Shown here piece by piece: positions 1 through 51,357 of a stretch of DNA of 51,357 nucleotides (its first letter is position 1; each line of letters starts with the position of its first letter). Source of the DNA: a virus; IMG/VR virus record IMGVR_UViG_3300017697_000021, positions 1-51,357 of that record. One strand, written 5' to 3'. A model generated the notes under the pieces. The model searched no databases, was not told the origin of the DNA, and saw only the letters and a program-made list of their open reading frames with translations. A program made the translations under genes and the position numbers.

Positions 1-1257
1 ACAGATGTACACATTCCAAATGCAGTAGGTTTAGTTTTTGGTGATGGTGGAGAACACATTGAAACCAACAACACTGATTTCACAATCACATCAGGTGGTA
101 AAATCAATTTAGCAACAGCTTCAGATGTACATATGGCCAATGACAAAGGAATAGTTTTTGGTGATGCAGGTGAGAAGATCGAGGGTACTGGTGCACTATT
201 AAAAATTGATTCAAGTGATGACATTCAGTTGAATGCAGGTGCGGCAGTAGTCATACCTATCAACATACCATTAGAGTTCGTTGATGCCAACGAGAAGATA
301 GCATCAGATGGAACACACTTAACTGTTACAGCGGCATCAGGTGCCATTAATCTTTCACCATTGACAGATGTAATACTTCCATCAGCAAAAGGAATAGTTT
401 TTGGTGATGCAGGTGAGAAGATCGAAGGTGATGGAACAAACTTGGTCATCGCTTCTTCAGGACTTTTAACATTGACAGCAACAGGTGAAACAGTTATTAC
501 AAACAACTTGAGAGTTGCAGGTAACCTTACAATTGACGGAACTGAAACAGTAATAAACACATCAACACTTTCAGTTGAAGACAACATAATCGAAGTAAAC
601 AGAAACGTTTCAGCAAACTCAGGAATGCCATCTTACAGTGGTATAAAAGTAAACAGAGGTGCAACATCAGCCGCCACTGAAAAAGCTCTTTTCTGGGTAT
701 GGGATGAAGGATTTGCAGATGACGGTACGACAACATTTGGAAATGCAGGCGGAGCCTTTACTGCTTTCAAAAGAGCAGACAACGACACTTCATTAGCGTT
801 AACAGGAGATTTAGTTGACGTGAGATGTAATGTAGTACACGCAGTTTCAACATCGGCATTATATGCGGATGTCGCGGAGAGATTTGCCGCAGATGCTCCA
901 ATGGCAGAAGGCGCAGTAGTAATGCTAGGTGGTTCACAAGAAATAACAGAAGTTGACGCAGAATTATCTGACACTGTTTTTGGTGTTGTATCACAAAAAC
1001 CAGCATATGCGATGAACGCCGGTGCAGGTAACAACGATTCACATCCTTTTGTAGCAATGACAGGAAGAACTCCAGTAAGAGTAACTGGACAAGTAAGCAA
1101 AGGTCAAAGACTTGTTGCTTCATCTACTAAAGGCACAGCAAGAGGTGTAACGGATTCAGATACAATAAATCCTTTCCACGTAATTGGTAGAGCCCTTGAA
1201 GACAAAAATGATGATAGTATCGGAATGGTACTTTGCGTAGTTAGAACCAACAACTAG
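1..1257 (+). CDS. Tail-fibre-like virion protein, 3' part (5' end outside window)
   Basis: The frame is open from base 1, so an in-frame ATG at 133 is probably internal and the gene begins upstream. The visible part starts with imperfect repeats built around G-(I/L)-VFGD-(A/G)-GE-(K/H)-IE (from about nt 28, 148 and 391), with a related NEKIASDGTHL segment between them. A threonine/serine-rich beta-type region follows. The last 130 residues begin near DVAERFAADAPM and resemble the Peptidase_G2-like chaperone or autoprocessing domain found at the ends of marine phage fibre and appendage proteins. It probably belongs to a tail fibre or other virion appendage, with the repeats forming a beta-structured shaft. 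Family assignment is from overall pattern; I cannot say whether the C-terminus is cleaved. The next gene, also virion-like, follows 13 nt later. Confidence 0.7.
   Translation, partial: TDVHIPNAVGLVFGDGGEHIETNNTDFTITSGGKINLATASDVHMANDKGIVFGDAGEKIEGTGALLKIDSSDDIQLNAGAAVVIPINIPLEFVDANEKIASDGTHLTVTAASGAINLSPLTDVILPSAKGIVFGDAGEKIEGDGTNLVIASSGLLTLTATGETVITNNLRVAGNLTIDGTETVINTSTLSVEDNIIEVNRNVSANSGMPSYSGIKVNRGATSAATEKALFWVWDEGFADDGTTTFGNAGGAFTAFKRADNDTSLALTGDLVDVRCNVVHAVSTSALYADVAERFAADAPMAEGAVVMLGGSQEITEVDAELSDTVFGVVSQKPAYAMNAGAGNNDSHPFVAMTGRTPVRVTGQVSKGQRLVASSTKGTARGVTDSDTINPFHVIGRALEDKNDDSIGMVLCVVRTNN
145..182 (+). repeat. 38-nt direct repeat, copy 1 (tail-fibre gene)
   Basis: An identical 38-nt stretch occurs here and at 388-425, 243 nt (81 codons) apart and in the same frame. 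It encodes the KGIVFGDAGEKI repeat unit. Identity at DNA level, not only protein level, suggests recent duplication or recombination. Confidence 0.9.
388..425 (+). repeat. 38-nt direct repeat, copy 2 (tail-fibre gene)
   Basis: Second copy of the 38-nt repeat at 145-182, in the same frame. The codon after it differs only by GAG versus GAA, so the protein repeat continues past the DNA identity. Confidence 0.9.
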
Positions 1258-1270
1258 TAGATATTTTTAT

Positions 1271-1708
1271 ATGTTTAAAGTAGGAAAAAACATACAAATC
1301 AATGCAGACACTTGGCTAGAGTTCACTGGCGAGAACGATGCCGGAGAAAGTATCAGAATAGGTTCAATCAAAGGAAGCATCAAAGACAATAAAAAGGGTA
1401 AAGACCAAAGCAGGATAGAAATTATTGGTCGAAAAGACGGACAGCACAAACCATTATTGACCGTTGCAAACAACGCCATTTATTGTCACCGTGATGTGCC
1501 ATTGTGCCTACAGACAGAAGATGGCAAAAAGACTTTCTTGTCAGGCAAGTCAACTACAAAAAGAAACATCGATCTACCAGACGACAACGGCACACTGATG
1601 GTAAACAATTCCGGAAAAGTAATGGCAACGGACTTACCAACAAGTGATCCTAGTAATGCAGGCCAACTTTGGAATGACAACGGTACTGTAAAAATAAGTG
1701 CTGGTTAA
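1271..1708 (+). CDS. Small virion-like protein, unknown
   Basis: 145 aa, starting at ATG 1271, 13 nt after the fibre-like gene. The N-terminus (MFKVGKNIQINADTWLEF) reads as beta-strand. The C-terminal third, with LPDDNGTLMVNNSGKV and the ending NAGQLWNDNGTVKISAG, resembles the short glycine/asparagine-rich tails of phage fibre and baseplate proteins. No enzymatic motif is visible. Its position directly downstream of the fibre-like gene suggests a fibre tip, adaptor or decoration protein. I do not recognise the family, so the virion role is inference. It converges on the minus-strand NUDIX gene with no gap. Confidence 0.55.
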   Translation: MFKVGKNIQINADTWLEFTGENDAGESIRIGSIKGSIKDNKKGKDQSRIEIIGRKDGQHKPLLTVANNAIYCHRDVPLCLQTEDGKKTFLSGKSTTKRNIDLPDDNGTLMVNNSGKVMATDLPTSDPSNAGQLWNDNGTVKISAG

Positions 1709-2137
1709 TTAAGTTATCAAATCTAAAATAGTCTGTAACTTGCCTTTGATGGCCTTGTTGTTTAATGTGTTCTTGAGACCCACGTGTAAATTTTTAGGCC
1801 AACATTCAAATGCAGTCCAACAGTATCCCGAATGTTCATCATTTAGTTTAGGTAAAAATTCTGATTCAATTGCTACCACATAGGTATGAAAAAAGAATTT
1901 TTGATCATTGGACGTGAATAATTCTAAAGGAATAACTTTTTTAAATGCAGGAGTCTGCCCCACTTCTTCTTGTATTTCTCTCTTCAATCCTTCAAACGCT
2001 GACTCTGAGTTACGAGCACGCCCTCCTACTAGTCCCCATGTATCGCGAGTTTTGAGACTGTTTCTCTGAAGGAATAAAAATCTTTTAGTGCCGGTAGCAT
2101 AGAAAAGTGCTCCGGAGCATATGATGTTTTGATCCAT
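1709..2137 (-). CDS. NUDIX hydrolase
   Basis: 142 aa. The complete NUDIX box G-x5-E-x7-R-E-x2-E-E-x-G is present: GRARNSE, seven residues, then REIQEEVG. The acidic residues of REIQEEVG would bind the divalent metal. The domain covers nearly the whole protein (N-terminal strand IICSGALFYATG). NUDIX enzymes hydrolyse nucleoside diphosphates linked to another moiety (oxidised dNTPs, NDP-sugars, NADH, capped RNA); the substrate cannot be told here. T4 itself has NudE, but this protein is shorter and not clearly orthologous. It is the last gene of the minus-strand run after gp14 and gp15, starting 11 nt beyond the gp15 stop. Confidence 0.9.
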   Translation of the reverse strand: MDQNIICSGALFYATGTKRFLFLQRNSLKTRDTWGLVGGRARNSESAFEGLKREIQEEVGQTPAFKKVIPLELFTSNDQKFFFHTYVVAIESEFLPKLNDEHSGYCWTAFECWPKNLHVGLKNTLNNKAIKGKLQTILDLIT

Positions 2138-2148
2138 ATTATTAGTTA

Positions 2149-3627
2149 TTATGGGTATGTGACGTTAGAACCAGAACCTGATTGCCCTGTGTCAGGACCT
2201 GCATCGTACTGTGAAGAACCACCTGGTAAAATTAAAGTCCATTTGCCTTGTGTGTAGATACCTTCATATGACTTCTGCCAAGTTTCTCCATTCCAACGGT
2301 ATTGAATACCTGTATTAGAATTAGTTACATAATGTTGTGTAGAATCTGGGTTTGATGCGTCAAACACAACACCCCATTTGCCTGTAGTAGAGTTATATTG
2401 AACAATATCATTTATACCTGCTCTAAGATTGCCCCAAGCAACAGCATCAATGGTGTTAGTTGAATCTCCTATAGAATCTGTAACCAGATATCTTGTACCA
2501 TTTGCCGGTGTGCCGTTAGCAGATGGATCAAATGTTAACGGATTGATAATTTTTACCACAGCAGTTAGCGTGTTAGCTGGTATAGTGTCTGCATCTATGT
2601 TGAACAGTAATATAGTTTCATCCAAGGGAGTTGTGGATATTGTGCCTACAACTTCGTTACCATTTTCTTGTTGTAATTTAATTTGTGAAGTACCGTTTGT
2701 AATTTTGCCATACTGATTCAAAAGAATATTCCAGTTCACTGGTGGTCCAAAAGTTTCAAATGGATCATAATTATTAGGCTCGTTTGCACCTGTTTGGAAT
2801 CCATCGCCACCCGAAGATACATTTACGCCAGTTGTACCTAATAGTCTAATTTGATTTCCAGTCAATAACAATCCAAAATTGTTTGGAGAGATAAAACTTC
2901 TGCTTATTAAAGAACCATCAATCAGACCTTTTGTAATTCCGCCATCATCATCATACATACTCATAATAATTTTTTGTATCACACCCAATTTAGATATTTT
3001 CACTGGTGGTGATAACCATATTGGCATAGAAAATCTTAAAGATGCAACATCAATTTCTGTGTCTGCTCCTACCGGAACTGTCCTAGACGAAAATGTTATA
3101 TCTGTCAATTCTATATAACTTAAAGAGGTCCAATCAATATAGTTGTCTGATTTTTGTATTTCAAAATCCGGATTAAAGAGATAAAGGATCTGTTCCATTA
3201 TCTGTAATTTTTGATCAGTGTTGGTAGTAAAAATATCTGCAGATACATTTAAACGGAAAGGAGATGGCATTACTTTTTCCACTGTATATCCAGCACCCAG
3301 TCCTTCAGTATATTCGCCGGTGGTGGCATCAAATTCTCTTTCTTTTAAATGTTGTTTTTCGACATGATACGGATTTTGCATTCTCTCTCTGTCATAATCC
3401 AGTGCATTTACGTATGCGGCAATTCGTGGAGCATATTGTAAAGCATTTTCAGAATTATTTCTTATAATATTTGCTACCTGTCTAGTCATGTCTCCATAAA
3501 CTACAGGAACTGCTCTCAATTTAATTGAACCATCAGATCCTTTACCTGTTTCTACAGAAAAATTACTCAAAACTCTTACGAATTGAGTTAAAAATTTCCT
3601 TATTTGACCATCATAAAAATGCAACAT
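2149..3627 (-). CDS. 15: Tail sheath stabiliser / tail completion protein gp15, extended
   Basis: 492 aa, much longer than T4 gp15 (272 aa). The first ~240 residues follow the gp15 pattern: MLHFYDGQIRKFLTQFVRVL, RAVPVVYGDMTRQ, a PSPFRLNVSADIFT strand, QIMEQILYLFNPDFEIQ and a hydrophobic FSMPIWLSPPVKI strand. In T4, gp15 caps the tail tube and sheath at the head-proximal end and joins the tail to the neck. The extra C-terminal ~230 residues are beta-rich and include a YRWNGETWQKSYEG segment like decoration modules in gp14 and gp18 of this phage. It follows gp14 on the minus strand with 1 nt between stop and start, so the two are co-transcribed. Confidence 0.85.
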   Translation of the reverse strand: MLHFYDGQIRKFLTQFVRVLSNFSVETGKGSDGSIKLRAVPVVYGDMTRQVANIIRNNSENALQYAPRIAAYVNALDYDRERMQNPYHVEKQHLKEREFDATTGEYTEGLGAGYTVEKVMPSPFRLNVSADIFTTNTDQKLQIMEQILYLFNPDFEIQKSDNYIDWTSLSYIELTDITFSSRTVPVGADTEIDVASLRFSMPIWLSPPVKISKLGVIQKIIMSMYDDDGGITKGLIDGSLISRSFISPNNFGLLLTGNQIRLLGTTGVNVSSGGDGFQTGANEPNNYDPFETFGPPVNWNILLNQYGKITNGTSQIKLQQENGNEVVGTISTTPLDETILLFNIDADTIPANTLTAVVKIINPLTFDPSANGTPANGTRYLVTDSIGDSTNTIDAVAWGNLRAGINDIVQYNSTTGKWGVVFDASNPDSTQHYVTNSNTGIQYRWNGETWQKSYEGIYTQGKWTLILPGGSSQYDAGPDTGQSGSGSNVTYP

Positions 3628-3628
3628 C

Positions 3629-4798
3629 TTAATTATCAGCCTTTGGTTTTAGAGCATCTGTCAAAGATTGTCTCTGCTCAACTGTCAAACCGTTAATAGT
3701 AGTTGTGTTTGATTCATTGATGAATTTTGTTTTGTAATTAGCCCTACTATCATTGTTGGTCGAAGTAATCCTGACCGAGTCTTCCACTTTGACCCATCTA
3801 AGCCCATCATAACGAAATAGTCTGTTTGGCAAGAAATCTGTCCTTAACCAGTAGTCACCTTTGTCAAAATTAGACGTTGGAAACGAAGTTCCAAAGCCTG
3901 CTGGATAACCATTTGGTGGCACGCCGTCACCGTCCACGTAAAATCCATAGTGTGAACTTGCTGGTGTGTCTAACACTGCATTAACTGTTTGGCTGGAGCT
4001 GGCACGAGATGTTTCATTGTTTGCACCGTCTAATCTAATATTGCCTCGCTCATCAATCGGAGCCACATAGTATTGTTTGTAATTAAATCCTGATTTCGGC
4101 GAGTCTGCTTCTGCTTGGTTGACGATAGCATCGTTAATGGATTTTTCTTTGTTAAAAGTTGACATGTAACTGGCTAGACTTCCTTCTGTTGTTGCGTCGC
4201 CAATAACATCACGGAATTCTTGAGAGTCAACTAGAGTTTTTAATTTTAATCTTAAAAGGTGTGGCCACCAAGTTTGTGAAAATCCTTCTGCGGCTCTGTT
4301 GACATCTTCAACCACATAATATCTTTTTAGAGCAATAGGAACAGAAGCATCTAACGAATAGTCTTCTTTCATGTGTGGAAATTCTACCACGTCTCCAGAC
4401 ATAGGTTTTCTGCCAAGTCTTTCTACTATTTCATTCATGTGTACAGTTAAAAACACTGTATCATTCTGTAAGAACATACCAAACTGTGATAGATTAAAAT
4501 CTATGTCCTGCACATTGTAAATGCCTCTTATTGTGTAGATATCTGGTGAATATTGTCTATCTCTGTTTTCTAAAAACAACAGATCTTGTATGGTTCTTTC
4601 ATTGGTTTCACTGGTAGCATAGTTTGGCTGTGTTGGAGATGCCGCTCCGTCTTTGCCTGTGTCACCCTGTTTGTATGGCCCTAGATATTTGTGTAGATGT
4701 AAGTCTGTTCCGCCTACAGTAAACATCTCTTTGATGTTGCGATCAAAAAATTTGTAGTCGTTGCCCTTTTCTGGCTTAAAGATTGATAGTCGTGGCAT
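3629..4798 (-). CDS. 14: Neck protein gp14
   Basis: 389 aa (T4 gp14 is 256 aa). The core resembles gp14: IQDLLFLENRDRQYSPDIYTI, then SQFGMFLQNDTVFLTVHMNE, GDVVEFPHMKEDY and KRYYVVEDVNRAAEGF. gp13 and gp14 form the neck that seals the filled head and accepts the tail. The extra C-terminal region holds a GDYWLRTDFLPNRLFRYDG segment, a tryptophan/glycine module related to those in gp15 and gp18 here. A minus-strand late-promoter-like AATAAATA (4807-4814) ends 8 nt before the ATG. The gene is divergent from gp13; in T4 the neck genes are co-directional. Confidence 0.85.
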   Translation of the reverse strand: MPRLSIFKPEKGNDYKFFDRNIKEMFTVGGTDLHLHKYLGPYKQGDTGKDGAASPTQPNYATSETNERTIQDLLFLENRDRQYSPDIYTIRGIYNVQDIDFNLSQFGMFLQNDTVFLTVHMNEIVERLGRKPMSGDVVEFPHMKEDYSLDASVPIALKRYYVVEDVNRAAEGFSQTWWPHLLRLKLKTLVDSQEFRDVIGDATTEGSLASYMSTFNKEKSINDAIVNQAEADSPKSGFNYKQYYVAPIDERGNIRLDGANNETSRASSSQTVNAVLDTPASSHYGFYVDGDGVPPNGYPAGFGTSFPTSNFDKGDYWLRTDFLPNRLFRYDGLRWVKVEDSVRITSTNNDSRANYKTKFINESNTTTINGLTVEQRQSLTDALKPKADN

Positions 4799-4806
4799 AT
4801 CATGTA

Positions 4807-4814
4807 TATTTATT
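4807..4814 (-). promoter_or_regulatory. Late promoter-like AATAAATA for gp14-gp15-NUDIX
   Basis: Reads AATAAATA on the minus strand (T4 late consensus TATAAATA). Its last A lies 8 nt upstream of the gp14 ATG. Confidence 0.6.
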
Positions 4815-4828
4815 GTAATGAGTCTAAC

Positions 4829-4836
4829 GGTAAATA
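4829..4836 (+). promoter_or_regulatory. Late promoter-like GGTAAATA for gp13
   Basis: GGTAAATA ends 5 nt before ATG 4842, the spacing seen at several other genes in this window. It supports 4842 as the gp13 start, and the mRNA would be almost leaderless. Together with 4807-4814 it forms a divergent late-promoter pair. Confidence 0.5.
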
Positions 4837-4841
4837 TGTGT

Positions 4842-5603
4842 ATGTCAGAACTACAAACTATGCAACAAGAGGTATTTGAGTACGTTAAACTTAGTCTAGG
4901 TGACGGAATGATTGAGGTTGAATTAGACCCAAAACACTACGAAACTGCACTAGAAAGAGCCGTAAACAGATTCCGTCAACGATCATCTAATGCTGTTGAA
5001 GAATCATACGCTCATCTCACGCTGGCCAAAAACCAAAACAAATATATTCTACCTGACGAAATTATCAACGTAAGACAGCTCATGAGAAGAACAGTAGGTT
5101 CAAGAACCGAAGGTGGAGAAGGTGGCACACTATTTGAGCCATTCAATTTAGCCTATACAAATACATATCTTTTAAGAGCAGGAGCAACTGGTGGATTAGC
5201 AACCTACTACGCTTTTGCATCATATCAAGAATTAGTAGGAAAAATGTTTGGGTCATTTATTCAACACCACTTTGATGTTGCAACTAAAACATTGACTATA
5301 ACTCAAAGACCAAGAGCAGACAACGAAACAGTACTAATGCATACAGACAATTTTAGACCAGACATTACACTATTAAGAGATATCTATTCTAAACCGTGGA
5401 TTAGAGATTACACTCTAGCAGTTTGTAAAACAATGTTAGGTGAAGCCCGAGGCAAATTTAATACCATAGCAGGACCACAAGGCGGTACTACATTAAACGG
5501 TGCTGAGCTTAAACAACAAGGCATAGCCGAGATGGAAAAACTAGACCTAGAAATTAATAACTATGTCGAAGGCGGTACTCCTTATAGTTTTGTTATAGGT
5601 TAA
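4842..5603 (+). CDS. 13: Neck protein gp13
   Basis: 253 aa from ATG 4842. In-frame ATGs at 4761, 4818 and 4836 exist upstream, but 4842 fits the late-promoter spacing and gives the natural N-terminus MSELQTMQQEVFEYVKLSLG. Segments typical of the T4-like neck protein gp13 include LALERAV-type helices (ETALERAVNRFRQRSSNAVE), YILPDEIINVRQLMRR, YTLAVCKTMLGEARGKF and a C-terminal EMEKLDLEINNYVEGGTPYS. gp13 joins the portal side of the filled head with gp14 to make the neck. It is transcribed away from gp14, and no Shine-Dalgarno site is visible. Confidence 0.85.
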   Translation: MSELQTMQQEVFEYVKLSLGDGMIEVELDPKHYETALERAVNRFRQRSSNAVEESYAHLTLAKNQNKYILPDEIINVRQLMRRTVGSRTEGGEGGTLFEPFNLAYTNTYLLRAGATGGLATYYAFASYQELVGKMFGSFIQHHFDVATKTLTITQRPRADNETVLMHTDNFRPDITLLRDIYSKPWIRDYTLAVCKTMLGEARGKFNTIAGPQGGTTLNGAELKQQGIAEMEKLDLEINNYVEGGTPYSFVIG

Positions 5604-5619
5604 TTCATTTTCTTTTCAT

Positions 5620-5627
5620 ATTAAATA
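5620..5627 (+). promoter_or_regulatory. Late promoter-like ATTAAATA upstream of small ORF and dNMP kinase
   Basis: ATTAAATA 33 nt before the ATG at 5661. The surrounding stretch is very A/T-rich, so chance occurrence is likely enough to keep confidence low. Confidence 0.35.
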
Positions 5628-5660
5628 AAATAAAGTAATATAACTGCAAAGGCAAGCATC

Positions 5661-5834
5661 ATGGCTCAAGAATATAAAAAAATACAAAATCTCACCTACG
5701 AAGAGTTAGAAGAAATGGTAATCGGTTTAGAAAACATGGCAACCATTGCTAATTCCAAAAGCATCAAAGAACTAATACTAAAAACAATCAGAGAAACAAA
5801 AATAGAACTTGAAAAAAGAATAAAATCCTGCTAA
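5661..5834 (+). CDS. Small helical protein, unknown (57 aa)
   Basis: 57 aa from ATG 5661 to TAA 5834, preceded by a weak AAAGG site at 5648-5652. The sequence is charged and helix-prone: MAQEYKKIQNLTYEELEEM at the start, ending ETKIELEKRIKSC. Leucine/isoleucine spacing suggests a short coiled coil. It fills the gap between gp13 and the dNMP kinase in the same direction, 9 nt ahead of the kinase. No family recognised. Coding status rests on position, length and lack of any other feature here. Confidence 0.55.
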   Translation: MAQEYKKIQNLTYEELEEMVIGLENMATIANSKSIKELILKTIRETKIELEKRIKSC

Positions 5835-5843
5835 ACTGTTTAA

Positions 5844-6446
5844 ATGTTAATAGGTTTAGTTGGGTTGATAGGATCTGGTAAGGATACTGTGGCAGAACGA
5901 TTAGTTTCTCACCACGGATTTAAAAGAGACTCATTCGCAAAATCATTGAAAGACGCTGTGTCTAATATATTTGGTTGGAACAGAGAATTAGTAGAAGGCA
6001 ACACTAAAGAATCGAGAGCATGGAGAGAACAGCCCGATATTTTTTGGAGTAAAAAATTTGGCAAAGAGGTAACTCCACGTTGGGTACTACAGTATTTTGG
6101 CACAGAAGTATGCCGGGCAAACATGTTGGATTCTATTTGGGTAGATTCGTGCATGGCAAGATATCAAGGGCAACACACGGTAATCTCAGACACAAGATTT
6201 ATAAACGAAATTAAAAAAATTAGAGCTCAAGGCGGAAAAATTGTGCTAGTGAAACGTACAAAAATGCCAAACAAACAAGAAATGATTGAGGCAGGCGCAC
6301 ACAAATCAGAATGGGATTGGATTGGAGCTGACTACGATTATGTTCTAGAAAATACAAACACTATTGAATCTTTATACAAGCAAATATATGATATGACTAA
6401 TTATCTACTTCCAGATCTCCAAGAGACCAACCGAGATTCAGCGTAG
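5844..6446 (+). CDS. 1: Deoxynucleoside monophosphate kinase (gp1-like)
   Basis: 200 aa, about the usual size for gp1-type kinases. A P-loop GLIGSGKDT lies at residues 7-15, followed by a lid/substrate region containing DSFAKSLKDAVSNIFGW, TPRWVLQYFGTEVCR and VISDTRFINEIKKIR. These match phage dNMP kinases, which phosphorylate dGMP, dTMP and 5-hydroxymethyl-dCMP or related dNMPs to diphosphates for DNA synthesis. The catalytic Lys13 and the DTR motif are intact. Its last 50 nt overlap the 3' end of the minus-strand HNH gene. Whether this phage uses a modified cytosine cannot be judged from this gene. Confidence 0.85.
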   Translation: MLIGLVGLIGSGKDTVAERLVSHHGFKRDSFAKSLKDAVSNIFGWNRELVEGNTKESRAWREQPDIFWSKKFGKEVTPRWVLQYFGTEVCRANMLDSIWVDSCMARYQGQHTVISDTRFINEIKKIRAQGGKIVLVKRTKMPNKQEMIEAGAHKSEWDWIGADYDYVLENTNTIESLYKQIYDMTNYLLPDLQETNRDSA

Positions 6447-6747
6447 ATTTCAATCTTTGGCAATTAGCACAAATAGTTTTTAAATTATATACGGAAGTAT
6501 TGTTTCTGTTTCCATCAACATGATACACATCCATTTGTATGGGCTTACTGGATCTAAAACCACATAATTCACACTTATTTTTTTTACGGTATCCTGCTTG
6601 AAGCCATTTTGGAGCAGATCCTGTTTTTTGCTTGTTTTTCTTACGAATGCAGGAATCACACTCGCTACGCCAATAAATCTTTTTAGCTTTTTTATAGGCG
6701 TATGACCTAGGTTTAATCCTACAGGTTTTGCATAAAGGTCTTTTCAT
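6397..6747 (-). CDS. HNH endonuclease-like protein
   Basis: 116 aa. The frame stays open further upstream, antisense to the sheath gene, but the first part there is low-complexity. ATG 6747 is the natural start and sits 5 nt after a late-promoter-like TGTAAATA. Two zinc-type pairs are visible, KCELCG and TICANCQ, flanking DVYHVDGNRNNTSVYNLKTI, which fits the beta-beta-alpha HNH fold (H, N, N). An N-terminal CKTC plus CDSC pair may bind a second zinc. It could be a free-standing homing endonuclease or a T4-type nicking/repair nuclease. It is opposite to its neighbours and overlaps the dNMP kinase end by 50 nt, as for mobile HNH genes in T4-like phages. Confidence 0.8.
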   Translation of the reverse strand: MKRPLCKTCRIKPRSYAYKKAKKIYWRSECDSCIRKKNKQKTGSAPKWLQAGYRKKNKCELCGFRSSKPIQMDVYHVDGNRNNTSVYNLKTICANCQRLKSTLNLGWSLGDLEVDN

Positions 6748-6752
6748 TATTG

Positions 6753-6760
6753 TATTTACA
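6753..6760 (-). promoter_or_regulatory. Late promoter-like TGTAAATA for HNH gene
   Basis: TGTAAATA on the minus strand, last A 5 nt upstream of the HNH ATG. It has the same spacing as plus-strand late genes such as gp13 (5 nt) and the 11022 gene (6 nt). Confidence 0.5.
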
Positions 6761-6816
6761 TGCCCTATATAGGTACCAAAAATTGACACAGTTTGATACA
6801 GTTTAACCGTATTCAC

Positions 6817-6824
6817 TATAAATA
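6817..6824 (+). promoter_or_regulatory. Late promoter TATAAATA for gp18
   Basis: Perfect T4-type late consensus TATAAATA, 45 nt before the gp18 ATG. The leader contains AAGGAG at 6854-6859, a good Shine-Dalgarno site, unlike the near-leaderless late genes in this window. High expression of the sheath protein fits. Confidence 0.8.
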
Positions 6825-6869
6825 GCATTAACATTGTTATAATAATAATTTTCAAGGAGTGATAAACAC

Positions 6870-9800
6870 ATGGCAACATTAACAAGTCCAGGCGTAAACG
6901 TTTCAGTAATAGACGAGAGTTTCTATGTACCATCAGATGCAGGTACAACGCCATTAATAATAATTGCATCAGGTCAAGACAAATTAAATGGTGCTGGAGA
7001 CAGTACTGCGTCAGGTACGACAACTGCTAATGCTAATACAGCATTTTTGATCTCATCACAAAGAGAATTAACAGAAACTTTCGGTGATCCAACATTTTAT
7101 ACTGATGCGTCAGGTGGATCTTTGAATGGTTACGAATTAAACGAATACGGTTTACAAGCCGCTTACTCATTCCTTGGCATAGCCAACAAAGCATTTATTT
7201 TGAGAGCAAATGTAAACTTAACAGATTTATTAGGTTCAACATCAGCACCAACAGAAAATCCAGTCGACGGTACATATTGGTTTGATTTAGCTAGTTCAAT
7301 TTATGGACTTTTTGAGTGGTCTAAAACCAATCAATCATTTACAGCAATTACACCTAAACTGATCACTTCAGTTAACGATCTAGTAGGAAATGTTTCTACA
7401 GGTGCACCAAAAACTAATTTTGGTTCTAAGGGTGATTATGCAATCAACACTACAAATGTAACAAATAAAATTTACTTTAAAAATGATACAAATTCTTGGG
7501 TACAAACAGGCTCAACAGCTTGGCACATCAGTCATCCAACAATTGAAGGTACTGCAACATCAGGTACATTAACTAACGGACATTCAATAGAGATCAACGG
7601 CGTGGAAGTAACACTATCAGGTACAACTTTTGCGGCCTTGGCAACTTCAATTGACAACGCAAGTATTCCAGGAGTAACAGCGGCAGTAGACGCAGTATCA
7701 GGCAAACTTGAAATTTATATTAACGGCATTGCGTACACAGACTCAATAGGTGGAAACAATACAATAGTAATTGCAAACAATACAGGAACAATATTAACAA
7801 CTACTGGCATAACGGCAGGAACTTACTCGGGTGTATCTTTTGAACAAGCGGCACACTCTAGCAGACCTACTTGGAAAACAGCTGAAGATGACAGACCAAA
7901 TGGATCATTATGGTTTAAAACAACTTCTCCAAATGCTGGAGCAAATCTTGTTGTTAAATTGTACAGTTCAAGTTCAGCAAGTTTTTCAAATGTAAGCACT
8001 GCTCTTTATACAAATAATCACACTGCAATATTCAACACAGATCCAAGCACAGGAGGTACAGGCATATCAGCAGGTACTCTTTATGCTCAATACAATGTAA
8101 CAGAACAGAATAGAGTCAATGACACAGATGTTACACTAAGAGTTGGAGACTTCCAACTATTTAGATATGAAGGTGGAGAAACCATTGTTCAATCTAAAAC
8201 TGTGTATCCAACAGGACTACAAGGTTCTTTCATAATGGCAGAATCTCTAAAAGGGGTATCGACTTTATCATCAAAAACTGTAACAGTTTCAAACTTAGAC
8301 GGATCAACAGTAGCAGATGCAGAAGACTTTGTATCAGCAGTATCAAGTGCAGGCTTTACAAATGTTGAAGCTTCAATTATTACAACCGGTCAGTACACTG
8401 GTGCCATTGAAATAAAACACAAATTAGGTGGCGAGATTAGAATGTATGATGTTACAAACACTCCATTAGCAACTGCTGGTTTTTCAGCCGCAACTGCTCA
8501 TTCATATGGAACTTTTACAGCAAACAGTTCAACACTGATTGATAACTTGTATGATGTTCCAGCAGGTGCAACAGAAGATTCAACAGCTCTTCCAGCAACT
8601 ATTGTTGCAACAAACTGGAAACGTTTATCATACACAGCATCATTAACTGCTCCAAGCACTGAACCAAGTAACGGCAAATTATGGTACAACACTAATTTAG
8701 ATGCTGACATTATGGAACACGACGGAACAACTTTCAAAGGTTACTTGACAGTAAATGCAAGTACAGATCCAAATGGCCCACAATTTAGTGCCACTGAACC
8801 AACTACACAATCAGATGGAACTGTATTAGCAAACGGTGACTTATGGATTGACACATCAGATTTAGAAAACTATCCACAACTTTACAGATACAACACATCT
8901 GCTACTATAAGTTCAACTAATACATCAAACGGAACAACTGTAACAACAACAGGTGCCGCTTTTGAATTAATTGACAAGTCAGATCAGACCACAGAAGACG
9001 GCGTTATTTTTGCTGATGCTAGATTTCATACTAGAGTTGACAAGGATGCAAATGGCAACACAGGTGCAGGCGAAGGATCATCAATAAAAGATCTTTTAAG
9101 TGATGCTCACTTAGATCCAGATGCTCCAGATCCAGCTACTTTTCCAAAAGGTATATTGTTGTTCAACACAAGAAGATCCGGATACAATGTTAAAGAATAC
9201 AGAAACAATTACGTAACTACTGCCTCTTACCCAGGTTCAGGTTCAACTGGATTAGGTAACGTAAGATTCTCAAATGAATCTGTTGCAGATTACTATCCAG
9301 ACAGATGGGTAACTAAATCTACTAACAATGCCGACGGTTCTGGTACATTTGGTAGAAAAGCACAAAGACAGGTTATTGTAAATCAAATTAAATCAGAAAT
9401 AGATACCAACCAAGCTGTCAGAGAAGACCAAAGAGGCTTCAACGTTATTGCTTGTCCAGGTTATCCTGAAGCGATATCTAACATGATTACATTAAACACA
9501 GACAGAAACAGCACAGCGTTTGTGGTAGGCGACACACCATTTAGACTGGCAGGTACATCTACAGCAGTGAGCAACTGGGCTAACAACTCAGCATCTGCGT
9601 CAAGTGATGGCGAAGACGGACTAGTATCAGCAAGTGACTACCTTGGAGTATTTTATCCATCAGGACTATCAACAGACAACACTGGAGCATCAGTTATTGT
9701 TCCACCAAGTCACATGATACTTAGAACTTTAGCCAACAATGACAACATTGGTTTCCCATGGTTTGCACCAGCAGGAACTAGAAGAGGTATTGTTGACAAC

Positions 9801-10298
9801 GCAACAGCAGTTGGATTTATTGAAGCAAGTACAGGTGAATTTGAAACAATATCACTGACAGAATCAGCAAGAGATGCTCTTCATACTGCCAAAGTAAACC
9901 CGATAACATTCTTCTCAGGAGCAGGCATTGTAAACTTTGGTAACTTGACTAAAGTAGCATCAGCTTCAGCTTTGGACAGAATTAACGTTTCAAGATTAGT
10001 TGTTTTCCTAAGAACACAACTGGACGCTATTGCAAAACCTTTCATCTTTGAACCAAACGATCAACTAACTAGAAATGAAATCAAACAAGCAGTTGAATCA
10101 TTCTTGCTAGAACTTGTAGGTCAAAGAGCATTGTTTGACTTCTTAGTTGTATGTGATGATACCAATAACACAGCAACTAGAATTGACAGAAACGAGTTGT
10201 ATGTGGATATAGCAATCGAACCAGTTAAATCGGTTGAATTTATATACATTCCATTGAGAATTAAAAACACAGGAGAAATTGCAAATTTAGGGAACTAA
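6870..10298 (+). CDS. 18: Tail sheath protein gp18, greatly expanded
   Basis: 1142 aa, against 659 aa for T4 gp18. The N-terminus (MATLTSPGVNVSVIDESF) and the C-terminal ~350 residues (RGFNVIACPGYPEAISNMI, VPPSHMILRTLA, FVVCDDTNN-type and VEFIYIPLRIKNTGEIA segments) are clear contractile sheath. Sheath subunits stack around the tail tube and contract to drive it into the cell. The extra ~480 residues fall between about residues 120 and 760 and contain four related P/A-x-NG-x-LW-type segments (GTYWFDL ~134, GSLWFKT ~345, GKLWYNT ~602, GDLWIDT ~656) among Ser/Thr/Asn-rich sequence. Such an insertion would sit on the outer face. A strong ribosome site AAGGAG precedes it. Confidence 0.93.
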   Translation: MATLTSPGVNVSVIDESFYVPSDAGTTPLIIIASGQDKLNGAGDSTASGTTTANANTAFLISSQRELTETFGDPTFYTDASGGSLNGYELNEYGLQAAYSFLGIANKAFILRANVNLTDLLGSTSAPTENPVDGTYWFDLASSIYGLFEWSKTNQSFTAITPKLITSVNDLVGNVSTGAPKTNFGSKGDYAINTTNVTNKIYFKNDTNSWVQTGSTAWHISHPTIEGTATSGTLTNGHSIEINGVEVTLSGTTFAALATSIDNASIPGVTAAVDAVSGKLEIYINGIAYTDSIGGNNTIVIANNTGTILTTTGITAGTYSGVSFEQAAHSSRPTWKTAEDDRPNGSLWFKTTSPNAGANLVVKLYSSSSASFSNVSTALYTNNHTAIFNTDPSTGGTGISAGTLYAQYNVTEQNRVNDTDVTLRVGDFQLFRYEGGETIVQSKTVYPTGLQGSFIMAESLKGVSTLSSKTVTVSNLDGSTVADAEDFVSAVSSAGFTNVEASIITTGQYTGAIEIKHKLGGEIRMYDVTNTPLATAGFSAATAHSYGTFTANSSTLIDNLYDVPAGATEDSTALPATIVATNWKRLSYTASLTAPSTEPSNGKLWYNTNLDADIMEHDGTTFKGYLTVNASTDPNGPQFSATEPTTQSDGTVLANGDLWIDTSDLENYPQLYRYNTSATISSTNTSNGTTVTTTGAAFELIDKSDQTTEDGVIFADARFHTRVDKDANGNTGAGEGSSIKDLLSDAHLDPDAPDPATFPKGILLFNTRRSGYNVKEYRNNYVTTASYPGSGSTGLGNVRFSNESVADYYPDRWVTKSTNNADGSGTFGRKAQRQVIVNQIKSEIDTNQAVREDQRGFNVIACPGYPEAISNMITLNTDRNSTAFVVGDTPFRLAGTSTAVSNWANNSASASSDGEDGLVSASDYLGVFYPSGLSTDNTGASVIVPPSHMILRTLANNDNIGFPWFAPAGTRRGIVDNATAVGFIEASTGEFETISLTESARDALHTAKVNPITFFSGAGIVNFGNLTKVASASALDRINVSRLVVFLRTQLDAIAKPFIFEPNDQLTRNEIKQAVESFLLELVGQRALFDFLVVCDDTNNTATRIDRNELYVDIAIEPVKSVEFIYIPLRIKNTGEIANLGN

Positions 10299-10305
10299 TT
10301 TTTGG

Positions 10306-10313
10306 AATAAATA
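10306..10313 (+). promoter_or_regulatory. Late promoter-like AATAAATA for gp19
   Basis: AATAAATA directly after the gp18 stop, followed by the Shine-Dalgarno TAGGAG (10315-10320) and ATG 10327. It would give gp19 its own short transcript ending at the 10975-11002 terminator. Confidence 0.6.
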
Positions 10314-10326
10314 ATAGGAGAAACAT

Positions 10327-10953
10327 ATGGCTATATCAACATTATCGAAATTTACAGTCCCTTTATCAAATGATCAAAGTTCAGCATCACAAGGCTTGTT
10401 GATGCCAAAATTACAATATCGTTTTAGAGTGGTATTGGAAAACTTTGGAGTATCAACTCCAAGATCAGAATTGACCAAACAAGTTGTTGATTGTTCAAGA
10501 CCAAATTTAACGTTTGACAACGTAACACTTGATGTGTACAACTCAAAAGTTTATATGGCTGGCAAACACACTTGGGATCCAATAACAATTACAGTAAGAG
10601 ATGACGTCAACAACGCAGTTACCAAACTGGTTGGTGAACAAGTTCAGAAACAATTTGATTTCTTTGAACAAGCATCTGCTGTATCTGGTATTGACTACAA
10701 ATTTACAACGAGAATTGAAATGCTTGACGGTGGTAATGGTGCTTCAACTCCAAATGTATTAGAAACATTTGAATTATATGGAGCATTTATTGAGTCAGTG
10801 AACTACAACACTCTAGCTTATGCTACATCAGACCCAGTTACAATCACAATGAATTTAAGATACGACAACGCAATCCAAACTCCACAAGGTACAGGAATTG
10901 GCACAGCAGTTACAAGAACTATTGGAACTCTAGCAACAGGCGGCGGTATCTAA
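10327..10953 (+). CDS. 19: Tail tube protein gp19
   Basis: 208 aa, close to marine T4-like gp19 and a little longer than T4 gp19 (163 aa). It begins MAISTLSKFTVPLSND and has the tube-protein pattern: LQYRFRVVLENFG, SELTKQVVDCSRPNLTFD, VYMAGKHTWDPITITVRDD and SDPVTITMNLRYDNAIQT. gp19 hexamers stack to form the rigid tube through which DNA passes. It lies 28 nt after gp18 with its own ribosome site, as in T4, and is followed by a strong intrinsic terminator. Confidence 0.93.
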   Translation: MAISTLSKFTVPLSNDQSSASQGLLMPKLQYRFRVVLENFGVSTPRSELTKQVVDCSRPNLTFDNVTLDVYNSKVYMAGKHTWDPITITVRDDVNNAVTKLVGEQVQKQFDFFEQASAVSGIDYKFTTRIEMLDGGNGASTPNVLETFELYGAFIESVNYNTLAYATSDPVTITMNLRYDNAIQTPQGTGIGTAVTRTIGTLATGGGI

Positions 10954-10974
10954 GGATTCGCATTTATAATATTC

Positions 10975-11002
10975 AAAAAGCGCCTTTAACGGCGCTTTTT
11001 TT
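10975..11002 (+). terminator. Rho-independent terminator after gp19
   Basis: Inverted repeat AAAAAGCGCC / GGCGCTTTTT with a 6-nt TTTAAC loop, followed by further T residues. The G+C core and U-tract are typical. The arms form a symmetric A/U-flanked stem, so it may also act from the minus strand, though no minus gene needs it. It separates gp19 from the tail-tube-like gene, whose promoter begins 6 nt later. Confidence 0.9.
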
Positions 11003-11007
11003 ATGGC

Positions 11008-11015
11008 CATAAATA
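11008..11015 (+). promoter_or_regulatory. Late promoter-like CATAAATA for 11022 gene
   Basis: CATAAATA immediately after the gp19 terminator. Its last A lies 6 nt before ATG 11022, so transcription would start at or next to the start codon. Confidence 0.65.
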
Positions 11016-11021
11016 TGTAGT

Positions 11022-12419
11022 ATGCCATCGATTAATAATTTTTTAAATGCATTTTCAAATGGCCTTCCAGGCATGAAGGATTATCGTCATGCGAGTCGGC
11101 TGTACCTAGATGACAACTACAAACTATTACCCAAACAAAAATTCTTATTTCATGTGGTTTTTGACATAGATAATTCTATTCCAATAAGAAGATTTACAAA
11201 CAATGAACGATTAGAATTAAACATGTTGGTTAAAACTGCTGACCTCCCCAAGTACAACATGAACGTGGAAGAAAAACAGCAGTACAACAAAAAAACATAC
11301 GTGGCTACTAGAATCAGTTACGAACCAATTAACATTACTTTTCATGATGATCATGCTGACACTGTGAACGCTTTCTGGAAAGCCTACTACGAATACAACA
11401 TTTCTGACTCATTGACTGTGAATCCTAGTGTGGCAGGATTCAACACACAGGGTAACATGTATGACGAAAAACCAAATGTTACACAGTATGGTATGGACAA
11501 TGCTCAACAAGAAAAGGAACCTTTCTTAAAAAATATACAAATTTTTACTCTGCACAAACAGAGATTTACATCATTTACTTTGGTTAATCCTGTGATAGGG
11601 TCATGGTCACATGACAACCTAGACCAAGCAGACGGTCAAGGCATCATGCAAAACAATATGCAAGTGTTCTATGAAACTGTTCTATATGGAGCAGGTAGAG
11701 TCAAAAACGACATTCCTGGATTTGCCACCATACACTATGACCTAGAACCATCTCCTCTGTCAGTGTTGGGAGGTGGAACAACTTCTATATTTGGCCCAGG
11801 CGGTATCGTTGATGGTATCGGCAGTGTGATAGGTGATATCCAAAGAGGTGAATTTAGTGTTGCAACTATATTAAGAGGTATCAACACATACAACAATGCT
11901 AAAAAAATTAAAGCCAAAGATGCAGTCAAAGAAGAACTAAAAGGAATTGTCAAAGAAGGAGTACTGGACATTGGCAAACAGGCAGGCACCATTACAAATC
12001 CTGTAGGAAACTTTGCTATAGGAAATGCGGCGGTGACAGCAGTAGCGGCCGGTGCAGTATTGGCAACAGCCAAAGGATACAAAGACAGTAAAAGCAATCA
12101 GAATTCTGTAGCAATTAATAATACTGTAGCCCAATACACTGAAATACTTTCGCCCACTGAATCCCTTAATCTTGTGACCGCAAACACTGTGGCCAAAGAC
12201 CGGGTAGCATCTGCTCTGTACTATCAAATTGTTGGATCTAGAAACGGACAAACCATTGCTGAAAGTGATGTAGCTTATGCGGCATTGACCGACAATGAAA
12301 AAAGTGTTTACAGAGACAAGGTGACTGCGGAAATTAAGACTTTGGTAGCAGATGGATATATAAAAATAAACAGAACCACACAAGATGTAAGTGTAGTGGT
12401 TGAGAAAGCAAATATATAA
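11022..12419 (+). CDS. Tail-tube-fold virion protein (gp54/gp48-like candidate)
   Basis: 465 aa. The N-terminal ~240 residues resemble an elongated gp19-type tube domain: KQKFLFHVVFDIDNS, LNMLVKTADLPKYNMNV, ISYEPINITFHDDHADTV, then FTLVNPVIGSWSHDNL and MQVFYETVLYGAGRV. The C-terminal half is Gly/Ala-rich (GGGTTSIFGPGGIVDGIG, then AVTAVAAGAVLATAKGYK) and ends in a helical segment. A tube-like domain plus a Gly/Ser-rich tail is the layout of T4 gp54, the baseplate initiator of tube polymerisation, so a tube-start or tube-end role is plausible but not shown. No Shine-Dalgarno site; promoter and start nearly touch. Confidence 0.6.
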   Translation: MPSINNFLNAFSNGLPGMKDYRHASRLYLDDNYKLLPKQKFLFHVVFDIDNSIPIRRFTNNERLELNMLVKTADLPKYNMNVEEKQQYNKKTYVATRISYEPINITFHDDHADTVNAFWKAYYEYNISDSLTVNPSVAGFNTQGNMYDEKPNVTQYGMDNAQQEKEPFLKNIQIFTLHKQRFTSFTLVNPVIGSWSHDNLDQADGQGIMQNNMQVFYETVLYGAGRVKNDIPGFATIHYDLEPSPLSVLGGGTTSIFGPGGIVDGIGSVIGDIQRGEFSVATILRGINTYNNAKKIKAKDAVKEELKGIVKEGVLDIGKQAGTITNPVGNFAIGNAAVTAVAAGAVLATAKGYKDSKSNQNSVAINNTVAQYTEILSPTESLNLVTANTVAKDRVASALYYQIVGSRNGQTIAESDVAYAALTDNEKSVYRDKVTAEIKTLVADGYIKINRTTQDVSVVVEKANI

Positions 12420-12796
12420 TGGCTGAATTTTATTCAAATTTACCCCAAAAAATTAAAGACAATTTGCAGAAGACTGCTGACCGTCTTGTAAACGAAAATT
12501 ATGAAGAAGGATTTGAATTTGCCCAAAACGATTATGATGTGACTGTCGGATTTTTTGTTAAGAGAGGATTTTCAAGACAACCAGCAGAAGACACAGCTTA
12601 TATAATATTACAACAGGCTAAAATTGATTCAGTTCCAATTGGAAAAATTTTAGATCAATTAACCTACGCCAATCCATCACAACTATCAGAATTGATAGCA
12701 ACCATCCTTAATGCTAACAGGTACAAATCTAGCAGACTAGGAGTAAAGAACGCTAGAGCTGTCAAAGACGTTGTATCAAGAAACATAGTAGACTAA
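12419..12796 (+). CDS. Conserved-looking small protein, unknown (125 aa)
   Basis: 125 aa, predicted mostly helical and soluble (QKIKDNLQKTADRLVNENYE, FFVKRGFSRQPAEDTAYIIL, SQLSELIATILNANRYKSS). No catalytic motif or membrane segment is visible. Its start codon shares a base with the preceding stop (TAATG) and its own stop shares a base with the gp4 start, so it is translationally coupled to both. It therefore probably acts in tail or head assembly. I do not recognise the family. Confidence 0.7.
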   Translation: MAEFYSNLPQKIKDNLQKTADRLVNENYEEGFEFAQNDYDVTVGFFVKRGFSRQPAEDTAYIILQQAKIDSVPIGKILDQLTYANPSQLSELIATILNANRYKSSRLGVKNARAVKDVVSRNIVD

Positions 12797-13239
12797 TGAC
12801 ATTACCAAGATTCGCCCGTGGCAAATTCTCTCCGAAGAATCCTGCCAAATATGTTGGAACAAAAACAGCAATGTACAGAAGTAGTTGGGAACATTCTTTT
12901 ATGCGATTGTGCGACGAACATCCTAATGTGCACCAATGGGCATCAGAATCTATAAGAATTCCTTATAGGCATCCATTGACAGGCAAATACACTATGTACG
13001 TGCCAGATTTTTTTATTGTGTACATGGACAAAGATGGAGCGAAACACGCCGAGATAGTAGAGGTCAAACCCATGAGCCAAACCACCATGGAGGCGGCTGG
13101 ACGAAGTCAGGGTAAACAGAAACAAGTAATAATAAATCATGCCAAATGGGAGGCCGCGAATGCCTACGCTCGACAAAGAAGAATTAAGTTTAGAGTGGTT
13201 TCAGAAGAGCAACTGTTCCATAAAGGCACACGTAAGTAA
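12796..13239 (+). CDS. 4: Head completion protein gp4
   Basis: 147 aa, matching T4 gp4 in size and pattern: NPAKYVGTKTAMYRSSWEHS, FMRLCDEHPNVHQWASES, IRIPYRHPLTGKY, YVPDFFIVYMDKDG and EIVEVKPMSQT. The E-x-K of VEVKP together with the PDF aspartate and the upstream Glu fits the TnsA-like nuclease fold assigned to this family. gp4 (with gp2 and gp50) completes and stabilises filled heads before tail attachment. It is tightly coupled to the preceding gene. Confidence 0.85.
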   Translation: MTLPRFARGKFSPKNPAKYVGTKTAMYRSSWEHSFMRLCDEHPNVHQWASESIRIPYRHPLTGKYTMYVPDFFIVYMDKDGAKHAEIVEVKPMSQTTMEAAGRSQGKQKQVIINHAKWEAANAYARQRRIKFRVVSEEQLFHKGTRK

Positions 13240-13242
13240 ATA
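13235..13242 (+). promoter_or_regulatory. Late promoter-like AGTAAATA for gp16-like gene
   Basis: AGTAAATA overlapping the gp4 stop codon; its last A is 4 nt before ATG 13247. Confidence 0.5.
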
Positions 13243-13246
13243 AAAC

Positions 13247-13777
13247 ATGACCAAGAAACTAGAAGACATCCTCAATTTACCAAACGTTAAAGAAGCATTC
13301 AAAAAGGTAGATAAAAGTGAGAAAGATAAGAAACTAAAAGAGACTGCCAACGGAGGTCCAGCACCTAAAAACTTAGACCCACAGACTCAAAAGAACTTAC
13401 AGAAGAGCTATGCTGAATTTGACAAGATAGCGGCATCATTACCACAGGTAAAAGGATTGGGAGAGCTGTCAGACCTAGAGTTAGACAAACTGGCCATGGA
13501 AGCGGAAGAGAGTTACAAGAATTTAATGGACCTAGGAATGAACGTGGACTCACGTTATTCAGGTAGAATTTTTGAGGTTGCTAGTTCCATGTTAAGGAAT
13601 GCCATAGACGCAAAAGGCTCTAAAATAGATAAAAAACTAAAGATGGTGGAACTACAACTTAAGAAACTAAAACTAGACAAAGATGGGTCAGATGACAATA
13701 ACGAAGCAATTGACAGCGAGGGTACTATTATCACAGACCGTAATGAATTGATGCGTAAACTAATGAGAAAAGACTAA
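13247..13777 (+). CDS. 16: Terminase small subunit gp16-like
   Basis: 176 aa. The middle and C-terminal parts fit the T4 gp16 layout: an acidic LSDLELDKLAMEAEESYKNL stretch, SRYSGRIFEVASSMLRNAID and a long helix KIDKKLKMVELQLKKLKLD ending before a short basic tail (NELMRKLMRKD). gp16 oligomers recognise the DNA end or pac region and stimulate gp17 ATPase. The N-terminus is highly charged, with many lysines. In T4, gp16 immediately precedes gp17; here two acidic genes lie between them. Assignment rests on pattern and neighbourhood, without a diagnostic motif. It starts at ATG 13247, 4 nt after a late-promoter-like element. Confidence 0.7.
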   Translation: MTKKLEDILNLPNVKEAFKKVDKSEKDKKLKETANGGPAPKNLDPQTQKNLQKSYAEFDKIAASLPQVKGLGELSDLELDKLAMEAEESYKNLMDLGMNVDSRYSGRIFEVASSMLRNAIDAKGSKIDKKLKMVELQLKKLKLDKDGSDDNNEAIDSEGTIITDRNELMRKLMRKD

Positions 13778-13780
13778 ATA
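13773..13780 (+). promoter_or_regulatory. Late promoter-like ACTAAATA for 13789 gene
   Basis: ACTAAATA overlapping the stop codon of the gp16-like gene; its last A is 8 nt before ATG 13789. Confidence 0.5.
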
Positions 13781-13788
13781 ATAGCACA

Positions 13789-14442
13789 ATGGGTGATTTT
13801 ACAAAGTATCTAACAGAATCTACAAAGCAATACGACTATCGTATCAAGATAGCTGGTGATATTGACAAGGGTTTTGGATCTTCTTTAGAAACAGCACTAC
13901 AAAAATTTGAAGTAGTAAAATTATCAGCAGGTAAAAGTTCCCCTATTCAAGAAACACCACTGGACTTTCCATATCTTAAAAACACAAACGTAACTATTTT
14001 TGAACTAGCAACACACTATCCGGTATCTGCATTTGAACTAGCAGAGTATATTGCTAACCAAATGGATATCACTAAAGACAGAATCGTTGTGAGAAAACCA
14101 GGTGAACCCACAGAAGAATATCAAGCAGATATGAATGTTAAAAAAGACGAATCAGAATTCAAATCAGTTTTACAAGATTTAGAATACAAAGATGCTCCAG
14201 AAGTGCCAAAAGAAAAAGAGTTTGGTGACAAAGCAAATACTTCATTATTAAAAGAATTATTAAAAGACCGAGAAGAAAAATTTGAAGTTTCTAAAGGAAC
14301 AGATAACAAAACACAAGAAATCATGGCAACAGCAACAGACACAAAAACAGGATCACCGATACACACAGGCAAGGCGCCAGTGAAAGGAAATCCAGACCCA
14401 ATAACACATTATAAATTTAAATCAATAGGAGCAAAAGCATAA
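13789..14442 (+). CDS. Acidic protein between gp16 and gp17, unknown (217 aa)
   Basis: 217 aa. The first ~110 residues look folded (YDYRIKIAGDIDKGFGSSLE, NTNVTIFELATHYPVSAFEL, YIANQMDITKDRIVVRKPGE). The remainder is charged and probably disordered, ending TGKAPVKGNPDPITHYKFK. The alternating strand/helix pattern, with paired antiparallel strands, suggests a small alpha-beta domain. Its location inside the packaging operon and late promoter point to a virion or packaging role. Its stop overlaps the next start by one base. Family not recognised. Confidence 0.7.
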   Translation: MGDFTKYLTESTKQYDYRIKIAGDIDKGFGSSLETALQKFEVVKLSAGKSSPIQETPLDFPYLKNTNVTIFELATHYPVSAFELAEYIANQMDITKDRIVVRKPGEPTEEYQADMNVKKDESEFKSVLQDLEYKDAPEVPKEKEFGDKANTSLLKELLKDREEKFEVSKGTDNKTQEIMATATDTKTGSPIHTGKAPVKGNPDPITHYKFKSIGAKA

Positions 14443-15440
14443 TGGAATTCGTTGACATACTAGCAAAATTAAGAGAATATGAAAAACAAGGACACAGTGT
14501 TGGAGATGCAATCAAAGGTGCTGAAATGACACAACCTAAAGTAGATGAAGTTGGTGGTATGAGTGACGTTCATATTGGTGCTCAAGAACACATAGGAAAT
14601 TATGTTGATGACAACGGCGATCTTAAAATGCCAAAAGCAGATGTAATGAAAGCAATGGCCTCAGAAAAATTAAAAGCAACTTTTCCACAAAGTTATGAAA
14701 TAGAAACTGCAATGAAAATGGTTGATGAAAAATTTGATGACATGGGAAAAGCAGTTGAAGAAACTGTAGAACCAACTGTCGAAACAAAAGCAAAACCAGA
14801 TTTTCTTGACATGGACAAAGACGGCAACAAAACAGAGCCAATGAAAAAAGCGGTAAAGGACAAAGAAATGAAAAAAGAAACAGTAAAAGAAGCTATACAA
14901 ATGTCAGCAGATACTCCAGAAGAAGGAAATATGTTAATGCAAATTTTAAAATTAGCAGGTGTACGACCAGTTGATGCTAAAATGTTAGGTATGGAACCTG
15001 AACAAGATATGGAACCTAAACACGATATGGATCATGGAGATGATGCTATGGGCAAAATGCAAATGGCTAAAATGAGAGACATGATGGTTGTTCCGCAAGA
15101 AGAAAAAACGGCTGAAACTTTTGCTAACGAACCAGAAGAAAAAGTTCAAGACACAGACACGTTAGTTAATTTTCATTCCGGCGGATTGAACAGACAGAAA
15201 AGTCAAGTTGCAAAAGGTCATCCAGGTGACAACGAATTGGCCGCTGAAGATTTAGCAAAAAGTTTAACAGCACAGTATGAAAGTTTCAAAAAAACTTACC
15301 AAACAGAAGCTAAAAAACAATCACCTTATGCAATTGGTATGGCTCAAGCAATGAAATCAACTGGTGATAAGCCACCTTTAGAGAAGAGCACAATTAAAAA
15401 AGCTCACGGAATTGCTGACAAAATCAAAAGCAAAAAGTAA
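14442..15440 (+). CDS. Acidic, Met/Lys-rich protein, unknown (332 aa)
   Basis: 332 aa, low complexity and strongly charged. It starts with a helix (MEFVDILAKLREYEKQGHSV). A DMDKDGNKTEPM segment near residue 123 resembles the calcium loop of an EF hand (DxDxDG-like), and a Met/Asp/His-rich stretch (GMEPEQDMEPKHDMDHGDDA) lies near residue 183. The C-terminus is helical and basic (YAIGMAQAMKSTGDKPPLEK, then IKKAHGIADKIKSKK). No enzyme motif. It is coupled to the upstream gene and lies before gp17. A head-associated or internal virion protein is possible but unproved. Confidence 0.7.
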   Translation: MEFVDILAKLREYEKQGHSVGDAIKGAEMTQPKVDEVGGMSDVHIGAQEHIGNYVDDNGDLKMPKADVMKAMASEKLKATFPQSYEIETAMKMVDEKFDDMGKAVEETVEPTVETKAKPDFLDMDKDGNKTEPMKKAVKDKEMKKETVKEAIQMSADTPEEGNMLMQILKLAGVRPVDAKMLGMEPEQDMEPKHDMDHGDDAMGKMQMAKMRDMMVVPQEEKTAETFANEPEEKVQDTDTLVNFHSGGLNRQKSQVAKGHPGDNELAAEDLAKSLTAQYESFKKTYQTEAKKQSPYAIGMAQAMKSTGDKPPLEKSTIKKAHGIADKIKSKK

Positions 15441-15462
15441 TACTTTAGCACCTCACTTATAG

Positions 15463-15470
15463 CGTAAATA
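15463..15470 (+). promoter_or_regulatory. Late promoter-like CGTAAATA for gp17
   Basis: CGTAAATA, last A 7 nt before ATG 15478, in the 37-nt gap before the terminase gene. No Shine-Dalgarno site is seen in that gap. Confidence 0.55.
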
Positions 15471-15477
15471 CATTACT

Positions 15478-17073
15478 ATGGCGTATGTATCATTAGACAG
15501 CGACCAAATTAAAAAGGCGCATAAAAAACACAAATACACTAAAGAACAAGTGTTACAACTTGAACAATGCATGGACAAAAATTCTGGTCCTTTGTTCTTC
15601 ATGGAAAAATTTATGAAGATTCAACATCCTACTAAAGGATCAATGCCCTTCAAGCCTTTTGATTATCAAAAAAGATTAATACAAAGTTACAATGATCATA
15701 GATTTAGTATTGCTATGCTACCAAGACAAACAGGTAAAACAACCTGTGCATCAGGATACCTAATTTGGTATGCTATGTTTAAACCAGATTCGCAAATACT
15801 AATTGCCGCCCACAAATATGCAGGAGCATCAGATATCATGAGCAGGGTGCGTTATGCATATGAGATGTTACCCAGCTGGATCAAGGCAGGTGTAACACAG
15901 TACAACAGGAACTCAATAGAATTTGACAACGGCTCAAAAATATCAGCAACTACAACAACTGAAAACACAGGACGGGGAATGTCCTTGACACTAGTATATT
16001 GTGATGAGTTTGCATTCGTGCAACCACCCGAGAAGGCAAAAGAGTTTTGGACATCACTATCTCCAACACTATCTACAGGTGGTAAATGTATGATCACAAG
16101 TACTCCTAACTCTGATGAAGATCAGTTCGCATTGATCTGGAAAGAGGCTTGCAAAAGATTTGATGACTTTGGTAACGACAATGTTGTTGGCACTAACGGA
16201 TTCTTTTCCATGAAAGCACACTGGTCAGAACATCCCGAAAGAGATGAATCGTGGGCAGAGCAAGAAAAATCAAGAATAGGTATTGAAAGATTTAGAAGAG
16301 AGCACGAATGTGAGTTTTTAATTTATGATGAAACTTTAATAAGCAGTATTAAACTTGTAGAGATGGAAGGTGTTGAGCCTATTTGGAATCAAGGCCAAGT
16401 GAGATGGTACTCAAAACCAAAACCTAAACACACCTACATGGTGGCTCTGGATCCATCACTAGGATCAGGTGGTGATTACTCTGCTATACAGGTTTTTGAA
16501 TTACCAACATTTAAACAAGTGGCTGAATGGCATCATAACACCACACCCGCTAACCAACAAATAAGAATACTGCAATCAATTACAAAATACATTCACGATA
16601 CTATAACGGAACAGGATAATTCAGCAGAACCGAGTATATTCTATTCTATGGAAAATAACACACTAGGAGAAGCGGCATTAAACAGAGTTATGGACATAGG
16701 TGAAGAAAACATAATGGGTGCTTTCTTATCAGAACCAATCAGAAAAGGACATCGTAGAAAATTTAGAAGAGGATTTAACACAACAGCAAAACATAAAATT
16801 GATGCCTGTGCAAAATTTAAAGAACTGGTTGAAAATAACAAAATGCTGATCCAATCAAAACCACTGATATCAGAGCTTAAGAACTTTGTGGCATCCGGAG
16901 TCAGTTATAAAGGCAAACCAGGTGAACACGACGATCTAGTAAGTGCTTCTCTACTGAGTACTCGTATGATCAAAGTATTGGCAGATTTTGATCCTAAGAT
17001 ATTTGAACAGTGGACCAATAGAACCTCAGAATATCTGGCACCGATGCCTATATTTGCTAACCTAGGCGTTTAA
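15478..17073 (+). CDS. 17: Terminase large subunit gp17
   Basis: 531 aa (T4 gp17 is 610 aa). The N-terminal ATPase has the Walker A PRQTGKTT (residues 82-89) and Walker B with catalytic Glu VYCDEFAF (173-180), then the coupling motif SLSPTLSTGGKCMITSTPNS. The RNase H-like nuclease half starts MVALDPSLGSGGDYSAIQVF, with Asp325 the first metal ligand and further acidic residues in FYSMENNTLGEA and EHDDLVSA. Together they pump DNA into the prohead and cut the concatemer. All key residues look intact. Confidence 0.96.
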   Translation: MAYVSLDSDQIKKAHKKHKYTKEQVLQLEQCMDKNSGPLFFMEKFMKIQHPTKGSMPFKPFDYQKRLIQSYNDHRFSIAMLPRQTGKTTCASGYLIWYAMFKPDSQILIAAHKYAGASDIMSRVRYAYEMLPSWIKAGVTQYNRNSIEFDNGSKISATTTTENTGRGMSLTLVYCDEFAFVQPPEKAKEFWTSLSPTLSTGGKCMITSTPNSDEDQFALIWKEACKRFDDFGNDNVVGTNGFFSMKAHWSEHPERDESWAEQEKSRIGIERFRREHECEFLIYDETLISSIKLVEMEGVEPIWNQGQVRWYSKPKPKHTYMVALDPSLGSGGDYSAIQVFELPTFKQVAEWHHNTTPANQQIRILQSITKYIHDTITEQDNSAEPSIFYSMENNTLGEAALNRVMDIGEENIMGAFLSEPIRKGHRRKFRRGFNTTAKHKIDACAKFKELVENNKMLIQSKPLISELKNFVASGVSYKGKPGEHDDLVSASLLSTRMIKVLADFDPKIFEQWTNRTSEYLAPMPIFANLGV

Positions 17074-17080
17074 ATAAATA
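17073..17080 (+). promoter_or_regulatory. Late promoter-like AATAAATA for 17085 gene
   Basis: AATAAATA overlapping the gp17 stop codon; its last A is 4 nt before ATG 17085. Confidence 0.6.
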
Positions 17081-17084
17081 CAGT

Positions 17085-19331
17085 ATGAATTCATTAAAAA
17101 CATCAAACGACCTGTTCAACAAAATTAGAAGTAAATTTGGCAACATTACTACCGGAGACAGCGAAGGCAATGCCACCGCTAATCCCAACGAAGCTGTATT
17201 TTTTGACTTTGAATTTACTGAAGATCAGGATGAATTTGGTAGAGTATCTATATCACTAGCAGATGGTGAGTCAATGAAAGTGTTCTACAATAGAGATTTA
17301 ATCAACAAAATTGACGAAACAAGCCGTGCAGATTGGTACTCATTTATTAAAGAGCTCAAAGATTTTGCTGTAGAACACCAATTAAAATTTGATGTGCGAG
17401 ATATCACTAGATCAAGCCTAAACAAGCAGGATTATAAGAATCTTGCAGATACAAACACAACGGTAAATACAGATGAAATGTCAGAAGAACTAAACAGAAT
17501 TACTCACCTAGCAGGTCTTGAGAAACCAGCAGTAGCTGAAGGACTAACAGGCACATCAAAAAGTTCATTTGAGAGCTTAGACAAAACAAGATTAATAATT
17601 AGACACAAGGGCAAAGTAGACGAAACTGTGCCAGGCGCACGATCAAGACAGATCCAATCACTATACATTGAGACAGAAGAAGGTGAAAGATTTAAATATC
17701 CACTTATTCATTTAGCAGGTGCAAGAGCAATGACTCGTCACGTGGCTAACAGTGGAAGACCGCATGACGATTTCGGTCAACATATTATACAGACATCGGA
17801 AGATATTGCAAAACTAAATTCATTTGCTAGATATGCCGCAAATAAAGATCAGTTAAATGATTCTGCAGGCGATATTATTGAACAGACTAAACTTAAATTA
17901 GAAAATTTAAGAAATTATGTAAAAAAATTAAGCAAACAGTCAAACTATGATGAAGCATCTAAAAACTTTAAAACTCCACAAGCATTTGAAATGGACGATG
18001 ACACTGCAAAAACATACAGAGATAAATTCACACTTAAAAATTTAGATAACAGAGTAGAAGACGCTCTTCCGATCATCCACAGAATAATGAGTGAGTACAA
18101 GGACAGCGATGAAAAAAGTCCTGCGCCTGTAGATCACGGTGCTTTGGTTCAAAGTTTTTTAGCTAATCCAGAAAAAAAAATAGTATTAAGAAAAGACGAC
18201 ACAGCAGACAACATGTTAAAAGTAACGCAATTTACAAATAAGAATACAATGTTGTCAGCAATACTTTCTGATATTGCCGCAAGATTATTGACTAAAGGCG
18301 ACGAAGAAGACAGGATAGCCAACTTTGCTTCAAGAGTAGCAGACGAGATGGAAGACGAAGGAGAACCTTTCTTTAAACCAACTGCTGAATATGTTAAAAA
18401 TAAAAAAATTGCAATTCAATTGGCCAAAAGATACATCAACGATTATAAAAAATTACAGTCTGATCCAGCATATGCTGATACAGTGCGAATGGATCCAGGT
18501 GAATACAAACCAAAAGTAAATAGACAAGGTCAAGCCAAAGACGAATCAGCACAGTTTGAACAATGGGCTGATGATGTTGCAAATCAAAAGAATGAAGATG
18601 ATGGCGAACCTATAATGCGTGATCCTTTAGATTCTGAACAAGCAAAAGACATGCAAAGAGATTTGGATGGTGATAAAATAATATTCCGTGGCAAAGAGAT
18701 CGATCAAAATAGTATAGAGTACAAAATGGTAGATTACAGCGATATGATGTTCGAGCTAAACGGAGCAAAATTTACTGACGGTACAGAACTGGACGAAAAA
18801 GAACTAGAAGAATTAGAAGGCATGGACGAACTTATTGCCTATGTCAGTACTGACTATGTGACAGAGGCAGAAGAAACAACAACAGAAGCAAAAATTAAAC
18901 CATACGTTTCAATGTACCAAGGCGATGGTGGCAAAATGGTTTACGATGTTTTAAATGGAGACGGTGAATCTGCAATGAAAACACTCGACGGCGAACAGGC
19001 TGAAATATTTTTAAAACAAAATTACGACAAATTAAAAACAGGCACTCCAGAAAAACAACCTATTTTAAGTAAACCTTATCCAGGTTCAGCCATGCTGGGA
19101 CAACATCCAAAATCAGAAGGCAATGAATTTGCACAGGCAGTACAAAAAGCCAAAGCGGCTGGCATGAAGTCTGGAGATAAATTTAAAGTAGGCGACAAAG
19201 AATACACATTAAAAGATGCCATTGAATTAGCAGGCTTAAATTTAAATGAATTTTTCCAAGAAGAAGAAACAGAAGTACCAGCAGAACACGACAGCGAACT
19301 AGACAGAATCAAACACCTAGCTAACATTTAA
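17085..19331 (+). CDS. Large acidic protein downstream of terminase, unknown (748 aa)
   Basis: 748 aa, acidic. The N-terminal ~120 residues (AVFFDFEFTEDQDEFGRVSI, RADWYSFIKELKDFAVEHQL, KFDVRDITRSSLNKQDY) form a compact domain seen, to my reading, in marine T4-like phages next to packaging genes. A short motif recurs at both ends: ELNRITHLAGL (residues 135-145) and ELDRIKHLANI at the extreme C-terminus (738-748). The middle is charged and helical, with long Asp/Glu-Lys-rich stretches likely to be disordered. No enzyme motif. A structural or head-related role is inferred from its late promoter and position. Confidence 0.75.
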   Translation: MNSLKTSNDLFNKIRSKFGNITTGDSEGNATANPNEAVFFDFEFTEDQDEFGRVSISLADGESMKVFYNRDLINKIDETSRADWYSFIKELKDFAVEHQLKFDVRDITRSSLNKQDYKNLADTNTTVNTDEMSEELNRITHLAGLEKPAVAEGLTGTSKSSFESLDKTRLIIRHKGKVDETVPGARSRQIQSLYIETEEGERFKYPLIHLAGARAMTRHVANSGRPHDDFGQHIIQTSEDIAKLNSFARYAANKDQLNDSAGDIIEQTKLKLENLRNYVKKLSKQSNYDEASKNFKTPQAFEMDDDTAKTYRDKFTLKNLDNRVEDALPIIHRIMSEYKDSDEKSPAPVDHGALVQSFLANPEKKIVLRKDDTADNMLKVTQFTNKNTMLSAILSDIAARLLTKGDEEDRIANFASRVADEMEDEGEPFFKPTAEYVKNKKIAIQLAKRYINDYKKLQSDPAYADTVRMDPGEYKPKVNRQGQAKDESAQFEQWADDVANQKNEDDGEPIMRDPLDSEQAKDMQRDLDGDKIIFRGKEIDQNSIEYKMVDYSDMMFELNGAKFTDGTELDEKELEELEGMDELIAYVSTDYVTEAEETTTEAKIKPYVSMYQGDGGKMVYDVLNGDGESAMKTLDGEQAEIFLKQNYDKLKTGTPEKQPILSKPYPGSAMLGQHPKSEGNEFAQAVQKAKAAGMKSGDKFKVGDKEYTLKDAIELAGLNLNEFFQEEETEVPAEHDSELDRIKHLANI

Positions 19332-19363
19332 TAATAAAACACATACATTACCAATAATAGTAG

Positions 19364-19392
19364 TAGACAACTGATAAATATCGTTGTATATT
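19364..19392 (+). promoter_or_regulatory. Candidate sigma70 promoter for gp32
   Basis: TAGACA (19364-19369), 17-nt spacer, TATATT (19387-19392). It lies 70 nt before the gp32 ATG in a gap with no genes. A late-type GATAAATA (19373-19380) lies inside the spacer, so early and late transcription could overlap here. Prediction only. Confidence 0.5.
19373..19380 (+). promoter_or_regulatory. Late promoter-like GATAAATA ahead of gp32
   Basis: GATAAATA giving an approximately 75-nt leader for gp32. The leader contains the strong Shine-Dalgarno AAGGAGG at 19447-19453, 8 nt before the ATG. A long leader suits the translational autoregulation known for T4 gp32, but I see no clear pseudoknot. Confidence 0.5.
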
Positions 19393-19461
19393 ATGTACTA
19401 TATGTCTAGTATACATTTAGGCAACTTAAAACAAACATAGGCACACAAGGAGGCTTACATC

Positions 19462-20439
19462 ATGGCTACATTAGCTGAAATAAGAGCGAAGTTAAAATCT
19501 CAAGAAGTGAATCGCTCCACTTCTCGAACAGGCGGAGACAACGCCATCTATCCCCATTGGAACATAGCAGAAGGGTCAGAAGCAGTACTAAGATTCTTAC
19601 CTGACAAGGACACGGCAAACACTTTCTTCTGGACTGAAAGAAATATGATCAAATTACCTTTCGCGGGTATCAAAGGTCAAACAGATTCCAGACCAGTACA
19701 GGTACAAGTACCATGTATGGAAATGTATGGCAAAACTTGTCCAGTTCTAACTGAAGTTAGACCATGGTTCAAAGACAAGAGCATGGAAGACATGGGCAGA
19801 AAATATTGGAAAAAGAAAAGTTACATTTTCCAAGGTTTTGTTACAACAAATCCACTAGCAGAAGAATCAACACCTGAGAATCCAATTAGAAGATTTATCA
19901 TTGGGCCTCAGATCTTTAACATCATTAGAGGTGCATTGATGGATCCAGAGATGGAAGAAATGCCAACTGATTATGTAAAAGGTGTTGACTTTAGAATCAA
20001 CAAGACAACTAAAGGTGGATATGCTGACTACTCAACATCAAAATGGTCAAGAAGAGAAAGAGCTCTAGACGAAGCAGAAAGAGCCGCAGTAGACACACAT
20101 GGGTTACACAACCTAGGTGACTTTAGACCAAAAGAGCCAACTGAAGCAGAAGTAAAAATAATCAAAGAATTATTTGAAAAATCTGTAGATGGTGAAGCTT
20201 ACGATCTTGAGAAGTATGGTCAATACTTTAGACCGGCCGGCGTATCAGCTATGACAGGTAGTACTACACCTGTAGCAAGTGCACCTGCAAGTACTACTGC
20301 TAAACCCGCAACTGAACAAAGTCCAGTTGTAGAAGCAGTGCAACCAGTAAAACCTACTGCACCAGCACAACCAAACACGGACAGTGCCAAAAGAGCAGAA
20401 GATATACTGAAGTTGATTAGATCAAGACAAGCGAAGTAA
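19462..20439 (+). CDS. 32: Single-stranded DNA-binding protein gp32
   Basis: 325 aa (T4 gp32 is 301 aa). The N-terminus MATLAEIRAKLKSQEVNRST carries a basic/Ser-Thr stretch (NRSTSRT) like the LAST motif for cooperative binding. The OB-fold core includes GGDNAIYPHWNIAEGSEAVL, RFLPDKDTANTFFW and KSYIFQGFVTTNPL. A VPCMEMYGKTCPVL segment would contribute zinc ligands. The Thr/Ala/Pro-rich C-terminal tail carries few acids before the end RAEDILKLIRSRQAK, unlike the acidic T4 tail. gp32 coats ssDNA and organises replication and UvsX/UvsY recombination. A strong AAGGAGG precedes the start. Confidence 0.93.
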   Translation: MATLAEIRAKLKSQEVNRSTSRTGGDNAIYPHWNIAEGSEAVLRFLPDKDTANTFFWTERNMIKLPFAGIKGQTDSRPVQVQVPCMEMYGKTCPVLTEVRPWFKDKSMEDMGRKYWKKKSYIFQGFVTTNPLAEESTPENPIRRFIIGPQIFNIIRGALMDPEMEEMPTDYVKGVDFRINKTTKGGYADYSTSKWSRRERALDEAERAAVDTHGLHNLGDFRPKEPTEAEVKIIKELFEKSVDGEAYDLEKYGQYFRPAGVSAMTGSTTPVASAPASTTAKPATEQSPVVEAVQPVKPTAPAQPNTDSAKRAEDILKLIRSRQAK

Positions 20440-20443
20440 ACAC

Positions 20444-20488
20444 TATTACCATTGGCTTCGGTGTTGACACTGGAGCCAAACGGTAGTA
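20444..20488 (+). terminator. Long hairpin between gp32 and uvsX
   Basis: The RNA would fold into a 12-bp upper stem (20452-20463 with 20468-20479, two G-U pairs, TTGA loop), a small internal loop, and a 7-bp lower stem (20444-20450 with 20482-20488). It begins 5 nt after the gp32 stop. No U-run follows, so intrinsic termination is doubtful; protection of the gp32 mRNA 3' end or attenuation of uvsX are alternatives. Confidence 0.65.
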
Positions 20489-20498
20489 TTATTAAAGT

Positions 20499-20597
20499 AT
20501 GAAAAACAAAATTAAAAAAGCAATTGACTGGATATTATACAAACAAGTGCCTGCATGGGCAATATTGGTTGTGATAGTGCTCTGGATAATATTATAG
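20499..20597 (+). CDS. Tiny single-span membrane peptide (32 aa)
   Basis: ATG 20499 to TAG 20597. A basic N-terminus (MKNKIKKAIDWILYKQ) is followed by one hydrophobic segment VPAWAILVVIVLWIIL that reaches the stop. A positive-inside N-terminus plus one span predicts a small inner-membrane peptide with N-in topology. It lies 8 nt before the uvsX start and would be co-transcribed with it. No family recognised; coding is likely from the clean charge/hydrophobic pattern, but chance cannot be excluded. Confidence 0.5.
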   Translation: MKNKIKKAIDWILYKQVPAWAILVVIVLWIIL

Positions 20598-20605
20598 GAA
20601 AAATT

Positions 20606-21661
20606 ATGACAACAAAAGTATTTGACGCAAGTAAATTTAGAAAAAGTATTACAAAATCAATTAACGGACTAGGACTAGGATTCAATGATCCCACAGACTG
20701 GATATCAACTGGCAACTTTGCACTGAACTATCTTATCTCTGGAGACTTTAACAAAGGTATTCCATTAGGAAAAGTATCAGTACTAGCAGGAGAATCTGGT
20801 TCAGGAAAATCATATATAGCGGCAGGAAATATCATTAAGAATGCACAAGAACAAAATATATTTGTTATATTAATTGACACTGAGAATGCATTAGACGAAA
20901 AATGGTTACAGGCATTAGAAGTGGATACGTCAGAAAAAAAATTATTAAAACTAAACCTGTCAATGATTGACGATGTAGCAAAAACTATTTCAGAGTTCAT
21001 GAAAGGTTACAAAGACCAACATGCAGAAGACAAGGAAAACGCTCCAAAAGTATTATTCGTAATTGATTCATTAGGCATGATGCTTACACCAACTGACGTT
21101 AATCAGTTTGAGGCAGGAGACATGAAAGGTGATATGGGTCGTAAACCTAAAGCACTAACATCTCTCGTAAGAAATACTGTGAACATGTTTGGGTCATTCA
21201 ATGTAGGACTTATAGCAACCAATCACACATATGCATCACAAGACATGTTCGATCCGGATGACAAAATCTCGGGTGGACAAGGTTTTATCTATGCGTCGTC
21301 AATTGTAATTGCAATGAAAAAACTTAAACTTAAAGAAGACGAAGCTGGTAATAAAGTAACTGATGTGAGAGGTATTAGAGCCGCTTGTAAAGTTATGAAA
21401 ACTCGTTATGCCAAACCTTTTGAAAGTGTACAGGTCAAAATACCTTACGAAACTGGTATGAATCCATACAGTGGGTTAGTAGATCTATTTGAAAAGAAGG
21501 GCATACTAGTTCAACAAGGTAATAGACTAAAATACGTAGGACCAGATAAAAAAGAAATCATAGAGTTCCGGAAAAATTGGAATGGAGATAAATTAACAAA
21601 AGTCATGAATGACTTTGCTAATATTGAAACCAAACCCGAGGAACCAAAGGATGCAGAATAG
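20606..21661 (+). CDS. uvsX: Recombinase UvsX
   Basis: 351 aa from ATG 20606, which has an AGGA site just upstream; an in-frame ATG at 20555 would overlap the small peptide gene and adds no conserved sequence. RecA-type core: Walker A GESGSGKS (residues 62-69), Walker B region KVLFVIDSLGMML, and a loop region DKISGGQGFIYASS. UvsX polymerises on ssDNA, with help from UvsY and gp32, and performs strand exchange for recombination-dependent replication and repair. Length is close to T4 UvsX (391 aa). Acidic C-terminus (NIETKPEEPKDAE). Confidence 0.93.
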   Translation: MTTKVFDASKFRKSITKSINGLGLGFNDPTDWISTGNFALNYLISGDFNKGIPLGKVSVLAGESGSGKSYIAAGNIIKNAQEQNIFVILIDTENALDEKWLQALEVDTSEKKLLKLNLSMIDDVAKTISEFMKGYKDQHAEDKENAPKVLFVIDSLGMMLTPTDVNQFEAGDMKGDMGRKPKALTSLVRNTVNMFGSFNVGLIATNHTYASQDMFDPDDKISGGQGFIYASSIVIAMKKLKLKEDEAGNKVTDVRGIRAACKVMKTRYAKPFESVQVKIPYETGMNPYSGLVDLFEKKGILVQQGNRLKYVGPDKKEIIEFRKNWNGDKLTKVMNDFANIETKPEEPKDAE

Positions 21662-21662
21662 C

Positions 21663-21902
21663 ATGGAGCAAGAGCAAATAGAAGAAATTTGGACAACAGT
21701 ATCACACTACATAACTGACAGACAAAAACTTGACTGTGCAGTTGACTTTGTAAAAACACTGGTAGACCAAGGAGTATCTATTAGAACTCTCAAAGCGGCT
21801 CAAGAATACGATGAGAAACTTACCGAGGCCATTGATATAGTTCTGGAAGATACCGAAGACGACGAAGAAGCAGATACCAGCAACTATTATGAGAACGAAT
21901 GA
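21663..21902 (+). CDS. Small acidic protein between uvsX and uvsY, unknown (79 aa)
   Basis: 79 aa from ATG 21663, directly after the uvsX stop (2 nt). Helical N-terminal half (EEIWTTVSHYITDRQKLDCA, VDFVKTLVDQGVSIRTL); the C-terminus is strongly acidic (VLEDTEDDEEADTSNYYENE). The acidic tail resembles interaction tails of replication proteins such as T4 gp32, but no fold is recognised. Its last 4 nt overlap the start of the UvsY gene, indicating coupling within the recombination operon. Confidence 0.75.
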   Translation: MEQEQIEEIWTTVSHYITDRQKLDCAVDFVKTLVDQGVSIRTLKAAQEYDEKLTEAIDIVLEDTEDDEEADTSNYYENE

Positions 21903-22357
21903 GTTGGTACAGCACAATAAGCAAAGACATTTCTAAAATTCCAGACTGTATTGCTCACTACAATATAGAATATCAAACTGCCCGTAAAGAATGCGGTATC
22001 TGGGGTAATCTAGAAAGATCATCAGCTTCACTACCGGGCATTGTAGAATACCGATTCCAACAGTTACAAGAGATCGAAGCTATATTAGAATATCTCAATA
22101 TTGAAAAAAGAAAATTAAGATCCGATCACTTCCGAAAATATTTAGAAAATTATCAAAGAGCCCTTACATCAAGAGACGTGGAAAAATATGTTGACGGTGA
22201 AGCAGATGTAGTAGACTTTGATAAAATTGTTAACGAATTTGCCCTACTAAGAAATAGATGGTTAGGGATCACTAAAGGATTAGATCAAAAGCAATGGCAG
22301 ATCACTAACATCGTAAAACTCCGAGTAGCAGGGATGGAAGATGCTACAATCAAATAG
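21899..22357 (+). CDS. uvsY: Recombination mediator UvsY
   Basis: 152 aa (T4 UvsY is 137 aa). Mostly helical. Blocks fitting UvsY: an N-terminal helix region DISKIPDCIAHYNIEYQTAR, RKYLENYQRALTSRDVEKYV, the DGEADVVDFDKIVNEFALLR helix and the C-terminal KQWQITNIVKLRVAGMEDA. UvsY loads UvsX onto gp32-coated ssDNA and forms hexamers. The gene lies in the expected operon, coupled to the gene upstream and overlapping the HAD gene by 17 nt. There is no single diagnostic motif, so the call combines pattern and synteny. Confidence 0.75.
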   Translation: MSWYSTISKDISKIPDCIAHYNIEYQTARKECGIWGNLERSSASLPGIVEYRFQQLQEIEAILEYLNIEKRKLRSDHFRKYLENYQRALTSRDVEKYVDGEADVVDFDKIVNEFALLRNRWLGITKGLDQKQWQITNIVKLRVAGMEDATIK

Positions 22358-22967
22358 AATAATACTTACAGACGTAGATGGTGTACTGCTGGAATGGGAA
22401 CATCATTTTACAAAATGGATGTTGCAACGCACACTTTTTGATGAAAGAGGAGCCAGATATCACCCTTATAGATTACTACCGGACAAACAAAATACATACG
22501 AAATGGCAGAAAGATTTGGATTAACTAAAATAGAAATAAGAAAATTAATAAGAGAATTCAACAGAAGTGCATGGATGGGAACACAAAGACCAATACTGGA
22601 TTCACAAACATGGGTAAAATTACTTCATGCAGAAGGTTGGACATTTATTCCTATAACATCACAAACTAGCGATATACCAGCACAGGAATTAAGGAAAAAA
22701 CGTTTGGCAGAGTTGTTTGGTGAAAACGTGTTTCAAAATTATCATATACTAGGGACAGGTGCAGACAAAGATTCTGCGTTGGCAGAATTCCACGGTACTG
22801 GTTTATATTGGATAGAAGACAAACCGCACAACGCTGAAGCAGGTTTGAGATATGGATTGAAACCACTTTTAATCGACCACTCATACAATCAAAAGTTTCA
22901 TGATAAAAAAATTACCCGTGTAAATAACTGGAAACACATTTATGAAACTATCAATAAAAAGCACTGA
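22341..22967 (+). CDS. HAD-superfamily phosphatase
   Basis: 208 aa. HAD motifs: nucleophile and acid/base D11-V-D13-GV in IILTDVDGVLLEW, motif II Ser/Thr in PITSQTSD, Lys in GADKDSAL, and the acidic motif IV WIEDKPHNAEAG. These enzymes usually dephosphorylate nucleotides or sugar phosphates. A cap-like insertion (residues ~25-95) may set the substrate. It overlaps the uvsY end by 17 nt and is therefore in the recombination operon, but its 26-nt overlap with the next gene links it equally to the accessory island. A 5'-nucleotidase or polynucleotide 3'-phosphatase (T4 Pnkp-like) activity are both possible. Confidence 0.8.
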   Translation: MLQSNRIILTDVDGVLLEWEHHFTKWMLQRTLFDERGARYHPYRLLPDKQNTYEMAERFGLTKIEIRKLIREFNRSAWMGTQRPILDSQTWVKLLHAEGWTFIPITSQTSDIPAQELRKKRLAELFGENVFQNYHILGTGADKDSALAEFHGTGLYWIEDKPHNAEAGLRYGLKPLLIDHSYNQKFHDKKITRVNNWKHIYETINKKH

Positions 22968-23931
22968 AACAATACAAAAATTTTTCCTTAAAGATCTAAA
23001 TGGAAAAAATTTTAATATTGAATTAGATTCCGAACAAAACATTCCAGAAGGATGGTATGAATTAAGTTTGCCGTATGTTGATAAACATAACGAAATTACT
23101 GACATATTAATTAACAACGACAGTCTTAAACATTTGTTATACACAGGATATTACACAGACGGAAAAGGTCAGGTGCATCAACCAGCAACTGCTATATGGG
23201 ACAAAGGTGGTATTTTTACTATTTGGATTCACACACAAGCAGGAGTGTTATGGCATAGGTTATCTGATCAAATAAGAAGTGGAGATTATGGTAAAAACTT
23301 ATTTGAAAAATACATGTTGACTGTGGATAAAAATGTTACAATCAAAGACAACTGGAGCAATACTCTAAAAACTTATTTTGCAAATGGTTCCGGACCAAAC
23401 TGGTGGTTGAAAGATCATAGGCTTACTCCTTACAAAATTATAGAAAACATCGACATCAAAAACACAGACACCAAAAAATTATTAACTGAGCTAGAAAAAT
23501 GTTTTCCAAATAAGCAAGATGGGGTTGTCTCGGGTATTGGAGGGTGGAAAAAAGCTGGCTTAAAAGAAGGATGTGCTGATTTACCTTTTGTAGAAATAAA
23601 AACTTTACCTAGTGAATTCGTACAAAATTTTGTAAAAAAATTAGGATACAAGAGGGTAATAGATATGTCAATTCAAAAACTAGCACCTAATACTGCTGTA
23701 CCAATACATAAAGATGATCATTACACTAGAAAATGCTATCCTTATACTTCTGGTGCAAAAAAGTTTTATTGGAATATCACTGATCCAACAGGCATTTATT
23801 TTAAATTAGGCACAAGTGGTTTACTTCCTTTAGGAAATCCTCTATTCATAAACACAGTAGAACATGTTCACGCATTGGTCAATGAAAGCCCATCCGAAAG
23901 AACAGTTATGCATATGTATGGAGAACTATAA
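22942..23931 (+). CDS. Asp/Asn beta-hydroxylase-like 2OG-Fe(II) oxygenase
   Basis: 329 aa. The C-terminal half has the double-stranded beta-helix pattern of 2-oxoglutarate/Fe(II) oxygenases: H256-K-D258 in VPIHKDDHYTRK as the first two iron ligands, the distal His in NTVEHVHALVNES (308 or 310), and Arg320 in SERTVMH to bind 2OG. The layout H-x-D ... H-x-(L/V)-x-N-x-S-x-x-x-R fits the aspartyl/asparaginyl beta-hydroxylase family. The N-terminal ~200 residues (TDGKGQVHQPATAIWDKGGI, WIHTQAGVLWHRLS) are a separate unknown domain. The substrate is unknown; position suggests a peptide, sugar or lipid head group of the island pathway. Confidence 0.7.
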   Translation: MKLSIKSTETIQKFFLKDLNGKNFNIELDSEQNIPEGWYELSLPYVDKHNEITDILINNDSLKHLLYTGYYTDGKGQVHQPATAIWDKGGIFTIWIHTQAGVLWHRLSDQIRSGDYGKNLFEKYMLTVDKNVTIKDNWSNTLKTYFANGSGPNWWLKDHRLTPYKIIENIDIKNTDTKKLLTELEKCFPNKQDGVVSGIGGWKKAGLKEGCADLPFVEIKTLPSEFVQNFVKKLGYKRVIDMSIQKLAPNTAVPIHKDDHYTRKCYPYTSGAKKFYWNITDPTGIYFKLGTSGLLPLGNPLFINTVEHVHALVNESPSERTVMHMYGEL

Positions 23932-23937
23932 CTAAAA

Positions 23938-24045
23938 ATGTTTTACATCTGGCATACCTTATTAATTGCAAGTTTTATCGCAACAGCCTTTGTATTGGGC
24001 TATAGCTTAGGAAAGAAAAAATGGACAAAAAGAAAAAAATACTAG
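23938..24045 (+). CDS. Small membrane peptide (35 aa)
   Basis: ATG 23938 to TAG 24045. One hydrophobic stretch FYIWHTLLIASFIATAFVLG followed by a very basic tail (GKKKWTKRKKY), predicting one membrane span with its C-terminus in the cytoplasm. It begins 7 nt after the preceding stop and its last 25 nt overlap the start of the kinase gene in another frame. No Shine-Dalgarno site; family unknown. It mirrors the 32-aa peptide at 20499. Confidence 0.45.
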   Translation: MFYIWHTLLIASFIATAFVLGYSLGKKKWTKRKKY

Positions 24046-24800
24046 TGATGGGATTGCCGGGTTCTGGCAAATCTTACCTTTCAGACAAACTAGCACCAAA
24101 AATAAATGCAGTATGGCTCAATGCTGACCGGGTTAGACAAGAAGCTGACGATTGGGACTTCTCTCCAGAAGGTCGACAACGGCAATCAAACCGTATGAAA
24201 GACCTGGCACAAAAGGCATTAGATTCAGGCAAGAATGTTATAGCTGACTTTGTTTGCCCAACTCCGAAAACCCGAGAAGACTTTGGAGCAGACTACATCG
24301 TATGGGTAGATACAATCAAAGAAGGAAGATTTGAAGACACCAATAAAATGTTTATTGCACCAGAAGAATATGATTTCAGGATACCAACTCAAAATGCTGA
24401 ACTATGGTCTTTGAGGATAGCAGACGAAATTGAAACTTATACATGGAACAACAGAAAACCCACAGCACAGATGTTAGGTAGATGGCAACCATGGCACGAA
24501 GGACACCAAACATTGTTCGAAGAAATTATTAAAAAGACAGGTCAAGTCAATATCCAAGTAAGAGATGTACAAGGTATCGGCGATAATCCTTTTGATTTCG
24601 AAACAGTAAAAAAAAATATTACACAGGCACTTGCTCCTTATCAAAACAGAATAACCATTTCTCTAGTACCAAATATAACAAATATTTGCTACGGTAGAGG
24701 TGTAGGTTATAAAATTGAAGAAGTAGTACTAGCTGAAAATATACAGAAGATTTCGGCTACCGATATTCGTAAAAAAATGCGAGAAGAAGGTAAACTTTAA
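24021..24800 (+). CDS. Fusion of P-loop kinase (APS-kinase-like) and HxGH nucleotidyltransferase
   Basis: 259 aa. Residues 1-~145 resemble adenylylsulfate kinase: Walker A GLPGSGKS (11-18), LNADRVRQEA, FSPEGRQRQSNRM and GKNVIADFVCPTPKTR. Residues ~150-259 are a small HIGH-type nucleotidyltransferase: GRWQPWHEGH with H159-x-G161-H162, and ISATDIRKKM (244-253), the two motifs of NMN adenylyltransferases and cytidylyltransferases. Possible roles: activation of a sulfate or sugar-type group for the island pathway, or a NAD-salvage enzyme of the NadR kind with the domains reversed. The C-domain is far too short for ATP sulfurylase. A Shine-Dalgarno TAGGAAAG precedes the ATG. Confidence 0.75.
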   Translation: MDKKKKILVMGLPGSGKSYLSDKLAPKINAVWLNADRVRQEADDWDFSPEGRQRQSNRMKDLAQKALDSGKNVIADFVCPTPKTREDFGADYIVWVDTIKEGRFEDTNKMFIAPEEYDFRIPTQNAELWSLRIADEIETYTWNNRKPTAQMLGRWQPWHEGHQTLFEEIIKKTGQVNIQVRDVQGIGDNPFDFETVKKNITQALAPYQNRITISLVPNITNICYGRGVGYKIEEVVLAENIQKISATDIRKKMREEGKL

Positions 24801-25483
24801 TTTTTTAAAAAGCAAAGTTCAACACACTTACCACTGGTAACTCTGTTTGTATAAACTTTAAATCCTGCAGTTTTATAGCGTTCTACGATGCTGTCTAGTC
24901 TTCCAAATTCATAATCAGTATCGTTAATGTACATTTCACATTCAACTAGAATACATTTAACTGGTAATGCTAAGTCTAGTATTTCTGTTAACATTTCAAA
25001 CCAGCGTCCTTCAATATCTAATTTAATAATATCAACATCAACTCCTTGTTCGGATACTATTTGTTTTAGATTAATTGTTTCAACTTCAATTTCGTTGTAA
25101 AAAACTTTTGGTTTATCTAATTGATAGCATCTTTCTTTTTCTTCTGTTGCATAAAATTTTACTATTTTTCCGTTAACAGAATCATATGCCTTGTTAGTGT
25201 GTGTAATATTGTTCCCGACTCGATTTGCATTATCTACAGTTTTTTGTGACTCAGGTGTTGGATCCCAGGTCAATATTTTGGCAGATCTGTTATCTTTTCT
25301 GCAGGCTAATTCATATATTATTTCTTTTGAAACACCAAAATTCCAAAACATTTTTGCATTTTTTCTTAATTCGTCTGGAGTACTGTATTGCTTATTTTTT
25401 GTCCAGCCATTTGTGTTTCTTATTGCAGATGGACTTAGTGGAAATTTATTTTCGTACTGTCTACAACGTTCGGAAATTTTCAT
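24797..25483 (-). CDS. FkbM-family-like methyltransferase
   Basis: 228 aa. A Rossmann-type SAM-binding region is suggested by KMFWNFGVSKEIIYELACR and KILTWDPTPESQKTV. The FkbM signature follows: VETINLKQIVSEQGVDVDII, KLDIEGRWFEMLTEI and KCILVECEMYINDTD. FkbM-type enzymes mostly O-methylate sugars or glycolipids, which suits an envelope-modifying island. Convergent with the kinase fusion gene (4-nt overlap of 3' ends) and divergent from the glycosyltransferase at 25513. A TATAAATA on the minus strand lies 7 nt before the start. Confidence 0.75.
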   Translation of the reverse strand: MKISERCRQYENKFPLSPSAIRNTNGWTKNKQYSTPDELRKNAKMFWNFGVSKEIIYELACRKDNRSAKILTWDPTPESQKTVDNANRVGNNITHTNKAYDSVNGKIVKFYATEEKERCYQLDKPKVFYNEIEVETINLKQIVSEQGVDVDIIKLDIEGRWFEMLTEILDLALPVKCILVECEMYINDTDYEFGRLDSIVERYKTAGFKVYTNRVTSGKCVELCFLKN

Positions 25484-25490
25484 GTGCAGA

Positions 25491-25498
25491 TATTTATA
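25491..25498 (-). promoter_or_regulatory. Late promoter TATAAATA (minus) for methyltransferase gene
   Basis: Perfect TATAAATA on the minus strand, last A 7 nt before the start of the 24797-25483 gene. It abuts the plus-strand element at 25500-25507, giving a back-to-back pair within 17 nt. Confidence 0.7.
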
Positions 25499-25499
25499 G

Positions 25500-25507
25500 C
25501 GTAAATA
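25500..25507 (+). promoter_or_regulatory. Late promoter-like CGTAAATA (plus) for glycosyltransferase
   Basis: CGTAAATA, last A 5 nt before ATG 25513. An earlier in-frame ATG at 25507 overlaps this box, so 25513 is the better start. Confidence 0.55.
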
Positions 25508-25512
25508 TGACT

Positions 25513-26187
25513 ATGAAAGTTTATGTAGGACACGACAGCAGAGAAGATATTGCTTACCAAGTGTGTGAACACAGCATTAGGAGAAGAGATCCGTCAGCTG
25601 AAGTAATACCATTGAAACAACGACAGATGAGAGAGCAGGGCATGTACACCAGACCTGTTGACAAACTGGCATCTACAGAATTTACATTTACAAGATTTTT
25701 TATTCCTTACCTAAATGATTTTAAAGGTTGGGCAGTGTTTTGTGACTGTGACTTTGTATGGCAGATTCCTAGTCATGAATTAGTAAAATACTGTGACCCA
25801 TCAAAAGCAGTTGTGTGTGTGCAACACGATTACAAACCCAAAGAAGGCACAAAAATGGACGGACAAGTCCAAACAGTATATCCTAGAAAAAATTGGTCTA
25901 GCATGGTGCTTTGGAACTGCGAACATCCAAAAAATAAACTGCTCACTCCAGAATTACTAAACGAAAAAGATGCAAAATTTCTACACAGATTCAGTTGGTT
26001 GGAGGACAATGAAATTGGACAACTGCCTCTAGAATACAACTGGCTTGTTGAGTGGTACAAAGAACCACAAGATGGCAAACCAAAAATATTACACTACACA
26101 GAGGGTGGTCCATGGTTTGATGGATACAGAGAGTGCGAATATGCCGACGTGTGGAAAAAAGAATTAATCAACCTATTTTCAAGTTAA
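25513..26187 (+). CDS. Glycosyltransferase, GT-A type
   Basis: 224 aa from ATG 25513. The N-terminus MKVYVGHDSREDIAYQVCEH is the nucleotide-sugar-binding start of GT8-like enzymes. The metal-binding DxD occurs in WAVFCDCDFVWQIP. Later, the LPLEYNWLVEWY and KILHYTEGGPWFDGY segments match the acceptor and H-x-x-x-GG-PW ends of this fold. It would transfer a sugar to a surface glycan or protein. It is followed with TAATG overlap by the 2OG oxygenase gene, so the two are coupled. It opens the plus-strand run that carries SufB. Confidence 0.8.
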   Translation: MKVYVGHDSREDIAYQVCEHSIRRRDPSAEVIPLKQRQMREQGMYTRPVDKLASTEFTFTRFFIPYLNDFKGWAVFCDCDFVWQIPSHELVKYCDPSKAVVCVQHDYKPKEGTKMDGQVQTVYPRKNWSSMVLWNCEHPKNKLLTPELLNEKDAKFLHRFSWLEDNEIGQLPLEYNWLVEWYKEPQDGKPKILHYTEGGPWFDGYRECEYADVWKKELINLFSS

Positions 26188-26939
26188 TGATTACAGTATT
26201 AGACAAATTTGATCCAAAGGAACATTATTTTGCAGATCCTTATCCGCACATTATAATTGAAGATTGCTTACCTTTTGACTTATATCAAAAATTATTTGAT
26301 AGCTTTCCGGTAGATGAAATTAAACAAAACCTACCTTTGTTAGTGGGACACACATATAGATACCTTGCTAACGAAGTTATTAATAAAAAAACTATTCCAG
26401 TGAAACAAGAGTGGCAGAACTTTTTTGATGCACACACTTCTCAGGAATACTATCAAAAAGTTTTAGGCCTATTTGAAACAAATATTAAACACATAAATTG
26501 GTTAAGAGAACAAAAAGTAATTGTACGTGGTTCAGGTGAAAGCAAAGTTGTAACAGACACACAGTTTGTAGTGCATAACCCTGTAACAGAAAGCACAAGA
26601 ACAGACCACCTGGATAATCCTGTTGAAATATATGCAGGACTTCTTTATATGCGTAAACCTGAGGATAATGCAGAAGGCGGAGACTTTGTAATATACAAAA
26701 CTGATGAAGTGTACAAAGTGTCTAGAGGTAACGGAAGAGAACTTTTAAAAGAAACCAACAGAGAAATTGTTAAAACTATAAAATACAAGCCTAATACTTT
26801 TGTTATGTTTTTAAACACAAACAGATCTGTGCATGGCGTAACTCCTAGAATAGATTCACAAACTGAACGTTTGAGTATCAACATAATTGCTGAAGTGACT
26901 GATAAAAAATACGCAATGTTTCCGGTCAAAAAAATCTAA
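26187..26939 (+). CDS. 2OG-Fe(II) oxygenase, prolyl-hydroxylase-like
   Basis: 250 aa from ATG 26187 (overlaps the preceding stop). Conserved jelly-roll residues: H141-L-D143 in TDHLDNP, the distal His216 in [12 protein letters not shown], and Arg228 in [10 protein letters not shown] for 2OG. An [19 protein letters not shown] segment is typical of prolyl-4-hydroxylase-like phage oxygenases. The start [20 protein letters not shown] is the usual N-terminal helix. Related oxygenases are common in marine phages and hydroxylate proteins, sugars or nucleic acids; substrate unknown here. Coupled to the sufB start by one base. Confidence 0.85.
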
Positions 26940-28372
26940 TGCAGGACTTACTTAAAAAAACTCTAGACAAAAAATATGAAGCAGGATTTACTACGAACGT
27001 GGAGTCTGAAACTTTACCACCTGGACTTAACGAAAATACTGTAAGACAAATTAGTAAAATTAAAAAAGAACCTAAATGGTTATTAAATTTTAGACTAAAA
27101 GCATTTGATAGATGGAAAATTTTAAAAAAACCTAATTGGGCCAACCTAGACATTGAACCAATTGACTATCAAGCAATGAGTTATTACTCAGCACCGAAAA
27201 AAGGGCCTGCATCATATGATGAAGTTGATCCTGAGATCAAGAAGGATTTCGAAAAACTAGGAATACCTTTACATGAAAGATCCAAACTTGCCGGAGTGGC
27301 TGTTGACGCCGTGTTTGATTCTGTGTCCGTGGCTACAACCTTTTCACATGAATTAAAAAAAATGGGAATCATCTTTTGCAGTTTTAGTGAAGCAGTGCAG
27401 AATCATCCTAAACTAGTAAAAAAGTATTTGGGTTCAGTGATACCAATCAGTGATCATAGTTTCGCGGCCTTGAACAGTGCAGTGTTCACAGACGGATCCT
27501 TTGTGTATATTCCACCAGGAGTAAGATGCCCAATGGAATTGTCAACATACTTTAGAATAAATGCGGCCAACACAGGACAATTTGAAAGAACACTTATCAT
27601 AGCAGACAGAGACAGTTATGTCAGTTACCTTGAAGGGTGTACAGCACCTATGAGAGATGAAAATCAACTACACGCCGCAAACGTTGAATTGGTAGCGTTG
27701 GATAATGCAGAAATAAAATATTCCACAATACAGAATTGGTATCCTGGAGATCCTGAAACAGGCAAAGGTGGTATCTATAACTTTGTTACAAAACGTGGTA
27801 AGTGCATAGGCACACACAGTAAGATCACATGGACGCAGTTTGAAACAGGATCAAGACTCACATGGAAGTATCCTAGTTGTATCTTGATGGGTGATCACAG
27901 TGTGGGAGAGTTTTATAGTGTGGCGTTGACCAACGGAAGACAACAAGCAGACACAGGAACCAAAATGATACACATAGGCAAGAATACCAAGAGCACCATT
28001 ATATCAAAAGGTATTAGTGCAGGCAAAAGTTCAAACACATATCGTGGAGAAGTAAAGATTATGAAACGAGCAACCAATTGTAGAAACTATACACAATGCG
28101 ATAGTCTCATGATGGGATCAGGATGTAGTGCATCAACTGTGCCTGTGATAATAAACAGAAACAGTTCATCAACGTGTGAGCACGAAGCAACCACAAGCAA
28201 AATCAATGACGAACAATTACACTACTGTATGACAAGAGGAATCAACGAAGAAGATAGTGTGAATCTTTTGGTCAGTGGCTTTTGTAAAGAAGTCTTTCAA
28301 AAATTGCCAATGGAGTTTGCCGCAGAAGCAAATAAACTGCTAGAAATAAGCATGGAAGGATCTGTTGGTTAA
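26939..28372 (+). CDS. sufB: Fe-S cluster assembly protein SufB
   Basis: 477 aa, close to full-length bacterial SufB (495 aa in E. coli). Conserved blocks run along the whole length: [69 protein letters not shown]-type and QNWYPGD segments, [16 protein letters not shown]-like sequence, and [20 protein letters not shown] with Cys430 in the position of the sulfur-accepting Cys405. No truncation or frameshift is visible, so it should be able to form a SufBCD scaffold with host SufC/SufD. Other Suf genes are absent from the window. It is coupled to the 2OG oxygenase and starts a cluster with a 151-aa unknown protein 8 nt downstream. Confidence 0.97.
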
Positions 28373-28380
28373 AAAATTTA

Positions 28381-28836
28381 ATGCTTGAAAACTTAAAAAC
28401 TACCAATGTACATAAAGATCATATACCATACATGGTTATAAATGATGCCATAGATGTAAAAGATTATGACAAGCTCTACGAACAATGGAACAATCCAGAT
28501 CATATCTTGTGGGAAACATTTTTAAAAAAATTTAACGTTAAGGTTGTTTTACAAAGCAAGTTACAATCTATTGGCCCATTTGGCAAAAAAGAAAAAGAAT
28601 ATGTAGGGTATTGGTTTTTTAAGCAAAGAAATGATCATGGATCAGTGTTAGTGAAATTTGAAAATATTGAAATAGAATATAAATCAAACTGCTTGTTAAT
28701 AGTAAATTCAGAACAAACATTCTCTGTAATTAACAAGGGTAACGAAGGTTCAATAATGCCCGATATGTTGACTTGTATTGTTTATTTTGATTCAAATCAA
28801 CAAAAAAAGATCAAAGACATTTTCTCTAATCTTTAA
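28381..28836 (+). CDS. Unknown protein after sufB (151 aa)
   Basis: 151 aa. The N-terminal helix region (IPYMVINDAIDVKDYDKLYE) resembles the start of the 2OG oxygenase at 26187 ([20 protein letters not shown]), and the C-terminal half is beta-rich (SNCLLIVNSEQTFSVINKGN, MLTCIVYFDSNQQKK). I see no H-x-D ... H ligand set, so if it is an oxygenase relative it would lack the iron site. It converges with the minus-strand SGNH-like gene with a 4-nt overlap. Function unknown. Confidence 0.65.
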   Translation: MLENLKTTNVHKDHIPYMVINDAIDVKDYDKLYEQWNNPDHILWETFLKKFNVKVVLQSKLQSIGPFGKKEKEYVGYWFFKQRNDHGSVLVKFENIEIEYKSNCLLIVNSEQTFSVINKGNEGSIMPDMLTCIVYFDSNQQKKIKDIFSNL

Positions 28837-29594
28837 CTTTTCCAAATATTGTTTGCCTGAGGTAGTAATTTGTTGGCCCATACTGTGTGACCTTGCACGT
28901 TTGGATGGTCATCTAGGTCAGACACGATAAGGTTCTTATTGAGGCACCATCCATGCTGACACTGATCGAATCTTCCTTGTAAATTATAAAAATGCTTTGT
29001 GTCAACTTGATCTAGTAATCGCCTGCACTCATCTGTTAGTGGTTTGTCAAATCCGTTGTGCAGTGCGTTGAACATTAGATATTTAATATTGTTCAACTTT
29101 AGATATGACTGCATGTAAAGTATTTGAATCACTGTTCTAACCTGCCCGTCGGCTTCCAAGGCCGGGGTGTATAATGTTTCTTCATTGCGTATGAATGGAG
29201 TAAACGGCAAGTTTTTGTAATAGGGAGGAGATTTTGGATCAACCATCTTCCATGTGTGCCAGTGACTGTTATTTTCACTGGTGGTAAGTGCCTCACGCCT
29301 GTTATAACTAGTGAGTCCTATCAACACAAAATTTCTATGTAACCTAGTTTGTAGCAAACGACGTGCTATCATCTCGTTACTTGCTCCGTTTTCTGCACAC
29401 GTTACATGATTAAGTTTTAAACTTTTGGCAAGTACTGATCCAGATGACTGCACTTTTTGTGGATTCATGCCATATTTCTCTTTAAATTTAACTCCATGCA
29501 GGTGTGACAATTTTCCTGACTCCAGTCCTTTTAAATATTTAGGTACACCATTGCCCACTGCGAAAGAACATCCAAAGTGTACTAATGTTTTCAT
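28833..29594 (-). CDS. SGNH/GDSL-like hydrolase A
   Basis: 253 aa. SGNH layout: nucleophile block LVHFGCSFAVGNGVP near the N-terminus (Ser with GxSxxxG-like spacing), an ENGASNEMIARRLL block with the Gly/Asn pair, a central FNALHNGFDKPL and the terminal D-x-x-H in DLDDHPNVQGHTVWA. SGNH proteins deacylate or transfer acyl groups on lipids and glycans. It overlaps the upstream gene on the minus strand by 4 nt and is a paralogue of the protein at 30381-31046. The catalytic set looks complete but is inferred from motif position. Confidence 0.65.
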   Translation of the reverse strand: MKTLVHFGCSFAVGNGVPKYLKGLESGKLSHLHGVKFKEKYGMNPQKVQSSGSVLAKSLKLNHVTCAENGASNEMIARRLLQTRLHRNFVLIGLTSYNRREALTTSENNSHWHTWKMVDPKSPPYYKNLPFTPFIRNEETLYTPALEADGQVRTVIQILYMQSYLKLNNIKYLMFNALHNGFDKPLTDECRRLLDQVDTKHFYNLQGRFDQCQHGWCLNKNLIVSDLDDHPNVQGHTVWANKLLPQANNIWKS

Positions 29595-30406
29595 TGCAGT
29601 ATTCCTGTGTCAAACATTATATCTACTGCTTTTCTATTCTCAAATTCCTCAGGTGTAAACTGTTGATATGCTAGGCTGTACAACCATTCTTCAGCTCCAA
29701 CAAAGAACGGATTCTCTATATCTGATATTAATTGCCCTGCTACATCTTTTGCAAAACTCTTCTCATTACATATTACTGGTATTCCCATGCACTGTGCTTC
29801 CACGGCCGCTAATGAACAGCTAGTGACCAAACACCATGCATCTTTAAGATCTTCAGACAACGGAACAGTTGCTTCACTTGGTCCTGATGTGCCTCTGCCA
29901 CGTGGTTTGACACGTATTTTAATAGGCCGGTCAGTGTATTTTTTAATCTGTTGAACTGTGTCGTTTGTCCAGTTTGGTTGCTCTAGATAGTCGTTGATCC
30001 CATCTGAGCTTGGGCATACTAGAACATGTGAACCTTTAAAACTAGGTTCTTCTATTTTCATACCAAAAAGCTCAAACCTGTCAGCCTTGCAGTCTTTGAT
30101 ATAGTTCGCATGTATACGGTTCTTACAGATACGCCAATAATGATTGGTTGGTTTTAAATTGTTGTTGTCAAATCTACCAAAGTAAGGAGTGTCTGTAAAC
30201 CAAAACTGATGCTCACGTGCTTCTAGTTTTTTAACCAGTGACTTATTGTTGTTTACAAAACCCCAAAACATACTGTTTGCTACTGGCTCTGTTTCAGTTT
30301 GATTGTTTAGTAATTTTGTTTGTTCAGGCCAAGACTTCTGTACACCGTCAAACACTTCATATGCTTTACTGTTCTTGTTATTAAATGGTGCGTAAATTGT
30401 TAACAT
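29591..30406 (-). CDS. GT-B-like glycan protein, paralogue 1 of 4
   Basis: 271 aa. The C-terminal domain has the pattern shared with three plus-strand paralogues: PIKIRVKPRGRGTSG, AWCLVTSCSLAAVEAQCMGI, PVICNEKSFAKDV, SDIENPFFVGAEEWLYSLAY and a helical end (FTPEEFENRKAVDIM). This resembles the C-terminal donor-binding half of GT-B glycosyltransferases of the CDP-glycerol/KpsC type. The N-terminal half is short and divergent. It overlaps the SGNH gene by 4 nt downstream and the 30381 gene by 26 nt upstream. Whether it is catalytically active cannot be told. Confidence 0.6.
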   Translation of the reverse strand: MLTIYAPFNNKNSKAYEVFDGVQKSWPEQTKLLNNQTETEPVANSMFWGFVNNNKSLVKKLEAREHQFWFTDTPYFGRFDNNNLKPTNHYWRICKNRIHANYIKDCKADRFELFGMKIEEPSFKGSHVLVCPSSDGINDYLEQPNWTNDTVQQIKKYTDRPIKIRVKPRGRGTSGPSEATVPLSEDLKDAWCLVTSCSLAAVEAQCMGIPVICNEKSFAKDVAGQLISDIENPFFVGAEEWLYSLAYQQFTPEEFENRKAVDIMFDTGILQ

Positions 30407-31046
30407 CTATAAACTCTTTCAGTTGTTCTGCCCATTGTCTGTGTCCCTCTGCTGATGGGTGGGGATCGTGTGGACTCACTACCAATTGCTTGTCCATAAT
30501 ATATTCAAGATGACTTACTTCCGGATTAAAAAATCTATCCATGTTAATTGCTTTTGCTATTACATCAAAGTCGCTTATGTCACTTTTAAAATCGTTAGGC
30601 AGTGCATTGTACATTACATACGGTATTCTTTTTCTTTCAAAATAATTCTGCAAGTCAAAAACATTATCAAGAAAATTCATTATTGCATTGTTTTCTATAT
30701 CCCACCCTGTGTTGGTTCTTATGAAACTGACATTATCCAAAGTTTTCCAAGTACGCCATGTTAGATCTGTTCCGGGTATTCTGCCTTTCTTCCATCCGTC
30801 ATTTGTTATGTAGTCGTTCCTATGGGCACTGGACCAACCAACAACTGCGAATGTATCTGCAGATCCGTTCTGTTCAAACCATATCTTTGTGGTAAAACTT
30901 ATACGGTCATTTCCGCGACCGCCCATGGCTAGATTGGTTAATTGCAGTCCATATGATTCTGCTAGTTCACGTGCCACAAAAGTTTCCACACCGTCTTTAG
31001 GTCTGGGTGTTAGAAAACTACAACCGTTAGAGAACATTTTGTACAT
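30381..31046 (-). CDS. SGNH/GDSL-like hydrolase B (paralogue of A)
   Basis: 221 aa. Same plan as the protein at 28833: KMFSNGCSFLTPRPKDG with the Ser nucleophile block, LAMGGRGNDRISFTTKIWF with the Gly/Asn block, YNALPNDFKSDI matching FNALHNGFDKPL, and HDPHPSAEGHRQWAEQLKE with D-x-x-H. ATG 31046 is chosen; ATG 31037 is nearly as good. The minus strand carries a TATAAAATA-like box 5 nt before it. It leads a three-gene minus-strand operon with overlapping ends. Divergent from the GT61-like gene with only 29 nt between them. Confidence 0.65.
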   Translation of the reverse strand: MYKMFSNGCSFLTPRPKDGVETFVARELAESYGLQLTNLAMGGRGNDRISFTTKIWFEQNGSADTFAVVGWSSAHRNDYITNDGWKKGRIPGTDLTWRTWKTLDNVSFIRTNTGWDIENNAIMNFLDNVFDLQNYFERKRIPYVMYNALPNDFKSDISDFDVIAKAINMDRFFNPEVSHLEYIMDKQLVVSPHDPHPSAEGHRQWAEQLKEFIDVNNLRTI

Positions 31047-31075
31047 ACATCTATTTTATAGTATAATTATTATAA

Positions 31076-32182
31076 ATGCAAACAGTAAAAAATATTAGTT
31101 CTATACAGTATTTCCTCAATAGATTTCCTACCTTGGATCACGGTTTTGATTATTCAGTGAATTACCACCCAGATGCAGAATCACAATTTACGTCATTGCC
31201 TACATTTGTTGCTGAATTTTTTAACTGTAAAGTTAATACCTGTCCATTGTTGGTCACCGAAGAGGGCCATATGATCACACAACACGTGTGGAATATTACA
31301 CATAAGAACAAACATAAACCAGACAAGACTCATGACATGTGGAAAACATGGAAAGATAACATTGATCTAGATCTGCCACCAGTCACTAAACATTTCAACG
31401 AGACATACACCTATGTTTGGTTGCCATTTGATACCGAAGCGGCAAGCAATCCATGGCACATATGGATAGATGTAATATCAAAATTCCGTTTGATAAACAA
31501 GTGCCCTCATGGAGAACTCTGGGCTTCCGACTTTTCTAAATATGTTTTTATACTACCAACACAAAGCAAATACTTTGATCTTATAGCCAAGGAGTTCTTT
31601 CCTAAACTAAAATACATGGTGATGCCAAAAGGCGAAACATGGCAATTTAAACATATCCTGGTGCCAAGCGCCAGCAACCACAGTGACGGTGTAATTACTC
31701 CGGGCCTGGCACCGTGGATCAGAGAACAAAAAAATAAATTAAACGTTAACTCAGAAAGAAAAAGAAAAATTTTTATTTCTAGAGATGACGCAAAAACAAG
31801 AAAACTTTTAAACGCCGAACAATTAATGTTAGCTCTCCAAGGGTGGGAAACTGTTACCTTAGAAAATCTTTCAATAAAAGAACAGGTTAAATGTTTTACA
31901 GAAGCATCACACATCATTGCACCACACGGCGCCGGTCTGGCAAACTTACTATGGTGTGGACCTGGCACTAAAGTTATTGAAATACAAGATCCAAAGATGA
32001 TAAGAAAAAAAGTATATCCTGTGCTGTCTCACCACCTTGGCCTGGAACACCAACTTTATCTTGCAAGGACCGTACCTATCAAGTTCACAGGGTCTAAACG
32101 TGACATGGGTGTAAAAAGACTCAACGACTTGATTAATTTTGAAGTCAACATTCCGGATCTCATAAGCTGTTTAGACAATTAA
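31076..32182 (+). CDS. Glycosyltransferase of GT61 (DUF563) type
   Basis: 368 aa. The C-terminal half carries the GT61 signature: KRKIFISRDDAKTRKLLNAE, LALQGWETVTLENLSIKEQV, IIAPHGAGLANLLWCGPGTK and VIEIQDPKMIRKK. Related enzymes transfer xylose, arabinose or GlcNAc. The N-terminal part contains WHIWIDVISKFRLINKCPHG and supplies the acceptor half. Start at ATG 31076 (MQTVKNISSIQYF). The nearest upstream box is TATAAT at 31062-31067 with only a weak -35, so the promoter is unclear. The following gene starts 2 nt after the stop. Confidence 0.85.
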   Translation: MQTVKNISSIQYFLNRFPTLDHGFDYSVNYHPDAESQFTSLPTFVAEFFNCKVNTCPLLVTEEGHMITQHVWNITHKNKHKPDKTHDMWKTWKDNIDLDLPPVTKHFNETYTYVWLPFDTEAASNPWHIWIDVISKFRLINKCPHGELWASDFSKYVFILPTQSKYFDLIAKEFFPKLKYMVMPKGETWQFKHILVPSASNHSDGVITPGLAPWIREQKNKLNVNSERKRKIFISRDDAKTRKLLNAEQLMLALQGWETVTLENLSIKEQVKCFTEASHIIAPHGAGLANLLWCGPGTKVIEIQDPKMIRKKVYPVLSHHLGLEHQLYLARTVPIKFTGSKRDMGVKRLNDLINFEVNIPDLISCLDN

Positions 32183-32183
32183 A

Positions 32184-32999
32184 ATGATAGCAGGCATACA
32201 CACTACCAAACCAAGAACACAAAGATACGTCGATGCATTTATGCATGGTACTCCTGGTCCTTATAAGATGTATCAATTTAGAGAACTTAAACAATTACCA
32301 GAAGAAAATTTAGCTATGTATGGCATACTAGCAGGATCTGGAGAAGTATATAAATGGTGCGAAAAAGAAAACAAGGATTTTTACTTCATGGATCACGGAT
32401 ATTTCACCAACGCCCACGACCATCCGCACTGGTTAAGGATAACAAAAAACAAGCACTGTCAAAATGTTTTGCAACATAGATCCACAGATAGGTATGAAAA
32501 ACATTTCAGACAGGACCTAAACCCATGGAACAAAACAGGTAAAAAAATTTTAGTCCTGCCGCCAACTAACGCAATAGCTAATCATTTTGGTGTGCAAGAT
32601 TGGTTAGAAAATACATTAAAAACTTTAGCAAATAACACAGATAGACAAATTGACATAAGAGAAAAACCTTATAATCCCACCGTGGAACTTGATCATGTTG
32701 GAGCAACTGTAAAGATTGATAAGCCAACTAACAATCAAGGACAAATCAAGTGGGAGGATTACTATGCTACAGTCTTATACAATAGTAACACAATGGTTGC
32801 CAGCCTAACCAATGGCGTACCTGTGTTTTGTGACAAAGAAAATAGTGCGGCATTACCAATATCCGAGACTGACTTTTCAAAAATTGAAGAGCCAAAATAC
32901 GGAGATAGAATTGCATTATTCTCAAATTTAGCTTATAATAATTTTACAATGGAAGAAATGCAAAATGGCTGTGCGTGGAACATACTAAATGAAAGTTGA
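32184..32999 (+). CDS. GT-B-like glycan protein, paralogue 2 of 4
   Basis: 271 aa. N-terminal segments: MIAGIHTTKPRTQRYVDAFM and FYFMDHGYFTNAHDHPHWLR. The C-terminal pattern shared by the family is clear: RQIDIREKPYNPTVELDHVG, YYATVLYNSNTMVASLTNGV, PVFCDKENSAALPISETDFS, KIEEPKYGDRIALFSNLAYN and EEMQNGCAWNIL. The sub-pattern A-x-V ... NGVPVF ... S(A/S)-x(P/V) ... IE-x-P ... R-x-x-W/LAY is found in all four. Overlaps the next paralogue by 11 nt and follows the GT61 gene by 1 nt. Confidence 0.6.
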   Translation: MIAGIHTTKPRTQRYVDAFMHGTPGPYKMYQFRELKQLPEENLAMYGILAGSGEVYKWCEKENKDFYFMDHGYFTNAHDHPHWLRITKNKHCQNVLQHRSTDRYEKHFRQDLNPWNKTGKKILVLPPTNAIANHFGVQDWLENTLKTLANNTDRQIDIREKPYNPTVELDHVGATVKIDKPTNNQGQIKWEDYYATVLYNSNTMVASLTNGVPVFCDKENSAALPISETDFSKIEEPKYGDRIALFSNLAYNNFTMEEMQNGCAWNILNES

Positions 33000-33972
33000 A
33001 ATTTTTAGAAGAACAGTAAAAGATCGTAAAAGGGGAAACAGCTATGAATTATTGTATCAAATGGCTGAAGGAGTCAAAGCGGCCGGAGATGAACCAATAA
33101 TTGTTAATGAACATATGACCGGGCAAACTAGAGAAGGTGAAATGGAGCCAACGGCACCTTTAGCTGTAATGTTTGGTTATGGTGGTACAAATCAAAGGCA
33201 CCATACTAAAGGAAGAAGATTGGAATTAGTTGAAAGAGCAAAGAAAAAAGGCACACACGTTATTACGTTTGATGGAGGAGTGTTGTCTAGTTTTGGCAAT
33301 GTGTCCACATCACCAGATCATCATTTTAGAGTTGCCCTCAATACTCCCATGAACGATGGTAATTTTTTATCAGATAATTCACCTCCGGATAGATGGGAAA
33401 TGATGAAAAAACTTTTTAATGTTAAACATGAAGAGTGGAGGAAATCAAATCCAGAAGATCCAATATTATTTGTGCTACAACCAAAAGATAACTGGAGTAT
33501 GAACGAACTTGATCCTATTGACTGGTTCAAAAGCGTCTATGAAAAATTAAGACCACTTACCAAAAGAAAGTTTATTGTAAGACCACACCCAAATAATGTT
33601 TCTAACATTGAACAAAGACGTAATGAATTTCCTAGTGATGTTGATGTACAGATTGGACAAAAACATTTCCTTGGAGATGAAAAGAAGCATTATAGATTTC
33701 ACTTTCAGACTGCAATAACCAATTGCCATGCTGTTGTTACTCACAATTCTACTGCCTCAACTGACTCCTGCGTCAGGGGTATTCCTACCTTTTGCACTAG
33801 CGATCTTGCAATCTGTTGGCCTGTAGCAAATACTGATTTAACTAAAATTGAATCACCAGAGTATCCCGACAGGACACAATGGTTACATGATCTAGGATAT
33901 AAAATGTGGAGCATAAAAGAAATTAAAGATGGCACAGTTTATAAACGATTTAAAGCAAAGTTAGAATTATAA
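32989..33972 (+). CDS. GT-B-like glycan protein, paralogue 3 of 4
   Basis: 327 aa, the longest of the four. N-terminal Rossmann-like start (RGNSYELLYQMAEGVKAAGD, APLAVMFGYGGTNQRHHTKG). Shared C-terminal features: KFIVRPHPNNVSNIEQRRNE (the R-x-HP donor motif), AVVTHNSTASTDSCVRGIPT, ICWPVANTDLTKIESPEYPD and RTQWLHDLGYKMWSIKEIKD. The RPHP motif is as in paralogue 4 (RPHPRNP), supporting a capsule-type GT-B domain. Just 1 nt separates its stop from the asnB start. Confidence 0.6.
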   Translation: MKVEIFRRTVKDRKRGNSYELLYQMAEGVKAAGDEPIIVNEHMTGQTREGEMEPTAPLAVMFGYGGTNQRHHTKGRRLELVERAKKKGTHVITFDGGVLSSFGNVSTSPDHHFRVALNTPMNDGNFLSDNSPPDRWEMMKKLFNVKHEEWRKSNPEDPILFVLQPKDNWSMNELDPIDWFKSVYEKLRPLTKRKFIVRPHPNNVSNIEQRRNEFPSDVDVQIGQKHFLGDEKKHYRFHFQTAITNCHAVVTHNSTASTDSCVRGIPTFCTSDLAICWPVANTDLTKIESPEYPDRTQWLHDLGYKMWSIKEIKDGTVYKRFKAKLEL

Positions 33973-33973
33973 T

Positions 33974-35713
33974 ATGTGCGGAATATACGGCATCACTTCT
34001 GTAGATGTTAATTTTATAAAAAAATATATCGAAGTCTGTAAACACAGAGGACCTGATGGGTCTGATGTTTGGCACGATGATAGAGTCACCCTTGGACACA
34101 ACTTATTGAGTATAATGGGAGATGCCAACAAAGCTAGGCAACCATGGACTACTCCAAAAGGAAATGTCCTTGTTTACAATGGAGAAATTTTTAATTACTA
34201 CGAACTACTTGAAAAATATAAAAACGTATTTCAAAACAAAACCGATTGTGATACAGAATTGCTGGCATGGGGTTTAGATTGTTTTGGTATACAGTTTGTT
34301 GAACAATTAGATTCCATGCACGGATTTGCCTATTATGATAAAGAACAACAAAAATTAATATTAAGCAGAGACCATGCTGGGATCAAACCTGTTTATTATG
34401 CAGAGGTAAAGGAAGGGCTTGTGTTTGGTTCTGAAATAAAAGGCATGCTGGACAAGGTGCCGGGCTCACGTAAATTAGATAAAGTTGCACACAGTATTTT
34501 TTGTAGGTTGAGTGCCAACCCTTTGAGAAACACATTTTTTAATAACATAAAAAAATTATTACCGGGTGAAACACTAGTTTACAATATTAGAAATAAAAAA
34601 ATATTACAGAATTCGATGGATTGGGTGTTGCCTGTGTGCAACAAAGATTATAATACACAGGAACTAAGACAGCAAGTACATGATGCTGTCAAAAGATGCA
34701 GTATCGGAAATAAAAAAATTGGACTATTTTTGAGCGGTGGAATGGATTCAAGTATGATAGGATACGAACTAAAAAATTTACACGGCACAGTTAATTCATT
34801 TACAAACGGGTGGGATCCGGATCCTTACACTCCGGAAGAAAGATATAATGAAGATTTCCAGTGTGCAGAAAAAATGGCAAAGGAGTTAGGATATAATCAC
34901 ACTAAAATTATAATTACACCTGAAATTTACAAAGAATACTGGGATCAAAGTATTGCTAGTTTTGAACAAATAATAAAAAGTCCTAGTATGCCAGCTAACA
35001 TTTACACAAACAAAATAATGAAAGATAACAATATCAAAGTTAGTATGGCTGGTGATCTTGGAGACGAACTGCTGTGTGGTTATCCTCGCCACAAACTAGT
35101 CAGCAATGAGCGTAAAAGTATGAAAAGTTGGAGACATGTTTGTGATGCTATGATAAATTTTAGGAAATTTGATACAGGAGTAAACAAAGATATCCTTTCA
35201 CACACGGACACACTTGCCCTACTAGAAAAAACCTACACTGATAAACTTTTCAATCCAGAGGATCCTCTTGGCAGTTTTAATGTTTTAGAAATATTAACAA
35301 ATTGTCCAGAAGAATTCTTACTTAGAAATGATAAATTTGGAATGAATTACAGCATAGAAGGACGTTATCCCTTGGCATCAAAAACTTTTATGAAATATTG
35401 TATGAGCATCCATTCTGATTATAAACTTTATGGAGTAAGACACAAAAGAACCGCGGGTAAAAAATTTATGTTAAAGCATATGAGTAAAACTGCATACAAG
35501 GACTATTTGCCTGAATACATTATTAATAAAGGCAAAACAGGATGGACTGTGCCAATGGGTTATTGGATGAATAATAAAAATTTTCAGGAGTTCTACAAAC
35601 AGAAAACCGGCAAAGATATGACCTATAAAATAAGTCAAAAGACTGGTAAATGGGCGGCATCAGACATGATATGGGCTTCATGGTTTAAAATGTTCAACGT
35701 TGAAAACTATTAA
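33974..35713 (+). CDS. asnB: Glutamine-hydrolysing asparagine synthetase (AsnB-like)
   Basis: 579 aa, typical two-domain length. Class II glutaminase domain: catalytic Cys2 (MCGIYGIT), HRGPDGS (24-30), VYNGEIFNY and a GFAYYD-type segment. The synthetase domain has the pyrophosphatase P-loop SGGMDSS (254-260). Later it has MAGDLGDELLCGYPRHKL, matching the G(D/E)GxDE(L/x)xGGY-type motif. AsnB makes asparagine from aspartate using glutamine and ATP; AsnB-like enzymes inside glycan clusters instead amidate sugar acids or peptides. Its place between GT-B paralogues and another glycosyltransferase favours the second view, but a general nitrogen-metabolism role is possible. Confidence 0.93.
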   Translation: MCGIYGITSVDVNFIKKYIEVCKHRGPDGSDVWHDDRVTLGHNLLSIMGDANKARQPWTTPKGNVLVYNGEIFNYYELLEKYKNVFQNKTDCDTELLAWGLDCFGIQFVEQLDSMHGFAYYDKEQQKLILSRDHAGIKPVYYAEVKEGLVFGSEIKGMLDKVPGSRKLDKVAHSIFCRLSANPLRNTFFNNIKKLLPGETLVYNIRNKKILQNSMDWVLPVCNKDYNTQELRQQVHDAVKRCSIGNKKIGLFLSGGMDSSMIGYELKNLHGTVNSFTNGWDPDPYTPEERYNEDFQCAEKMAKELGYNHTKIIITPEIYKEYWDQSIASFEQIIKSPSMPANIYTNKIMKDNNIKVSMAGDLGDELLCGYPRHKLVSNERKSMKSWRHVCDAMINFRKFDTGVNKDILSHTDTLALLEKTYTDKLFNPEDPLGSFNVLEILTNCPEEFLLRNDKFGMNYSIEGRYPLASKTFMKYCMSIHSDYKLYGVRHKRTAGKKFMLKHMSKTAYKDYLPEYIINKGKTGWTVPMGYWMNNKNFQEFYKQKTGKDMTYKISQKTGKWAASDMIWASWFKMFNVENY

Positions 35714-35716
35714 ATA
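35709..35716 (+). promoter_or_regulatory. Late promoter-like ATTAAATA for 35722 gene
   Basis: ATTAAATA overlapping the asnB stop, last A 5 nt before ATG 35722, the same short spacing seen at several late genes. Confidence 0.5.
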
Positions 35717-35721
35717 AAATT

Positions 35722-36648
35722 ATGAAAAGTGAAAAAACTTTAGCAGTTGTTACAACATTTCCGCCATCTAAGTGGAACGTATATGCAAAAAGAATGGTGG
35801 AGAGTCACATACAGCACTGGCCTAGCGATGTAAAATTGCATGTCTACTATGAAAAAGAAAAACCTAACTTAGAACACAGTAAAATTATTTACATTGATAT
35901 AGAAAAAGAAAATCCGGAACTAGTTGCTTTTAAAAATAAACACAAAAACGATCCAGTGGCCAACGGAGAGACTGTTGAAATACCCGGAGGTGTGAGGAGG
36001 TTGCCTGATGCTGGAGACAAAGACAAAGGCAAAGGTTCTTTTTTATGGGACGCTGTGAGATTTGCTCACAAAAGTTTTGCTGTTTCTCATGCTATTAAAA
36101 ACATAGACACAGATTATGTGCTTTGGTTGGATGCCGACACTTATACATTTAGGACAATTACAAAAGAATTTGTATTTTCATTGTTGCCAGAAAATAAGCT
36201 GGTAAACTATTTAGGCAGAGTTACCTATCCAGAATGTGGGTGGGTCTGCTACAATAGAAGACATCCAAAAATAACTGAATTTATTAATACGTGGATTAGA
36301 CTGTACACCACAGACGCAATTTTCAAAGAGGTCGAATGGCACGACAGTTATCTTTTTTGGCAGATACTGAACAGAGTGGCACCAACAGAAGGAGTAGATA
36401 TCGGCAAAGGTGCCGGGGTCGAAGGATTGCATGTGTTCATTAACAGCATACTGGGTGACTACATTGATCACATGAAAGGCAAAAGAAAAATTAAAGGCAA
36501 AAGTTCAAAATCAGATCTAAGAATAAAAAGAAAAGAAGATTATTGGAAAAATGTTGAAAGCTATGATCCATTTGTTGGAATAAAGATTGACTCCAAACAG
36601 GCAGAAGACATTGTGTCTAAAGTTGCAAAAGGAACTCAAGGCAACTAA
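35722..36648 (+). CDS. Glycosyltransferase, GT-A type (DxD)
   Basis: 308 aa. N-terminal strand TLAVVTTFPPSKWNVYAKRM, then SFLWDAVRFAHKSFAVSHAI, the metal-binding DxD in YVLWLDADTYTFRTITKEF, and EWHDSYLFWQILNRVAP as the acceptor/catalytic region. These are features of nucleotide-sugar GT-A enzymes common in marine phages. The C-terminal lysine-rich tail (MKGKRKIKGKSSKSDLRIKR) may contact an acidic partner or membrane. It overlaps the next GT-B-like paralogue by one base. Sugar and acceptor unknown. Confidence 0.75.
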   Translation: MKSEKTLAVVTTFPPSKWNVYAKRMVESHIQHWPSDVKLHVYYEKEKPNLEHSKIIYIDIEKENPELVAFKNKHKNDPVANGETVEIPGGVRRLPDAGDKDKGKGSFLWDAVRFAHKSFAVSHAIKNIDTDYVLWLDADTYTFRTITKEFVFSLLPENKLVNYLGRVTYPECGWVCYNRRHPKITEFINTWIRLYTTDAIFKEVEWHDSYLFWQILNRVAPTEGVDIGKGAGVEGLHVFINSILGDYIDHMKGKRKIKGKSSKSDLRIKRKEDYWKNVESYDPFVGIKIDSKQAEDIVSKVAKGTQGN

Positions 36649-37514
36649 TGAAAATAAGTGTATATCCAGCATATGGAAGTTTAAACTCTAAGCCTGTGTT
36701 TGATGCTTTTATACAAAATTTAAAAGATAAAAAGGAAAATTTTCAAATCAACAAACACGATCATGACACTGATGTTGCTGTGATATGGAGCGTTTTATGG
36801 CAAGGAAGAATGCAACACAATTTAAAAATTTGGAAAGAATTCAAAGCACTGAAAAAACCTGTAATAGTTTTAGAAGTGGGCGGCATCAAAAGAAACGTAA
36901 CATGGAAAATGGGAATCAATGGAATAAACCGTGATGCTGATTTTGCAGTTTCGCCGCACGTCGATAGTCGTTGGCAAAAATTTAAAATAGATCTAAAGCC
37001 ATGGAAACGAAGTGGAAAAAATATAATTATATGTGGCCAACACGACAGTAGTGAGCAATGGCGAAGTCTTCCTAAAATGAATAACTGGTTACTAGAACAA
37101 GTCACAGCAATTAAAAAAGTTAGCGATAAAAAAATTATAATTAGGCCGCATCCGAGAAATCCTATTACAATAAAAATGGCAGGAGTGGAAACACAAGTGC
37201 CAAAAAAAGATCCAGCTTCGTATGATGATACGGATTTTGTGAAACACCTAAACGATGCATGGGCAGTTGTTAATCACAGTTCTAATCCTGCAATGCAATC
37301 AGTGTTCAATGGAACACCTGTGTTTGTTTCGGAATCAAGTTTATCATATGATGTGGGAAATCAAGATTATTCAACTATTGAAAAACCTAACACACCTGAT
37401 AGATTAGAGTGGGCACAAAAATTAGCGTATACAGAATGGTGGATCGACGAAATAAAAGAAGGAACGCCATGGGAAAGAATTAGGAATCGATTGGAAGAGA
37501 AGTATTTAAAATGA
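36648..37514 (+). CDS. GT-B-like glycan protein, paralogue 4 of 4
   Basis: 288 aa. Starts MKISVYPAYGSLNSKPVFDA. It has the shared pattern KKIIIRPHPRNPITIKMAGV (RPHPR), AWAVVNHSSNPAMQSVFNGT, PVFVSESSLSYDVGNQDYST, IEKPNTPDRLEWAQKLAYT and EWWIDEIKEGTPWERI. It is the copy in which the family pattern is easiest to see and can serve as reference. Coupled to both neighbours: one-base overlap upstream and 4-nt overlap downstream. Confidence 0.65.
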   Translation: MKISVYPAYGSLNSKPVFDAFIQNLKDKKENFQINKHDHDTDVAVIWSVLWQGRMQHNLKIWKEFKALKKPVIVLEVGGIKRNVTWKMGINGINRDADFAVSPHVDSRWQKFKIDLKPWKRSGKNIIICGQHDSSEQWRSLPKMNNWLLEQVTAIKKVSDKKIIIRPHPRNPITIKMAGVETQVPKKDPASYDDTDFVKHLNDAWAVVNHSSNPAMQSVFNGTPVFVSESSLSYDVGNQDYSTIEKPNTPDRLEWAQKLAYTEWWIDEIKEGTPWERIRNRLEEKYLK

Positions 37515-38275
37515 GCATAACATTAAGTGGTAGGCAAGAAAATATAATAGAGCCAATTGTATGGGAGCAATATAATGGCGAAACAATCAACACCCATCTC
37601 ACAATACGTGACGGAAAAAAGATACAGGAGACTGCGTTTTACGAGGACAGGGTAAAGGCAGTGCCACGTGGTAACGCATACTGCATAGGCAACGGGCCTT
37701 CACGCAAACAGTTTGATCTTAACAGTTTAAAAGCATCTGGCCAGACATATGGGTGTAATGCACTGTACAGAGATTTCATACCTGATTATATTTTTTCTGT
37801 AGACTCCCCAATGACTTTAGAAATGGTTAAAGAGAACGTTTACGAAAAATGTGTTCACTATGCGCCTTCACTGGAAGTCAATCGTTATCCAAAAGGAGGA
37901 CCGTCTCATCTACATTTGATACCAAACAATCCACATTGGATATGTGGTAGCTCCGCTTTCTGGACAGCAGGAGTGCATGGGCATAGAAATATATATCTGC
38001 TAGGTTATGATTTTAGAGAGTTTGGCCAAGACGAGTTCAACAACATCTACCAAGATACTGAGAACTATGGACCAAGGCACAGTGACACAGTGTTTGACGG
38101 GTGGCTGAAACAGTTCAGAGATATGCTTAAGATGAGACCTGATGTAAATTACATCATGGTACATGACAACGCACCGGAGTACATGCACAATGTACAGACA
38201 GGCACCGACCTAGGTAACAGCAAGATAATCAGTTATGATGAGTTTAACGATGTAGTGTCAAACCGTAAGTCTTAA
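37511..38275 (+). CDS. DUF115/MptE-like Rossmann protein, glycan-related
   Basis: 254 aa. After a short N-terminus the block NAYCIGNGPSRKQFDLNSLK, GQTYGCNALYRDFIPDYIFS and a DSPMTLEMVK segment matches the Rossmann start of DUF115/MptE-like proteins; the GNGPS turn is also used by sialyltransferase-type GT42 enzymes. IYLLGYDFREFGQDEFNNIY is a conserved phage block. Bacterial DUF115 proteins decorate flagella or surface polymers, which fits the island. A sugar-nucleotide transferase is more likely than a pterin enzyme here. Its last 32 nt overlap the minus-strand SprT gene. Confidence 0.65.
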   Translation: MSITLSGRQENIIEPIVWEQYNGETINTHLTIRDGKKIQETAFYEDRVKAVPRGNAYCIGNGPSRKQFDLNSLKASGQTYGCNALYRDFIPDYIFSVDSPMTLEMVKENVYEKCVHYAPSLEVNRYPKGGPSHLHLIPNNPHWICGSSAFWTAGVHGHRNIYLLGYDFREFGQDEFNNIYQDTENYGPRHSDTVFDGWLKQFRDMLKMRPDVNYIMVHDNAPEYMHNVQTGTDLGNSKIISYDEFNDVVSNRKS

Positions 38276-38720
38276 ATCGTGATTTGAAACTGTAGAAGTT
38301 TTGATTGTGATTTGAGTATGGGTCTTCTATTACCTGCATTTGATACAGGTGAACCATTTCGTGTGCTAACGTTTCTATAAAATCTTTCCAACTTGGAAAT
38401 TTACAGTGTATTTCTAAAGAGTAGGTTATGGATGCTTGAGTATAAGGAATTACATTTTGATCATAGGTACCTTTCCTACACTTCCTGTTATCCCAGTCAG
38501 CACAGCATCTACCCCAATCACCGACTAGTCTTTTGACTTCCATCATTGGTTCTGTTAACTTCCTATTAAAAAGAGCTCTGTTAAGGGTTCTAAACCAACT
38601 CTGTACTACTGGTAAAGACGGTCTGTATGTCTTTATGTGTTCTCTTTTTTTCAGAGCATTCTTTACCCTTACTTTAAGAAATTTTTTGGTAATTTTAGTT
38701 TTCTTTTTCTTTTTTTTCAT
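38244..38720 (-). CDS. SprT-like zinc metalloprotease
   Basis: 158 aa from ATG 38720; a TTG at 38741 would extend it by 7 residues, but the ATG is preferred. Lysine-rich N-terminus (MKKKKKKTKITKKFLKVRV), then RTLNRALFNRKLTEPMMEVK and the catalytic LAHEMVHLYQ with H-E-x-x-H at residues 120-124. SprT-family proteases (Spartan-like) cleave proteins cross-linked to DNA; phage versions are common in marine T4-like phages, but their target is unknown. Overlaps the preceding gene's 3' end by 32 nt and is divergent from the sigma70 promoter at 38726-38753. Confidence 0.8.
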   Translation of the reverse strand: MKKKKKKTKITKKFLKVRVKNALKKREHIKTYRPSLPVVQSWFRTLNRALFNRKLTEPMMEVKRLVGDWGRCCADWDNRKCRKGTYDQNVIPYTQASITYSLEIHCKFPSWKDFIETLAHEMVHLYQMQVIEDPYSNHNQNFYSFKSRFKTYGLTLHR

Positions 38721-38725
38721 AATGG

Positions 38726-38753
38726 TTGACAGTATTACCAAGTGTGTTATACT
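38726..38753 (+). promoter_or_regulatory. Sigma70 promoter for the UvsW block
   Basis: TTGACA (38726-38731, perfect -35), 16-nt spacer, TATACT (38748-38753) preceded by TGT, giving an extended -10. It precedes the 38806 gene by 52 nt and would drive the run 38806-44238 as an early operon. No other candidate in the intergenic stretch is as good. Confidence 0.8.
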
Positions 38754-38805
38754 GATAATATATTAATAATTATCAAAATAGTGGAGTTTAATATAACACA
38801 ACAAT

Positions 38806-40131
38806 ATGAGTATAAACGTTCCAAATAACATAAACGAAGCAATCAAAATACTAGCATATAATGAGTGGGTCTGGGATCATGGCATTAATTTTGTTCCGCA
38901 CCCAAAAGACAAAGCTACAGTGATATCCCTAGCAGAAGCACAATACCCATGGACAGAGAAGCAAGGGCGATTAGCAGTTTCAATAGTAAAAAGATATCTG
39001 ACTAAATTTGAAACGGTCAAAATGGATCTAAAAGCATTATGCGATAATCCTGTGTTTGACGCTCCTTTTAGAATTATTAGTTCTGCTAAAACTATCGAGT
39101 CTGTTCAAGACAGTGACGGCAACGAAACACTAGAAATGCAATTTCCTTATGATCAAAAAATTGTCAAGCTGATACGTTGTTGTAAAGAATATAAGAGTTT
39201 GCCTGCTAGATATTTTACTTTTGAAAGAGAAGATAAAATTTGGAGTATTGTTAAAACAGATGTGACCACTTATTACATGACATTAATTGCCGCAAGATAC
39301 AATTTTACTTTTGTATCAGAACAGTTGTTAGATGAACATGAAGAAATTAAAAAAGAAAAACTGGCTTACAAAAGACCACAGGCTGTACTTCAGGACGAAA
39401 AGATTGTTTTAAAAAATGTACCAGAATCATTGACTATGTACTGGCAAGAAAATATTGCCAATAAAAAAACATTGGTACAGTTAGACTATTTAAAAAATTT
39501 TGCAATACCGCAGACAGGCATCAAAGTAAAAGCTGATTCTGAAATTGCTGACAAGATTGCTCACAATTCAAACACTAAATTATGGATTGATAAAAATGCT
39601 TACACTAAAGATAAAATTATAAATGGGTTAGGTGAGTTAGATTGTTTTCCCATAGTCATGACTATAGCCGGAGAAGTTACAGACAATAAAGAAGATATTA
39701 ACGAGATATTAGATTGGATCAATTGTTTTAAACGTCATGGATTGGATGAGCACAAAAACATCTCTTGGGGATTTGAATTAAGAGAGCCAAAACAATACAA
39801 GGACCAAACAGAAGAAGAACGTTTCTTTAATAGTCACAGATTGGACGATGCAACATATCTGAAAGCCTTTGACCTTTACCAATTAAGTAAAAATTTCAAA
39901 CATGTTGATAATGCTACTAAAATTTATTTTGTAAGAAATAAAATAACAAGAGCTCTTATGCGTTCAAAATTAAAATTTAAGTGCTCTTTGATTGCTCTTG
40001 GTGGTGGTTACTACGACTCCGGAGGTGAAAATATTAAAAGACTACTTGATAATCTACCAAAAAAGTTGTATTATAGTAATGCACAGCCGGACAGTTGGCA
40101 GTGGAACCACCGTGCTATAATAAAACTATGA
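38806..40131 (+). CDS. Unknown 441-aa protein upstream of uvsW
   Basis: 441 aa. Blocks include WTEKQGRLAVSIVKRYLTKF, PFRIISSAKTIESVQDSDGN, CKEYKSLPARYFTFEREDKI, ALMRSKLKFKCSLIALGGGY and a W-rich C-terminus (YYSNAQPDSWQWNHRAIIKL). No Walker or nuclease motif is obvious, and no membrane segment. It overlaps the uvsW start by 4 nt (ATGA), so a partner or loader of UvsW is an attractive guess. A basic Lys-rich helix region may bind DNA. It is the first gene after the strong sigma70 promoter. Confidence 0.7.
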   Translation: MSINVPNNINEAIKILAYNEWVWDHGINFVPHPKDKATVISLAEAQYPWTEKQGRLAVSIVKRYLTKFETVKMDLKALCDNPVFDAPFRIISSAKTIESVQDSDGNETLEMQFPYDQKIVKLIRCCKEYKSLPARYFTFEREDKIWSIVKTDVTTYYMTLIAARYNFTFVSEQLLDEHEEIKKEKLAYKRPQAVLQDEKIVLKNVPESLTMYWQENIANKKTLVQLDYLKNFAIPQTGIKVKADSEIADKIAHNSNTKLWIDKNAYTKDKIINGLGELDCFPIVMTIAGEVTDNKEDINEILDWINCFKRHGLDEHKNISWGFELREPKQYKDQTEEERFFNSHRLDDATYLKAFDLYQLSKNFKHVDNATKIYFVRNKITRALMRSKLKFKCSLIALGGGYYDSGGENIKRLLDNLPKKLYYSNAQPDSWQWNHRAIIKL

Positions 40132-41591
40132 GTTCATGTAAATTAGTAATCAAAGACGAAGTAAACGTTAAATTTGAAAATCTAGATCTCAAATGGAGAC
40201 AACGTTTACACAATAAATTTAAATACGAGATTCCGTACGCTCGGCATCTGCCATCAGTGAAATTGGGTAGATGGGACGGTAAAATCTCTTTCTTTGGGTT
40301 AGGTGGCACTACATACCTAGCACTAGTCGAAAAGGTATTGCCTATTTTAGAAGAAGGAAATGTTTATGTAGAGTTCGAAGATCAAAGAATACAACATGAC
40401 TTTGAATTTAAAAGCATTGATAAAAACTATCTATCTCATATAAAATGGCCAGACACACATCCAGCTAAAGGAAAGACTATTGAGTTGAGAGACTATCAAG
40501 TGGAAACTATAAACAAGTTTATAGAAAATCCACAATGCATACAAGAGATCGCCACCGGAGCAGGAAAAACAATAATCACTGCGGCACTGTGCCAATTGGT
40601 GGAACCATATGGAAGAACACTTACAATAGTGCCAAACAAAAGTCTTGTCACACAAACGGAAGAAGACTTTCTCACTTGTAATTTAGATACCGGAGTGTAT
40701 TATGGGGATCGAAAAGAATTAGGAAGATACAACACCATAGCAACTTGGCAATCATTAAATGTACTAGAGAAAAAAAGTAAAGATGAACACACAGCAGATT
40801 TTTTAGAAGCAATAAAAGGGATCAACACTATTATTATTGATGAAGTACACATGGCCAAAGCAGACGTGTTGAAAAGATTATTGACCGGACCATTTGCCAA
40901 TTGTGGCATACGTTGGGGTTTGACCGGAACAGTGCCCAAAGCAGATTATGAATTCATGGGACTAAAATGTTCTATCGGAGAAGTGGTGAACAGGATTGCG
41001 GCCAGCACATTACAAGACAAAGGCGTACTTGCCAATTGTAATGTTAATGTTTTGCAAACGTTGGAAACTAAACAATTTTCTAACTATCAAGAAGAACTTA
41101 AATGGCTTACTACTGATAGCAAACGTATGAGTTATATTGCTAAAACAATAAAAACTATATCAAGTTCTGGAAACACACTAGTTCTGGTGGATAGGATATC
41201 AGCAGGAAAGATATTACAGGAGCAACTAGAAGATTCAGTATTTGTATCTGGATCTACCAAAAACGTAGACAGGAAGGAACAATATGATGAAGTATCTACA
41301 GCAACAAATAAAATTATTATTGCCACATATGGAGTTGCCAGTATTGGCATTAATATTCCTAGGATTTTTAATCTTGTCCTTATAGAGCCAGGCAAGTCCT
41401 TTGTGAGGGTAATTCAATCAATAGGACGTGGTATAAGGAAAGCCCAAGACAAGGATCATGTAGAGATATGGGATATTACCAGCTCATGCAAGTTTGCAAA
41501 AAGACACCTAGGGCAAAGGAAAAAGTTTTACAAAGAGGCCAATTACCCGTATAATATAGAAAAGATAAATTATGAAAATTCTTACACTTGA
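40128..41591 (+). CDS. uvsW: DNA helicase UvsW
   Basis: 487 aa from ATG 40128, which overlaps the upstream stop; an earlier in-frame ATG at 40095 is less likely. SF2 motifs: Q-like IELRDYQVETINKFIE, Walker A ATGAGKT (142-148), motif II DEVH (238-241, in TIIIDEVHMAK), motif III WGLTGTVPKADY, and motifs V/VI IATYGVASIGINIPRIFN and QSIGRGIRKAQDKD. UvsW unwinds and branch-migrates R-loops, D-loops and stalled forks, ending origin-dependent replication. The N-terminal domain (LKWRQRLHNKFKYEIPYARH, LPSVKLGRWDGKISFFGLGG) matches the UvsW substrate-recognition domain. The motif set is complete. Confidence 0.95.
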   Translation: MSSCKLVIKDEVNVKFENLDLKWRQRLHNKFKYEIPYARHLPSVKLGRWDGKISFFGLGGTTYLALVEKVLPILEEGNVYVEFEDQRIQHDFEFKSIDKNYLSHIKWPDTHPAKGKTIELRDYQVETINKFIENPQCIQEIATGAGKTIITAALCQLVEPYGRTLTIVPNKSLVTQTEEDFLTCNLDTGVYYGDRKELGRYNTIATWQSLNVLEKKSKDEHTADFLEAIKGINTIIIDEVHMAKADVLKRLLTGPFANCGIRWGLTGTVPKADYEFMGLKCSIGEVVNRIAASTLQDKGVLANCNVNVLQTLETKQFSNYQEELKWLTTDSKRMSYIAKTIKTISSSGNTLVLVDRISAGKILQEQLEDSVFVSGSTKNVDRKEQYDEVSTATNKIIIATYGVASIGINIPRIFNLVLIEPGKSFVRVIQSIGRGIRKAQDKDHVEIWDITSSCKFAKRHLGQRKKFYKEANYPYNIEKINYENSYT

Positions 41592-42075
41592 TAACCAAAC
41601 ATATAGCTTAGAAAAAATTCCAGAGTATGTGGATGATAAACTAAGATTTGCTGTGTTAGATAACTCAGATCCTACAAACACGGATTATTTTTATGTTCCT
41701 TTAATTTTTTTAGAATCTTTTAACTCTCCAGCGGCAGTAATACAGATAGGACAATATAAAATATCCATGCCATTAGATTGGAAAATGGTTATAGGAGAAG
41801 CAGAACAAGGGGAACTGCACGTTATGCCAATCACTAGTTTAAACGACAGGGGCTTTGATGCTTTTCTTTTTAATCCACTAACTGGTGGTATGCCGGAATT
41901 TGCCAACATTGATATTGTAGATATCTACACAGAAGTAAAATGGTACTTTCCAAAAATGAAATCAGGACAGCTATTGGCTGTGCCGTTAACAAATGGAAAA
42001 AATCCTCAATGTGCTTATTTTGTAAAAGATATATCGAGACAATGTGAACAGATAGAATATGGTCAGTGTTTCTAA
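41572..42075 (+). CDS. Conserved-type protein after uvsW, unknown (167 aa)
   Basis: 167 aa. Beta-rich: FAVLDNSDPTNTDYFYVPLI, AAVIQIGQYKISMPLDWKMV, IGEAEQGELHVMPITSLND, RGFDAFLFNPLTGGMPEFAN and EVKWYFPKMKSGQLLAVPLT. It resembles a hypothetical family I associate with marine T4-like phages near uvsW, but I know no function. No catalytic residues are evident. It overlaps the uvsW end by 20 nt and the next gene by 17 nt, so it is coupled in the operon and expected to act in DNA metabolism. Confidence 0.7.
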   Translation: MKILTLDNQTYSLEKIPEYVDDKLRFAVLDNSDPTNTDYFYVPLIFLESFNSPAAVIQIGQYKISMPLDWKMVIGEAEQGELHVMPITSLNDRGFDAFLFNPLTGGMPEFANIDIVDIYTEVKWYFPKMKSGQLLAVPLTNGKNPQCAYFVKDISRQCEQIEYGQCF

Positions 42076-42328
42076 AAAACTTAAAAGTAGATCAGTAAAA
42101 ATTCAAGCACCGGTCCTAATAGTGGACTCAGATCAGCAAGGTATGACGCCTGTATGGATGGACAGAGATTTTTTCCCAAACTTACTTGATCAAATAAAAG
42201 AGTATGACCTAGAAGTGAAACACATACGTTATCATGAGAACATGGTCACACTAAAATTTAAAGATGAAAAACATGCAACTAAATTTAGGATAATATATGA
42301 ACAACAAACCAAAAAAAAAGTTTTTTGA
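42059..42328 (+). CDS. Small basic protein, unknown (89 aa)
   Basis: 89 aa, strongly basic at both ends (MVSVSKKLKSRSVKIQAPV, DEKHATKFRIIYEQQTKKKV). The centre holds LIVDSDQQGMTPVWMDRDFF and VKHIRYHENMVTLKFKD. The alternating strands and basic character suggest a small nucleic-acid-binding or clamp-associated protein, but no family is recognised. Overlaps its upstream and downstream neighbours by 17 and 32 nt. Confidence 0.65.
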   Translation: MVSVSKKLKSRSVKIQAPVLIVDSDQQGMTPVWMDRDFFPNLLDQIKEYDLEVKHIRYHENMVTLKFKDEKHATKFRIIYEQQTKKKVF

Positions 42329-42749
42329 ATTAAGAAACGGTCTTAAAGCCGTTGATTACAGAAACAAAGATTATTATGATCGTATTGATGATCATGAGAG
42401 ATCGCTATATTCACCTTATATGTTAATGAGATATGTTTCAAGTGTGTCGTCTAAGGATCCTTTTTATGTAGAACACTATGTTGAAATGGTCAACGAATGT
42501 GTTAACAAACACTGTTTCACATTGGGTAAACACAAAAAACTTTTGTGGATACTGACTGCTATGTGTGGTGCAGAGACACAACAATTCCATCCATGGATCA
42601 AACCAATGAAACGTGTACCAAACAAGAGTTTAAAGAAACTACAAAAGATATATCCAACATGGAAAGAGGCAGATCTGGAAACACTAGACAAAGTTATTAC
42701 AGATAGAGAACTAGAAGAACTGTTAGAAGCTCATGGAATCACAAATTAG
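42297..42749 (+). CDS. Possible clamp-loader small subunit gp62-like
   Basis: 150 aa, near the 187 aa of T4 gp62. Blocks fitting gp62-type helices: RSLYSPYMLMRYVSSVSSKD, FYVEHYVEMVNECVNKHCFT and LLWILTAMCGAETQQFHPWI. The last 40 residues are charged (KSLKKLQKIYPTWKEADLET). In T4, gp62 is encoded next to gp44 and gp45; neither lies in this window, which lowers confidence. The position in the early DNA-metabolism operon fits. It is only a candidate and could be another small helical replication protein. Confidence 0.4.
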   Translation: MNNKPKKKFFELRNGLKAVDYRNKDYYDRIDDHERSLYSPYMLMRYVSSVSSKDPFYVEHYVEMVNECVNKHCFTLGKHKKLLWILTAMCGAETQQFHPWIKPMKRVPNKSLKKLQKIYPTWKEADLETLDKVITDRELEELLEAHGITN

Positions 42750-43422
42750 TTTTACATGTACATACTGCGATAAAAGTTTTCAAAGAGAAAGAACACTACA
42801 GGTTCATCTGTGTGAACCTAAAAGAAGACATTTACAAAAATCTGAAAAGTGGGTTCAAACAGGATTTATTGTATTTTGTAGATTTTATGAAATACATCAA
42901 AAAATTGGAAAAACAAAAACGTATGACGACTTTTGTAACTCGTCTTATTATAATGCTTTTGTAAAGTTTGGACGATATATGATGCATACCAGTCCATTAT
43001 ATCCTAGCAAATATATAGACTATGTGATACTATCCAGAGTGAAATTAGATCAATGGAGCAGAGATGATCTCTATGAAGAATATTTAAAAGATACTTTGAA
43101 AACTGAATCAGTAGAATTAGCTTTACAAAGATCTATAGCATCCATGATGGATTGGGCCACTCAACAAAATGTACAATGGTCTGATTATTTTCGTTTGGTT
43201 AATACCAGTCGGGCTGTGCAACATATTCAGTCAGGACATCTCAGTCCGTGGTTGGTGCTGGGTTGTGATGCAGGCAAAAAAATGCTACAATCGTTTACAG
43301 ACGAACAATTACAAATGATACAAACATATATCGATCCAGAATTCTGGAGTAATAAATTTAAAAACTATCCAGCAGATTATTTGCTGGTGCAAGAAACAGC
43401 AAAGGAGGCACACATTGAGTAA
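42733..43422 (+). CDS. C2H2-type zinc-finger protein, unknown (229 aa)
   Basis: 229 aa. A classical finger opens the protein: FTCTYCDKSFQRERTLQVHL with the C-x2-C pair, then H and a C/H pair in HLCEPKRRH. The remainder is helical (FCRFYEIHQKIGKTKTYDDF, YDDLYEEYLK-type, SIASMMDWATQQNVQWSDYF, SRAVQHIQSGHLSPWLVLGC) with no catalytic motif. The finger could bind DNA or protein. The overall plan, finger plus a ~190-residue helical body, is seen in marine T4-like phages as a conserved unknown. Overlaps the upstream gene by 17 nt and the TTG-initiated next gene by 8 nt. Confidence 0.7.
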   Translation: MESQISFTCTYCDKSFQRERTLQVHLCEPKRRHLQKSEKWVQTGFIVFCRFYEIHQKIGKTKTYDDFCNSSYYNAFVKFGRYMMHTSPLYPSKYIDYVILSRVKLDQWSRDDLYEEYLKDTLKTESVELALQRSIASMMDWATQQNVQWSDYFRLVNTSRAVQHIQSGHLSPWLVLGCDAGKKMLQSFTDEQLQMIQTYIDPEFWSNKFKNYPADYLLVQETAKEAHIE

Positions 43423-43639
43423 ATTTGCACTAGAAGTAGACGACCATTTAAACATAGAACCTGGAGACAGTGTGGTGGTTATAAAAGCTGATGGAACAGT
43501 AGGCAAAGTGATATTGCCAGAGATGAGTAGAGAAACACAACAAACCAGAGGTTATAAAAAAATGTTAAAAGTTTTAGATATGCTAAAGCCCGGATCAAAA
43601 TTAAAATTAGAAACTTATAATAAAGGAAAATTACACTAA
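43415..43639 (+). CDS. Small protein with TTG start, unknown (74 aa)
   Basis: 74 aa initiated at TTG 43415. The start is supported by a very strong Shine-Dalgarno AAAGGAGG at 43401-43408, 6 nt before it, and by overlap with the upstream stop. Product MSKFALEVDDHLNIEPGDSV, then VVIKADGTVGKVILPEM, RETQQTRGYKKMLKVLDMLK and PGSKLKLETYNKGKLH. It contains an SH3/beta-barrel-like GDSVVVIKADGTVGKV turn. The stop overlaps the mini-DnaE start by one base. No family recognised. Confidence 0.7.
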   Translation: MSKFALEVDDHLNIEPGDSVVVIKADGTVGKVILPEMSRETQQTRGYKKMLKVLDMLKPGSKLKLETYNKGKLH

Positions 43640-44238
43640 TGCCTGATGTTGATATAGATTTTTTTGACAGAGACAAAGCACTGAAATTATTCAAACATAC
43701 TCCTGCATCCATGATCAAAGACGACAACATTGAGAAACATAAAACAGGAGTTTACTTTCATAACATACCTGTTGATCCTGTTTCTGGACACTCAACTTTA
43801 GATTATAAAGTTGCAGAACAAAGAGGATATTTTAAAATTGATTGCTTGAACGTTAGCATTTACAAGGCAGTCGAATCAGAAGAACACCTTGTAAAACTAA
43901 TGATAGAAGAACCGAATTGGGAAATGTTGAAGGATAAAAAAATTGTAGATGAATTATTCCATTTAAATGGACACTATAATATTGTATCCAAGCTAGAGCC
44001 AAAAAATATCGAGCAACTTGCCGCAGTACTGGCTATGATACGACCTGCAAAAAGATATCTAACGTACAAAAACTGGAACGAAATATTAAAAGAAGTTTGG
44101 ACTAAACCCACGGACAACAGTTACTTTTTTAAAAAATCGCATGCGGTAGCTTATGCTCAGGCTATTGTGGTGCAGATGAATTTGATCCAAAATGATAAAT
44201 ATACTTTTAGTGTACAACCAGAAACGCAAACTCACTAA
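43639..44238 (+). CDS. Miniature DnaE-like (C-family polymerase) palm/fingers protein
   Basis: 199 aa. It opens with MPDVDIDFFDRD, the PDxDxDF catalytic motif of bacterial DNA polymerase III alpha. It then jumps to KHKTGVYFHNIPVDPVSGHS (matching KHAGGVVIAP), EQRGYFKIDCLNVSIY (third catalytic Asp, as in GLVKFDFLGL), LFHLNGHYNIVSKLEP and LAAVLAMIRPAKRYL (as ALVALFRPGP), and FFKKSHAVAYAQAIVVQMNL (as FNKSHSAAYALVSYQ). All three carboxylates are present, but most of the ~1160-residue polymerase is missing: the PHP domain, thumb, palm insert and C-terminal domains. Such a protein is not likely to polymerise alone; it may bind DNA or a replisome protein, or be a remnant. A related gene starts at 50688. 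Confidence 0.7.
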   Translation: MPDVDIDFFDRDKALKLFKHTPASMIKDDNIEKHKTGVYFHNIPVDPVSGHSTLDYKVAEQRGYFKIDCLNVSIYKAVESEEHLVKLMIEEPNWEMLKDKKIVDELFHLNGHYNIVSKLEPKNIEQLAAVLAMIRPAKRYLTYKNWNEILKEVWTKPTDNSYFFKKSHAVAYAQAIVVQMNLIQNDKYTFSVQPETQTH

Positions 44239-44491
44239 AAAACTCAAATACAGAACAGTAGACCTGCCCAATGATTACACTTGCACAGTGGAACTAGCTA
44301 AACAATGCGATTACGTAAAGGACAAAAGAAGATCTGTTAGATGCAAGGTCCCGAGTGATTGGAATGCTAAAGAATTTATAGCTCATTCATTGCCCCTATG
44401 GCAAGATATTTGGATAAAGAAAAAAGTAGAAATGACATGGAACGCTAGACAGCGTTCTATTTTATTAAAGTATATTAGACGGGTCGTCTAA
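44192..44491 (+). CDS. Small basic protein, unknown (99 aa)
   Basis: 99 aa in a frame overlapping the end of the mini-DnaE gene by 47 nt. Basic N-terminus (LLVYNQKRKLTKKLKYRTVD), TCTVELAKQCDYVKDKRRSV, KVPSDWNAKEFIAHSLPLWQ and a basic C-terminal helix (ARQRSILLKYIRRVV). The long overlap makes the exact start uncertain; a GTG at 44210 is an alternative. A GATAAATA sits inside the overlap. It may be a DNA- or RNA-binding accessory; no family recognised. Overlaps the convergent minus-strand gene by 17 nt. Confidence 0.6.
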   Translation: MINILLVYNQKRKLTKKLKYRTVDLPNDYTCTVELAKQCDYVKDKRRSVRCKVPSDWNAKEFIAHSLPLWQDIWIKKKVEMTWNARQRSILLKYIRRVV

Positions 44492-44849
44492 CCAATTGGA
44501 TTGTTCTTCTCTTGATTCTTCTCTTTGCGATGTCGCTTAATCTTACACACGGTCCATGCACCACTTCAAGGTCTTTGGTGGCTAGAGATGTCAGTGTAGT
44601 ACGGAAATATGTCCAGTCGCCTTTGAGAAAAATATTAATAGGAATTTTTCTGTTAGATTCCCACCACCATGATTCACCTAATTTTAGGAATTGCATTTTA
44701 TCTTCTGGCATCATTATTTTACCATAATCATAAAAGCTAGTGACTTGGGCATCTTGGTTAGAAATAATGCCTACATACTCTAGGTCTCCCTTTCGTACAA
44801 GTGATAAAAAAGGGAATTTTTTTCCCAGGCTATTAAAAACTTCGTTCAT
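44475..44849 (-). CDS. Unknown protein (124 aa), minus strand
   Basis: 124 aa from ATG 44849; a TTG at 44858 would add three residues. Segments: MNEVFNSLGKKFPFLSLVRK, LEYVGIISNQDAQVTSFYDY, WWWESNRKIPINIFLKGDWT and a basic C-terminus (RLSDIAKRRIKRRTIQLVRR). The WWWESNRKIP block with aromatic residues and the basic end resemble a conserved hypothetical of marine T4-like phages. No catalytic motif. A lone minus-strand gene between plus-strand genes; the minus strand upstream has no TAAATA box. Confidence 0.65.
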   Translation of the reverse strand: MNEVFNSLGKKFPFLSLVRKGDLEYVGIISNQDAQVTSFYDYGKIMMPEDKMQFLKLGESWWWESNRKIPINIFLKGDWTYFRTTLTSLATKDLEVVHGPCVRLSDIAKRRIKRRTIQLVRRPV

Positions 44850-44856
44850 GCTATTC

Positions 44857-44864
44857 AATAAATA
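44857..44864 (+). promoter_or_regulatory. Late promoter-like AATAAATA upstream of 44881 gene
   Basis: AATAAATA in the 31-nt gap between the divergent genes at 44849 and 44881; its last A is 16 nt before the ATG. Confidence 0.45.
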
Positions 44865-44866
44865 CT

Positions 44867-44874
44867 GTTAAATA
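44867..44874 (+). promoter_or_regulatory. Second late promoter-like GTTAAATA upstream of 44881 gene
   Basis: GTTAAATA 10 nt after the first element, last A 6 nt before ATG 44881, the usual short spacing. Two tandem boxes could give two starts. Confidence 0.5.
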
Positions 44875-44880
44875 TGTTAT

Positions 44881-45687
44881 ATGCAAACTGTCTCAAGGTA
44901 TTTACTAACAAACTTGGTAATCGCCTACATAAATGGTTATCACGGAAGGAACTCAAAAGTGTACAATAGACGCTTAAATATTTTTAGAGGAGTGTCAAAT
45001 CCTGTCACTTTTAGTTTTAAAAATGAGGATCAGAAGGCCCAGGATATCACAACTAGGTCGTTTGAGTTTGCATTAATAGATACTGATAGCAAAAAAGCGG
45101 TTCTAACACGTACATTATCCATACTAGATGATGGATCTACATTCACAACAAAGGGCACAGCATCGGTTACTTTGACTGATGGGGACCTGCTGTCTTTACA
45201 TGCTAAATTTTATGACTTCTCTGTGAGAGAAGTGCTTACAGACGGATCAAGTGTCTCTTATCAGGTTACCTATGCTGATACCGGTTATAATTCGGCAGGC
45301 ACGGTGGAACTGATAGATGGCGGCTTTCCATCTTTTGTAGCCAGCGAAGAAGTTAGTTCTTTCAGTAGCAACACCAGTAATAATCCATACCCTCTAAGAT
45401 ATGTTTCTAATGGAACTATATCAGGACATCCTGGACAAAACAACAACGATGCTTTACACACCGTGGCTGTATACACATCAGATTTTTCAGGCACTTTAAA
45501 AATACTTGCCACTATGTCCACAACTCCGGCACCTGCAGATTTCTTTACAGTTACTACAATCACTGACTTACCAAGCTCTGGAGTGAAAAACTACAACTTC
45601 AATGGCGTATACCAATTTGTTAAATTCAGTTGGGACAATGCTACTGGTAATACCGGGACGATTGACAAAATCCTATATAGACAGTAA
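44881..45687 (+). CDS. Virion-like beta-structured protein, unknown (268 aa)
   Basis: 268 aa. After a basic N-terminal region (RYLLTNLVIAYINGYHGRNS, VYNRRLNIFRGVSNPVTFSF), the protein is beta-rich: FEFALIDTDSKKAVLTRTLS, DDGSTFTTKGTASVTLTDGD, VREVLTDGSSVSYQVTYAD and FVKFSWDNATGNTGTIDKIL. This resembles Ig-like or baseplate upper-protein modules of marine phages. The late promoter and composition indicate a virion component, perhaps a baseplate or fibre element, isolated inside the replication region. It ends 9 nt before the primase gene. Confidence 0.65.
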   Translation: MQTVSRYLLTNLVIAYINGYHGRNSKVYNRRLNIFRGVSNPVTFSFKNEDQKAQDITTRSFEFALIDTDSKKAVLTRTLSILDDGSTFTTKGTASVTLTDGDLLSLHAKFYDFSVREVLTDGSSVSYQVTYADTGYNSAGTVELIDGGFPSFVASEEVSSFSSNTSNNPYPLRYVSNGTISGHPGQNNNDALHTVAVYTSDFSGTLKILATMSTTPAPADFFTVTTITDLPSSGVKNYNFNGVYQFVKFSWDNATGNTGTIDKILYRQ

Positions 45688-45696
45688 AATATAGAT

Positions 45697-46710
45697 ATGA
45701 ATCTTATTCAATCTACTATTCTGACATCACTGCCTGCGGGTAGAAAGAAAACTCCAAGTGGGTGGATAAGCTTCAATGCACCCTGCTGTGTACACAACGG
45801 AGAGACAGCAGACAAGAAGAAACGTGGTGGCATAATGACTTCTACTGATGGTACTGTATCTTTTCACTGTTTCAACTGTGGATTCAAAGCAAACTATGTG
45901 GCGGGACGTAAGCTCAATCTTAAGATGAGGACATTTATGAGCTATATCGGAATGGCAGAAGACACTATAAGGAAGATGGCCATAGAGGCCATGCGTCAAG
46001 AAGAGGGTGACATAAAATATGAAAAGAAGAAATTTATCACATTCAAGAAAAAAGAATTACCCAAGGGTGCAAAAAAGTTAGAGTTTTGGTTGGAGAAGAT
46101 GTTGGAAAATTTATTATCTGCAGACGAAACGTCCGCTGTTGATAATTTACTGAAGTACTTGGAAGGAAGAGGAATTGGTGCCGACTGGTACGACTTCATG
46201 TATTCTACAGACAAGCATTGGGACGTAAACAAAAGATTACTCATACCGTTTTACTGGCGAGGAGACATAGTAGGATTTTCAGGAAGGATGTTTGAACAGT
46301 CTGACAAGGTGAAATACTACACGGACGTACAGCCTGGTTATGTGTTCAACATGGATGCTCAGGATTGGTCAAGGAAGTTTGTACTTGTGACAGAAGGACC
46401 GTTTGATGCAATTACCATTTCTGGCGTGAGCATACTGGGATCAGAGATAAATGATACACAGCGGGAGTTGATAGATGGACTGGGCAGACAGGTTATTGTA
46501 GTACCGGACAGAGATGCCCCAGGAGAGAAACTGATCAATCAAGCAAAAGAATTTGGTTGGAGTGTGGCATTTCCTGAATGGGAAAAAGGAGTAAACGATG
46601 TTGCCGATGCTGTAATGAAATACGGAAGGCTGTTTACTATACAATCAATATTAAAAACAACAGAGTCTAGCAAACTTAAAATAGATTTAAAGACAAAGAT
46701 AGATGGATAA
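45697..46710 (+). CDS. 61: DNA primase gp61
   Basis: 337 aa (T4 gp61 is 342 aa). Zinc-ribbon residues are C30/C31 and H33 in NAPCCVHNGE and C58/C61 in FHCFNCGFKA. The TOPRIM catalytic part has the acidic E233 in VLVTEGPFDAITIS and the DRD (271-273) of QVIVVPDRDAPGEKL. This primase makes pentaribonucleotide primers as a complex with helicase gp41. It ends with a one-base overlap with the radical SAM gene, so it is in the same operon as that pair. Complete and clean. Confidence 0.93.
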   Translation: MNLIQSTILTSLPAGRKKTPSGWISFNAPCCVHNGETADKKKRGGIMTSTDGTVSFHCFNCGFKANYVAGRKLNLKMRTFMSYIGMAEDTIRKMAIEAMRQEEGDIKYEKKKFITFKKKELPKGAKKLEFWLEKMLENLLSADETSAVDNLLKYLEGRGIGADWYDFMYSTDKHWDVNKRLLIPFYWRGDIVGFSGRMFEQSDKVKYYTDVQPGYVFNMDAQDWSRKFVLVTEGPFDAITISGVSILGSEINDTQRELIDGLGRQVIVVPDRDAPGEKLINQAKEFGWSVAFPEWEKGVNDVADAVMKYGRLFTIQSILKTTESSKLKIDLKTKIDG

Positions 46711-47855
46711 TGGATTCCAAACAAAAATATCAACTTTTTAGACAAAGTAAGCATTTCTGTACAGCTCCATGGAACCTATTATATGTAGGAGTGGACGGAA
46801 CAATTCAAACTTGTTCAAGCGGAAAAGCCATGGGACACCTACAGGAGCATGATATAACTGAAATATTACCTAATAAGAAATTTCAATCTTTGAGAAAAGA
46901 AATACTTGAGGACAAGATAACAGATAACTGTAGAAATTGTTTAATGAATGAGAACACTTCCAGTGCAGGCAAATACACAGGACTACGAAATCATTACAAC
47001 GGGCTTGGTGTACACAGCAGTGCTGATTACACAGACACGAAGCAGTTCAAACTCTCTGCTTTAGATTTACACTGGAGTAGTTTGTGCGATTTAAAATGTG
47101 TAACCTGTTGGGCAGTTCAAAGCAGTAGTATTGCACGTGAAGAAAACAAACCGGTGAATCACACACCACCAGCATTGGCAGATCGCATTATCGAATACGT
47201 GGTAGCCAATCAAAACGAATTAAAAGAAATATACATGAGCGGTGGCGAGCCCACATTGATCAAATATAACCTTAAACTATTAAAGCAGATCGAAAAAAGA
47301 CCCGACTTAATTATTAGAGTGAATACAAACATGCAGTGGAAACAAGACAATCAAGTACTACAAGAAATATTAAAATTTCCAACTGTGTTGTTCACTTGTA
47401 GCATAGACGGTATAGGAGATAAGTTTGATTATATTAGGCGAGGAGCAAACTGGAACAAGACCTTAGCAAACATAAAATTTTTAAAAGCACAGTCAAACGT
47501 TGACCTAAGAGCCAACACTGTGTTCTCTGTGCTGACTGCACAAGAACTACCTGAGATAATTGACTACTTCATGGAAGAAATTGGAAGTATAGACCATACC
47601 ATTAATCAACTATCAATGGGACAAGAGCGACTGAGATGCAGGAACTTACCGGATGAGATAAAAAATAAAGTTCGCGAACAGTTGAATAAAACTTTTTTAA
47701 AATATAAGACCAATCTAAACATAGCAGGAAACATAAAAAATTGTCTTATTGAACTCGACAACAACCATGATAGTGTTGAATACAAGAAGTACTTTGATAA
47801 CATTGATATTTTACAAGGAACTGACTGGCGAAAACTTTATCCGGAGTTGACATGA
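46710..47855 (+). CDS. Radical SAM enzyme with N-terminal Twitch/SPASM-like Cys region
   Basis: 381 aa. The SAM-cluster motif C126-x3-C130-x2-C133 lies in SSLCDLKCVTCW; GGEP (178-181) follows in YMSGGEPTLIKY. Before the core are four more Cys (C17 in FCTAPW, C35, C74, C77 in CRNC), consistent with an auxiliary Fe-S cluster like Twitch/SPASM proteins, although the usual position is C-terminal. Such enzymes modify peptides, RNA or cofactors by 5'-deoxyadenosyl radical chemistry. Flanked by primase (one-base overlap) and an SDR-like gene (4-nt overlap). Related genes are known in marine phages; substrate unknown. Confidence 0.85.
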   Translation: MDSKQKYQLFRQSKHFCTAPWNLLYVGVDGTIQTCSSGKAMGHLQEHDITEILPNKKFQSLRKEILEDKITDNCRNCLMNENTSSAGKYTGLRNHYNGLGVHSSADYTDTKQFKLSALDLHWSSLCDLKCVTCWAVQSSSIAREENKPVNHTPPALADRIIEYVVANQNELKEIYMSGGEPTLIKYNLKLLKQIEKRPDLIIRVNTNMQWKQDNQVLQEILKFPTVLFTCSIDGIGDKFDYIRRGANWNKTLANIKFLKAQSNVDLRANTVFSVLTAQELPEIIDYFMEEIGSIDHTINQLSMGQERLRCRNLPDEIKNKVREQLNKTFLKYKTNLNIAGNIKNCLIELDNNHDSVEYKKYFDNIDILQGTDWRKLYPELT

Positions 47856-48457
47856 AACAGGCTTTATTAATAGGGTGTGGAAATCAAAGAGGCGAACGTA
47901 TTGTGAATGGCTGTATGGGAGCCGGTTATTCAGTGACCAACATAGGCTCAGGTGCTTCTGCAATACAGACAGTGAACAACATTAAAATTGAATGGAAAGA
48001 TTTAGATATCATAAAACTGCACAAGATACTTGTAAAAATTAAACATAAAGTAGACTTTATATTTTTTAACCAAAATGCTTCCAGTTTGTCGAATATAGAC
48101 TTTACACAACCAAAAAAAACACTTGACACATGGGGGCTAGTAAAAAGTTGGGGTCACAGTTATTGGTTGAGTTGTCAATTACCGTATTTCTTGATCAAGA
48201 CTCTGGAAACAAATCTGCATCATGAAACTATAATTGGATGGATGCTTTCCAGTTACATAGACAAAAATAAAGAAGGCGTGGAAACACATCCTGATTACAG
48301 CGGTAACAAATATACAAATTACATGCTAATGAAGAATTTTAATACAAAATATCAATGCTTTGGTATAAATCCCGAATTCGAAACTACTGACAAGATCCAG
48401 CCTTTGATCAAAGAAATATGTTCGGGCAATAAAAAGTGTGATGGTAAACTTTTTTAA
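47852..48457 (+). CDS. SDR-like Rossmann oxidoreductase
   Basis: 201 aa. The N-terminal strand-turn MKQALLIGCGNQRGERIVNG is a dinucleotide-binding start with altered glycines, followed by GAGYSVTNIGSGASA. Y149-x3-K153 in HPDYSGNKYTNYM fits the SDR catalytic Tyr-Lys pair, and IIGWMLSSYID provides a serine (133/134). The Asn of FFNQNASSLSNID is like the SDR N-A-x block. It is coupled to the radical SAM gene by a 4-nt overlap, so the two probably act on the same substrate. Shorter than the common 250 aa. Confidence 0.7.
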   Translation: MKQALLIGCGNQRGERIVNGCMGAGYSVTNIGSGASAIQTVNNIKIEWKDLDIIKLHKILVKIKHKVDFIFFNQNASSLSNIDFTQPKKTLDTWGLVKSWGHSYWLSCQLPYFLIKTLETNLHHETIIGWMLSSYIDKNKEGVETHPDYSGNKYTNYMLMKNFNTKYQCFGINPEFETTDKIQPLIKEICSGNKKCDGKLF

Positions 48458-48498
48458 GTTGACTAAACGTAATAATACCAATACAATAGGAGTAAACA

Positions 48499-49983
48499 AT
48501 GGCTGATTATAATAATTTTAACAATAAACCAGAACACCAAGTTAAGAACTACTCGTTCGATGTACAGAAATTGTATATGGAAATGCTGTTAGCAGATGCA
48601 ACATCGTTTGCTCGAGCACAAAATATATTTGATCCTAAATCATTTGATAGAAAATTACAACCTATTGCAAAATTTATTAAAGAGTATGTAGAAGAATATA
48701 AAGTATTACCCGAGGTAGAACAAATTAATGCGTCTCACGATATTAAATTAAAGCAAGCCAAAGATTTAGATCCAAGTCACTTTGCGTGGCTACTAGACGA
48801 GTTTGAAATATTTTCTCGACACAAAGCACTTGAACACGCAATACTTGAATCGGCAGACCTGTTAGAAAAAGGAGATTATGGTCCTGTTGAAGACAAGATA
48901 AAAGATGCAGTAAACGTTGGGCTGACTCGTGACATGGGTACTGACTACTTTGAAGATCCTAAAGGAAGACTTGAGGCACTAAAGGCAAACAACGGACAGG
49001 TTAGCACAGGCTGGGCTAACTTAGACAAGAAACTGTTTGGTGGCTTCAATCGTGGAGAACTAAACATCTTTGCAGGTGGGTCGGGTGCAGGTAAGAGTTT
49101 GTTCTTGCAGAATCTTGCAGTGAATTGGGCCACTACTGGACTGAACGTTTGTTACATATCTTTTGAATTGAGTGAAGCTCTAACTGCCATGAGATTGGAT
49201 GCCATGATGACAAACATTCCAACAAAGAAAGTGTTTCCAGAGATAGACAATGTTGAAATGAAAGTTAAGATGCTAAAGAAGAAATCAGGAACACTACAGA
49301 TCAAATACTTGCCTAGTGGTAGCAACGTGCTAGATGTTAGAACATATTTGAAAGAACTAGAACTTAAAAACAAGAAAAAAATAGACTGTATTCTAATTGA
49401 CTACTTAGATCTCATGATGCCAAAAAGCAAAAGGATATCGCCAGCAGATTTATTCATTAAGGACAAATACGTATCAGAAGAATTAAGAAACTTGTGTGTC
49501 GAGAAACAATGTGTGTTGGCAACTGCATCACAGTTGAACAGAGCTAGTGTTGAAGAAATAGAGTTTGATCACTCTCATATATCAGGCGGCCTATCTAAGA
49601 TACAGACAGCTGACAACGTGATTGGTATATTCACAAGTAGAGCAATGAAAGAACGTGGTAGATATCAGATACAGTTCATGAAGACTAGAAGTTCAAGCGG
49701 GGTGGGCCAGAAAGTTGATTTAGAATTTGATGTAGATAGTTTAAGAATTAGAGACTTAGCAGATGATCCAGAATACAAACAGTTTGACAAACAAAGAAGC
49801 ACAATATATGATTCACTAAAACAAACTTCAAAAGTATCAGCATCAGATGGCACACCAAAAAATGCAAGACCAGATGTCCCGGATCCTCGTAAAGGAGACA
49901 CTATCGGCAAAGTCAAAGCCACTGTTGAAGGCGGTAAACTGAGACAACTCCTAAACGAACTGCACTCAGATGAAGAACAGTAA
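48499..49983 (+). CDS. 41: Replicative helicase gp41 (DnaB-type)
   Basis: 494 aa (T4 gp41 is 475 aa). RecA-like helicase core: GGFNRGELNIFAGGSGAGKS with Walker A GGSGAGKS (193-200), then VCYISFELSEALTAMRLDAM, Walker B DCILIDYLDLMMPK, TASQLNRASVEEIEFDHSHI and arginine-finger region QIQFMKTRSSSGVGQ. The N-terminal ~150 residues form the primase-interacting helical domain. gp41 unwinds the fork on the lagging strand and activates gp61. TAGGAG Shine-Dalgarno at 48487-48492. Ends overlapping endonuclease III by 14 nt. Confidence 0.95.
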   Translation: MADYNNFNNKPEHQVKNYSFDVQKLYMEMLLADATSFARAQNIFDPKSFDRKLQPIAKFIKEYVEEYKVLPEVEQINASHDIKLKQAKDLDPSHFAWLLDEFEIFSRHKALEHAILESADLLEKGDYGPVEDKIKDAVNVGLTRDMGTDYFEDPKGRLEALKANNGQVSTGWANLDKKLFGGFNRGELNIFAGGSGAGKSLFLQNLAVNWATTGLNVCYISFELSEALTAMRLDAMMTNIPTKKVFPEIDNVEMKVKMLKKKSGTLQIKYLPSGSNVLDVRTYLKELELKNKKKIDCILIDYLDLMMPKSKRISPADLFIKDKYVSEELRNLCVEKQCVLATASQLNRASVEEIEFDHSHISGGLSKIQTADNVIGIFTSRAMKERGRYQIQFMKTRSSSGVGQKVDLEFDVDSLRIRDLADDPEYKQFDKQRSTIYDSLKQTSKVSASDGTPKNARPDVPDPRKGDTIGKVKATVEGGKLRQLLNELHSDEEQ

Positions 49984-50644
49984 TGACATTGATTACATAT
50001 ATGAGAAGTTAAGTGCTCTGTATCCAAACTACGCCAACAAAAAACCTAAAGCAAAAATTTATTCAAAAGCATACACCAGTCTTATAGGAGTTATGCTGTC
50101 TGCCCAATCGCAAGACAAACGAACAGCGATTGCTTGTAGACAACTGTTTGCGTTGGCAAACACGCCTGAGGATATGTTGAAACTAACACAGGAAGAGATC
50201 ATAGAAGCGATCAGGCCTGCAGGATTGTTTAATGCAAAATCAAAAAATATCCTGTCCACTAGCAAGATGTTGATAGAAGAATTTAAAGGACGTGTTCCAA
50301 AAACTCAAAAAGAATTAATGACCTTGCCTGGTGTTGGAAGGAAAAGTTCAGACATCGTCATGAGATTTGTGTTTGGTGAACCACACATAGCAGTAGACAC
50401 ACACGTTTTTAGAATGTTGTGGAGATTGGGTTGGGCCGACAGTCTAGATGAAGGCAAGGCGTCAATCACAGTTAACAACACCACTCCTATCAAATACAAA
50501 TACGGAGCCCACATGTGGTTAATAACACATGCCAAGTACGTATGTAAATCCAGAACACCGGTGTGCGATCAATGTGTGATAGACGCCGCATGCGACCACA
50601 GAGACATCACAGTTCCGAAGAACAAATTGCGCCAAAAAGTATAA
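49970..50644 (+). CDS. nth: Endonuclease III-like DNA glycosylase/AP lyase
   Basis: 224 aa, near 211 aa of E. coli Nth. HhH-GPD core TLPGVGRKSSDIVMRFVFGE with catalytic Lys125 (LPGVGRK) and Asp143 in HIAVDTHVFRML. The [4Fe-4S] loop is perfect: C192-x6-C199-x2-C202-x5-C208. N-terminal blocks LIGVMLSAQSQDKRTAIACR and AGLFNAKSKNILSTSKML also match. It removes oxidised pyrimidines and nicks abasic sites. T4 itself uses DenV (T4 PDG), which belongs to another fold, so this is host-type repair. Start ATG 49970 overlaps gp41 by 14 nt. Confidence 0.93.
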   Translation: MKNSNDIDYIYEKLSALYPNYANKKPKAKIYSKAYTSLIGVMLSAQSQDKRTAIACRQLFALANTPEDMLKLTQEEIIEAIRPAGLFNAKSKNILSTSKMLIEEFKGRVPKTQKELMTLPGVGRKSSDIVMRFVFGEPHIAVDTHVFRMLWRLGWADSLDEGKASITVNNTTPIKYKYGAHMWLITHAKYVCKSRTPVCDQCVIDAACDHRDITVPKNKLRQKV

Positions 50645-50661
50645 CCAAAATAATATACGCA

Positions 50662-50669
50662 GATAAATA
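50662..50669 (+). promoter_or_regulatory. Late promoter-like GATAAATA upstream of DnaE-like gene
   Basis: GATAAATA 18 nt before ATG 50688 in the 43-nt gap after endonuclease III. No Shine-Dalgarno site is visible; the spacing is longer than for leaderless late genes. Confidence 0.4.
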
Positions 50670-50687
50670 TTTCCGTCCAGAGCTTTA

Positions 50688-51357
50688 ATGCGAGAGGCGA
50701 TAACAGGCAACATAGGCATGAAAAATAAAGAACTAAACGACATAACAAGGCTATACGATAGATTTATTAGGCACTGTCCAGGCACAGAAGAATACACGCA
50801 CAGACTAGCCGAGGAAACTCAAATCATCCTTCAACTACGTTTCGTAGACTACTTCATACAAATATGTGACATCATCGCAATGACACGAGACATACCGCAC
50901 ATGACACGTGGTAGTGCTGGTTCATCATTGGTCTGTTACCTGCTGGGCATAACAGATGTGGACCCAGTGGAGTGGGACATACCCGTGGCAAGATTCCTCA
51001 ATCCCAATAGGGACGACCTACCTGATGTTGATATTGATTTCCCTCATCATAAACAGGCAGAAGTCATGCAGAGGATATTCAAGAAGTGGCCAGGACGCAG
51101 TGCTAGGATATCTAATTACGTGCTCTATAAAGATAAATCAGCAAGGCGTGAAGCGGCCAAACGCTTGGGTGTCAAGGGTAACCTACCCCGCAGGTTCACA
51201 TACGATTCACTAGGCATCGACGTTAAGGAGGCCAAAAGGATAGAGAACAAATTAAAAGGCAAGAAGAGATGCATATCAAAACACTGCGGAGGAATAATAA
51301 TGTTTCAAAGACAATTACCAAAAAGCCTGTTCACGGCGGAAAATCAAATACTACTAG
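50688..51357 (+). CDS. DnaE-like DNA polymerase (C-family) gene, 5' part, runs off window
   Basis: Open from ATG 50688 to the end of the window (223 codons visible). An alternative ATG is at 50718. Opening helices (YTHRLAEETQIILQLRFVDY) lead to the palm: HMTRGSAGSSLVCYLLGITD, VDPVEWDIPVARFLNPNRDD and the catalytic LPDVDIDFPHHKQAE. A RISNYVLYKDKSARREAAKR block (like QIITFGTMAAKAVIRDVG) and SKHCGGIIMFQRQLP follow. These match DNA polymerase III alpha from the palm to the KHAGG region, including two catalytic Asp. It lacks the PHP domain of DnaE, beginning near the palm. It is related to the miniature protein at 43639, which has its own copy of the PDVDIDF motif, so the two are paralogues rather than halves of one gene. 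Confidence 0.85.
   Translation, partial: MREAITGNIGMKNKELNDITRLYDRFIRHCPGTEEYTHRLAEETQIILQLRFVDYFIQICDIIAMTRDIPHMTRGSAGSSLVCYLLGITDVDPVEWDIPVARFLNPNRDDLPDVDIDFPHHKQAEVMQRIFKKWPGRSARISNYVLYKDKSARREAAKRLGVKGNLPRRFTYDSLGIDVKEAKRIENKLKGKKRCISKHCGGIIMFQRQLPKSLFTAENQILL

Follow-up and report, generated by a model that had tools for sequence, protein, structure and literature searches.

A fixed pair of radical SAM and dehydrogenase/reductase genes as exchangeable cargo between the primase and helicase genes of uncultured phages

Introduction

Why would a phage carry two genes for redox enzymes between its primase and its replicative helicase? The question is raised by a 51,357-base record of a bacterial virus, uncultured and probably marine (the window hereafter, meaning the whole stretch of DNA analysed), in which a radical SAM enzyme and a short-chain dehydrogenase/reductase (SDR) are encoded at exactly this position. 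An earlier note, made from the DNA letters, had proposed that the two enzymes perform a two-step modification of a peptide, nucleotide or cofactor linked to DNA replication. Here, we ask what the two proteins are, how constant their association is, and whether their place among the replication genes reflects their function; compared loci and records are given as L followed by a number.

Results

Layout of the locus

The gene order and spacing described in the earlier note proved exact to the base (Table 1). The primase stop codon TAA ends on the first base of the radical SAM start codon (position 46710, a 1-base overlap), the radical SAM stop and the SDR start share an ATGA (4-nt overlap, 47852 to 47855), and 41 nt separate the SDR end from the helicase ATG. 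GGAG lies upstream of the SDR start and AGGAG upstream of the helicase start.

The wider window holds further genes of interest. The endonuclease III-like gene that directly follows the helicase is also present in L001, and the last gene, for a bacterial-type DNA polymerase III alpha subunit, runs off the window end. Elsewhere there is a sugar and tailoring cluster, as well as a gene for SufB/SufD-type Fe-S cluster assembly, whose product could aid the loading of Fe-S enzymes such as the radical SAM protein.

Table 1. Features of the window discussed in the text.
Feature	Positions	Strand	Remarks
Sugar/tailoring cluster	25225-38275		2OG-Fe(II) oxygenase, two DUF6071 (SGNH-like), GT61 glycosyltransferase, asparagine-synthase/GATase, weak GT2
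2OG oxygenase	26133-26939		In sugar/tailoring cluster
SufB/SufD-type Fe-S cluster assembly gene	26939-28372		SUFBD_core E 7.7e-76
GT61 glycosyltransferase	31076-32182		In sugar/tailoring cluster
199-aa ORF	43639-44238		PDVDIDF- and KSHAVAYA-like motifs; no Pfam match
Virion-like protein, before primase	44881-45687		PHROG 14467 virion structural protein, E 8e-8
DnaG-type phage primase (gp61-like)	45697-46710	+	PHROG 47 DNA primase, E 1.4e-38; 5' flank of cargo junction
Left insertion edge, primase stop coupled to cargo start	46702-46713	+	Junction sequences compared
Radical SAM enzyme, N-terminal twitch/SPASM domain, 381 aa	46710-47855	+	NF033640, SPASM, Radical_SAM
SDR, 201 aa	47852-48457	+	Predicted fold, Y149xxxK153
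DnaB-type replicative helicase (gp41-like)	48499-49983	+	PHROG 19, E 5.4e-71; 3' flank of cargo junction
Endonuclease III-like gene	49970-50644		TIGR01083 nth, E 6.8e-53, below cut-off
Bacterial DNA polymerase III alpha (DnaE-type)	50688-51356		PF07733, E 4e-42; runs off window end

A radical SAM enzyme with an N-terminal twitch domain

The radical SAM protein had been noted for extra cysteines ahead of its core, in the reverse of the usual SPASM/Twitch order. Both observations hold: the Pfam SPASM match (residues 17-77, E 2.9e-9) precedes the Radical_SAM match (residues 125-264, E 2.8e-13), and C17, C35, C74 and C77, the putative auxiliary-cluster cysteines, are invariant across 23 homologues, as are the core motif C126xxxC130xxC133 and GGEP at 178-181. 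The reversed order is real but already catalogued, as NCBIfam NF033640 (N_Twi_rSAM, twitch domain-containing radical SAM protein). With 243.1 bits against a curated cut-off of 170 bits and a near full-length alignment (residues 13-380 on profile positions 1-394 of 398), the protein is, by sequence, a member according to the family's own defining test. Members of NF033640 share the N-terminal twitch order with the window protein; the family is unspecific in function and reaches up to 14 copies in one phage record. The sub-group that forms the pair stands out from the family at large by a length of about 381 aa, a start that mostly reads MDPKxKYxLF, and an SDR gene that always lies downstream.

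Several single phage records contain 10-14 N-twitch radical SAM genes (L005, L012, L013 and L052; L077 and L086), often head to tail, with 11 of them in 17 kb in L077; genes for SDRs, 2OG-oxygenases, desaturases and methyltransferases lie near such arrays.

In the predicted structure (pLDDT 92), the best core matches (Z 11-14) include peptide, sugar and nucleotide enzymes at level scores. The closest is BlsE (Z 13.7), with SkfB (Z 13.2), DesII (Z 12.9) and anSME also among the best. SkfB, anSME and SuiB, SPASM or twitch enzymes that modify peptides or proteins, resemble the window protein in the fold of the core (Z 12-13); however, their auxiliary domains are C-terminal and their substrates are a peptide or a sulfatase, neither of which was found at the window pair. 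BlsE and DesII, which act on a nucleoside sugar and a sugar nucleotide, have auxiliary domains unlike that of the window protein, and their scores are level with those of the peptide enzymes. Finally, residues 15-78 resemble the C-terminal auxiliary-cluster domain of BtrN, the radical SAM dehydrogenase of 2-deoxystreptamine biosynthesis, although the similarity is weak (phmmer E 0.0019, auxiliary domain only) and the domain order of BtrN is opposite.

Viperin-like structures also occur among the core matches, which might suggest an anti-host or anti-defence enzyme that makes a chain-terminating or signalling nucleotide. We regard this as highly improbable: the NCBIfam viperin model scores 31.3 bits against a cut-off of 180, no kinase partner adjoins the pair, and to our knowledge viperin has no counterpart of the four-cysteine N-terminal domain.

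A divergent short-chain dehydrogenase/reductase

The SDR has no Pfam or NCBIfam family match, and its assignment comes from structure and motif. Its model (pLDDT 92) adopts a classical SDR fold, with Z 21.6 to 4e4y (186 of 201 residues, rmsd 2.2), and the catalytic Y149xxxK153 has both residues invariant in 25 homologues; the two lines of evidence agree and bear out the earlier note's designation of the protein as SDR-like. Position 133, after beta-5, is a serine in the window and serine or threonine in most homologues. Classical SDRs (4e4y, FabG, gluconate 5-dehydrogenase, aldohexose dehydrogenase) are alike over the whole chain (Z about 20-21.6) and carry the serine and YxxxK in the same expected elements, but the window protein is shorter (201 aa) and lacks their sequence-family match. 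Furthermore, its cofactor loop reads G8xG10xxxG14 (GxGxxxG), with the middle glycine of the classical TGxxxGxG spacing replaced, and because of this missing motif we leave it out of the classical subfamily. Judging from the fold, it probably binds an NAD(P) cofactor.

SDR relatives at about 30% identity lie beside groups of radical SAM genes (L032, L034, L037) or within radical SAM arrays (L077, L086), while distant relatives at L036, L040-L042 and L208 have no adjacent radical SAM gene. No relative was confirmed in bacteria in a scan of 84,980 species genomes, which relies on short conserved peptides and may let distant relatives escape.

The two genes form a unit

The close group of SDRs, searched for with profiles built from eight loci, comprised 18 distinct sequences, and a radical SAM gene lies directly upstream of every one (in L028 and L030 the contig ends within it). 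Once true ATG starts are used, the overlap is 4 nt across these loci. The recurrence of the same overlapping arrangement in 18 distinct loci is far beyond chance: the two genes are inherited together and coupled in translation. Both are under purifying selection, as indicated by dN/dS of about 0.13 and 0.11 between the window and L001.

L138 is the most telling case: at the same primase-helicase junction, it has a radical SAM gene whose SPASM domain is C-terminal, followed by a gene for a homologue of the SDR (E 1e-28; profile E 3.7e-30). This homologue keeps YxxxK, aligns at 30% identity over 215 residues and matches NF006532 at E 1.8e-5, below the cut-off. Since L138 pairs the SDR with a different radical SAM architecture, the SDR appears to go with radical SAM chemistry rather than with one gene by accident.

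A search for conserved neighbours identified only the radical SAM and SDR families in every context of the pair that was compared, and no third gene. No conserved small ORF or precursor peptide accompanies the pair across these contexts, and the overlapping genes leave no room between them, which argues against a locally encoded peptide substrate. This bears on the possibility that the pair modifies a peptide or protein, either in the manner of a phage RiPP or on a virion protein: the twitch/SPASM domain would hold the peptide, the radical SAM enzyme would cross-link, epimerise or oxidise a side chain, and the SDR would complete the modification. Most SPASM/twitch enzymes with an established function modify peptides or proteins, SkfB, anSME and SuiB are among the structural neighbours, and a virion-like protein gene precedes the primase. 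Against it, the twitch domain sits at the opposite end from that of known peptide maturases, scores against the equivalog maturase models all fall far short of their cut-offs, and the compared contexts offer neither a conserved short ORF nor space for one in the operon. We thus consider a peptide or protein substrate unlikely.

In the collections searched, the fixed pair is restricted to phages. Neither protein was found in isolated phages (tblastn, 50,697 phage records), and more distant SDR homologues were likewise without a match; a distant array-type radical SAM query returned only Vibrio phages K566 and K567 and one marine single-cell record, and an SDR of the window family was absent from the stretch of K566 that was read.

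The pair moves between genomic contexts

The pair lies between primase and helicase in two groups of phages, G1 (the window and L001) and G2 (L015, L031, L045-L051), the proteins of the latter being only about 45% identical to those of the window. In related phages it is found away from both genes (L002, L005, L008-L014, L028, L030, L052, L055, L057), in surroundings that fall into two kinds: in L002, L008-L014 and L055 it adjoins a glycosyltransferase and a GalE-type epimerase, whereas in L005, L028, L030 and L057 it lies in the vicinity of NAD synthase and 7-deazaguanine genes rather than of sugar genes.

The pair recently moved between unrelated contexts. The two genes of L001 are 92.4% and 95.2% identical in nucleotides to those of L002, where they sit between the glycosyltransferase and the epimerase in unrelated surroundings. 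Additionally, in both protein trees the window/L001 pair nests among pairs from other sites, apart from the six other primase-helicase pairs. Between the window and L001, at the same site, the SDR gene was exchanged recently: its dS is 0.15, as against 0.80 (primase), 0.98 (radical SAM gene) and 2.2 (helicase).

These results divide the proposal of a replication-linked two-step modification. The coupling of the two genes fits two steps; the link to replication is not supported, as the pair occurs elsewhere in related phages with no association to replication genes and the junction is empty or holds other cargo in close relatives (below). A role in modifying a replisome nucleotide, cofactor or protein, in favour of which one can cite the position of the pair in both G1 and G2, is therefore largely refuted, and we give it very little credence.

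The primase-helicase junction is a cargo hotspot

A primase search gave at least 80 loci, and the junction counts below describe a sample among the matches listed. Within that sample, 32 of 75 readable junctions had no ORF between primase and helicase, and 29 of 69 had none of at least 100 aa once near-copies were removed. In empty junctions ATGGCTGA serves as primase stop and helicase start at once, and cargo is inserted exactly there. The nearest set, again among the matches listed, comprised 34 resolved loci whose primases are 65-82% identical to that of the window: 21 junctions were empty, one had a 55-aa ORF and 12 carried enzyme-sized cargo. Ten of these 12 included a radical SAM gene, namely eight with a single C-terminal-SPASM gene, L148 with an N-twitch gene (169.7 bits, at the cut-off) and L138 with its C-SPASM and SDR genes; the other two cargo genes, both without a Pfam match, were read as 2OG-oxygenase-like and SGNH-like.

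Junctions of more distant relatives among the matches listed contained Nol-like carbamoyltransferases (23 of 57 cargo proteins), ClpP and 2OG-Fe(II) oxygenases. In many more distant phages (L159-L199), the carbamoyltransferases are short Nol/NodU-like proteins of about 330 aa that correspond to the N-terminal part only.

Co-inheritance of C-SPASM cargo with the primase was strong in the whole set among the matches listed (Mantel r 0.73, p 0.001) but was not seen in the near clade (Mantel r 0.19, p 0.26); descent and exchange may thus both contribute. By helicase, the isolated phages closest to the window are jumbo phages, for example Pseudomonas phage PA5oct (55% identity), which has the same local order of minus-strand gene, structural protein, primase and helicase with a primase-helicase gap of 1 nt; the junction is empty in PA5oct, Phosso and XaC1. 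The statement in the earlier note that T4 has no such genes between 41 and 61 is right for radical SAM and SDR genes, yet five small genes (dmd, 61.4, sp, 61.2, 61.1) do lie there. T4 thus also has accessory genes between the same replication genes, but in another gene order, with 41 upstream, and these are unrelated small genes, none of them metabolic enzymes.

The junction is, in short, a cargo hotspot, and the pair is cargo rather than a part of the DNA-copying machinery.

Discussion

What does the cargo do? Our best reading is that of a mobile two-step tailoring cassette, carried in a cargo hotspot and directed at a sugar-type substrate. Its parts differ in strength: we are confident of the cassette and the hotspot, we hold the sugar-type substrate tentatively, as a plausible choice that falls short of probable, and the reading as a whole seems to us evenly poised. 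In this scheme, the radical SAM enzyme would take a hydrogen atom from a hydroxyl- (or amino-) bearing carbon of the substrate, while the auxiliary [4Fe-4S] cluster in its N-terminal domain would hold that substrate or accept the electron, in the manner of BtrN or DesII. The SDR would then reduce (or would first oxidise) that carbon or one beside it, using NAD(P)(H); its pairing with two radical SAM architectures probably means that it either follows the radical step and works on its product or precedes it and prepares its substrate. The joint outcome, on a glycan or sugar nucleotide used for the phage surface, the phage DNA or the host surface, would be a change of configuration or the removal of a group, whether by epimerisation, dehydrogenation-reduction or deoxygenation. 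The site beside the replication genes would reflect the hotspot and the timing of expression, not a role in replication.

Several observations favour a sugar-type substrate: the glycosyltransferase and GalE neighbours of the pair in L002, L008-L014 and L055; the carbamoyltransferases and oxygenases that occupy the same junction in relatives, given that Nol-like carbamoyltransferases act on sugars; the sugar gene cluster of the window itself (GT61 and 2OG oxygenase, 25-38 kb); and the presence of BlsE and DesII among the matches to the radical SAM core. On the other hand, a tally of 100 near and 100 far Pfam neighbours of N-twitch radical SAM genes in general gave no excess of glycosyltransferases; the neighbours found there were 2OG-type hydroxylases, desaturases, methyltransferases and PP-loop enzymes. 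It follows that the argument for a sugar draws on the neighbours of the pair sub-group and on the cargo of the hotspot, not on the N-twitch family at large. Also weighing against our reading are the vicinity of the pair to NAD synthase and 7-deazaguanine genes in L005, L028, L030 and L057, the level core scores of peptide, sugar and nucleotide enzymes, the departure of the SDR from TGxxxGxG, and the distant SDR relatives that have no radical SAM gene beside them.

A related but more specific interpretation is that of a split epimerase or deoxygenase, in which a phage-specific radical SAM and SDR couple would perform a radical oxidation followed by re-reduction on a sugar or nucleotide, again as an exchangeable cassette. 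The junction repeatedly houses radical SAM enzymes of several architectures. We treat this interpretation as a minority possibility.

Another alternative places the substrate in the phage DNA, where the pair would decorate 7-deazaguanine or another hypermodified base. This would also suit a location among replication genes, and it draws on the occurrence of GTP cyclohydrolase I (FolE) together with a conserved 480-aa protein in eight of 17 pair-bearing records (L002, L005, L008, L009, L012, L013, L055, L057) and on QueE and QueD genes at most 10 kb from the pair in several records. However, the 194-kb record L052 has the pair but lacks both FolE and the 480-aa gene, the completeness of the records not being established; neither gene is in any record with the primase-helicase arrangement, all of these being fragments of 10-69 kb; and the deazaguanine genes track one phage backbone, not the pair. 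Base modification is accordingly, in our view, an improbable function of the pair. The 480-aa protein is of interest in its own right. It carries a GDSGGYQ motif (L002:1555-2997, and the L005 and L057 records), has no Pfam or PHROG match, and is found in every tested pair-bearing record that also has GTP cyclohydrolase I; from the motif, we take it to be a possible divergent phage DNA transglycosylase.

In the literature searched, which left subscription journals largely outside, we found no description of the fixed pair, of its restriction to phages or of the junction as a cargo site. To that extent, the radical SAM/SDR pair appears new, as does the role of the junction as a slot whose cargo is exchanged and often includes radical SAM genes, unlike the N-terminal twitch architecture.

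Uncultured phages encode many N-twitch radical SAM enzymes, with 10-14 of them in several single records. A sub-group whose redox partner is constant provides a far better entry point to their substrates than the family as a whole, since an SDR limits the chemistry to hydroxyl/carbonyl redox. Furthermore, the primase-helicase junction offers a simple handle for finding more cargo of this kind: one only has to read between two conserved genes.
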